DNA from: Halodesulfovibrio sp.
GTDB lineage: Bacteria > Desulfobacterota > Desulfovibrionia > Desulfovibrionales > Desulfovibrionaceae
Length of the DNA: 33,552 nucleotides
Direction of reading: 5' to 3'
Assembly: GCA_003252375.1 (NCBI GenBank)
Contig: QKEJ01000142.1
Location: 1 to 33,552, forward strand
The notes below the pieces were generated by a model. It was given only the letters and a program-made list of their open reading frames with translations, was not told the origin of the DNA and did not search any database. A program made the position numbers and the translations under genes. Positions 1-33,552 of this stretch are shown piece by piece. Positions within the stretch are counted from its first letter, which is position 1, and each line of letters opens with the position of its first letter.

Positions 1-1
1 T

Positions 2-1879
2 CTGATCTACGAGTCCGGCATGCTGGACCTGAAGGCCCGCATTCTCGGGCAGCTGGATGCGCTGGACTACCTGCACGATCCCCAGGCTTCGGCCCGCGCC
101 GAGCAGCTCAAGGGCATGGCCATTGCCTGTGACGCCGTGATGTTGTTTGCGGAGCGCCATGCCGATTTGGCCGACGCCATGGCCGAAACGGAGCGGGACG
201 ACGCCCGCAGGGACGAACTGCGGGAGATCGCCGCAGTGTGCCGCAGGGTGCCCGCGCATGCGCCGCAGACCTTTCATGAGGCCCTGCAGATGTACTGGTT
301 TGTGCATCTGGGCACCATCACGGAACTGAACGGGTGGGATGCCATGAGCCCGGGGCATCTGGACCAGCACCTGGCTCCCTTCTACGAAAAGGGACTGGCC
401 GACGGAACGCTTACCCGTGAGCGCGCCAAGGAACTGCTGAGCTGTTTCTGGATCAAGGTGAACAACCATCCGGCCCCCCCCAAGGTGGGCGTTACCGCCA
501 AGGAGAGCGGCACCTACAACGATTTTACCCAGATCAACCTCGGCGGTCTCAGGCGGGACGGCTCGGACGGCGTGAGCGCGGTCTCCTACCTGATTCTTGA
601 GGTGGTGGACGAGCTGCATCTGTTGCAGCCCCAGCCCAGCGTGCATGTGAGCAGCGTGACGCCGGACCGCTTTCTCAAGGCGGCGGCGCGGGTTATCCGC
701 AAGGGGTACGGGTATCCCAGCGTGTTCAACACGGATACCGTGGTCATGCAGCAGATCCGCGTGGGCAAGTCCGTGGAGGACGCCCGCGAGGGCGGAACCA
801 GCGGCTGCGTGGAGACGGGCTGTTTCGGCAAGGAAGCGTATGTGCTCACCGGCTATCTGAACGTGCCCAAGGTGCTGGAGCTGGCCCTGAACAACGGGAC
901 GGACCCGCTGTCGGGCAAGCGCGTGGGGCTGGAAACAGGTGACCCCCGAACCTTCGAAACCTTTGATGATCTGTATGCCGCCTTTGTCCGCCAGCTGGAA
1001 TACGTGGTGGATCTGAAGATCCGGGTGAACAACTACATAGAGCGCATGTACGCCGAACACTCGCCGGCGCCGCTGCTTTCCGTGGTCATCCGCGGGTGCA
1101 TCGAGAGCGGCCGTGATTATTACAACGGCGGGCCGCGCTACAACACCACCTACATCCAGTGCTGCGGCATCGGGACGGTGACGGACAGCCTGTCCGCCCT
1201 CAAGACCCACGTGTTCGAAGGGAATACGGTCCCCATGGCGACTCTGCTGGAAGCCCTGGCCGCCGATTTTGCGGGGCATGAACCCCTGCGGCTGCGCCTG
1301 TGGAACCGCACGCCCTTTTTCGGCAATGATGATGACAGGGCGGACGACCTCATGCGCCGGGTCTACGATTCGCTCTATGCGGCCATTGACGGCAAGCCAA
1401 ACACCAAGGGCTCCGTGTATCACCTGAACATGCTGTCCACCACCTGCCACGTCTATTTCGGCAAGATGCTCGGCGCAACGCCCAACGGCCGGTTCGCCCA
1501 CCTGCCGGAATCGGACGGAACCTCGCCCTCGCACGGGGCGGACCGTAACGGCCCCACGGCCGTGGTGAAATCGTTGAGCAAGATGGACCAGGTTAAGTCC
1601 GGAGGGACCCTGCTGAACCAGCGGTTCCTGCCCGGCGTGCTGGCCGGGGATGCCGATCTGGACAAGATGATCCGGTTGGTGCGGACCTATTTTGCCCTGC
1701 GCGGACATCACATCCAGTTCAATGTGGTGGATACGGACACCCTGCGCAAGGCGCAGGCCACACCCGACGCGTACCGCAACCTGCTGGTGCGCGTGGCTGG
1801 CTACAGCGACTATTTTGTGGATCTGGATGCCGACCATCAGGAAGAGATCATCAGCCGTACGGAGCAGGAATTCGCATAG
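2..1879 (+). CDS. hypD: trans-4-hydroxy-L-proline dehydratase (glycyl radical enzyme), 5'-truncated
   Basis: The reading frame is open from base 2, so the gene starts before the window. About 625 residues are present, and the family is usually near 785. The active-site loop GTSGCVETGCFGKEA carries the thiyl Cys (codon 806-808) and the general-base Glu (812-814). The C-terminal motif VRVAGYSDYF holds the radical Gly (codon 1799-1801). From family knowledge, the context CVETGCFGKEAYVLTGY is the HypD signature, as distinct from the GCVEP type of choline lyase. HypD dehydrates trans-4-hydroxy-L-proline to 1-pyrroline-5-carboxylate, which a reductase converts to proline. It needs a radical-SAM activase, which is not seen in this window and is presumably upstream. 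A strong terminator 34 bases after the stop separates it from the frd operon. The glycyl radical class is nearly certain; the substrate is inferred from motif memory. Confidence 0.82.
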   Translation: MIYESGMLDLKARILGQLDALDYLHDPQASARAEQLKGMAIACDAVMLFAERHADLADAMAETERDDARRDELREIAAVCRRVPAHAPQTFHEALQMYWFVHLGTITELNGWDAMSPGHLDQHLAPFYEKGLADGTLTRERAKELLSCFWIKVNNHPAPPKVGVTAKESGTYNDFTQINLGGLRRDGSDGVSAVSYLILEVVDELHLLQPQPSVHVSSVTPDRFLKAAARVIRKGYGYPSVFNTDTVVMQQIRVGKSVEDAREGGTSGCVETGCFGKEAYVLTGYLNVPKVLELALNNGTDPLSGKRVGLETGDPRTFETFDDLYAAFVRQLEYVVDLKIRVNNYIERMYAEHSPAPLLSVVIRGCIESGRDYYNGGPRYNTTYIQCCGIGTVTDSLSALKTHVFEGNTVPMATLLEALAADFAGHEPLRLRLWNRTPFFGNDDDRADDLMRRVYDSLYAAIDGKPNTKGSVYHLNMLSTTCHVYFGKMLGATPNGRFAHLPESDGTSPSHGADRNGPTAVVKSLSKMDQVKSGGTLLNQRFLPGVLAGDADLDKMIRLVRTYFALRGHHIQFNVVDTDTLRKAQATPDAYRNLLVRVAGYSDYFVDLDADHQEEIISRTEQEFA

Positions 1880-1912
1880 ATCCCGCGCGACGTATCCTCT
1901 TCGCAAGCCCTA

Positions 1913-1941
1913 GGGGCCGGAGCAGTGCTCCGGCCCCTTTT
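1913..1941 (+). terminator. Intrinsic terminator of hypD
   Basis: A perfect 11-bp stem (ggggccggagc, 1913-1923, with gctccggcccc, 1927-1937) closes an AGT loop and is followed by TTTT. It lies 34 bases after the stop codon and isolates the glycyl radical gene from the frd promoter region. Confidence 0.85.
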
Positions 1942-1984
1942 CCGTTGTCCGGGGAGCTCAATTTTCCCGTCCGGGAGGAGGATT

Positions 1985-2037
1985 TCTCCTGGTGTGGGAA
2001 TTTTCCTGCCGGACAGGAAAATCGTTCTTGCAGGAGA
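1985..2037. promoter_or_regulatory. Nested symmetric palindrome, candidate enhancer (UAS)
   Basis: Inner arms TTTTCCTG (2001-2008) and CAGGAAAA (2014-2021) flank CCGGA. Outer arms TCTCCTG (1985-1991) and CAGGAGA (2031-2037) sit exactly 9 bases outside the inner arms on each side. The 53-bp element is symmetric about position 2011. It lies about 80-130 bp upstream of a -24/-12 promoter, the usual place for a bacterial enhancer-binding protein. Binding by such a protein is inference. Confidence 0.6.
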
Positions 2038-2114
2038 GGAAAAAAAGTGATCAATCAACCAAAAGAGTGTGTATTCATCGGCGTTTCACGGGCATCGAGC
2101 CGGTTGTGAAGCAT

Positions 2115-2129
2115 TGGCACAAACCCTGC
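2115..2129 (+). promoter_or_regulatory. Sigma-54 (-24/-12) promoter of the frd operon
   Basis: TGGCAC (2115-2120) and TGC (2127-2129) are spaced exactly as in the RpoN consensus TGGCACG-N4-TTGC, and a T precedes TGGCAC as the consensus prefers. The match fails at the G after TGGCAC and at the first T of TTGC. Predicted transcription start is near 2141, leaving a leader of about 160 nt. An imperfectly spaced inverted repeat TTGTG-N9-CACAA (2104-2122) overlaps the -24 box and could be a second regulator site. Confidence 0.6.
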
Positions 2130-2302
2130 TTATCTTCTCCCACGTCAATGGCGGTCAGCATTCGCGGGAAGGGCGCGCTGTGTAGCGTGCCGGAACCGCG
2201 TGAAGAGGTAACTGGTTGGAGTTGCCCGGGTTTTCGGAGTGCCCCGGAACCTGAGTCAATCGGTTGTTTTTGACCCATCACCCGATATGGAGGAGTCGTT
2301 AA

Positions 2303-2956
2303 ATGAGTTTACAAAACGTAACGCTGCATGTGCCCCCGAAGGACAAGCTTTCCGGGCGTCTGGATGTCCTGATGATGGTTTCGGGATTCCTGCTTGCACT
2401 GTTTGTCGGCATGCACATGGTGTTTGTCGGCAGCGTCATCATCAGCCCCAAGCTGATGAACGCACTGGCATGGTTCTTTGAAGAGCTGTACCTGGTGCAG
2501 ATCGGTGGTCCCGTCATCCTTCTGGTGATGGTCGGCCATTTCATTCTCGGTGCGCGCAAGATGCCCTTCCGCCAGAAGGAATACGTTGCCTTCCGCGCCC
2601 ATTCCAAGATGATGCACCACACGGACACCACGCTGTGGCTGGTGCAGGTTGCCACCGCCATCATCATTCTGGTCATGGCCAGCATCCACATCTACACCAT
2701 GCTTGATACCCTGCCCATCACGGCGGCCAAGAGCGCCGCCCGCATCCAGCACGGCAACTGGATGCCCTTCTACATCGTCCTGCTGGCCGCTGCCGCCATC
2801 CATATCGTGATCGGCCTGTACCGCATCGGCGTGAAGTTTGCCGTGGTGACCCGCGAAAATCGTCCCAAGGCCCGCAAGTTCATGGTCTATCTGCTCGTTG
2901 CCGCAGCCGTGATCAGCTTCCTGACGCACATTCGCCTGTCACTTCTGACCATCTAA
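2303..2956 (+). CDS. frdC: Fumarate reductase (menaquinol) dihaem cytochrome b subunit
   Basis: Membrane anchor of a quinol:fumarate reductase, 217 residues. Five hydrophobic segments are visible (about 23-48, 62-84, 112-135, 154-175 and 192-212). Four histidines in these segments, H38, H79, H129 and H167, are spaced much like the axial haem ligands of Wolinella succinogenes FrdC, so a dihaem B-type anchor is expected. It passes menaquinol electrons to FrdB. ATG 2303 follows a GGAGGA ribosome site at 2289-2294. It is the first gene of the operon, and frdA starts 12 bases after its stop. The gene order C-A-B is as in Wolinella and Desulfovibrio. Confidence 0.95.
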   Translation: MSLQNVTLHVPPKDKLSGRLDVLMMVSGFLLALFVGMHMVFVGSVIISPKLMNALAWFFEELYLVQIGGPVILLVMVGHFILGARKMPFRQKEYVAFRAHSKMMHHTDTTLWLVQVATAIIILVMASIHIYTMLDTLPITAAKSAARIQHGNWMPFYIVLLAAAAIHIVIGLYRIGVKFAVVTRENRPKARKFMVYLLVAAAVISFLTHIRLSLLTI

Positions 2957-2968
2957 GAGGAGTACCCC

Positions 2969-4870
2969 ATGCAGACCATATATACTGATCTTCTCTGCAT
3001 CGGCGCCGGCCTCGCAGGTGAGCGAGTGGCCGTCGAGGCAGCCATGGCCGGGTTCCGGGTCACCTGTCTTTCCATTGTTCCTCCCCGCCGTTCCCACTCC
3101 TCTGCAGCCCAGGGGGGCATGCAGGCAGCGCTGGGCAACGCCGTGATGGGACAGGGTGACAGCCCCGACGTGCATTTTGCCGACACCGTCAAGGGTTCCG
3201 ACTGGGGCTGTGACCAGGAAGTTGCCCGCATTTTCGCCGACACCGCGCCCATCGTCATGCGCGAAATGGCCCATTGGGGCGTTCCGTGGAACCGAGTGGT
3301 GGCCGGCACGCACACGTATTACAAGGGTGGGAAGCCCTTCGAGGCGGAAGAAGCCGCCGAGAAGCATGGCCTCATCCATGCCCGCGCCTTTGGCGGCACT
3401 GCCAAATGGCGCACATGCTACACTGCGGACGGCACCGGCCGTGCCGTTCTGAATACGCTGGACACCAAGTGTCTGCAGTACGGTGTGGAAATCCATGACC
3501 GCACGCAGGCGGAGGCCCTCATCCACGACGGCGAACGCTGCATGGGCGCCATCGTGCGCTGCCTGAAGACCGGTGAGCTCAAGGCCTACATTGCCAAGGC
3601 CACCCTCATCGCCACCGGCGGCTACGGCCGCATCTACCGCGCCACGACCAACGCCGTCATCTGTGACGGGGGCGGACAGATCATCGCCCTGGATACCGGC
3701 CTTGTGCCCATGGGCAACATGGAAGCCGTGCAGTTCCACCCCACCGGAACCGTGCCCACCGACATTCTGGTGACCGAAGGCTGCCGCGGTGACGGCGGCA
3801 CCCTGCTGGACGTGAACGAATACCGTTTCATGCCCGACTACGAGCCGGAAAAGGCGGAACTCGCCTCCCGTGACGTCGTGTCCCGGCGCATGATCGAGCA
3901 CATCCGCAAGGGCTTCGGCGTGCAGAGCCCCTACGGCGAGCACCTCTGGCTGGATATCCGGCATCTCGGGGTCAAGCACATCACCACCAAGCTGCGTGAA
4001 GTGTACGACATCTGCACCAACTTCCTCGGGGTGGACCCCATCCATCAGCTCATCCCCGTGCGGCCCACGCACCACTATTCCATGGGCGGCGTGCGCGTGG
4101 ACAAGAACGGCCATGCCTACGGCCTGAAGGGCCTGTTCTCCGCCGGCGAATCCGCCTGCTGGGACATGCACGGCTTCAACCGTCTGGGTGGCAACTCCCT
4201 TGCGGAAACCGTTGTTGCCGGTACCTACATCGGCAAGCAGGTCGCCCAGTTCCTCCAGGGCTATGATCTGGACATCAAGTCCGCCGCCATCCGTGATGCG
4301 CATGACAAGATCGCCGAGCGCATCAAGAACATCGCCACGAGCGCCAAGGGCCGCGAAAACTGCTACCAGCTGCGCAACGAGATGCAGGACGCGATGATGG
4401 AGCATGTGGGCATCTTCCGTAACGAGAAGGATCTCAAGGAAGGCGTGGACAAGCTGCAGGCGCTGTATGAGCGTTCCATGAACATCGGCCTGCAGGCTTC
4501 CTCCAAGGGCTTCACCCCGGAAATGTCCATGGCGCTGCGCATCCCCGGCATGCTCAAGCTGGCCCTGTGCACCGCCTACGGCGCACTGATGCGGACGGAG
4601 TCGCGCGGGGCGCATACCCGCGAGGACTACCCCGAGCGTAACGACCGTGACTGGCTGAACCGTACCCTTGCCTACTGGAAGGACGGCGAAACCCTGCCCG
4701 TGCTGAAGTACGAAGAGGCCTCTCCCTACTATGAACTGCCCCCCGGCGACCGCGGGTATGGCGGCGGCAAGATCATCACCGCTGAACTGCCCCCGGAAAA
4801 GCTGACTGTCCCAAGCAAGGGCAAGGACGAACCTGCGGCCAAGCCCGCCAAATCCGCCAAAAAGAAGTAA
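2969..4870 (+). CDS. frdA: Fumarate reductase flavoprotein subunit
   Basis: Catalytic subunit, 633 residues, which reduces fumarate to succinate on the cytoplasmic side. An N-terminal FAD fold (IGAGLAGERVAVEAA, 11-25) is followed by RSHSSAAQGG, whose H43 sits at the position of the covalent 8-alpha-histidyl FAD in Wolinella FrdA. Substrate-site motifs include QFHPTG, TEGCRGDGG, RPTHHYSMGG and GFNRLGGNSLAE. The last 20 or so residues form a Lys/Ala/Pro-rich tail ending AKSAKKK, with no obvious catalytic role. A GAGGAG ribosome site precedes the ATG. In a sulfate reducer it could run as fumarate reductase or, with reverse electron flow, as succinate dehydrogenase. Confidence 0.97.
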   Translation: MQTIYTDLLCIGAGLAGERVAVEAAMAGFRVTCLSIVPPRRSHSSAAQGGMQAALGNAVMGQGDSPDVHFADTVKGSDWGCDQEVARIFADTAPIVMREMAHWGVPWNRVVAGTHTYYKGGKPFEAEEAAEKHGLIHARAFGGTAKWRTCYTADGTGRAVLNTLDTKCLQYGVEIHDRTQAEALIHDGERCMGAIVRCLKTGELKAYIAKATLIATGGYGRIYRATTNAVICDGGGQIIALDTGLVPMGNMEAVQFHPTGTVPTDILVTEGCRGDGGTLLDVNEYRFMPDYEPEKAELASRDVVSRRMIEHIRKGFGVQSPYGEHLWLDIRHLGVKHITTKLREVYDICTNFLGVDPIHQLIPVRPTHHYSMGGVRVDKNGHAYGLKGLFSAGESACWDMHGFNRLGGNSLAETVVAGTYIGKQVAQFLQGYDLDIKSAAIRDAHDKIAERIKNIATSAKGRENCYQLRNEMQDAMMEHVGIFRNEKDLKEGVDKLQALYERSMNIGLQASSKGFTPEMSMALRIPGMLKLALCTAYGALMRTESRGAHTREDYPERNDRDWLNRTLAYWKDGETLPVLKYEEASPYYELPPGDRGYGGGKIITAELPPEKLTVPSKGKDEPAAKPAKSAKKK

Positions 4871-4882
4871 GGGGAGGATAGT

Positions 4883-5671
4883 ATGTCACGCAGACTCCAC
4901 ATCGAAATATTCCGCTACAATCCGCTGGACCCTGATTCCGTCCCGCACATGCAGTCGTTCTACGTGAACGAATACGATTCCATGACCCTGTTCATCGCGC
5001 TGAACATCATCCGCGAAGAACAGGACCCCAGCGTGCAGTTCGACTTCTGCTGCCGGGCGGGCATCTGCGGCTCCTGCGGCATGGTCATCAACGGCCGCCC
5101 CGGTCTTGCCTGCCATACGCAGACCAGGGACCTGCCCGAGCACATCGTGCTGCACCCGCTGCCCGTGTTCAAGCTCATCGGGGACCTGTCCGTGGACACG
5201 GGCACCTGGTTCCGCGCCGTGGGCAAGAAGATCGAGGCCTGGGTGCACTCCGACGATACCGCCTTTGACGTCCGCGCCGAAGAGGCCCGCATGGAAAACG
5301 CCCTGGCCGAGCAGATCTTCGAGCTCGACCGCTGCGTGGAATGCGGCTGCTGCATCGCTGCCTGCGGCACGGCCCGCATGCGCGAGGACTTCCTCGGCGC
5401 CGCCACCATCAACAGGGTGGCCCGGTTCTACATCGACCCCCGCGACGAGCGTTCCGACGACGACTACTATGACGTCATCGGCAATGATCAGGGCGTGTTC
5501 GGCTGCATGGGCCTGCTCGGCTGCGAAGACGTGTGTCCCAAGAAGATCCCGCTGCAGGACCAGCTGGGCATCATGCGCCGCATGCTGGCCCTCAACTCGG
5601 TGAAGGGCATCCTGCCCAAGGGCATTCTGGATAAGATGAAGCACAAGGGATGCTGTCATGAAAAGCATTAA
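4883..5671 (+). CDS. frdB: Fumarate reductase iron-sulfur subunit
   Basis: Electron-transfer subunit between FrdC haem and FrdA flavin, 262 residues. The plant-ferredoxin-type [2Fe-2S] cluster is ligated by C57, C62, C65 and C77 (CRAGICGSCG...LAC). C151, C154, C157 and C161 (CVECGCCIAAC) with C208, C214 and C218 (GCMGLLGCEDVC) supply the [4Fe-4S] and [3Fe-4S] clusters. The residue numbers are those I recall for Wolinella FrdB, which supports a B-type enzyme. A GGGGAGGA ribosome site lies between frdA and this ATG. The 3' end overlaps the fumarase alpha start by 14 bases, suggesting translational coupling. Confidence 0.97.
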   Translation: MSRRLHIEIFRYNPLDPDSVPHMQSFYVNEYDSMTLFIALNIIREEQDPSVQFDFCCRAGICGSCGMVINGRPGLACHTQTRDLPEHIVLHPLPVFKLIGDLSVDTGTWFRAVGKKIEAWVHSDDTAFDVRAEEARMENALAEQIFELDRCVECGCCIAACGTARMREDFLGAATINRVARFYIDPRDERSDDDYYDVIGNDQGVFGCMGLLGCEDVCPKKIPLQDQLGIMRRMLALNSVKGILPKGILDKMKHKGCCHEKH

Positions 5672-6494
5672 GGCCAAGGACATTCATGACGGGGTGGTCG
5701 GCATCGTCATGCAGGCCGCCCGGTACCTTCCCGACGACGTGCGCTCCGCACTCAAGACCTCGCTGGAGAACGAAACCTCCGATTCCGCCCGCGAGATCTT
5801 GGGACAGCTGCTGGAGAACGCCGATCTCGCCGCCACCTCCGGCCTGCCGCTGTGTCAGGATACCGGGGTGGGCGTGTTCTTCGTGGAACTGGGGGCCGAT
5901 GTGCACGTCGAGGGCAACCTCGTGGAGATCATCAACGGCGCCATGGTGGAAGGGTATGAAAAGGGCCTGCTGCGCAAGTCCCTGTGCCATCCGCTGACCC
6001 GCAAGAACACCGGAGACAACAGCCCCGCCGTGGTGCACGTGGATATCGTGCCCGGCGACAAGCTGAAGATAAAGCACATGGCCAAGGGCGGCGGTTCCGA
6101 GAACATGTCGCGCTGCACCATGCTCACGCCTGCCCAGGGATGGGCGGGCATCAAGGAATTCGTGGTACGCCGCATGGCCGAAGCCGGACCCAACCCCTGC
6201 CCGCCCACCATCGTGGGCGTGGGCATTGGCGGGACCTTCGACGTTGCGCCTGCGCTGGCCAAGAAGGCCCTGTTCCGTCCTGTCGGTGAGCGGAATGCCG
6301 ATCCCGAGATCGCGGCCATGGAAGAGGAACTGCTGGCCGCCATCAACGAGCTGGGCATCGGGCCCATGGGGCTCGGCGGCAGGACCACCAGCCTGGACGT
6401 GAAGATCGAGATGCGCCCCTGCCACATCGCCAGCCTGCCGCTGGCCGTGAACGTGCAGTGCCACTCTTCCCGCATCAAGGAGGTCGTTCTGTAA
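5658..6494 (+). CDS. fumA: Class I fumarate hydratase, alpha subunit
   Basis: N-terminal (TtdA-like) half of the two-subunit, oxygen-sensitive [4Fe-4S] fumarase, 278 residues. Likely cluster cysteines are C66 (LPLCQDTG), C153 (SRCTMLTPAQG) and C181 (NPCPPTIVG). With the beta subunit it interconverts fumarate and malate, linking FrdABC to malic enzyme. The ATG lies inside the end of frdB, after AAGGGA. The stop TAA shares its last A with the start of the beta gene. The symbol follows common use for split fumarases; it is not the long single-chain E. coli FumA. Confidence 0.92.
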   Translation: MKSIKAKDIHDGVVGIVMQAARYLPDDVRSALKTSLENETSDSAREILGQLLENADLAATSGLPLCQDTGVGVFFVELGADVHVEGNLVEIINGAMVEGYEKGLLRKSLCHPLTRKNTGDNSPAVVHVDIVPGDKLKIKHMAKGGGSENMSRCTMLTPAQGWAGIKEFVVRRMAEAGPNPCPPTIVGVGIGGTFDVAPALAKKALFRPVGERNADPEIAAMEEELLAAINELGIGPMGLGGRTTSLDVKIEMRPCHIASLPLAVNVQCHSSRIKEVVL

Positions 6495-7039
6495 TGGCTA
6501 CGTACACTCTGACCACCCCGCTGCGCGACGAGGATCTGCTGAAGCTCAAGGTGGGTGATGTGGTGAAGCTGAACGGCACCATCTACACCGCCCGTGACGC
6601 CGCCCACAAGCGGCTGTGCGACCAGCTGGACAACAACGAGAAACTTCCCTTCGAGCTGCAGGGCGCCGTGATCTACTACGTCGGTCCGAGCCCCGCACCG
6701 GAAGGCAGACCCATCGGTGCCGCCGGTCCCACGACCAGCTACCGCATGGATTCCTACGCACCCCGGCTGCACAGCCTGGGCGTGAAGGCAAGTATCGGCA
6801 AAGGAAAGCGTAGCGCTGCGGTTCGCGAAGCCCTGCAGAAGCATGTGGGGGTCTACTTCGGCGCAACCGGCGGCGCGGGCGCGCTGCTTTCGCAATGCAT
6901 CACGGCTGCGGAGGTCATCGCCTTTGACGACCTCGGGCCCGAGGCCGTGCGCAAGCTGACAGTGAAAGATTTCCCGTTGCTCGTGGTCAATGACGCCCAC
7001 GGCAACGAGCAATATGCCAAACCCAACTACGATCTGTAG
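6494..7039 (+). CDS. fumB: Class I fumarate hydratase, beta subunit
   Basis: C-terminal (TtdB-like) half of the split fumarase, 181 residues from ATG 6494. The start is chosen because AAGGAGG lies at 6477-6483 and the product then begins MATYTLTTPLRDEDLLKLKVGD, the usual beta-subunit N-terminus. An upstream in-frame ATG at 6458 lies inside the alpha gene and lacks such a site. Typical motifs are GPTTSYRMDSY and ATGGAGALLSQCI. It overlaps fumA by one base (TAATG). Confidence 0.92.
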   Translation: MATYTLTTPLRDEDLLKLKVGDVVKLNGTIYTARDAAHKRLCDQLDNNEKLPFELQGAVIYYVGPSPAPEGRPIGAAGPTTSYRMDSYAPRLHSLGVKASIGKGKRSAAVREALQKHVGVYFGATGGAGALLSQCITAAEVIAFDDLGPEAVRKLTVKDFPLLVVNDAHGNEQYAKPNYDL

Positions 7040-7069
7040 AGGGTAACCCGTCACTCAGAGGAGAACCAT

Positions 7070-8392
7070 ATGGCCCTGTACACCAAGCAAGAAGCACTTG
7101 ATTACCACGAGCTTCCCCGCCGCGGGAAGGTTGAAGTCGTTCCGGTCAAGCCCTGCAATACGCAGAAGGACCTTTCTCTCGCCTATTCTCCGGGCGTTGC
7201 GGAAGCCTGCATGGCTATTCACAAGGACCCCGCGCTGGTCGATGTGTACACCGGTCGTGCCAACCTCGTCGGTGTCGTGTCCGACGGCACCGCCGTGCTC
7301 GGTCTGGGCAACATCGGCCCCAAGGCCGGCAAGCCCGTCATGGAAGGCAAGGGCGTCCTGTTCAAGACCTTCTGCGACATCGACGTCTTCGACATCAACC
7401 TTGATGTGAAGAGCGCTGATCAGCTCATCGACATCGTCAAGGCCATGGAACCCACCTTCGGGGGCATCAACCTCGAAGACATCAAGGCTCCCGAGTGCTT
7501 CTACATTGAAGAGACGCTCAAGCGTGAAATGAACATTCCCGTGTTCCACGATGACCAGCATGGTACGGCGGTCATCTCCGGTGCGGGTATCATCAACGCC
7601 TGCGAGATCACCAACCGCAAGATGGAAGACATGAAGGTCGTCGTCGTGGGTGCCGGTGCCGCCGGCATTGCCTGCGCCACCTTCTACGTGCAGCTTGGCG
7701 TGGATCCCAAGAACATCTTCATGTTCGACTCCCGCGGGCTCATCCACAAGGGCCGCGAAGGCATGAACAAGTACAAGGCGGCATTCGCACAGGACAAGGA
7801 CTACGGCTCGCTGGCCGAGTGCCTGAAGGGTGCGGACTGCTTCCTCGGCCTGTCCGTGCAGGATCTGCTGAACAAGGAAATGGTCCAGTCCATGGCCAAG
7901 GATCCCATCATCTACGCCATGGCCAACCCCAACCCGGAAATTCCGTATCCCCTCGCCAAGGAAGCCAGCCCCAACTGCATCATGGGTACCGGGCGCTCCG
8001 ACTTCCCCAACCAGGTGAACAACGTTTCCGGCTTCCCGTACATCTTCCGCGGCGCGCTGGATGTACAGGCCACCGAGATCAACGAGGAAATGAAAGTTGC
8101 CGCTGCCAAGTCCCTCGCTGCTCTGGCCAAGGAACCCGTACCGAGCGAAATCTGCGATGCCTACGGCGTCAAGGAACTGAAGTTCGGTGTGGACTACGTC
8201 ATTCCCAAGCCCCTGGATGCACGCATCCTGGAATGGGAAGTACCCGCCGTAGCCAAGGCGGCCATGGAAACGGGCGTTGCCCGCGCCCCCATCGCCGACC
8301 TGAAGGCGTACACCGCAACGCTTAAGGAACGAGTTGCCGCGTCCCGCAAGCGTATCAATACGTACGTCAAGAGCTACGGATTCGAGTTCTAA
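7070..8392 (+). CDS. mae: Malic enzyme, NAD(P)-dependent, short bacterial type
   Basis: Oxidatively decarboxylates malate to pyruvate and CO2, 440 residues. Key features are the catalytic Tyr in [11 protein letters not shown] (Y39), the metal/Lys region [12 protein letters not shown], the HDDQHGTA motif and a Rossmann site [13 protein letters not shown]. The size fits the short form without the phosphotransacetylase domain. Cofactor choice cannot be settled by eye; NADP is favoured because nfnAB lies in the same cluster. An AGAGGAGAA ribosome site precedes ATG 7070, 30 bases after fumB. Confidence 0.93.
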
Positions 8393-8400
8393 GTATTGGC

Positions 8401-8435
8401 CCGCCCGCCGGTGCTGTGCCGGCGGGCGGTTACCT
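8401..8435 (+). terminator. Hairpin after malic enzyme, weak terminator or processing site
   Basis: A perfect 11-bp GC stem (8401-8411 with 8419-8429) closes a 7-nt loop just after the mae stop. Only TT follows, so termination is probably partial. It may set the ratio between the frd-fum-mae message and the downstream transporter-nfn message, or stabilise the upstream 3' end. Confidence 0.55.
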
Positions 8436-8515
8436 CCTGCGACCTTTGGTCCGTGAGGGACCGTCACCCCCCGCTGACCCATGACCGATCAACGTGTTTA
8501 ATGAGGATATAACAC

Positions 8516-9853
8516 ATGAAAAAGTTGCTGAAGATTCTCGGTCTGGCGTTCATCCTGGTCCTTGCCGTTGCCGGCGTGTGCTTTGCTGCCGATGCACCGC
8601 CAGATCCCACCAAGGCGTATATTACCCTTGGCATTCTTGGCGTTGCCGCCATCCTGTTCTTTACTGAAATTGTTCCGCTGCCCGTTACCGCCATGCTGGT
8701 TCCCGTTGCCCTCAGCATATTCAAGATCGTGGACGCCAAGGCGGCATTCTCGAACTTCGGTAACGTCTGGGTGGTCATCTTCATGGCCATGTTCATCGTG
8801 GGTGAAGCCACGTTCGTGACCGGCTTTGCCGACAAGGTGGGCAAGGCGACCGTCAAGCTTGCCGGCGGCAGCGAAACCAGACTGCTGGTGCTGTCCGTTG
8901 CCGTTATCGGCATCCTTTCCGCCTTCCTGTCCAACACCGGTACCACGGTTGTGGCCATTCCGATGATCATCGGCATGTGCACCACCGCAGGCATCCGACC
9001 CAGCAAGATCCTGATGCCCGTGGCGTTTGCCTCGTCCCTGGGCGGCACCATCACGCTGGTCGGCACCCCGCCCAACGGCATCATTAACTCCATGCTGCAG
9101 AAGATGGGCCCCGCCGGCATCGAACCCTTCGCGTTCTTTGAATTCGCCAAGTTCGGTGTGCCGCTGCTGGCCATGGGCGTGCTCTTCTACGCCACCATCG
9201 GCCGGAAGCTGCTGCCCGACACCATGGCCGAGTGCACCATCGAGGAGCAGGCCGAAAAGCCCAAGCGCCCCGAAAAGATGTGGTGGGCCCTCGGCATCTT
9301 CATCTTCGTTGTGGCAGCCATGGCCACCAAGTTCCTGCCCCTGGTCACCGCAGCCATGCTCGGCGCCTGTCTTATCGTCATGACCGGCTGCATGACCATG
9401 AAGGAAGCCTTCAAGGCCATTGACTGGACCACCATCTTCCTGTTTGCGGGCATGCTTTCCATGAGCACGGCCATGTCCAAGTCCGGTGCGGCCTCCATGA
9501 TCGCCACGAGCGTGGTGAGCCATGTGTCCGACCCGTACATGCTGCTGGCCGTGTGCTGCGGTCTTACCGCCATCATCACCAACTTCATGTCCAACACCGC
9601 CACGGCGGCCCTGATGGCTCCCCTGGCCATTCCGATCGCCGTGCAGGGCGGCATCAGCCCGCTGCCGCTGGCCATGGGCATTGCCATGTCCGCTTCGGCC
9701 TGCTTCCTGACGCCTGTTGCCACGCCCCCCAATACCATCGTATTGGGACCCGGTAACTACAACTTCATGCACTATGTGAAGGCCGGCTGGCCTTTGCAGA
9801 TCATAACCTTTATCATGTGTGTCACGATCATCCCCATGATCTGGCCCTTCTAG
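8516..9853 (+). CDS. DASS/SLC13-family sodium:dicarboxylate symporter
   Basis: Integral membrane transporter, 445 residues, with many hydrophobic helices. The two inverted-repeat halves each carry the DASS signature Ser-Asn-Thr: SNTGTTVV in the first and SNTATAAL in the second. Each is paired with a hairpin-loop motif (GTPPNGI and ATPPNTIVLGPG). The family imports succinate, fumarate, malate or sulfate with sodium. The neighbours (fumarate reductase, fumarase, malic enzyme) make C4-dicarboxylates the likely cargo. An odd feature is the N-terminus, which looks like a cleavable signal peptide (MKKLLK, hydrophobic core, VCFAADAPP) ahead of the first family helix. A GAGGAT ribosome site precedes the ATG. 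Confidence 0.85.
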   Translation: MKKLLKILGLAFILVLAVAGVCFAADAPPDPTKAYITLGILGVAAILFFTEIVPLPVTAMLVPVALSIFKIVDAKAAFSNFGNVWVVIFMAMFIVGEATFVTGFADKVGKATVKLAGGSETRLLVLSVAVIGILSAFLSNTGTTVVAIPMIIGMCTTAGIRPSKILMPVAFASSLGGTITLVGTPPNGIINSMLQKMGPAGIEPFAFFEFAKFGVPLLAMGVLFYATIGRKLLPDTMAECTIEEQAEKPKRPEKMWWALGIFIFVVAAMATKFLPLVTAAMLGACLIVMTGCMTMKEAFKAIDWTTIFLFAGMLSMSTAMSKSGAASMIATSVVSHVSDPYMLLAVCCGLTAIITNFMSNTATAALMAPLAIPIAVQGGISPLPLAMGIAMSASACFLTPVATPPNTIVLGPGNYNFMHYVKAGWPLQIITFIMCVTIIPMIWPF

Positions 9854-9901
9854 GGAGCACTCCCTGAAGCGTCGGGTCCAGACTTAAAACAGGACATTCT
9901 C

Positions 9902-10750
9902 ATGGCGAACACAATTCTGAAGAAAGAGCAGCTCATTCCCGGACAGACCAGCAAGCTGGTCATCGATGCTCCGCACATTGCTGCCAAGGCCCAGCCTGGG
10001 AACTTCATCATTCTGCGTGTGAACGAGAAGGGTGAACGCATCCCGCTGACCATTGCGGACACCGACCGTGAAAACGGCACCATCACCATCGTGTATCTGG
10101 TTCTCGGCAAGAGCACGGCTCTGCTGGAGGAACTGAACGAGGGCGATGACATCCTTGATTTGTGCGGCCCTCTGGGCAAGGCGACTCATATCCAGAAGGG
10201 CGGCACGGTCATCTGCGTGGGCGGGGGCACCGGCATCGCTGCCATGCACCACATCGCCAAGGGACATCACATGGCCGGAAACCACGTGGTGGCCGTCATT
10301 GGCGCACGCAACAAGGATCTGCTGCTCTTTGAAAAGGAATTGAAGAGCTTCTGTCCCGAAGTGCTGATTTCCACCGACGACGGCAGCTATGGCCACAAGG
10401 GCCTTGTGACGGAGCTGCTGAAGGACCGTCTGGAAAAGGACAAGAGCGTTGTCGAGGTCGTGGCCGTTGGCCCCGTGCCGATGATGGCTGCCGTGTCCAA
10501 AACCACGGAACCGTTTGGCGTGCCCACCACCGTCAGCCTGAACTCGATCATGGTTGACGGGGTGGGCATGTGCGGCGCCTGCCGCGTGACCGTGGGCGGA
10601 CAGACCAAGTTCGCCTGCGTGGACGGACCCGAATTCGACGGCCACAAGGTGGACTTCCAGGAACTGCGGCAGAGGTTGGCGGCGTTTTCGCCCATGGAGA
10701 AGGAATCCTACGACCATCACTGCAGGTGTAAGTGCAATGACAGCAAGTAA
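9902..10750 (+). CDS. nfnA: NADH-dependent ferredoxin:NADP oxidoreductase, small (FNR-like) subunit
   Basis: Small subunit of the flavin-based bifurcating Nfn complex, 282 residues. An FNR-type FAD barrel (RIPLTIAD) is followed by a nucleotide-binding domain (VGGGTGIAAMHHIAKG). A C-terminal [2Fe-2S] motif follows, with the cysteines of GMCGACRVTVGG and FACVDGPEF. The complex couples NADPH to NADH and reduced ferredoxin and works in both directions. It ends CRCKCNDSK and overlaps nfnB by 14 bases. Related proteins are called sulfide dehydrogenase or glutamate-synthase-associated; the pairing with nfnB favours Nfn. Confidence 0.9.
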   Translation: MANTILKKEQLIPGQTSKLVIDAPHIAAKAQPGNFIILRVNEKGERIPLTIADTDRENGTITIVYLVLGKSTALLEELNEGDDILDLCGPLGKATHIQKGGTVICVGGGTGIAAMHHIAKGHHMAGNHVVAVIGARNKDLLLFEKELKSFCPEVLISTDDGSYGHKGLVTELLKDRLEKDKSVVEVVAVGPVPMMAAVSKTTEPFGVPTTVSLNSIMVDGVGMCGACRVTVGGQTKFACVDGPEFDGHKVDFQELRQRLAAFSPMEKESYDHHCRCKCNDSK

Positions 10751-12161
10751 GAAGACCATCGCCAAGCGGGTTCCCATGCCCAACCAGCCGCCGGACGTGC
10801 GTCGGAACAACTTCGATGAGGTTGCACTCGGATACACCAAGGAAATGGCTATGGAAGAGGCCAAGCGCTGTCTGCAGTGCAAGAAGCCCAAATGCGTGAA
10901 GGGATGCCCCGTTGAGGTGCCGATTCCCGATTTCATCGCACATCTCGCCAAGGGTGACGTGGAAAAGGCCTACGCGGTCATCAAGTCCACCAACAGCCTG
11001 CCGGCGGTCTGCGGACGCGTGTGTCCGCAGGAGATTCAGTGCGAGGGAGCCTGCATTCTCAACGCCAAGGAGCAGCCCGTCGCCATTGGGCGTCTCGAAC
11101 GCTTCACGGCGGACGAGTACATGCACATGGATGCGTGCGACCTCATCACGGCCAAGCCGGAATGTCCGTACATTGATCAGGACAGGAAGGTTGCCTGTAT
11201 CGGTTCCGGTCCCTCCAGCCTTACGGTGGCAGGCTATCTGGCCGCCCGCGGCTGCAAGGTGACCGTGTTTGAAGCACTGCATGAGGTGGGGGGCGTTCTG
11301 GTATACGGCATACCGGAATTCCGCCTGCCCAAGGAAAAGATCGTGGCCAAGGAAGTCGGCGCCCTCAAGGAGCTCGAGGTGGAGTTTGTCACCAACTATG
11401 TTGGCGGCAAGACCTTCAACATCGAGGATCTGTTCGAACAGGGCTACAAGGCCGTGTTTGTAGGGGTGGGCGCAGGCCTGCCGAAGTTCCTGAGAATTCC
11501 GGGCGAGAACTTCAACGGCGTGTTTTCCGCCAACGAGTATCTCACCCGCGTGAATCTGGGACGTGCCTATGAGTTCCCGAACTACGATACCCCGATTATA
11601 AAAGGTCGGAAGGTTACGGTCTACGGTGGCGGCAACGTTGCCATGGACGCGGCCAGAACGGCGCAGCGTCTTGGTGCGGAATCCGTCCACATCGTCTACC
11701 GTCGTACCGCGGACGCCATGCCCGCGCGCCATGAAGAGATCGAGCATGCCGTGGAAGAGGGTATCCATCTCGAAGTCCTGTCCAACCCCATCGAGTTCCG
11801 GGGAGACGAGAGAGGCAATCTGACCTCCGTGCTCCTGCAACGTATGGAACTCGGGGAGCCGGACGCCTCCGGACGCCGCTCGCCAAAGCCCGTGGAGGGC
11901 GACGTCTACGAGCTGGAAACCGATCTCGCCGTCATAGCCGTGGGTACCAACCCCAACCCGGTACTGCTGGAAAATGAGCCCGGCTTGAAACTCAACAAGT
12001 GGGGCTACATTGAAGTGGATGAGGCGACCGGAGAAACCTCTATTCCCAATGTCTACGCCGGCGGTGACATCGTCACCGGTGCGGCAACGGTCATCTTGGC
12101 CATGGGCGCAGGGCGCCGCGCGGCCAAGGAGATAGCCCACCGTTTCGGCATTGAGGATTAG
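10737..12161 (+). CDS. nfnB: NADH-dependent ferredoxin:NADP oxidoreductase, large subunit
   Basis: Large, bifurcating-flavin subunit, 474 residues, of the glutamate synthase beta-subunit family. The N-terminal region carries cysteines for two [4Fe-4S] clusters (CLQCKKPKCVKGCPVEVPIP and VCGRVCPQEIQCEGAC). The first Rossmann site (GSGPSSLTVAGYLAARG) binds FAD, and the second (GGGNVAMDAARTAQRLG) binds NADP(H). A third motif, NVYAGGDIVTGAATV, is typical of the family. No glutamine amidotransferase partner is nearby, which argues against true glutamate synthase. NADPH from malic enzyme would be its natural donor. Confidence 0.92.
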   Translation: MTASKKTIAKRVPMPNQPPDVRRNNFDEVALGYTKEMAMEEAKRCLQCKKPKCVKGCPVEVPIPDFIAHLAKGDVEKAYAVIKSTNSLPAVCGRVCPQEIQCEGACILNAKEQPVAIGRLERFTADEYMHMDACDLITAKPECPYIDQDRKVACIGSGPSSLTVAGYLAARGCKVTVFEALHEVGGVLVYGIPEFRLPKEKIVAKEVGALKELEVEFVTNYVGGKTFNIEDLFEQGYKAVFVGVGAGLPKFLRIPGENFNGVFSANEYLTRVNLGRAYEFPNYDTPIIKGRKVTVYGGGNVAMDAARTAQRLGAESVHIVYRRTADAMPARHEEIEHAVEEGIHLEVLSNPIEFRGDERGNLTSVLLQRMELGEPDASGRRSPKPVEGDVYELETDLAVIAVGTNPNPVLLENEPGLKLNKWGYIEVDEATGETSIPNVYAGGDIVTGAATVILAMGAGRRAAKEIAHRFGIED

Positions 12162-12176
12162 TCCGACCTGTTCGTA

Positions 12177-12237
12177 AGGCCTTTCGGCCTGTATCCTACC
12201 GCCCACCCGCTGTTCGCCCAAAATGGCGGGCGGGCGG
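12177..12237 (+). terminator. Possible 3' hairpins after nfnB
   Basis: A small hairpin (AGGCC-TTTC-GGCCT, 12177-12190) is followed by a 12-bp GC-rich stem with one mismatch (12199-12210 with 12226-12237, 15-nt loop). No T-tract follows, so factor-independent termination is uncertain. Their position at the end of the nfn unit suggests a transcript end or a stabilising structure. Confidence 0.4.
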
Positions 12238-12337
12238 CATGGATGCAGGAGAATGCCATCCCCCTCCCCATGTGCATGATTCTTTGTGCACGATTTCCTC
12301 CACGGCTTCCATTTTTGCGGGCGATGGCGTATTCTGA

Positions 12338-12351
12338 CACGTAAAAACGTG
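12338..12351. promoter_or_regulatory. Operator-like palindrome before the Hdr-Flx operon
   Basis: CACGT-AAAA-ACGTG is a perfect 14-bp inverted repeat 64 bases before the first start codon. A weak TATTCT (12330-12335) just upstream could be a -10 box, which would place the palindrome over the transcription start. Two direct repeats, GTGCATGATT (12272-12281) and GTGCACGATT (12286-12295), lie further upstream with a 14-base period. No regulator can be named. Confidence 0.35.
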
Positions 12352-12414
12352 CGTTCAGTCAATCCTCCTTGCGATTGCAGATGCAGATATTCACGGTATT
12401 GGAGAGAACTAATC

Positions 12415-13740
12415 ATGTCGGATACAAAGGCGAATCACCCCACGAAGCTGGCCCGTCCGTCCGGCTTGTCCTTCAAGGACAAGGTGGCCGAACTGCTGCC
12501 CGAGGGCGGCAACCTCAACCTGTGCCTTACCTGCGGTGCCTGCTCTGCAGGATGCCCGGCTACCGGGCTGGAGGGCATGGACCCGCGCAAGTTCCTGCGC
12601 ATGGCCGCGCTCGGCATGGATGAGGAGCTTACCACCACCCCCTGGGTGTGGATGTGCAGCATGTGCACCCGGTGCGTGCATGTGTGCCCCATGCGCATCA
12701 ATATTCCCCAGCTTGTGTACCACGCCCGCAAGAGTTGGCCCGAGGACAAGAAGCCCCGGGGCATTGTCAATTCCTGCAACGCGGCCATGAAGACCGAGGG
12801 GTTCAGCGCCATGGGCGCCAGTTCCGAGGACTTCAAGTTCGTGGTTGAGGACATGGTGGAAGAGGTGCGTGAATCCCAGCCCGGGCAGGAAAACCTTGAA
12901 GCGCCCATGGACAAGCACGGGGCGACCTATTTTCTGAACCAGAACTCGCGCGAGCCCGTGACCGAGCCGGACGAAATGGTTCCGCTGTGGAAGATCCTGA
13001 ACATGGCCGGTTGCGACTGGACCTACGGCTCCGTGGGCTGGGCGGCGGAGAACTACTGCATGTTCGAGGCGGATGACGAGAAGTGGGAGCAGATTGTCCG
13101 CACCAAGATCAAGGCGGTGGAGGACCTCGGCTGCAAGTATTGGCTGAACACGGAGTGAGGCCACGAACTGTACGCAGTCCGGTTCGGACTGCAAAAATTC
13201 AATATCAAGACCGACGTTCAGATCGAATCCATCATCCGCCTGTATGCGCAGTGGATTCGGGAGGGCAAGCTTCCCGTCAATGCTGACTGGAACAAGGATA
13301 ACGTGAAGTTCACCGTGCAGGACCCCTGCCAGCTGGTGCGCAAGACCTTCGGCGATCCGGTGGCGGATGATCTGCGCTACGTGGTCAAGGCCGTGGTGGG
13401 TGAGGAGAACTTCATCGACATGTGGCCCAACAAGTCGAACAACTACTGCTGCGGCGGTGGCGGCGGCTACCTGCAGTCCGGGTACACCGAGGCGCGCCGC
13501 TACTACGGCAAGCGCAAGGACGAGCAGATCAAGGACACGGGGGCAACGTATGTCATTGCCCCCTGCCATAACTGCCATGCGCAGATACATGACCTTTCCG
13601 AGCACTATGGCGGCGGGTACCACGTGGTGCATTTGTGGACTCTGATTGCCCTGTCGCTGGGCATGCTCGGGGAGAATGAACGGGAGTATCTCGGTGAGGA
13701 CCTGTGCGATTGCGGTCTGTGCACCGTGGATGATGAATAA
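12415..13740 (+). CDS. Selenocysteine-containing DsrK/TmcB/HdrD-family iron-sulfur protein
   Basis: Read as one 441-residue gene with TGA at 13156-13158 decoded as selenocysteine (U248). ATG 12415 follows GGAGAG. An HdrC-like part holds two [4Fe-4S] motifs: C37/C40/C43/C47 and C81/C84/C87/C91. Then come two CCG-type (HdrB/D) domains. The first is degenerate and ends NTEUGHE, where DsrK-like proteins have a Cys (GECGHA). The second is canonical: DPCQLVR, NYCCGGGGG and PCHNCH. The frame continues across the TGA without another stop, and the downstream segment completes the domain. There is no membrane helix. In this family the CCG domain holds a noncubane cluster that reduces disulfides such as that of DsrC. 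U248 may tune a cluster or thiol site. It probably partners the HdrA encoded next. Confidence 0.88.
13156..13192 (+). promoter_or_regulatory. SECIS-like element after TGA codon 248
   Basis: The in-frame TGA (13156-13158) is followed 15 nt later by a perfect 7-bp stem, GCAGTCC (13174-13180) with GGACTGC (13186-13192), closing the loop GGTTC. Bacterial SECIS hairpins bind SelB through an apical GGU at about this distance; here GGU begins 22 nt after the TGA. The element lies inside the coding sequence, as in bacterial selenoprotein genes generally. Confidence 0.75.
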
Positions 13741-13785
13741 GTCTCCGTTGCCAGGGTGACGGGGAGACAGCCCAGAGAGGAAGCT

Positions 13786-16700
13786 ATGAACGCAGCTACG
13801 AAGGCAACCCGGCCCGATGCCCCTCCTGCGGACGCCAGCGGCGCCGTCATGGTGGTGGGTGGCGGGATAGCGGGCATGCAGTCTGCCATCGACCTCGCGA
13901 ATTCTGGATTCAAGGTCTATCTGGTGGAGCACAAGTCCGGCATCGGCGGGGTCATGGCCCAGCTGGCCAAGACGTACCCCACCAACGACTGCGCGCTCTG
14001 AATACTCTCACCCAAGTTGGTCGAGTGCGGTCGGCACTTGAACATCGAGCTTCTGCCCCTTACCGGGGTGCGGAGCGTGGAAGGTGAGGCGGGCGACTTT
14101 ACGGTGCATCTTACCCAGGCGCCCCGGTATATTGATCCGGAAAAATGCATTGCCTGCGGTGAGTGTTCCCGGAAATGCCCCAGCAAGGTTTCCAACGACT
14201 TCAATGCCGGTCTGGACAAGCGCAAGGCCGTGCACATCCTGTATGACCAGACCGTCCCCCTGAAGTACGCCATAGATGCGGAGCACTGCATCTATCTGCA
14301 GAAGGGCAAGTGCGGCAACTGCGCCAAGGTCTGTCCTGCGGATGCGGTGAACTTTGCGGACACGCCGCGCGAATTTTCGGTGCGCGTGGGCTCGGTGGTG
14401 CTTGCGCCCGGCATCCGGACCTTCGATCCTTCCGCCTTTGACAGCTACGCCTACTCCCGCATCCCGGATGTCATCACCAGTCTGGAATACGAACGTCTTC
14501 TCTCCGCCTCCGGCCCTTGTCAGGGGCACGTGTTGCGTCCTTCCGACGGGACGGAGCCCAAGCGCATCGCCTGGCTGCAGTGCGTGGGGTCGCGCGGCAA
14601 CAACAAGTGCGACAACGACTACTGCTCCAACGTCTGCTGCATGTACGCGCTGAAGCAGTCGCTGGTGACGGCGGACCACGCCCATGGCGAGGGGCACGAT
14701 CAGGCCATCTTCTTCATGGATGTGCGCGCCCACAACAAGAGCTTCGAGCAATATTACAACCAGGCCATGGACAAGGGGGTACGCATCCTGCGGGCGCGGC
14801 CCCATTCCTTCCTGCCCGGCGAGGAAAACCGCGGGGTCAGGGTGGGGTATGTGAACGAGGCGGGCGAGCCGCTGTCGGAAGATTTCGACATGGTCGTGCT
14901 CTCCGTGGGGCTGGAAGCCCCGGCCGAGGCGAAGCAGCTTGCCGAAACCTTCGACATCAAGCTGGACCACTGGAACTTCGCCCTCACCGATCCCTTTGAC
15001 CCCGTGGCCACCTCCCGCAAGGGCGTGTATGTCTGCGGCGGGTTCCAGGAGCCCAAGGACATCCCCCGTTCGGTCATGGAGGCCAGCGCAGCAGCCAGTG
15101 CCGCCACGGCAGGCCTGACCAAGGGGCGCGGCACGCGCACCGCAGAACGCGAGGTGCCCGCAGCGGTGGACGTGCTGGGCGAACCGCCGCGCATCGGAGT
15201 GTTCGTCTGTTCCTGCGGCATCAACATTTCCAGTGTCATCGACGTGCAGGATGTGGCGGACTACGCCCGGACTCTGCCTGGGGTCGTGCACGTGGAAAAC
15301 AACATGTTCTCCTGTTCGCAGGACACCCAGGTCGCCATTGCCGAGGTCATCCGCAAGCACAGGCTCAACCGCGTGGTGGTCGCCGCCTGTACGCCCCGGA
15401 CTCATGAGCCGCTGTTCCGCGAAACGCTGGAGGCGGCCGGACTGAACAAGTATCTCTTCGCCATGGCGAACATCCGCAACCACGGTTCGTGGGTACATGC
15501 CACCGATCCCAAGGGCGCTACCCGCAAGGCCCGGGATCAGGTACGCATGGCGGTGGCCAGCGCCCGGCATCTGGCGCCGCTCAAGGAAGTGACGCTGGGC
15601 GTCACCCCCTCGGCCCTCGTGGTCGGCGGCGGCGTGGCCGGCATGACCGCTGCGCTGGGCATCGCCGAGCAGGGGTTTGCCGTGCATCTGGTGGAGCGGG
15701 AGACCGAACTCGGCGGCAACGCCCGGATGCTGCGCGTGACGCAGGGGCGGTTTGAAACGGCCCCCTACCTTGCCTCGCTGGAAAAAGCGGTGCGCGGGCA
15801 CGCCGGCATCACCCTGCATGCCGGTACCACGGTTGCCGATGTGGAGGGCTTTGTGGGCAACTTCGTCACCCGCCTCGACAGCGGCACCGAGCTTCGCCAC
15901 GGTGCCATCGTGCTGGCCACGGGGGGCGTGGGCCTGAAACCGGAAGGGATGTACCGCTATGGCGAGCATCCGCGCATCATGACGCACCAGCAGATAGACG
16001 CCGGGTTCATGGACGGTTCCGTGGATCCCAAGGCGCTGCAGAGCGTAGTGTTCATCCAGTGCGTGGGCTCCCGCGAACCGGGCCGCCCCTACTGCTCGCG
16101 CGTCTGCTGCACCCACACGGTGGAGAGCGCCCTGCATATCAAGCGCACCAATCCGGACGCCCGGGTGGTGGTGCTCTACCGTGACATGCGCACCTACGGG
16201 CAGCGCGAACTGCTCTACAAGGAGGCCCGCGAGGCCGGGGTCATCTTCTCCCGGTTCAGTCTGGACCACCGGCCCGTGGTGGACGTGGTGAACGGGACCA
16301 TCACCGTGACCTTCCGAGACCACGTGCTGCAGCAGGACCTGACCGTGGAGGCGGACCTGCTTGGTCTTGCCTCGGCCATCGTGGCCCCGGACGTGAACGG
16401 TCTGGCCCAGATGGTCAAGGCCACGCTCAGCGACGAGGGCTGGTATGTGGAGGCCCACTCCAAGCTGCGGCCCGTGGACTTCGTGACGGACGGCATGTTC
16501 ATGGCCGGGCTCGGGCACTATCCCAAGCCGCTGGAGGAATCCGTCACCCAGGCGCGCGCGGCGGTTTCCCGCGTTACCACCGTGCTCAGCCGGACCGAGA
16601 TGACCCTTGCCGGGACCGTGGCCACGATCAACAAGGCCAAGTGCGTGGGCTGCGCCGTGTGCTGGAACGTGTGTCCCTACAATGCCATCAGCCCCGACGA

Positions 16701-16839
16701 AAAGGGCTTTGCCGAGGTGAACGAGGCCCTGTGCAAGGGCTGCGGCCTGTGCGCCGCTGCCTGCCGTTCGGGTGCCCCCGATCTGCGCGGGTTTACCACC
16801 AGTGACATCATGGCGCAGGTTTCCGCCATGCTCGGCTGA
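13786..16839 (+). CDS. hdrA: Tandem HdrA-type bifurcating flavoprotein with selenocysteine
   Basis: One 1017-residue gene with TGA at 13999-14001 read as U72. ATG 13786 is chosen over an upstream in-frame GTG (13756) because GAGAGGA lies just before it. Half 1 has an FAD site ([12 protein letters not shown]), then [14 protein letters not shown], where HdrA proteins have DCAMCIL or DCALCIL. It also has a ferredoxin domain (C121/C124/C127/C131 and C168/C176/C179/C183) and the HdrA signature [20 protein letters not shown] from C266. Half 2 repeats a VCSCG element, a Rossmann site at 614-619, [17 protein letters not shown] from C759, and C-terminal clusters C953/956/959/963 and C983/986/989/993. 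HdrA carries the FAD that bifurcates electrons between ferredoxin and the disulfide-reducing subunit. Two flavin sites in one chain suggest an internal HdrA dimer. Confidence 0.9.
13999..14040 (+). promoter_or_regulatory. SECIS-like element after TGA codon 72 of hdrA
   Basis: After the TGA (13999-14001) a 7-bp stem with one G-U pair forms between CGAGTGC (14022-14028) and GCACTTG (14034-14040). The loop is GGTCG, so GGU again opens a five-base apical loop, 27 nt after the TGA. The layout matches that of the element in the preceding gene. Confidence 0.75.
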
Positions 16840-16871
16840 TCCTTCAGGACCGGCCCGCAAGGAGAAGTTGC

Positions 16872-17420
16872 ATGAAAGAGATAGAGCTGTACGAACCGCG
16901 TATCGTGGCATTCTTCTGCCACTGGTGCTCCTACGGTGCCGCCGACCTCGCCGGTGTGAGCCGCATGGAGTATCCGGCCAGTTTCCGCGCGGTGCGCATT
17001 CCCTGCACGGGGCGCATGAGCCCCAAGTTCATCCTGCACGCCCTGCGCCAGGGGGCTGACGGCATCTGGGTCTCCGGCTGCCACCCCGGTGACTGCCATT
17101 ACGGCACGGGCAATTACCATTCCCGGCGTCGGCTCGAGCTGCTCAAGAACATGCTCGACTACATCGGCATCGAGGAAGGACGTATCCACTTTTCGTGGAT
17201 ATCCTCGGCCGAGGCCGAGAAATTCCAGCAGATGGCCATCCGTGTGGTGGAGGCCGTGCGCGGTCTCGGTCCGAACACCCGGCTGGTGAAGAGCGTGTGC
17301 AGCAACTGCATCCCGCCTGTGCCCACCTGCGACACCATGCATGAGTGCTATGAGCCGCTGGAGGAGATTCCCGGCGCGCCCAGACCCAACGGCTCCTGCT
17401 GCGGAGGGAACGGATTATGA
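16872..17420 (+). CDS. flxD: FlxD/MvhD-family [2Fe-2S] electron-transfer subunit
   Basis: Small protein, 182 residues, of the MvhD/FlpD family that docks on HdrA and delivers electrons to its flavin. The four conserved cysteines are in FFCHWCSYG (C16, C19), IPCTGRMS and SGCHPGDCHYGTGN. Family proteins bind a [2Fe-2S] cluster there. The C-terminus continues about 45 residues past the usual core, with further cysteines (SVCSNCIPPVPTC and a final SCCGGNGL), which may hold another cluster. AAGGAGAAG precedes the ATG, 32 bases after hdrA. It overlaps the next gene by ATGA. Confidence 0.88.
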   Translation: MKEIELYEPRIVAFFCHWCSYGAADLAGVSRMEYPASFRAVRIPCTGRMSPKFILHALRQGADGIWVSGCHPGDCHYGTGNYHSRRRLELLKNMLDYIGIEEGRIHFSWISSAEAEKFQQMAIRVVEAVRGLGPNTRLVKSVCSNCIPPVPTCDTMHECYEPLEEIPGAPRPNGSCCGGNGL

Positions 17421-18397
17421 TGAAGACGCGCACAGAGGCCATCCGCGCCGCCGCCCGCACCTTGCTTGAAGAGGGCAGGGTGGATGCGGTCATCGGGTAT
17501 GTTCAGGGCACCATCCCCCTGCGGGCTCAGCCCTTTGTCGCCTATACGCCGGAAGAATGCGACCGGTTCATCTGGAGCAGCTTCTGCGGCGGCAACCTCG
17601 CGTCCATTGCCTCCGGACGTACGGACCGGGTGGCCGTGGTGGCCCAGGGATGCGTGTCGCGCAACCTGAACGGACTGGTGCACGAGAACCGTATCCAGCG
17701 GGAGAACCTGTATATCATCGGGGTGCCGTGCATCGGCATGCTGGACCAGCGCAAGGTGGAGGCCAAGCTCTTCGGGCGCAACATCGAGTTCCTGAAACGC
17801 GATCCCGAAGAGGATCTCGGCGAGATCGTGGTGGGCGGCTGCAACGCCATGGGCGAATGCTATGAAGAGGTGATCAAGCGTCGCGACGTGAAGCGGGACA
17901 ACTGCTACACCTGCATGCATCGCAATCCTGTCGGAGCGGATACCGTGGTTGTGGAGCCGGTTTCCGAAACCGCGGGGGGCGACATCAACGCCGTGGCCAC
18001 GCCGTGGATGCGGTTTGATGCCGACCGCCGATGGGAGGAGTTTGCAAAGAATTTCGAGGACTGCATCCGCTGCTACGCCTGCCGCGATGTCTGTCCGCTC
18101 TGCTACTGCACCACCTGCTTCGTGGACGAGTCCAATCCCCAATGGTGCGGCAAGACGCAGGATTCTGCGGATGTACAGACCTTCCATATCCTGCGCGCCT
18201 TTCATTGTGCGGGGCGCTGCACCGACTGCGGCGCCTGCGAGAGTGCCTGCCCGCAGGGCATCAAGATGCGCCGCCTGACCAGCATGCTGGAGAAGGACGT
18301 GCGCACCCTCTGGGGGCATGAGCCGGGCATGGACAGCACGACCAAACCGCCCCTTTCCACCTACAGGCCGGACGATCCGGAAGACCACTTCAAGTAG
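17417..18397 (+). CDS. flxC: FlxC-like iron-sulfur protein of the Hdr-Flx complex
   Basis: Soluble iron-sulfur protein, 326 residues. The N-terminal 200 residues resemble the F420-hydrogenase beta/FdhB type fold, with scattered conserved cysteines (QGCVSRN, GVPCIG, GGCNAMGEC, NCYTC). The C-terminal part carries two ferredoxin motifs, C216/C219/C222/C226 followed by C229/C231/C234, and C268/C271/C274/C278. It is expected to wire FlxA and FlxB electrons toward FlxD-HdrA. The start codon overlaps the flxD stop by four bases. The B versus C name is from position and domain type, so the letter is less certain than membership of the complex. Confidence 0.68.
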   Translation: MMKTRTEAIRAAARTLLEEGRVDAVIGYVQGTIPLRAQPFVAYTPEECDRFIWSSFCGGNLASIASGRTDRVAVVAQGCVSRNLNGLVHENRIQRENLYIIGVPCIGMLDQRKVEAKLFGRNIEFLKRDPEEDLGEIVVGGCNAMGECYEEVIKRRDVKRDNCYTCMHRNPVGADTVVVEPVSETAGGDINAVATPWMRFDADRRWEEFAKNFEDCIRCYACRDVCPLCYCTTCFVDESNPQWCGKTQDSADVQTFHILRAFHCAGRCTDCGACESACPQGIKMRRLTSMLEKDVRTLWGHEPGMDSTTKPPLSTYRPDDPEDHFK

Positions 18398-18406
18398 GAG
18401 GCCGCC

Positions 18407-19477
18407 GTGCAACACAGGATACTCAGCAAGGATAGCCTCGCGGCCTTCCTGGAGGGACTGCGCAAGGAGCATGTTGTCTATGCGCCCAAGCGTGACAAGA
18501 AGGTCCCCAACAAGATGGTCTGGAAGATACTGGAGCCGGGCGAGAGCCCGCTGTTCGAGTTCGCCAATACGGACATGTCCCCCAAGGATTTCGTGTTTCC
18601 GCAGAGCGAATGCCTGATGCGATTCCGGACCGGGGAAGACGGAACATCGGTGCTCAAGCCCATAGAGCCCGAGCCAAGGAAGACGCTGCTTTTCAATGTG
18701 CGTCCGTGCGACGGCAAGGGACTTTCCTTCATGGACATGATCTTCTGTCAGGACGAGCAGACCAACGACGTGTACTGGCGTGACAAGCGCGAGCGGACCC
18801 TCATGGTGGGCCTTGCCTGCAACAATCCGTGTCCCTCCTGCTTCTGTCATGAGGCCAACTGCGGCCCGCACAGCGAGACAGGGCTGGATGTCCTGATGAC
18901 CGACCTTGGCACCCGGCTGCTGCTCAAGCCGCTTACCGACCGGGGAGCGACCCTTGTGGACGGGCTGCCCGAAGCGGCCCCCGGCGACGTGGATCGTGCC
19001 GAGGAGTTGAAGGGCACGGTGGAAGCCTCCATGAAGCCGGTCATCCGGACCGAGCACCTGGAGGCGCGCAGTCTCATGGACGCGTACAACCTGCCGTACT
19101 GGGACAGGGTGTGCGAGGCCTGCATCAACTGCGGTACCTGCACCTTCGTGTGTCCCACCTGCCACTGCTTCGACATTCAGGACGAGACCACGCCGGATGG
19201 CGAGGAGGGACGCCGGGTGCGCAACTGGGATTTCTGCATGTCGCCGCTCTTTACCCTGCATACTTCCGGCCACAACCCGCGGGGGAAGAAGATGGCCCGC
19301 GTGCGGCAGCGGTTCATGCACAAGTACAAGTATATCCCCATGAAGCGGAACGGCGAGGTGGGCTGCGTGGGCTGTGGACGATGCGTGCGTCTGTGCCCCG
19401 TGAACATTGATATCCGCGACGTGATCAACGCCATGAATGCCCCTGCCGAGGCCAAACCCGAAGGGCAGGAGGTGTAG
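18407..19477 (+). CDS. flxB: FlxB-like (AsrA/HydB-type) dicluster iron-sulfur protein
   Basis: Dicluster ferredoxin-like subunit, 356 residues, of the family that includes anaerobic sulfite reductase subunit A. The central region has a CNNPCPSCFC cysteine patch. The C-terminal half has two [4Fe-4S] motifs (CEACINCGTCTFVCP and CVGCGRCVRLCP). It starts with GTG 18407, selected because TAGGAGG lies at 18396-18402 and no nearby ATG is in frame. In Flx complexes such subunits carry electrons from the FAD/NAD subunit encoded next. The gap to flxA is two bases. Confidence 0.75.
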   Translation: MQHRILSKDSLAAFLEGLRKEHVVYAPKRDKKVPNKMVWKILEPGESPLFEFANTDMSPKDFVFPQSECLMRFRTGEDGTSVLKPIEPEPRKTLLFNVRPCDGKGLSFMDMIFCQDEQTNDVYWRDKRERTLMVGLACNNPCPSCFCHEANCGPHSETGLDVLMTDLGTRLLLKPLTDRGATLVDGLPEAAPGDVDRAEELKGTVEASMKPVIRTEHLEARSLMDAYNLPYWDRVCEACINCGTCTFVCPTCHCFDIQDETTPDGEEGRRVRNWDFCMSPLFTLHTSGHNPRGKKMARVRQRFMHKYKYIPMKRNGEVGCVGCGRCVRLCPVNIDIRDVINAMNAPAEAKPEGQEV

Positions 19478-19479
19478 CC

Positions 19480-20319
19480 ATGCTGAATCCCTATCTGCCG
19501 TACCCCGTACGCATCACCGACGTGCGGGTGGAGACCGAGGACAAGACCCTGCGCACCTTCGAGTTCGAGTTTCTGAATCCCAAGGATGCCAAGGCATTTG
19601 ATTACCATCCCGGCCAGTTTGCCGAGCTCTCCATCCCCGGCGTGGGCGAGAGCCCCATCGGCATAGCCTCCAGCCCAACGGAAGGGGACAGGCTCCTGTT
19701 TACCGTGTTCCGGGCCGGCAGCGTGACGGGCCGCCTGCATGGAATGCAGGTGGGCGACGTGATGGGCGTGCGCGGCCCCATGGGCAACTGGTACCCGCTG
19801 GACGCGCACGAGGGAAAGAACATTACCATTATCGCCGGCGGCTATGCGGTGACCACCCTGCGCGCCACCATGGTCTGGCTGCAGGACCCGAAGAATCGTG
19901 ACCGGTTCGGCAGCATCGACTTCATCTACGGCGCGCGGACGCCCGGCATGCTGCTGTACCGGGACGAGATGGCCGCCTGGCAGAAGACGGGCGGCGTAAA
20001 CTGCCATATTACCGTGGACCGGGAGTTCCCCGGCTGGACCGGGCTGACCGGGTTCGTGCCCACCGTCACCGAGCAGGTGGCCCCCAACCCGAACAACGCC
20101 ATTGCCCTGGTGTGCGGTCCGCCCATCATGATCAAGTTCACCCAGCCCGTGCTGGACAAGTGCGGCTGGAAGGCCGACCAGATCTATCTGTCGCTGGAAA
20201 ACCGCATGAAGTGCGGCATAGGCATCTGCGGCCGCTGCAACGTGGGGCATCAGTACGTCTGCAAGGATGGTCCCGTGTTCAGCAAGGCGGAACTGGACCA
20301 GCTGCCGGTGGAGTACTAG
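19480..20319 (+). CDS. flxA: FlxA-like FAD/NAD(P)-binding oxidoreductase subunit
   Basis: NADH-oxidising entry subunit, 279 residues, of the ferredoxin-NADP reductase superfamily, close to AsrB and HydG types. YHPGQFAELSI and SPIGIASSP form the FAD barrel; CGPPIMIKF is the nucleotide-domain end motif. The C-terminal cluster motif is CGIGICGRCNVG followed by YVCKDGP, a [2Fe-2S] site. The nucleotide loop reads AGGYAVTTLRAT, where relatives often have GG-x-G-x-x-x-LR; the Ala in place of Gly is unusual and may alter cofactor preference. AGGAGGT at the end of flxB is its ribosome site. It is the last gene of the operon. Confidence 0.82.
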   Translation: MLNPYLPYPVRITDVRVETEDKTLRTFEFEFLNPKDAKAFDYHPGQFAELSIPGVGESPIGIASSPTEGDRLLFTVFRAGSVTGRLHGMQVGDVMGVRGPMGNWYPLDAHEGKNITIIAGGYAVTTLRATMVWLQDPKNRDRFGSIDFIYGARTPGMLLYRDEMAAWQKTGGVNCHITVDREFPGWTGLTGFVPTVTEQVAPNPNNAIALVCGPPIMIKFTQPVLDKCGWKADQIYLSLENRMKCGIGICGRCNVGHQYVCKDGPVFSKAELDQLPVEY

Positions 20320-20349
20320 GCGGGTACGCGAATATTGATGGATGCTGAG

Positions 20350-20382
20350 AACGGGCAGGTGTGAATCTGCCCGTTATTCTTT
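20350..20382 (+). terminator. Intrinsic terminator of the Hdr-Flx operon
   Basis: A 9-bp stem (aacgggcag, 20350-20358, with ctgcccgtt, 20367-20375) closes an 8-nt loop and is followed by the T-rich ATTCTTT. It lies 30 bases after the flxA stop. Confidence 0.75.
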
Positions 20383-20628
20383 GGAAATTCTACCGATGAA
20401 GCGCGTTCGGAAGAGGCGACGCATTTTTTTTCATAAAAATGACCTTCCCCCTCTTTACAAACGCTGGTTGAGTGCTCAAATTATTTCCTGAGAGAAGACG
20501 CCACCTGACCAGGTGCTGAACCTTCCGATACTCCGCGACACACGCCGCCCTGTACCAGGAACGCTCAACGCGGCCAGAGACGTACCTCCTCTGATTGTTA
20601 AACCATTTATCATCAAGAGGGTACCATC
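20383..20628 (+). promoter_or_regulatory. Promoter and leader region of the 56-residue gene
   Basis: Together with the terminator before it, this is a gap of about 300 bases. A possible promoter is TTTACA (20454-20459) and AATTAT (20479-20484, 19-bp spacer). A perfect palindrome TTGAG-TG-CTCAA (20468-20479) sits in the spacer, where a repressor could act. A second palindrome, CACCTG-AC-CAGGTG (20502-20515), lies in the leader. GTACC/CTCT at 20582-20592 can pair with AGAG/GGTAC at 20616-20624, which would hide the ribosome site. All functions are inferred. Confidence 0.4.
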
Positions 20629-20799
20629 ATGAAAGCCAACAAGCACGTTTCCCCTTCCAAGCAGTCCCGTCGTTCCGAACAGCCCGTCTTTGCTTCCGCA
20701 CTGGATGCGTTCGGTTCCGTTCCCCATCAGCATTCCGCACATCCGCATGGCGAACGCAAGGACCAGCCGTCCTTTGCCGCCGCCTTTGATCTGTTCTAG
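20629..20799 (+). CDS. 56-residue protein of unknown function with duplicated motif
   Basis: I do not recognise this protein. It begins MKANKHVSPSKQ after an AAGAGGG ribosome site and is rich in Ser, His, Ala and Phe. Two 11-residue segments match at seven positions: QPVFASALDAF (18-28) and QPSFAAAFDLF (46-56, the C-terminus). They are joined by a His/Pro-rich linker (HQHSAHPHGERKD). There is no signal peptide, membrane helix or cysteine. It has its own upstream palindromes and downstream hairpins and is not part of an operon. The repeated motif looks like a short amphipathic binding peptide. Coding is supported by the ribosome site, the internal repeat and the flanking structure. Confidence 0.6.
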   Translation: MKANKHVSPSKQSRRSEQPVFASALDAFGSVPHQHSAHPHGERKDQPSFAAAFDLF

Positions 20800-20819
20800 C
20801 AGATTCCGCCAGTATGGGC

Positions 20820-20919
20820 GGACAGGGAAACGGGCAGGGGCATGCCTGCCTGTTTCCCCTGTCCATGACTGACGAATCGCATGGCATGAACGCCCCCGAC
20901 CGCATGGCCGGGGGCGTTC
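20820..20919 (+). terminator. Two strong hairpins after the 56-residue gene
   Basis: Hairpin 1 pairs 20820-20838 with 20845-20864 (19 bp, one bulged C, one G-U, loop GGCATG). Hairpin 2 pairs gaacgcccccg (20888-20898) with cgggggcgttc (20909-20919), a perfect 11 bp. Neither has a clear T-tract, so they may be a structured 3' end or part of a small RNA rather than a classical terminator. Confidence 0.5.
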
Positions 20920-21109
20920 TGCGGTGTGCGTGCGGGTGCGGGTGGCACTCGCAACAACCGCCTTGCATCCTCGCGGCCTTTGGTGTAATGCCAACTCCCC
21001 ACTTGCATGAAGCAGCGGGACAACGTACCCTGTTTCCTGTATTATACCCATTGGGCACGCCATTTCAGGCAATCCGGCACAAGCCCGTCCCTTTATTCGG
21101 AACAATACC
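20920..21109 (+). promoter_or_regulatory. Intergenic segment with probable der promoter
   Basis: With the two hairpins before it this fills a 310-base gap. A sigma-70-like promoter GGGACA (21017-21022), 17 bp, TATTAT (21040-21045) would start transcription near 21052, about 58 bases before der. The rest is GC-rich, with no gene I can support. Confidence 0.4.
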
Positions 21110-22471
21110 ATGCATCCCAAAATAGCACTCATCGGACGACCCAACGTCGGCAAGTCCACTCTGTTCAACAGGCTCATCCGCAGCAACCGCGCCATTACCC
21201 ATGACCGTCCCGGGGTGACCCGCGACCGCATGGAAGGCACGGTGAAGCGCAACGGGCGTACCTGGACGGTCATCGATACCGGCGGCATCCATCTGGATGA
21301 AGGGCACAACGCCACCGAGGGCCCCAACGAGCTGCGCGGGTTCGAGGCAGAAATCCTGCGCCAGACGCAGGAGGCCATGGCCGAATGCGTGGCCCTGTGC
21401 CTTGTGGTGGACGGGCGCGACGGGTTGCTGCCCTTTGACCGGCGTCTGGCCGATTACGTCCGGCGCAGCGGGCTGCCCGTGCTGCTGGCCGTAAACAAGG
21501 TGGACGGCGGCGAGATGGAGGACATGCTCACGGCCGAGTTCCATGAACTGGGCATGCACATGATCGCCATGTCCGGTGAGCACGGATACAACATGCGCGC
21601 CTTTGAGGAGGAGCTGCAGGATCTGCTGCCCCCCGAGGATGAATGGGATGCGCAGGAAGAAGAGGCCGGGCTCAAGCTTGCCATGCTCGGTCGTCCCAAT
21701 GCGGGCAAGTCCTCGCTGGTGAACGCCCTGACCGGGGGCAACCGCATGATTGTCTCCAATGTTGCCGGCACCACCCGCGACTCCGTGGACGTGACCTACA
21801 TGGTGGATGAAAAGCGGTACACCTTTGTGGATACCGCCGGTGTGCGTCGCCGTTCCAAGATCGTGGACACGGTGGAACGCTACAGCGTGAACTCCTCCAT
21901 CAAGTCGAGCACCAAGGCGCATGTCACCATTCTCGTGCTGGACGGGCAGGAAGGCCTGACCCAGCAGGACAAGCGGCTGCTTGACCTGCTCGACGAGCGC
22001 AAGACTCCCTTCATGGTGCTGGTGAACAAGATGGACCTGGTCAAGCGGCAGGACCTTGCCGCCGTGAAGCAGGTATACAAGGATGCCCTGAGCTACTGCT
22101 CGCATGTGCCGATCCTGTATGTTTCCGCCCATTCGCGCATCAACCTGAAGAAGGTCATTCCTCTGGCGGAACAGATCTGGAGCGAGTGCCACGTCCGCGT
22201 GCCCACCGGCCAGATCAACCGTGTGCTGGAAGCCATTGTCACCAAGCAGCAGCCGCCCGTGGTGAACCGCGTGCGTCCCAAGTTCTTCTACATGACGCAG
22301 GCCGAGACCAATCCGCCCACCTTCGTCTTCTTCGTCAACGACGCCGACAGATTGAAGGAAGCCTACATCCGGTACATGGAACGTTCGCTGCGCAAGGCCT
22401 TCAAGATTGAGCATGCCCCTGTACGGGTGCGGTTCCGTTCCAGCCATACCAAGCGGGACAAGAAGAAATAG
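21110..22471 (+). CDS. der: Ribosome assembly GTPase Der (EngA)
   Basis: Essential double GTPase for 50S ribosomal subunit maturation, 453 residues. G domain 1 has GRPNVGKS, DTGG and NKVD. G domain 2 has GRPNAGKS, DTAG and NKMD. A C-terminal KH-like domain follows (about 360-450), ending in a basic tail TKRDKKK. An acidic linker (LPPEDEWDAQEEEAG) joins the G domains. The length is normal. No clear Shine-Dalgarno sequence precedes the ATG (AACAATACC). Confidence 0.97.
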   Translation: MHPKIALIGRPNVGKSTLFNRLIRSNRAITHDRPGVTRDRMEGTVKRNGRTWTVIDTGGIHLDEGHNATEGPNELRGFEAEILRQTQEAMAECVALCLVVDGRDGLLPFDRRLADYVRRSGLPVLLAVNKVDGGEMEDMLTAEFHELGMHMIAMSGEHGYNMRAFEEELQDLLPPEDEWDAQEEEAGLKLAMLGRPNAGKSSLVNALTGGNRMIVSNVAGTTRDSVDVTYMVDEKRYTFVDTAGVRRRSKIVDTVERYSVNSSIKSSTKAHVTILVLDGQEGLTQQDKRLLDLLDERKTPFMVLVNKMDLVKRQDLAAVKQVYKDALSYCSHVPILYVSAHSRINLKKVIPLAEQIWSECHVRVPTGQINRVLEAIVTKQQPPVVNRVRPKFFYMTQAETNPPTFVFFVNDADRLKEAYIRYMERSLRKAFKIEHAPVRVRFRSSHTKRDKKK

Positions 22472-22493
22472 CCCGTTGCCCAACGATTTCCCG

Positions 22494-22517
22494 GCCCCCT
22501 TTCGAGGGGGCTTTTTT
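22494..22517 (+). terminator. Intrinsic terminator of der
   Basis: A 7-bp stem GCCCCCT/AGGGGGC (22494-22500 with 22505-22511) with loop TTCG is followed by six T. Confidence 0.9.
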
Positions 22518-22568
22518 ATTGGGCGGGCGCGTTCTTTGCTGATTTTCCTATGTAACGGCGCACTGCCG

Positions 22569-22597
22569 TTGAAAGAGGGGGTGTTCTGGCGTATGGT
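22569..22597 (+). promoter_or_regulatory. Sigma-70-like promoter of the universal stress gene
   Basis: TTGAAA (22569-22574), 17 bp, TATGGT (22592-22597). The start would be near 22604. A palindrome GCCATG-TTTC-CATGGC (22618-22633) lies in the leader just downstream and could be an operator or an RNA hairpin. Confidence 0.5.
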
Positions 22598-22673
22598 AAT
22601 AGAAGCCGGGTGTGTGAGCCATGTTTCCATGGCGTAGGCAAGCAGTCGTTCCGGCAAACAACGGAGGTATGCC

Positions 22674-23099
22674 ATGATCCAATTCCGCAAGATTCTTGTA
22701 CCGGTCGACGGTTCTCCCCATTCCCTGCTCGCCAAGCGCAAGGCCATGGGGCTTGCATCAGCCATGGGCGCGGAGATCGTTCTTCTGTACGCCATGGGAA
22801 CCATTCCCGCGCTTATCGGCGGTCTTGCCCGTGAGGAGCTGGTCAAGGAACTGACCCGTGAAGGAAAGTCCCTGCTGGAACCCTACCGCAAGGTACTGGA
22901 AGACAAGGGCGTGAAGTACTCCGAGATCATCGAGGCCGGTGATCCGGGCGATACCATCTGCGAGGTCGGCAAGCGTGAGGGGTGCGACCTTATCGTGATG
23001 GGGTCGCGCGGACTGAACGACCTTGAAGGCATGGTGCTGGGCAGCGTAACCCACCGCGTGCTGCACAGGTCCGATTTGCCCGTGCTGATCGCCCGCTAA
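22674..23099 (+). CDS. Universal stress protein, UspA family
   Basis: Single Usp domain, 141 residues. It begins FRKILVPVDGS and ends with the ATP-binding pattern G-2x-G-9x-G-S/T, visible as GSRGLNDLEGMVLGSVT. ATP-binding Usp proteins act as cytoplasmic stress or energy sensors; the specific role here is unknown. GGAGG lies 8 bases before the ATG. It is monocistronic, between the der terminator and the convergent mtnA gene. Confidence 0.92.
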   Translation: MIQFRKILVPVDGSPHSLLAKRKAMGLASAMGAEIVLLYAMGTIPALIGGLAREELVKELTREGKSLLEPYRKVLEDKGVKYSEIIEAGDPGDTICEVGKREGCDLIVMGSRGLNDLEGMVLGSVTHRVLHRSDLPVLIAR

Positions 23100-23124
23100 C
23101 GGGCCCCCTCCTGTTCCGAAAGCA

Positions 23125-23159
23125 TGAAAAAACGCCGGGCAGCCATGCTGCCCGGCGTT
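23125..23159 (-). terminator. Bidirectional terminator between usp and mtnA
   Basis: A perfect 13-bp stem (23131-23143 with 23147-23159) with a 3-nt loop. On the minus strand it is followed by six T (AAAAAA on the plus strand), so it is a strong mtnA terminator. On the plus strand the T-tract is weak. Confidence 0.85.
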
Positions 23160-23183
23160 GTCGCGTGTACGGTAGGAATGCTG

Positions 23184-24236
23184 CTACTTGATTCCCGCGT
23201 CCTTGAAGGCCTTGGCAATGGATTCCTTGTAGGGCGGGCGCAGAACGCCCATCTCGGTCACGATGCCGGCGATGAGTTCGTTGGGCGTGGCGTCGAAGGC
23301 GAAGTTGTACACCGGCACGCCGTCGGGCGTGATCTGGGTTTCCCCCACATGGGTCACTTCGCGCGGGGTGCGGTCCTCGATGGGGGTGTCGTCGCCGGTG
23401 GGCATGTTGCGGTCTATGGTGGAAAGCGGGGCGGCCACGTAGAAGGGAACGCCGTGTTCACGGGCCAGCAGGGCAACGGAATAGGTGCCGATCTTGTTTA
23501 CCGCGTCGCCGTTGGCGGCAATGCGATCCGCTCCCACTACTACCTTCTGCACCATGCCGCGCCGCATCAGCAGGCCGCAGGCGTTGTCGCAGGCCACGGT
23601 CACGGGGATGTTGTCCTCTTTCAGCTCATAGGCCGTGAGACGCGCCCCCTGCAGGAAGGGACGGGTTTCGTTGGCAATGACCGTGATGCCTTTCTTGCCT
23701 GCGTCGATGGCGCCGCGGATCACGCCGAGGGCCGTGCCGTAGCCGGCCGTGGCCAGTGCGCCCGCGTTGCAGTGGGTCATCACGGTGTCGCCGTCATCGA
23801 TGACGGTTGCGCCGTGCGCGCCCATGCGGGTGTTGATCTCTATGTCCTCGCGGTGGACGAGGGTGGCCTCCATGAGCCACATGTTCGTCAGCCCCTCGCG
23901 GGTGACGTCCGGACGTTCGGCCCACAGGGCCTTCATGCGCTCCACGCCCCAGCGCAGGTTGACGGCGGTGGGACGTGCCTCGGCAATGGCTTCCAGCTTG
24001 TCGCGCAGCGCGCTCTGCCAGTCGGCTTCGCCGGCCACTTCTATGGCGGCCAGCAGGCAGCCGTAGGCGGCGGTCACGCCGATGGCCGGTGCGCCGCGCA
24101 CCACCATGGTCTGCAGGGCGTAGATGATATCCTCGGTGTTCCGGCAGTAGAAGTCATCCTCGCGGGAGGGCAGGTAGCGCTGGTCCAGAAGAATGAGCGC
24201 CCTGTCATCGGCGGAATAGCGTATGTGGCGTTCCAT
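23184..24236 (-). CDS. mtnA: S-methyl-5-thioribose-1-phosphate isomerase
   Basis: Converts 5-methylthioribose-1-phosphate to 5-methylthioribulose-1-phosphate in methionine salvage or related shunts, 350 residues. The active-site Cys is in [11 protein letters not shown] and the Asp in [13 protein letters not shown]-terminal [13 protein letters not shown] is typical. The start is placed at 24236 (MERHIRYS) because AAGGA precedes it. The frame is open to an upstream ATG (24407), but that extension is Arg/Pro-rich and lacks family similarity. No other methionine-salvage gene is adjacent. eIF2B-alpha-like paralogues are possible, but the Cys/Asp pair favours MtnA. Confidence 0.92.
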
Positions 24237-24429
24237 TGTGCGTCCTTGACGGCTTGATGGGTTGCAGGGATCGCGGCACTGTTTTCGGCCGCGTGGTGTG
24301 GCCGGGCATGCATTCGTCACACGGGGCGGGTAGGCATGGTGCCGGTATGCGCCGGTGCGTGCTTCCGCACGGCCCTTTTGGATAGCCTCAATCCGCGTGG
24401 CGGGCAAGGGGCAGGGTGAACGGCTGACA

Positions 24430-24458
24430 TTGCCCCTGCCGCGACTTCGCGGTATAGG
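24430..24458 (+). promoter_or_regulatory. Possible promoter of the diguanylate cyclase gene
   Basis: TTGCCC (24430-24435), 17 bp, TATAGG (24453-24458). The spacer ends in a small palindrome CCGCG-ACTT-CGCGG (24439-24452). The match is moderate, and the hairpin in the spacer may be coincidence in GC-rich DNA. Confidence 0.3.
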
Positions 24459-24514
24459 GGGGCCAAGATACGGGAAATCCTTTCTGATTCTGTTACAAAC
24501 GAGTAGAAGACCGC

Positions 24515-25759
24515 ATGCAATCTCTGTTCAAGTTTCTGATGACGCTGGTCGTCCCCGTGGTGCTGGTGGTCGGCGCCTTTGTGGTGGCCCATGACCTGTC
24601 GCTCGTGCCGGCGGCCCTCAGGCCCCTGTTGCCCTGGTTGCCGTATATCTTCAGTGTCAGTGGTGCGGCGTTGGGCTGGCGCTTCAAGCGCAGCCGCAGC
24701 GTTTTCCTGTTCATGCTGCTGGCTGCCGGTTGCTGGGTGACAACCTCGTTTCTGCCCACTGCGCCCGTCTCCACAATCAATGTCCAGCTTGGTTATGCCG
24801 CCACCTGCTTCCTGCTGCCCTTCAACATTGCGCTGCTGGGTTTTCTGGAGGACCGGGGCGTGCTGACCGGATGGGGGTTGCTGCACGCCAGCTTCATCGT
24901 GGCCCAGGCCGTGGGCGTGCTGGTGCTTATGACGGCGGCCAGCCTGTTCAGCCCCGACCTTGCGGCCACCGTTCAGGATATGGCGCAGCAGGTCGTCTAT
25001 TTCCGTCTGCTGCCCGAATGGGCGGACAGCTGGACCTTCATTCCGCAAATGGCCCTGCTGTTCACCGCGCTCATCTGCTTCGGCCTCATGACCCATCTGG
25101 CGGTCATGCCCACGGCGCGGGACGCCATGCATGCGGCCCTTGTGGCCACCACTGTCTGCGCCATGGCCGGGCTGCACAACGTGGACCATGGGGAACATGC
25201 CGCCGTGTTCTTCAGCATCGGGGCGCTCATCGTGACCCTGACGCTGTTCCAGGAATCCTACTCCATGGCCTTTGCCGACGAGCTGACCGCACTGCCTGCA
25301 CGCCGCGCCCTCATGGCGGACTGCAAGAAACTGGGGCGCAAGTACGCCATCGCCATGTGCGACATAGATCATTTCAAGAAATTCAATGACACCTACGGGC
25401 ATGATGTGGGCGATGATGTGCTGCGCATGGTGGCCAGCCGTCTCGGTCAGGTGACCGGAGGGGGCACGGCCTACCGGTACGGGGGCGAGGAATTTACCAT
25501 CCTGTTCCCCAAGGTTTCCGCCGTGGAGGCGAAGCCGCATCTGGAGGCCGTGTGCGAGGCCATTGCCAAGTCGGAATTCCGCATCCGCGGCCCGCTGCCC
25601 AAGAAGGCCAAGGGAAAGGGCACCGTGACCGTGACCATTTCCATAGGGGTTGCCGAGCGCTCCGACGAGGCCGCGACGCCGGAAGAAGTGGTCAAGGCGG
25701 CGGATACCCTTCTGTACAAGGCCAAGAAGGCCGGACGAAACAGGGTGGTATCGGCCTGA
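24515..25759 (+). CDS. Membrane diguanylate cyclase (GGDEF domain)
   Basis: Makes cyclic di-GMP from two GTP, 414 residues. The N-terminal 240 residues form six to eight hydrophobic segments with no known sensor domain that I recognise. The GGDEF domain follows (about 250-414), with the catalytic GGEEF at 323-327 and the metal-binding [19 protein letters not shown]. The inhibitory I-site (RxxD just upstream of GGEEF) is absent; that position reads TGGG, so product inhibition is unlikely. The usual DxLTGLPNRR reads [11 protein letters not shown] hairpin and a convergent regulator gene follow. Confidence 0.9.
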
Positions 25760-25798
25760 TTACTCTGCGGGAAGGCTGCACATCATAGTATTGGGCGT

Positions 25799-25846
25799 CA
25801 CACGAACAGGCGGCGGGAGAGCATTCTCCCGCCGCCTGTTCGTGTG
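25799..25846. terminator. 22-bp perfect hairpin between convergent genes
   Basis: The arms at 25799-25820 and 25825-25846 are perfectly complementary over 22 bp and close a GCAT loop. It sits between the diguanylate cyclase (+) and the Crp/Fnr gene (-) and could stop transcription from both sides. No T-tract flanks it on either strand. Confidence 0.6.
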
Positions 25847-25864
25847 TGGTGGGCACGGGACGGG

Positions 25865-26557
25865 CTACGCCACCATCTCGCGCAGGCGCGCTTCATCAAG
25901 AATATGGTATACGCCGCGCTTCTCGCGGTGGAGGATGCCGGACCGGGTCAGATCGTTCAGCAGGGTGGAAATGGTCTGGCGGGTGGCGCCAAGGTGCTGG
26001 GCCAGCAGTTCCCCTGTCATGTTCAGGTGCACCACGCGGCGTCCTTCCTCGCTCTGGGCGGTATCAAGCAGGAAGACCGCAAGCCGGGCCGTGGAATCGC
26101 GGAACACCAGCCCGTCGATGATGCCGAAGGCGTTCTTCAGGATGCCGCCGAGCACGCGGACCATGGTCTGGGTGAACTGGGGTACGTCCATCATGCGCGT
26201 GTGGAAGGTGGCAATGTCCGTCAGCAGGAGGGTGCAGTCGCTCATGGCCTGTACATAGGCCCCCGTGTGGCTTGTGTAGATGTCGCCGGGTTCGAGGATG
26301 GCGATGGTGAACTCCTTGTCTCCGTAGGCAAGGTAGACACGTACGCGGCCGGTCTGCACGATGAAGACGAAGTTGCTGTGCGACGGTGCGGAGGGCACCG
26401 GTACATGCAGGGCTTCCGGCGTGTCGGAATCCTCCGTCAGGTCGGGCTGGAACAGCAGGGCGTTGCGGGGAAAGGTCCGGTACCGGAAGGCGCTGCGCAG
26501 TTCGGCAAATTCCGGCTTGGCCATTTCCTCCAGCAGGTTCATGGAGGTGAATTTCAT
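25865..26557 (-). CDS. Crp/Fnr-family transcriptional regulator
   Basis: One-component regulator, 230 residues. A cyclic-nucleotide-type sensor barrel (about 25-130, with VFIVQTGRVRVYLAYGDKEF) is followed by a long dimer helix and a winged helix (GELLAQHLGATRQTISTLLNDL). The start is set at 26557 (MKFTSMNLLEEM) because AGGAG lies eight bases upstream; two further upstream in-frame ATGs lack a site. It has only one Cys, so it is not an iron-sulfur Fnr, and it lacks a recognisable CooA haem signature. The effector is unknown. It stands alone between two terminator-like hairpins. Confidence 0.88.
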   Translation of the reverse strand: MKFTSMNLLEEMAKPEFAELRSAFRYRTFPRNALLFQPDLTEDSDTPEALHVPVPSAPSHSNFVFIVQTGRVRVYLAYGDKEFTIAILEPGDIYTSHTGAYVQAMSDCTLLLTDIATFHTRMMDVPQFTQTMVRVLGGILKNAFGIIDGLVFRDSTARLAVFLLDTAQSEEGRRVVHLNMTGELLAQHLGATRQTISTLLNDLTRSGILHREKRGVYHILDEARLREMVA

Positions 26558-26633
26558 GGGATTGCTCCTGATTCCCCGCATCATACAGAAGCCGCCATGG
26601 AGAGCAACCGCTCACCCGCAGGAGAAGGGGCGG

Positions 26634-26671
26634 AAAAACAGCCGCCCGGCCGTGGGATATCGGCCGGGCGG
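26634..26671 (-). terminator. Terminator of the OlsF-like gene (minus strand)
   Basis: A perfect 11-bp stem (26642-26652 with 26661-26671) closes an 8-nt loop. On the minus strand it is followed by CTGTTTTT. It separates the acyltransferase gene from the Crp/Fnr gene downstream. Confidence 0.8.
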
Positions 26672-26716
26672 GGGCATACCGGAGGGGGTTGTCTCCGGCA
26701 CGGCAGAGGAGGAGGC

Positions 26717-28522
26717 TTACTGGGAATGTGCGTGCTGCTCCTTGAAGGCGGCGGCAGCCGCCTTGCCCATGTAGCGCCCGAGCATGTTTGCGGGAGCGTC
26801 CATCAGGTCTATGAGCAGGAAGGCGTCGAGCGTGCCGAAGGTGCTGTCCACGTGGAAGGCCCCGATCTTGCCGCCGAGCTTGAGATAGTGCTTGAAGAGA
26901 ATGGGCAGGCTGCGCCCGTCCTCCATGTCCTTGATGAGTCCGTTGAGCCCCGGGAAGCTCAGCCGTGAGATGTCGATGTCTTCGGTGACACCCTTGGGGT
27001 TTTTCAGTTTTGGGAGCTTGCGGCCAGTGACCAGCGCGGCCAGCTCGGAATCGGTGTGGTGGGTGTTCAGGTAGCGAACCGTGGTGGCCAGCGTATAGGG
27101 GCTGAACACCAGCGGCAGGCTGCACGGGCCGAAGAGGTACCGCAGGCCGGGGCGGCGCAGCACGTATTGCCCGATGCCCTTCCAGAGCAGCATCAGGGGG
27201 TTGTAGTCGCGCTGGTAGTCGGGGTGCACGATGGCCCGGCCCAGTTCCACGGAATTGCCGAAGGTGCTGAAGAATTCCTTTTTGAACTTGAACAGGCTGG
27301 AGCAGTAGAGGCCCTTGGAGCCGCTGGTATGGGTGATCCTGTCCACCTGTCCGAGGCGGTAGGCGCCGGCAATCTGTCTGTCGGCATCGTTCCACAGGAT
27401 GATGTGGTCGTATTCGTAGTCAAAGGGATCCAGATCCAGATCCCGTCCGGATCCTTCTCCCACGGGGCGGAAGGTGGCTTCCCGGAGGCGGCCGAGTTCA
27501 TGCAGCATGTTGGGCATCTGAAAGGCTCGGGCCTCGAAGACCGTGTAGCCGTTCTCGCGCAGCAGCACCTGCTCTTCGGGCAGCTCGTCCAGCTCGATGA
27601 GCAGGCTCGCCTTGGGGCGGGGCAGGGCTATGGGCATGGGCTCCGGGGCCTTGCGCACAAAGGGCAGCGGGAAGATGCGGCGCTGGTCCTGCTGGCGCAG
27701 CGCATAACTGCGCACGCGCAGGTAGTTGGTAATGTCGTCCTCGGAGGCCAGTCCGTTGGGCCCGTTCAGCACCGAGGCGGGGATGATGCGGCCCACGCTC
27801 AGCTTGATGGACTTGCCGCGCTTCTTCAGGAGTTCGCGCGGCAGCAGGGCCGTGCGGGCCATGGGATGCATCAGGCCCATGAGGTTGAACATGAGGCTGT
27901 TGCGTCCGTGGAAGTAGAGGGGCAGCACGTCGGCGCCCGTTTTCCGGATGATGCGGGCCACGTTGCGGTTCCACTGCGGGTCCATGATGCCCCGGTGGGC
28001 GGGCTGCAGGTGCGAGACTTCGCCGGACGGGAATACCGCCAGGCTGCCGCCGCCCTCCACGTGGCTGATGGCGGTGCGCAGCCCCTTGATGTTCTTGCTG
28101 CGCGCTTCGCGGGTGTTGAAGGGGTCCACATCAATGACGGTGCTTTTCAGTTCCGGGATGATGCCGAGCAGAAAATTCGCCAGAAACTGCATGTCGGGCC
28201 GTACCGGCAGCAGGGTGGCCATGAGGACCAGCCCCTCCAGCGCGCCGAACGGGTGGTTGGAAACCACCACAAGGGGGCCGCTGCGGGGAATGCTGTCAAA
28301 CCCTTCTCCCTTCAGCTTGACGCGCACGTCAAGAATGTCCAGGGCTTCGCGGGCAAAATCAAGCGGATTGGAGCGCTGCGTCATGCCGCCGTACATGGTG
28401 AACAGGCGGTGGAGCTTGGAAATGTGCAGCAGGGGGGTCTTGATGGGCGTCAGCACCCGCTTGAGTCCCGGGGGAATGAAATCAAGGGTCAGTTCATTCG
28501 TCTGAAGAACCTGATCCAGCAT
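26717..28522 (-). CDS. Two-domain acyltransferase, OlsF-like (ornithine lipid synthesis)
   Basis: 601 residues with two fused acyltransferase domains. The N-terminal part (about 60-290) is a PlsC/lysophospholipid-type O-acyltransferase with SNHPFGALEG (H90, E96) and FPSGEVSH (164-171). The C-terminal part (about 310-560) resembles the OlsB-type N-acyltransferase fold (EARAFQMPN, VELGRAIVHPDYQRDYNPL). This order matches bifunctional OlsF, which makes ornithine lipid from ornithine and two acyl chains, giving a phosphate-free membrane lipid. Such proteins are often mislabelled hemolysin or GNAT. The minus-strand start is supported by GAGGT 8 bases upstream of the ATG. Substrate is inferred from architecture only. 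Confidence 0.72.
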   Translation of the reverse strand: MLDQVLQTNELTLDFIPPGLKRVLTPIKTPLLHISKLHRLFTMYGGMTQRSNPLDFAREALDILDVRVKLKGEGFDSIPRSGPLVVVSNHPFGALEGLVLMATLLPVRPDMQFLANFLLGIIPELKSTVIDVDPFNTREARSKNIKGLRTAISHVEGGGSLAVFPSGEVSHLQPAHRGIMDPQWNRNVARIIRKTGADVLPLYFHGRNSLMFNLMGLMHPMARTALLPRELLKKRGKSIKLSVGRIIPASVLNGPNGLASEDDITNYLRVRSYALRQQDQRRIFPLPFVRKAPEPMPIALPRPKASLLIELDELPEEQVLLRENGYTVFEARAFQMPNMLHELGRLREATFRPVGEGSGRDLDLDPFDYEYDHIILWNDADRQIAGAYRLGQVDRITHTSGSKGLYCSSLFKFKKEFFSTFGNSVELGRAIVHPDYQRDYNPLMLLWKGIGQYVLRRPGLRYLFGPCSLPLVFSPYTLATTVRYLNTHHTDSELAALVTGRKLPKLKNPKGVTEDIDISRLSFPGLNGLIKDMEDGRSLPILFKHYLKLGGKIGAFHVDSTFGTLDAFLLIDLMDAPANMLGRYMGKAAAAAFKEQHAHSQ

Positions 28523-28765
28523 ACGGTGTACCTCGTAACGACAGGGTTGAGTTGGCGGGCCCGGCGGCCCCGTTACGAGTTGTGTAGGGTGTCAATGTGG
28601 TTGTTCCGTGAAGGGGGCGTTACAGTTTCAAGGCACCGGGACCTCGGGGGCAAACGTCACGCAACCGAGCGTGATGCGTAACGGTGTCGCCATGTTCGGG
28701 TGCGGGTTCCGTGGCATAGGCATGGACCATCGGAATCACCTTACCATCCCAGCGAGGAGAAGCTC
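28523..28765. promoter_or_regulatory. Divergent intergenic region with CGTAACG repeats
   Basis: Between the divergent acyltransferase (-) and dksA-like (+) genes. CTCGTAACG (28532-28540) and CGTTACGAG (28571-28579) are 9-base inverted arms. A further CGTAACG lies at 28677-28683 and a near copy CGTTACA at 28618-28624. A hairpin TCACGC/GCGTGA (28657-28674) abuts the last copy. They could be sites of a shared regulator; none is known to me. Confidence 0.4.
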
Positions 28766-29143
28766 ATGACCGACAGTCAGCGACGTGAAATTGAACGCCA
28801 TCTGGAAGATTCGCTTGCCGCTCTGAGACGTCAGGCCCTGACCGGGTCCGATCAGGACATGTATTGTGCCGATGAAAACGAATTTGCCTCCCGGCTGAGC
28901 GAGATGCGCATGAGCGTGACCCTGCAGGCGCGCATCAGCAAGCAGATCCGGCTTGTGGAAGAGGCGCTGCGCAGGCTTGATGTGGCGGACTTCGGCACCT
29001 GCGACGAGTGCGGGGAGGACATCCCCGTGCAGCGGTTGAAGGTGAACCCCACCACAAGGCTGTGCGTGCATTGCCAGCAGGAAGTGGAAAACGCGCCGCA
29101 CGGAGCGGGCACCTTGGACATGACATTCGGCCTGAGCGCGTAG
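28766..29143 (+). CDS. DksA/TraR-family zinc-finger protein
   Basis: 125 residues: an N-terminal helical hairpin (about 1-75, with the tip region DENEFASRLSE) and a four-Cys zinc finger, C79/C82 and C100/C103 (CDECGEDIPVQRL, LCVHC). Proteins of this family enter the RNA polymerase secondary channel and modulate transcription, often with ppGpp. The start at 28766 follows GCGAGGAG; an upstream in-frame GTG or ATG would add unrelated residues. It is shorter than E. coli DksA (151), so it may be a paralogue rather than DksA itself. Confidence 0.88.
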   Translation: MTDSQRREIERHLEDSLAALRRQALTGSDQDMYCADENEFASRLSEMRMSVTLQARISKQIRLVEEALRRLDVADFGTCDECGEDIPVQRLKVNPTTRLCVHCQQEVENAPHGAGTLDMTFGLSA

Positions 29144-29158
29144 CTTCAGGCTTTTTTT
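29130..29158 (+). terminator. Terminator overlapping the dksA-like stop codon
   Basis: GCCTGA (29130-29135) pairs with TCAGGC (29146-29151), followed by seven T. The stop codon (29141-29143) lies in the loop, so translation to the end could interfere with hairpin formation. Confidence 0.75.
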
Positions 29159-29174
29159 ACGCCTTCCGGCACCA

Positions 29175-29224
29175 GCAAGGCCCCGCAGGTTCCATGCGCA
29201 CGCGCATGGGGTGTGGGGCCTTGC
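29175..29224. other. Long two-part hairpin, possible structured RNA
   Basis: Outer arms of 10 bp (29175-29184 with 29215-29224) and inner arms of 8 bp (29192-29199 with 29202-29209) stack into one 50-nt stem-loop. It has no T-tract and follows a complete terminator, so it is not needed to end the dksA-like transcript. It could belong to the leader of the next gene. Confidence 0.45.
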
Positions 29225-29369
29225 CGTGTTTCCGGGGCGGGCGGCGCATCATATTACCATTGTGCTAACGCGCACCTGCCTGTATGCATGCTCCAGCAAG
29301 CGGGCAGGCGGTTGCCCCTGCATGACGTCCCCTGTATCAGGGAACCCGCACCTCAACAGGACATTGTAC

Positions 29370-30698
29370 GTGGCATCAAAGAAAGCTCTTCTCCCCCCGG
29401 CGCGTGCCGTGGCTCTGGAATGCGTGAACGACATTCTCGAACACGGACACGATCTGCAGGCCGTTCTGGACGGCAAACTGCGCGGCGTGCGCATCTCCAT
29501 GCCCGACGCCGCCCTGTGCACGGAACTGGTCTATGGCTACATCCGGCTCCGGGATCGCATCTCGGCCCTGCTGGGACGGTTTCTCAGGGACAGCTCCAAG
29601 CTGCCCCCCAAGAGCCGCATAGCACTCGGTCTGGCCGCGTACGAAATGCTCTTTCTGGACCGCATTCCCGTGTACGCCTCGGTGGACTGGTGCGTGCAGT
29701 ACATCAAGCGTCAGTTCTCCCAGGGATTGGGCAAGCTGGCCAATGCGGTGCTGCGCAATCTGGACCGCATGGGGGCAGCGGCGCATGCCATGGACGAGGT
29801 CACTGCGGGCATGGACCGCGTCGACCAGCTCGCCGTGTGGTACTCCTGTCCGGCGTGGATCGTACGCATGTGGCTGGAGGCGTATGGCGAGGAACAGACT
29901 CTGGTCTATCTGCGGGCGGGCATATCCTCCGCTCCCGTGGGGCTGCGCGTGAATCGTCGGAAGGAAGGGGCGGACGCCCTTGTCGAGGAGCTTGCGGGTC
30001 ATCCCGACTGTCTCGCCCGGGAAGGGTACGCGTTGCTGTTTCCTGCGGGCGCTGCCCCGGTGGGCATGAAGTCCATGCTTGCGGAGGGACAGCTGACCCG
30101 TCAGTCGCTGGCTTCGCAGGAAGTGCTTGCCGTCATGGAGCCGCAGGCATGGCAGGGACCGGTCTGGGACTGCTGCTGTGGCCGGGGAGGCAAGACGACG
30201 GCCCTGCTGGAGGCCGGGGTGCCGGTGCGCTATGTCAGTGATACATCGCGGGAACGTCTTCGCGGCATGCGTGAGGAACTGGAGCGTCTGGGGCTGGAGC
30301 CGCCCTTTTCCCTGCTGCGGTCCGCAGCCGAGCCCGTGGCTGCCGAGGTGTGGGAAGAACTGGGAGCCGTCAGCTTCCGGACCATCCTTGCCGACGTGCC
30401 CTGTTCCGGGCTGGGAACCCTGTCCCGGCGTCCGGACGCCCGGTATCACCGGACGGAGGAGGGGGTCCGCGGGCTTGTGGAAACGCAGGCCGCCATTCTG
30501 GACAATGCCTACGCCCATCTGGAGGCCGGGGGCAGGCTGATCTACATCACCTGTACCGTCAACCCGGACGAGAACGAACGGCAGATCGCCGCCTTCCTGG
30601 CCCGTACGGAAGGAGCCGAATGCCGGCGCGAATGGCACACCCCGTCTGATTCGCCGTACATGGAATTCTTCTACGCCGCCGAGTTGCGTCGCCGTTAG
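29370..30698 (+). CDS. RsmB/NOP2-family rRNA m5C methyltransferase
   Basis: 442 residues: an N-terminal NusB-like RNA-binding domain (about 1-145) and a C-terminal SAM methyltransferase. Motif IV DVPCSGLGTLSRRPDAR and the catalytic Cys of YITCTVNPDENE (motif VI) are clear, so 5-methylcytosine formation in 16S rRNA is likely. SAM motif I reads DCCCGRGGKT, where the family usually has D-x-CAAPGGKT; the AP to GR change is unusual. The start GTG 29370 is chosen because AGGA lies nine bases upstream and the product then begins VASKKALLPPARAVAL. ATG 29322 is possible but has no ribosome site. Confidence 0.85.
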   Translation: MASKKALLPPARAVALECVNDILEHGHDLQAVLDGKLRGVRISMPDAALCTELVYGYIRLRDRISALLGRFLRDSSKLPPKSRIALGLAAYEMLFLDRIPVYASVDWCVQYIKRQFSQGLGKLANAVLRNLDRMGAAAHAMDEVTAGMDRVDQLAVWYSCPAWIVRMWLEAYGEEQTLVYLRAGISSAPVGLRVNRRKEGADALVEELAGHPDCLAREGYALLFPAGAAPVGMKSMLAEGQLTRQSLASQEVLAVMEPQAWQGPVWDCCCGRGGKTTALLEAGVPVRYVSDTSRERLRGMREELERLGLEPPFSLLRSAAEPVAAEVWEELGAVSFRTILADVPCSGLGTLSRRPDARYHRTEEGVRGLVETQAAILDNAYAHLEAGGRLIYITCTVNPDENERQIAAFLARTEGAECRREWHTPSDSPYMEFFYAAELRRR

Positions 30699-30705
30699 GC
30701 CCGCA

Positions 30706-30731
30706 TGAAAAACGGGCCCCGCAGGGCCCGT
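30706..30731 (-). terminator. Bidirectional terminator between two methyltransferase genes
   Basis: ACGGGCCC (30712-30719) pairs with GGGCCCGT (30724-30731) over 8 bp with loop CGCA. On the minus strand TTTTT follows, so it mainly serves the TrmH-family gene. Confidence 0.75.
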
Positions 30732-30756
30732 CCGGTGATTGATGCGCGGTGCGCCG

Positions 30757-31515
30757 CTAGGAACGGCTGCGTGCGATGAACTGCGAAAGGATCATGGCGC
30801 CAGCCTGAGCCACGTTCAGCGAGTCGAAATCGTTCTGCATGGGAATGGTCAGCGAGACGTCAATGCGTTTGCCCACGTTGGGGCGAATGCCCTTGTCCTC
30901 GTTGCCCAGCACCAGCACGGCCGGGGTGTGCAGCTTGGCTGTGTACAGGTCCTCGGCATTGTCTCCCATGTAGGCCCCATAGACGAAATATCCCAGATCC
31001 TTGGCCCGCTCCAGCGTGCGGGAGATGTTGGTGGCCTTGGCCACGGGCAGCTTGGAGAGCGCTCCGGCCGAGGCCTTGGCTGCGGCTGCGCCGAGGAACG
31101 ATGCGTTGTGCTTGGGCACGATGATGCCGCCACCGCCGATGCCGTAGAGTGTGCGGGCCAGCGTGCCTGCATTGCCGGGATCCTGTATCTGATCAAGCAC
31201 AAGAATCAACGGCAGGTGCGCAGTGAGCCCCTGCTCCAGAACGGTATCCTCGTCCAGGAAACCGGCGTTGAAGATCTTGCCGATCACGCCCTGATGGTTG
31301 CCGGAGAAGAGCTTGTCCAGCACCTCGTTCTGCACGAACATGAAGCGTATTTTGTTCTTCTTGCAAAGTTCCGTAATGATATTGATATCATGTCCGGTCT
31401 TTCCCTTGCGGATGAGCACGGAATCGACCTGGCTTGGGTCAAGCTTCAGGCGTTCGGTAACGGGTTTGGTCCCCGGCAGTATTCCTTCGGTATGCGTGTC
31501 GTTTTCGGGCCGCAT
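30757..31515 (-). CDS. TrmH/SpoU-family RNA 2'-O-methyltransferase (RlmB-like)
   Basis: 252 residues, with the SPOUT knot motifs in order: LILVLDQIQDPGNAGTLART (motif 1), AVLVLGNEDKGIRP (motif 2) and IPMQNDFDSLNVAQAGAMIL (motif 3). An N-terminal SpoU substrate-binding domain with HQGVIG precedes them. The size and motifs fit 23S rRNA Gm2251 methyltransferase, although tRNA or other rRNA targets cannot be excluded. The start is set at 31515 (MRPENDTH) because AGGAA lies seven bases upstream; the longer open frame upstream is not family-like. Confidence 0.88.
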   Translation of the reverse strand: MRPENDTHTEGILPGTKPVTERLKLDPSQVDSVLIRKGKTGHDINIITELCKKNKIRFMFVQNEVLDKLFSGNHQGVIGKIFNAGFLDEDTVLEQGLTAHLPLILVLDQIQDPGNAGTLARTLYGIGGGGIIVPKHNASFLGAAAAKASAGALSKLPVAKATNISRTLERAKDLGYFVYGAYMGDNAEDLYTAKLHTPAVLVLGNEDKGIRPNVGKRIDVSLTIPMQNDFDSLNVAQAGAMILSQFIARSRS

Positions 31516-31679
31516 GGCGTTTCCTGTCTTTGATGTCTTGAAATTATCTAGAAAATGAGCAAAGCTGGGTCGTGTTGCTTTGTCGTCTGCTTTAGGGTAG
31601 TGGCAAAATCCAACGTACGATGCAGATACGCCCCCGTTGATGTCAACGCAAGGGGCCGAACTGCTAAAACGGATTATGC
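31516..31679. promoter_or_regulatory. Divergent promoter region trmH-family gene / mltD
   Basis: Holds a perfect palindrome CGTTGA-TG-TCAACG (31635-31648) about 32 bases before mltD. No confident -35/-10 pair was found for either direction. Confidence 0.3.
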
Positions 31680-33320
31680 ATGAAAAAAATACTTCGATTC
31701 GGCGCAACGCCCGTATGCCTGCTGTGCTTCGCTCTCGTGCTTGCGCTGGGCGCCTGTACGCCAAAGCAACCTGCTCCTGAGCTCGCTCAGTCCACCGAAC
31801 AGGGGGGCGTGTGCGATCCCGCTGCGCAGGGTGCGGATATGACGCCTGACGTGGCGGCCGAAGATGTGGCCAGCCTTGACGAGAACCCCGCAGAGGATGC
31901 CTCGCCCCTCACCAGTGAGGAGCAGGAGGCCCTGAATACCCGCCTTGATATCAATATCGACATGGACGACAGCGATCGTGATGTCGTGGAACAATACTTC
32001 AAGTACTTCACCCACAAGGCCCGCAAGACCTTTGAACGCTATCTTGAACGGGCCGAGCTGTATCTGCCCTATGCCCGTCAGGTCTTCAAGGAGAATGGGC
32101 TGCCGGATGAGGTGGTCTATCTGGCCTTTGTGGAAAGCGGATTCAACCCCAATGCCTATTCCCGCGCCGGTGCGGCCGGGTGCTGGCAGTTCATGCCCTA
32201 CACGGGCCGCAAGTACGGCCTGAAGTATGACTGGTGGATCGACGAACGCCGCGACCCCTTCAAGTCCACGCAGGCGGCTGCCGACTATCTGAACAAGCTG
32301 TATGCCGATTTCGGGGACTGGTATCTGGCCATTGCCGCGTACAATGCCGGCGAAGGCAAGATCGGCCGGGCCATCAAAAATACCGGTGCGGAAAGTTTCT
32401 TCGAGCTGACCCAGAAGAACGGACAGCTCAGCCGCAAGGCGCAACTGCGCAAGGAAACGCGTCACTATGTGCCCAAGTTCCTGGCCGTGGTGAAGATCAT
32501 GCGCAACCTCGAGAAGCTCGGATTCAAGCCTATCGACGAGAGCTGCGCTCTGGAGCTTGAATCCGTGCAGGTCAAGGGCGGCACCGATCTGCTTGCACTG
32601 GCCAACGCCAGCGGCATGGACTGGAAGAAGTTCGCCTCGTTCAATACGGCATTTACCCGGCAGGTCAGCCCGCCGGATCATGAGTCCACCATCTACATGC
32701 CCGCCAAGTATGTGGCGTCCGCAAACGAATTCATTGCTTCCGCCAAGTCCCGTCCCTATGCGGGATGGAAGGTCTACTCCATAAAGTCCGGCGACTCTTG
32801 GTTCCGTATCAGCCGCAAGTTCAATGTGCCGATCACGGTGCTCAAGAGCATCAACAAGAAGTCCAGCAACATGCTGCGCATCGGCCAGCGTGTCATGATT
32901 CCGGGTGGCGGCTCCAGTACGGCTGTTGCCTTGGATAGCTCCCGGAACAAGACCCGGTCCATTGCCCAGAAACGCAGTAACTATCGCGTCCAGACAGGGG
33001 ATACCCTGTACGCCATATCCCGTGAGACCGGCGTCAGCGTGCGTACCCTCATGGAGGCCAACGGGCTGACCTCGCGCTCCATACTCAAAGTGGGGCAGAA
33101 GCTCTATATCCCGGACCATTCCGTTTCCAAGACTGTTGCCTCCCGCAAGCAGGCCGAGGAAGTGAAGAAGTCCATCGTTTACAGCGTGCGCCGAGGGGAA
33201 TCCCTGTGGTCCATCGCTCGCAAGTTCGGCGTGTCCTATCAGGATGTCATGCGCTGGAACCAGATGGACAAGGGCTCGCGTCTGCATCCCGGCGACCGCC
33301 TCAAGCTGTATGTGAACTAG
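31680..33320 (+). CDS. mltD: MltD-like membrane-bound lytic murein transglycosylase with three LysM
   Basis: 546 residues. A lipoprotein signal ends in the lipobox LGAC (Cys26), so the mature protein is membrane-anchored in the periplasm. An acidic linker (residues 30-105) precedes the SLT domain (about 125-240). The catalytic Glu is E152 in FVESGFNPNAYSRAGAAG, with QFMPYTG and AAYNAGEGKIGRAI. Three LysM repeats follow (about 365-409, 434-478, 499-545). It cleaves peptidoglycan between MurNAc and GlcNAc with 1,6-anhydro product formation. The ribosome site before the ATG is weak. A strong terminator follows. Confidence 0.93.
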   Translation: MKKILRFGATPVCLLCFALVLALGACTPKQPAPELAQSTEQGGVCDPAAQGADMTPDVAAEDVASLDENPAEDASPLTSEEQEALNTRLDINIDMDDSDRDVVEQYFKYFTHKARKTFERYLERAELYLPYARQVFKENGLPDEVVYLAFVESGFNPNAYSRAGAAGCWQFMPYTGRKYGLKYDWWIDERRDPFKSTQAAADYLNKLYADFGDWYLAIAAYNAGEGKIGRAIKNTGAESFFELTQKNGQLSRKAQLRKETRHYVPKFLAVVKIMRNLEKLGFKPIDESCALELESVQVKGGTDLLALANASGMDWKKFASFNTAFTRQVSPPDHESTIYMPAKYVASANEFIASAKSRPYAGWKVYSIKSGDSWFRISRKFNVPITVLKSINKKSSNMLRIGQRVMIPGGGSSTAVALDSSRNKTRSIAQKRSNYRVQTGDTLYAISRETGVSVRTLMEANGLTSRSILKVGQKLYIPDHSVSKTVASRKQAEEVKKSIVYSVRRGESLWSIARKFGVSYQDVMRWNQMDKGSRLHPGDRLKLYVN

Positions 33321-33343
33321 CCGCAGAGCAGCCAAGCATGTGT

Positions 33344-33378
33344 CAGAGCCCCGGTTTATCCGGGGCTCTGTTTTTTTT
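33344..33378 (+). terminator. Intrinsic terminator of mltD
   Basis: A perfect 11-bp stem (33344-33354 with 33360-33370) closes a TTTAT loop and is followed by eight T. Confidence 0.95.
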
Positions 33379-33443
33379 GGTAGGCTCATTGTACCGGAAT
33401 TGCAGCGTTTTTCATGAAAAGCGAAAAAGAATGGAAAAAGCCG

Positions 33444-33472
33444 TTGACGGGTGGTCGGGTTTTACGTAGAAC
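33444..33472 (+). promoter_or_regulatory. Sigma-70-like promoter for a gene beyond the window
   Basis: TTGACG (33444-33449), 17 bp, TAGAAC (33467-33472). Transcription would start near 33479 and run out of the window. No gene starts before 33552. Confidence 0.55.
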
Positions 33473-33501
33473 GCCCTTCCCTGCTTCGGAAGGGACCGTT
33501 C
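33469..33501 (+). other. Hairpin at the start of the outgoing transcript
   Basis: CCCTTCC (33474-33480) pairs with GGAAGGG (33488-33494). GAACG (33469-33473) and CGTTC (33497-33501) extend it past a two-base bulge. It overlaps the predicted -10 and start, so it could be a DNA operator or, if transcription begins earlier, a leader structure. Confidence 0.4.
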
Positions 33502-33552
33502 TTTCACACTACGAGTTTTTGTATCCCCCCTGCATATAAGGGAATCGATCGA

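Follow-up and report, generated by a model that had tools for sequence, protein, structure and literature searches.

The window, the whole 33,552-nucleotide stretch analysed here (contig C85 of a Halodesulfovibrio sp. assembly of 3.44 Mb in 203 contigs, 86.5% complete), carries a real and well-conserved operon of six plus-strand genes at positions 12415-20319, which joins two known enzyme parts and is not a new class of system. Its products are a DsrK/GlpC-type Fe-S protein and a tandem HdrA, both of which appear to be selenoproteins, followed by FlxD-, FlxC-, FlxB- and FlxA-like subunits. Judged from its sequence and from the accessible parts of earlier reports, the operon would be a published selenocysteine (Sec) core in which an NADH (Flx) input replaces hydrogenase. 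The features of the operon are listed below.

12415-13740, +, DsrK/GlpC-type Fe-S selenoprotein (HdrD in the gene orders given here) with an HdrC-like 4Fe-4S domain, one CCG motif and Sec at residue 248; from domains, alignment and fold
13156-13158, +, TGA read as Sec248, motif TEUGHE; only TGA, TGC or TGT at 61 of 61 homologous positions
13174-13192, +, bacterial SECIS-like hairpin of 8 bp, loop GTT, loop start 23 nt past the TGA; from folding
13786-16839, +, tandem HdrA selenoprotein of 1017 aa; from domains and alignment to solved HdrA
13999-14001, +, TGA read as Sec72, motif DCALU (CxxU); TGA in 11 and TGC in 15 of 26 matches
14022-14040, +, bacterial SECIS-like hairpin, loop GGTCG, loop start 27 nt past the TGA; from folding
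16872-17420, +, FlxD/MvhD-like protein with an FlpD domain, Cys form; PF02662, 172.6 bits
17417-18397, +, FlxC-like Fe-S protein with an FrhB/FdhB-like start; from Pfam and NCBIfam, a score gap separating it from the FlxC of canonical loci
18407-19477, +, FlxB-like (AsrA/HydB-like) Fe-S protein; from Pfam and NCBIfam
19480-20319, +, FlxA-like FAD/NAD(P)H-binding subunit (AsrB/HydG-like); from Pfam and NCBIfam

As far as sequence can show, both in-frame TGAs encode Sec, one in each of the first two genes, as the preliminary description had proposed. The codon at residue 248 of the first protein was TGA in 40, TGC in 18 and TGT in 3 of the 61 de-duplicated matches that covered it at E <= 1e-20, and at HdrA residue 72 it was TGA in 11 and TGC in 15 of 26 de-duplicated matches, with no other codon at either position; in both counts, sequences with the same 90 bases from the codon onward were taken as duplicates. 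In public genomes, the codon for HdrA residue 72 was readable in 50 of the best 80 of 296 FlxC-type loci and was TGA in 46, TGC in 2 and TGT in 2. Six odd residues at this position (A, D, L, N, Y and Y) came from weak alignments (24-36% identity, 49-57 bits) and were dropped. The TGA at 16837-16839 is the genuine stop of the tandem HdrA gene, and the flxD gene and the flxC-, flxB- and flxA-like genes are open frames without an internal TGA.

At gathering scores, Rfam matched nothing in the window, so the SECIS elements were sought by folding. Every one of the 40 TGA copies of the first gene has a hairpin whose loop starts 22-23 nt past the TGA; among the 38 distinct TGA sequences, standard pairs fill 297 of 304 pair cells, and sliding the partner leaves no more than 126. 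Eleven Cys copies keep 57 of 88 pair cells (at most 44 when slid), and 8 of the 11 have a loop-G hairpin at scattered distances. Since the search rewarded a loop G, that count is biased, and the fixed distance and the pairing relative to slid controls are what count. For HdrA, the GGTCG loop at 27 nt was the best hairpin in 10 of 11 TGA copies, another fold being better in L110, and 67 of 70 cells pair in 10 distinct sequences, compared with 33 or fewer after sliding. This stem hardly varies, and column shuffles therefore fail to distinguish it from chance (the observed value is reached in 103 of 1000); changes on both stem sides are confined to 4 cells in the first gene and 1 cell in HdrA.

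The frames past both TGAs change mostly at synonymous positions when the window is compared with three genus members. Against the one-contig genome G132, the 193 codons after U248 contain 62 synonymous and 18 non-synonymous changes, and the 945 codons after U72 contain 265 and 112; over the 70-71 codons before U72, the synonymous and non-synonymous counts in the three comparisons are 22/10, 26/9 and 18/18. The Sec machinery, whose absence the preliminary description had named as the point on which its proposal would fall, is present in the genome: tRNA-Sec (80.2 bits, cut-off 47), selA (618 bits), selB (363) and selD (334) all score above their cut-offs, and selD has one in-frame TGA of its own. 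The marks of bacterial selenoproteins, namely an in-frame TGA at a Cys position, a hairpin behind it and selA, selB, selC and selD, are thus all found. That the TGAs are instead true stops, sequencing errors or pseudogene scars has next to no probability. Taken singly, the two window hairpins have unexceptional energies (z of -1.42 for the first gene and -0.38 for HdrA), as such a reading would allow, but it is already contradicted by the occurrence of TGA or Cys codons only at 61 of 61 and 26 of 26 positions, also in G132, by the constrained downstream frames and by the full Sec machinery. The selenium part of this description is solid.

None of the six proteins reached an NCBIfam curated cut-off among the matches listed, so that domains, gene order and similarity are the basis of their names. 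The first protein scored 110.7 of 400 bits for DsrK, 158.2 of 750 for HmcF and 159.5 of 735 for TmcB. Its residues from about 29 to 106 match the HdrC of solved complexes, and it has a single CCG motif, C305-C345C346-C384xxC387. The preliminary description took it for a fusion of HdrB and HdrC functions, which is half right: the protein has the HdrC-like domain but lacks one of the pair of cluster motifs found in HdrB. With one CCG motif and not two, the protein is of the DsrK/GlpC type rather than a complete HdrB and HdrC fusion, and it differs in the same respect from HdrD proper, which consists of HdrC plus a two-CCG HdrB. Between Cys91, the last Cys of the ferredoxin part, and Cys305, no position other than 248 is invariably Cys or Sec when 22 family members are aligned. 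The fold predicted from 22 sequences (mean pLDDT 82.9, pTM 0.84) has EtfD of Mycobacterium smegmatis as its nearest match (9ojn, TMq 0.65), followed by HdrB of several methanogens. From the invariance of residue 248 and this predicted fold, we infer that Sec248 may face the single non-cubane cluster.

The tandem HdrA consists of an FAD domain with an Fe-S insert, an HdrA N-domain, a second FAD domain and a C-terminal ferredoxin part. In alignments to solved HdrA, the FAD domain with its insert corresponds to residues 20-391, the HdrA N-domain to 466-624 and the C-terminal ferredoxin part to 874-1016; Sec72 falls on the second DCSMC Cys of HdrA 8rvu_a. Against three HdrA models, the protein scored 649-912 bits, each score lying under the curated cut-off of its model. 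The doubling of HdrA recognised in the preliminary description is borne out by the domain scan and the alignment, and the protein looks like two HdrA units within one chain, which might act as an intramolecular HdrA dimer. The same description had also proposed a Flx-type NAD(P)H module, and the flxA-D genes indeed stand together, with FAD and NAD domains in FlxA and an FlpD domain in FlxD.

The pair of selenoproteins is not new, contrary to what the preliminary description had supposed. Zhang et al. reported in 2006 that genes for a Sec-GlpC and a Sec-HdrA, the latter present twice, share an operon with frhD-frhG-frhA (PMC1794560, accessible portion), and the selenoprotein operon glpC-hdrA-hdrA-frhD-frhG-frhA is described there for Syntrophobacter fumaroxidans and Desulfotalea psychrophila. 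According to the same portion of that paper, the published operon and the window share a Sec GlpC with a UGH motif, a doubled Sec HdrA with CxxU, FrhD/MvhD and the gene order, whereas the input there is a hydrogenase (FrhG/FrhA) and here FlxC-B-A (NADH), and FrhD there is a selenoprotein while the window FlxD has Cys. A 2026 review, in the section available, lists both a UGH Fe-S oxidoreductase-like and a CxxU HdrA selenoprotein family (PMC13188914). The domain scan of 26 window proteins listed no hydrogenase large- or small-subunit domain. The FlpD and FrhB_FdhB_N domains carry hydrogenase names; in the window they are the FlxD and FlxC-like parts. The passages and listings searched contained no description of the form with Flx input, and we claim no priority for it.

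The closest system on the Flx side is the FlxABCD-HdrABC of Desulfovibrio vulgaris, reportedly described by Ramos in 2015, of which DsrC is said to have been presented as a partner by Ferreira in 2023. Both systems have a FlxA-D module feeding HdrA and a proposed NADH/ferredoxin/disulfide bifurcation with DsrC as partner; that complex has a separate two-CCG HdrB, a separate HdrC and a single HdrA, in contrast to the one CCG motif and tandem HdrA of the window. Two loci in the same genome, on contigs C132 and C187, are taken as canonical Flx-HdrABC loci from their gene content: their FlxA-D are 28-51% identical to those of the window, and each has a single HdrA, an HdrB with two CCG motifs and an HdrC-like frame (HdrC being read by eye). 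BamDEF of class II benzoyl-CoA reductase likewise brings HdrD-like, HdrA-like and MvhD-like parts together, the same part set as in the window. BamE of Desulfococcus multivorans contains Sec (PMC5109826, as far as its text was accessible), and the domain scan named none of the 26 window proteins as a ring-reducing Bam subunit. Desulfobacterium autotrophicum HRM2 has Sec in HdrA, HdrL, HdrD4 and MvhD, with hdrA or hdrL adjoining mvhD; the gene combinations differ, and an operon uniting Sec HdrD and Sec HdrA with Flx genes is not mentioned in the available passages (PMC2702500).

Within 149 family genomes, the first protein was matched in 109 at E <= 1e-30; among the matches listed, 58 scored at least 630 bits, in 42 genomes, followed by a gap down to 201 bits. 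Eleven genomes have full-length tandem HdrA, in 13 copies altogether, of which 11 contain one TGA and 2 contain none (at most five candidates being scored per genome), and the FlxC type of the window was found in 10 copies in 9 of the 149 genomes above 380 bits, the next score being 189 bits. The preliminary description had called for a search for the same six-gene order with TGA or TGC; the order was found in G132, G096 and G021, hence with the window genome in 4 of 9 genus members, and the Sec positions hold TGA or Cys codons only. The other five members (G057, G079, G108, G120 and G142) have FlxC and HdrA matches of a distant kind only. No HdrA or Flx gene lies around the first gene in G057, G079, G108 and G120 within about 2 kb upstream and 8-10 kb downstream (in G108 also on the other side), and in G142 the contig ends just past the first gene. 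G120 has TGT in place of TGA in this gene. In G088, the order is HdrAA-FlxDCBA-HdrD with Cys codons at all three Sec positions, and G088 and G041 also carry FlxDCBA loci (L131, L137) that have no tandem HdrA next to them.

A profile scan of public genome contigs with the FlxC alignment gave 296 confirmed loci, the best 80 of which were used. Most of these 80 are titled Desulfo- or Deltaproteobacteria, and 66 of them have HdrA upstream on the same stretch; HdrAA(Sec)-FlxDCBA recurs in many Desulfobacterota records. The position of FlxD Cys70 is TGA in 69 of the 80 and carries no stop in 11, so that the usual form has Sec in HdrA and FlxD, from which the window departs with Cys in FlxD. FlxD of L131 and L137 was considered as a Sec form and not counted, the stop sitting at residue 149 and not at Cys70. 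A same-strand homolog of the first protein lies close by in 10 of these best 80 loci: with TGA at 69-74% identity in L149, L155 and L197, with TGA at 35-39% in L154, L160, L161 and L203, and with Cys at 31-34% in L153, L164 (probably the same contig as that of G023) and L179. L169 and L209, which have the homolog on the opposite strand, are excluded from this count. In L155 (Desulfocarbo indianensis), all three genes have the TGA.

The operon stands directly behind a cluster of fumarate, malate and NfnAB genes in the window, listed below.

2303-5671, +, fumarate reductase subunits (context cluster)
5658-7039, +, two-part fumarase (context cluster)
7070-8392, +, malic enzyme (context cluster)
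8516-9853, +, citrate/dicarboxylate-type (CitMHS) transporter (context cluster)
9902-10750, +, NfnA-like subunit, in the same place in G132, G096 and G021
10737-12161, +, NfnB-like subunit directly upstream of the operon

Fumarate reductase, fumarase and NfnAB stand together in all nine genus members, with malic enzyme there in five and the transporter in three; the hdr-flx set follows this cluster in only four of the nine. When the 149 family genomes were searched, fumarate reductase and fumarase genes were close by in 6 of the 8 genomes that have adjacent HdrAA and the FlxC type of the window (the window genome, G132, G096, G021, G005 and G023), and NfnAB was adjacent in 5 of the 8; the fumarate link was absent from the fetched stretches of G069 and G088. 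The order is Frd-Fum-HdrAA-FlxDCBA-NfnAB-HdrD' in G005 and Frd-Fum-HdrAA-FlxDCBA-HdrD'-malic enzyme in G023, where HdrD' is a Cys homolog of the first protein at 32-33%. To our knowledge, this linkage of the Flx-Hdr set to a fumarate reductase-fumarase-malic enzyme-NfnAB cluster is new, and it extends in a different order to two other genera. The upstream regions of hdrD, aligned in four genomes, showed no convincing shared operator. The first gene of the window starts 253 bp past nfnB with a short inverted repeat in between, so that the relay proposed below need not be one transcript. With dsrA (640 bits, cut-off 393) and dsrC (117 bits, cut-off 53.5) both present above their cut-offs, which bears out the earlier suggestion of DsrC as a partner as far as its gene is concerned, the host is likely a sulfate reducer.

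The entry of NAD(P)H electrons into Desulfovibrio sulfate reduction has been called a long-standing mystery (PMC4215793, from the part available), and the locus unites an NADPH source, a transhydrogenase and a proposed NADH/disulfide bifurcator, which makes a route from NAD(P)H to sulfate reduction testable. The role in NADH oxidation, ferredoxin reduction and disulfide reduction suggested in the preliminary description is plausible. On balance, we favour the reading that the products of the six genes form a single soluble complex that bifurcates electrons by means of flavin, as the second step of a relay from NADPH through NADH to a disulfide. FlxA would take hydride from NADH, and electrons would pass from FlxB to FlxC, to the MvhD-like FlxD and to the tandem HdrA, whose flavin would send one electron uphill to ferredoxin and one downhill via the HdrC-like clusters of the first protein to its single non-cubane (CCG) cluster. 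This cluster would be the site at which the disulfide or trisulfide of a protein, most likely DsrC, is reduced, with Sec248 opposite the cluster and attacking or holding the substrate sulfur. The neighbouring NfnAB would convert NADPH from malic enzyme to NADH and reduced ferredoxin, giving a two-step relay that makes reduced ferredoxin at each step and is used in malate or fumarate oxidation. This reading is supported by the Sec coding, the HdrA model scores and alignment, the FlpD domain of FlxD, the NAD/FAD domains of FlxA, the first protein with its HdrC-like N-domain and its resemblance in fold to EtfD and HdrB, the DsrC and DsrA genes, and the linkage to fumarate and Nfn genes. Rnf is the usual user of reduced ferredoxin, and its presence in the genome is uncertain, the best rnfC match reaching 207 bits against a cut-off of 246, which counts against the proposal. 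The relay is proposed because of the gene linkage and of genetics in another species, Desulfovibrio alaskensis G20, in which, according to the accessible text of PMC4215793, malate oxidation is expected to yield NADPH and the loss of NfnAB-2 (Dde_1250:1251) mildly impairs mutants on malate and fumarate, while Hdr/flox-1 mutants have a stronger defect, on formate. It counts against the proposal that Hdr/flox-1 is important in G20 on formate, hydrogen and ethanol rather than malate.

It is less probable, though a serious alternative, that HdrAA-FlxDCBA alone is the complex and that the Sec protein is an independent disulfide or Fe-S oxidoreductase with only regulation in common. The Sec protein stands apart from the HdrA/Flx set in 5 of 9 genus members, so that it may not be an obligate subunit; 71 of the best 80 of 296 FlxC-type loci are without it on the same strand within 9.5 kb, many contigs being short (70 of 80 if L149, whose homolog lies slightly beyond 9.5 kb, is counted). 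In a quick tree of 64 rows, which served solely to gauge how frequently the Sec protein has become part of HdrA-Flx operons and was built without duplicates and matches spanning under about 340 residues, 45 rows have no close same-strand HdrA or FlxC within 9 kb, many of the stretches being short or one-sided. The operon copies fall into two far clades, and at least five changes are forced by the starred branches. Against such independence, the pairing with HdrAA recurs far apart, in L149, L155 and L197 (69-74%) and in a second clade with L154, L160, L161 and L203, it recurs on either side of the Flx genes, and the same pairing is seen in the published glpC-hdrA-frhD operons (PMC1794560, in the portion available).

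The favoured six-subunit complex might also run as a confurcator, in which ferredoxin and a dithiol (DsrC) reduce NAD+ and yield NADH. Complexes of this type are reversible in principle, and the available part of PMC4215793 discusses Nfn running in either way; the neighbouring malate oxidation should make NADPH, which would favour the oxidative direction, and we regard the reverse as improbable. More improbable again is a quinone- or flavin-linked partner as end acceptor, such as the adjacent fumarate reductase, in place of a disulfide. The best fold match, EtfD, and the fumarate reductase genes nearby in 6 of 8 genomes point that way, and proteins that share the fold of the first protein, EtfD for example, are not known to use disulfides as substrates, which counts against a disulfide role; on the other side, the six proteins contain no membrane or cytochrome part by Pfam, the fold matches after EtfD are HdrB, and Sec is suited to thiol/disulfide chemistry. 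For the preferred bifurcating complex, a stronger version can be formulated, which we consider rather unlikely as a whole: Nfn and Sec-Flx-Hdr in series would form a Sec-dependent double bifurcation relay as one locus, taking malic-enzyme NADPH to reduced ferredoxin and reduced DsrC, with Sec248 and the single non-cubane cluster as a new disulfide-reducing site (one cluster and one selenol in contrast to the two clusters of HdrB). The relatives provide Sec/Cys pairs on which the role of selenium in an Hdr-type disulfide site can be addressed.

The genome that holds the window also carries two canonical Flx-HdrABC loci with a two-CCG HdrB (L144 and L145), and we therefore regard the window operon as a third, diverged set. 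Beside the canonical locus in L144 lies a frame (10454-11635, minus strand) that, read by eye, resembles an iron-type alcohol dehydrogenase.

Among 80 public FlxC-type loci (L149-L228, the best 80 of 296 confirmed), 69 have TGA at the Cys70 position of the FlxD (MvhD) beside the FlxC type, and the window FlxD has Cys at residue 70. In ten of these loci (L150, L152, L184, L192, L193, L197, L217, L221, L226, and L227), two HdrA parts precede FlxD, with an NfnB-like stretch separating them. This HdrA/NfnB-like/HdrA arrangement resembles the HdrL type, an HdrA/glutamate synthase fusion described in Desulfobacterium autotrophicum (PMC2702500).

In five family genomes, a Cys paralog adjoins the Sec Fe-S protein, the first product of the operon, in tandem: G051 (locus L140), G013 (locus L141), G054, G122, and G027. 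The Sec copy has the motif TEUGHE and the neighbouring Cys copy IECGHS, and the two copies may represent a selenium-dependent/independent pair. In L140 and L141 the tandem lies downstream of a gene cluster that includes HdrA and FlxD types as well as an HdrB-like type with two CCG motifs.

Outside the operon, further features of the window were recorded:

12177-12190, in the nfnB-hdrD intergenic region, a short inverted repeat, AGGCCTTTCGGCCT
20-1879, at the start of the contig, a glycyl radical enzyme similar to pyruvate formate lyase

Three long reading frames (window 23124-24257, 25844-26968, and 27056-28681) gave no Pfam match at E <= 0.001. The inverted repeat is shared by the window and by G132 and G096, genus members with the same six-gene set, and is absent from a third such member, G021. 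Because the profile match of the glycyl radical enzyme starts at profile position 173, its gene may be truncated at the edge of the contig.
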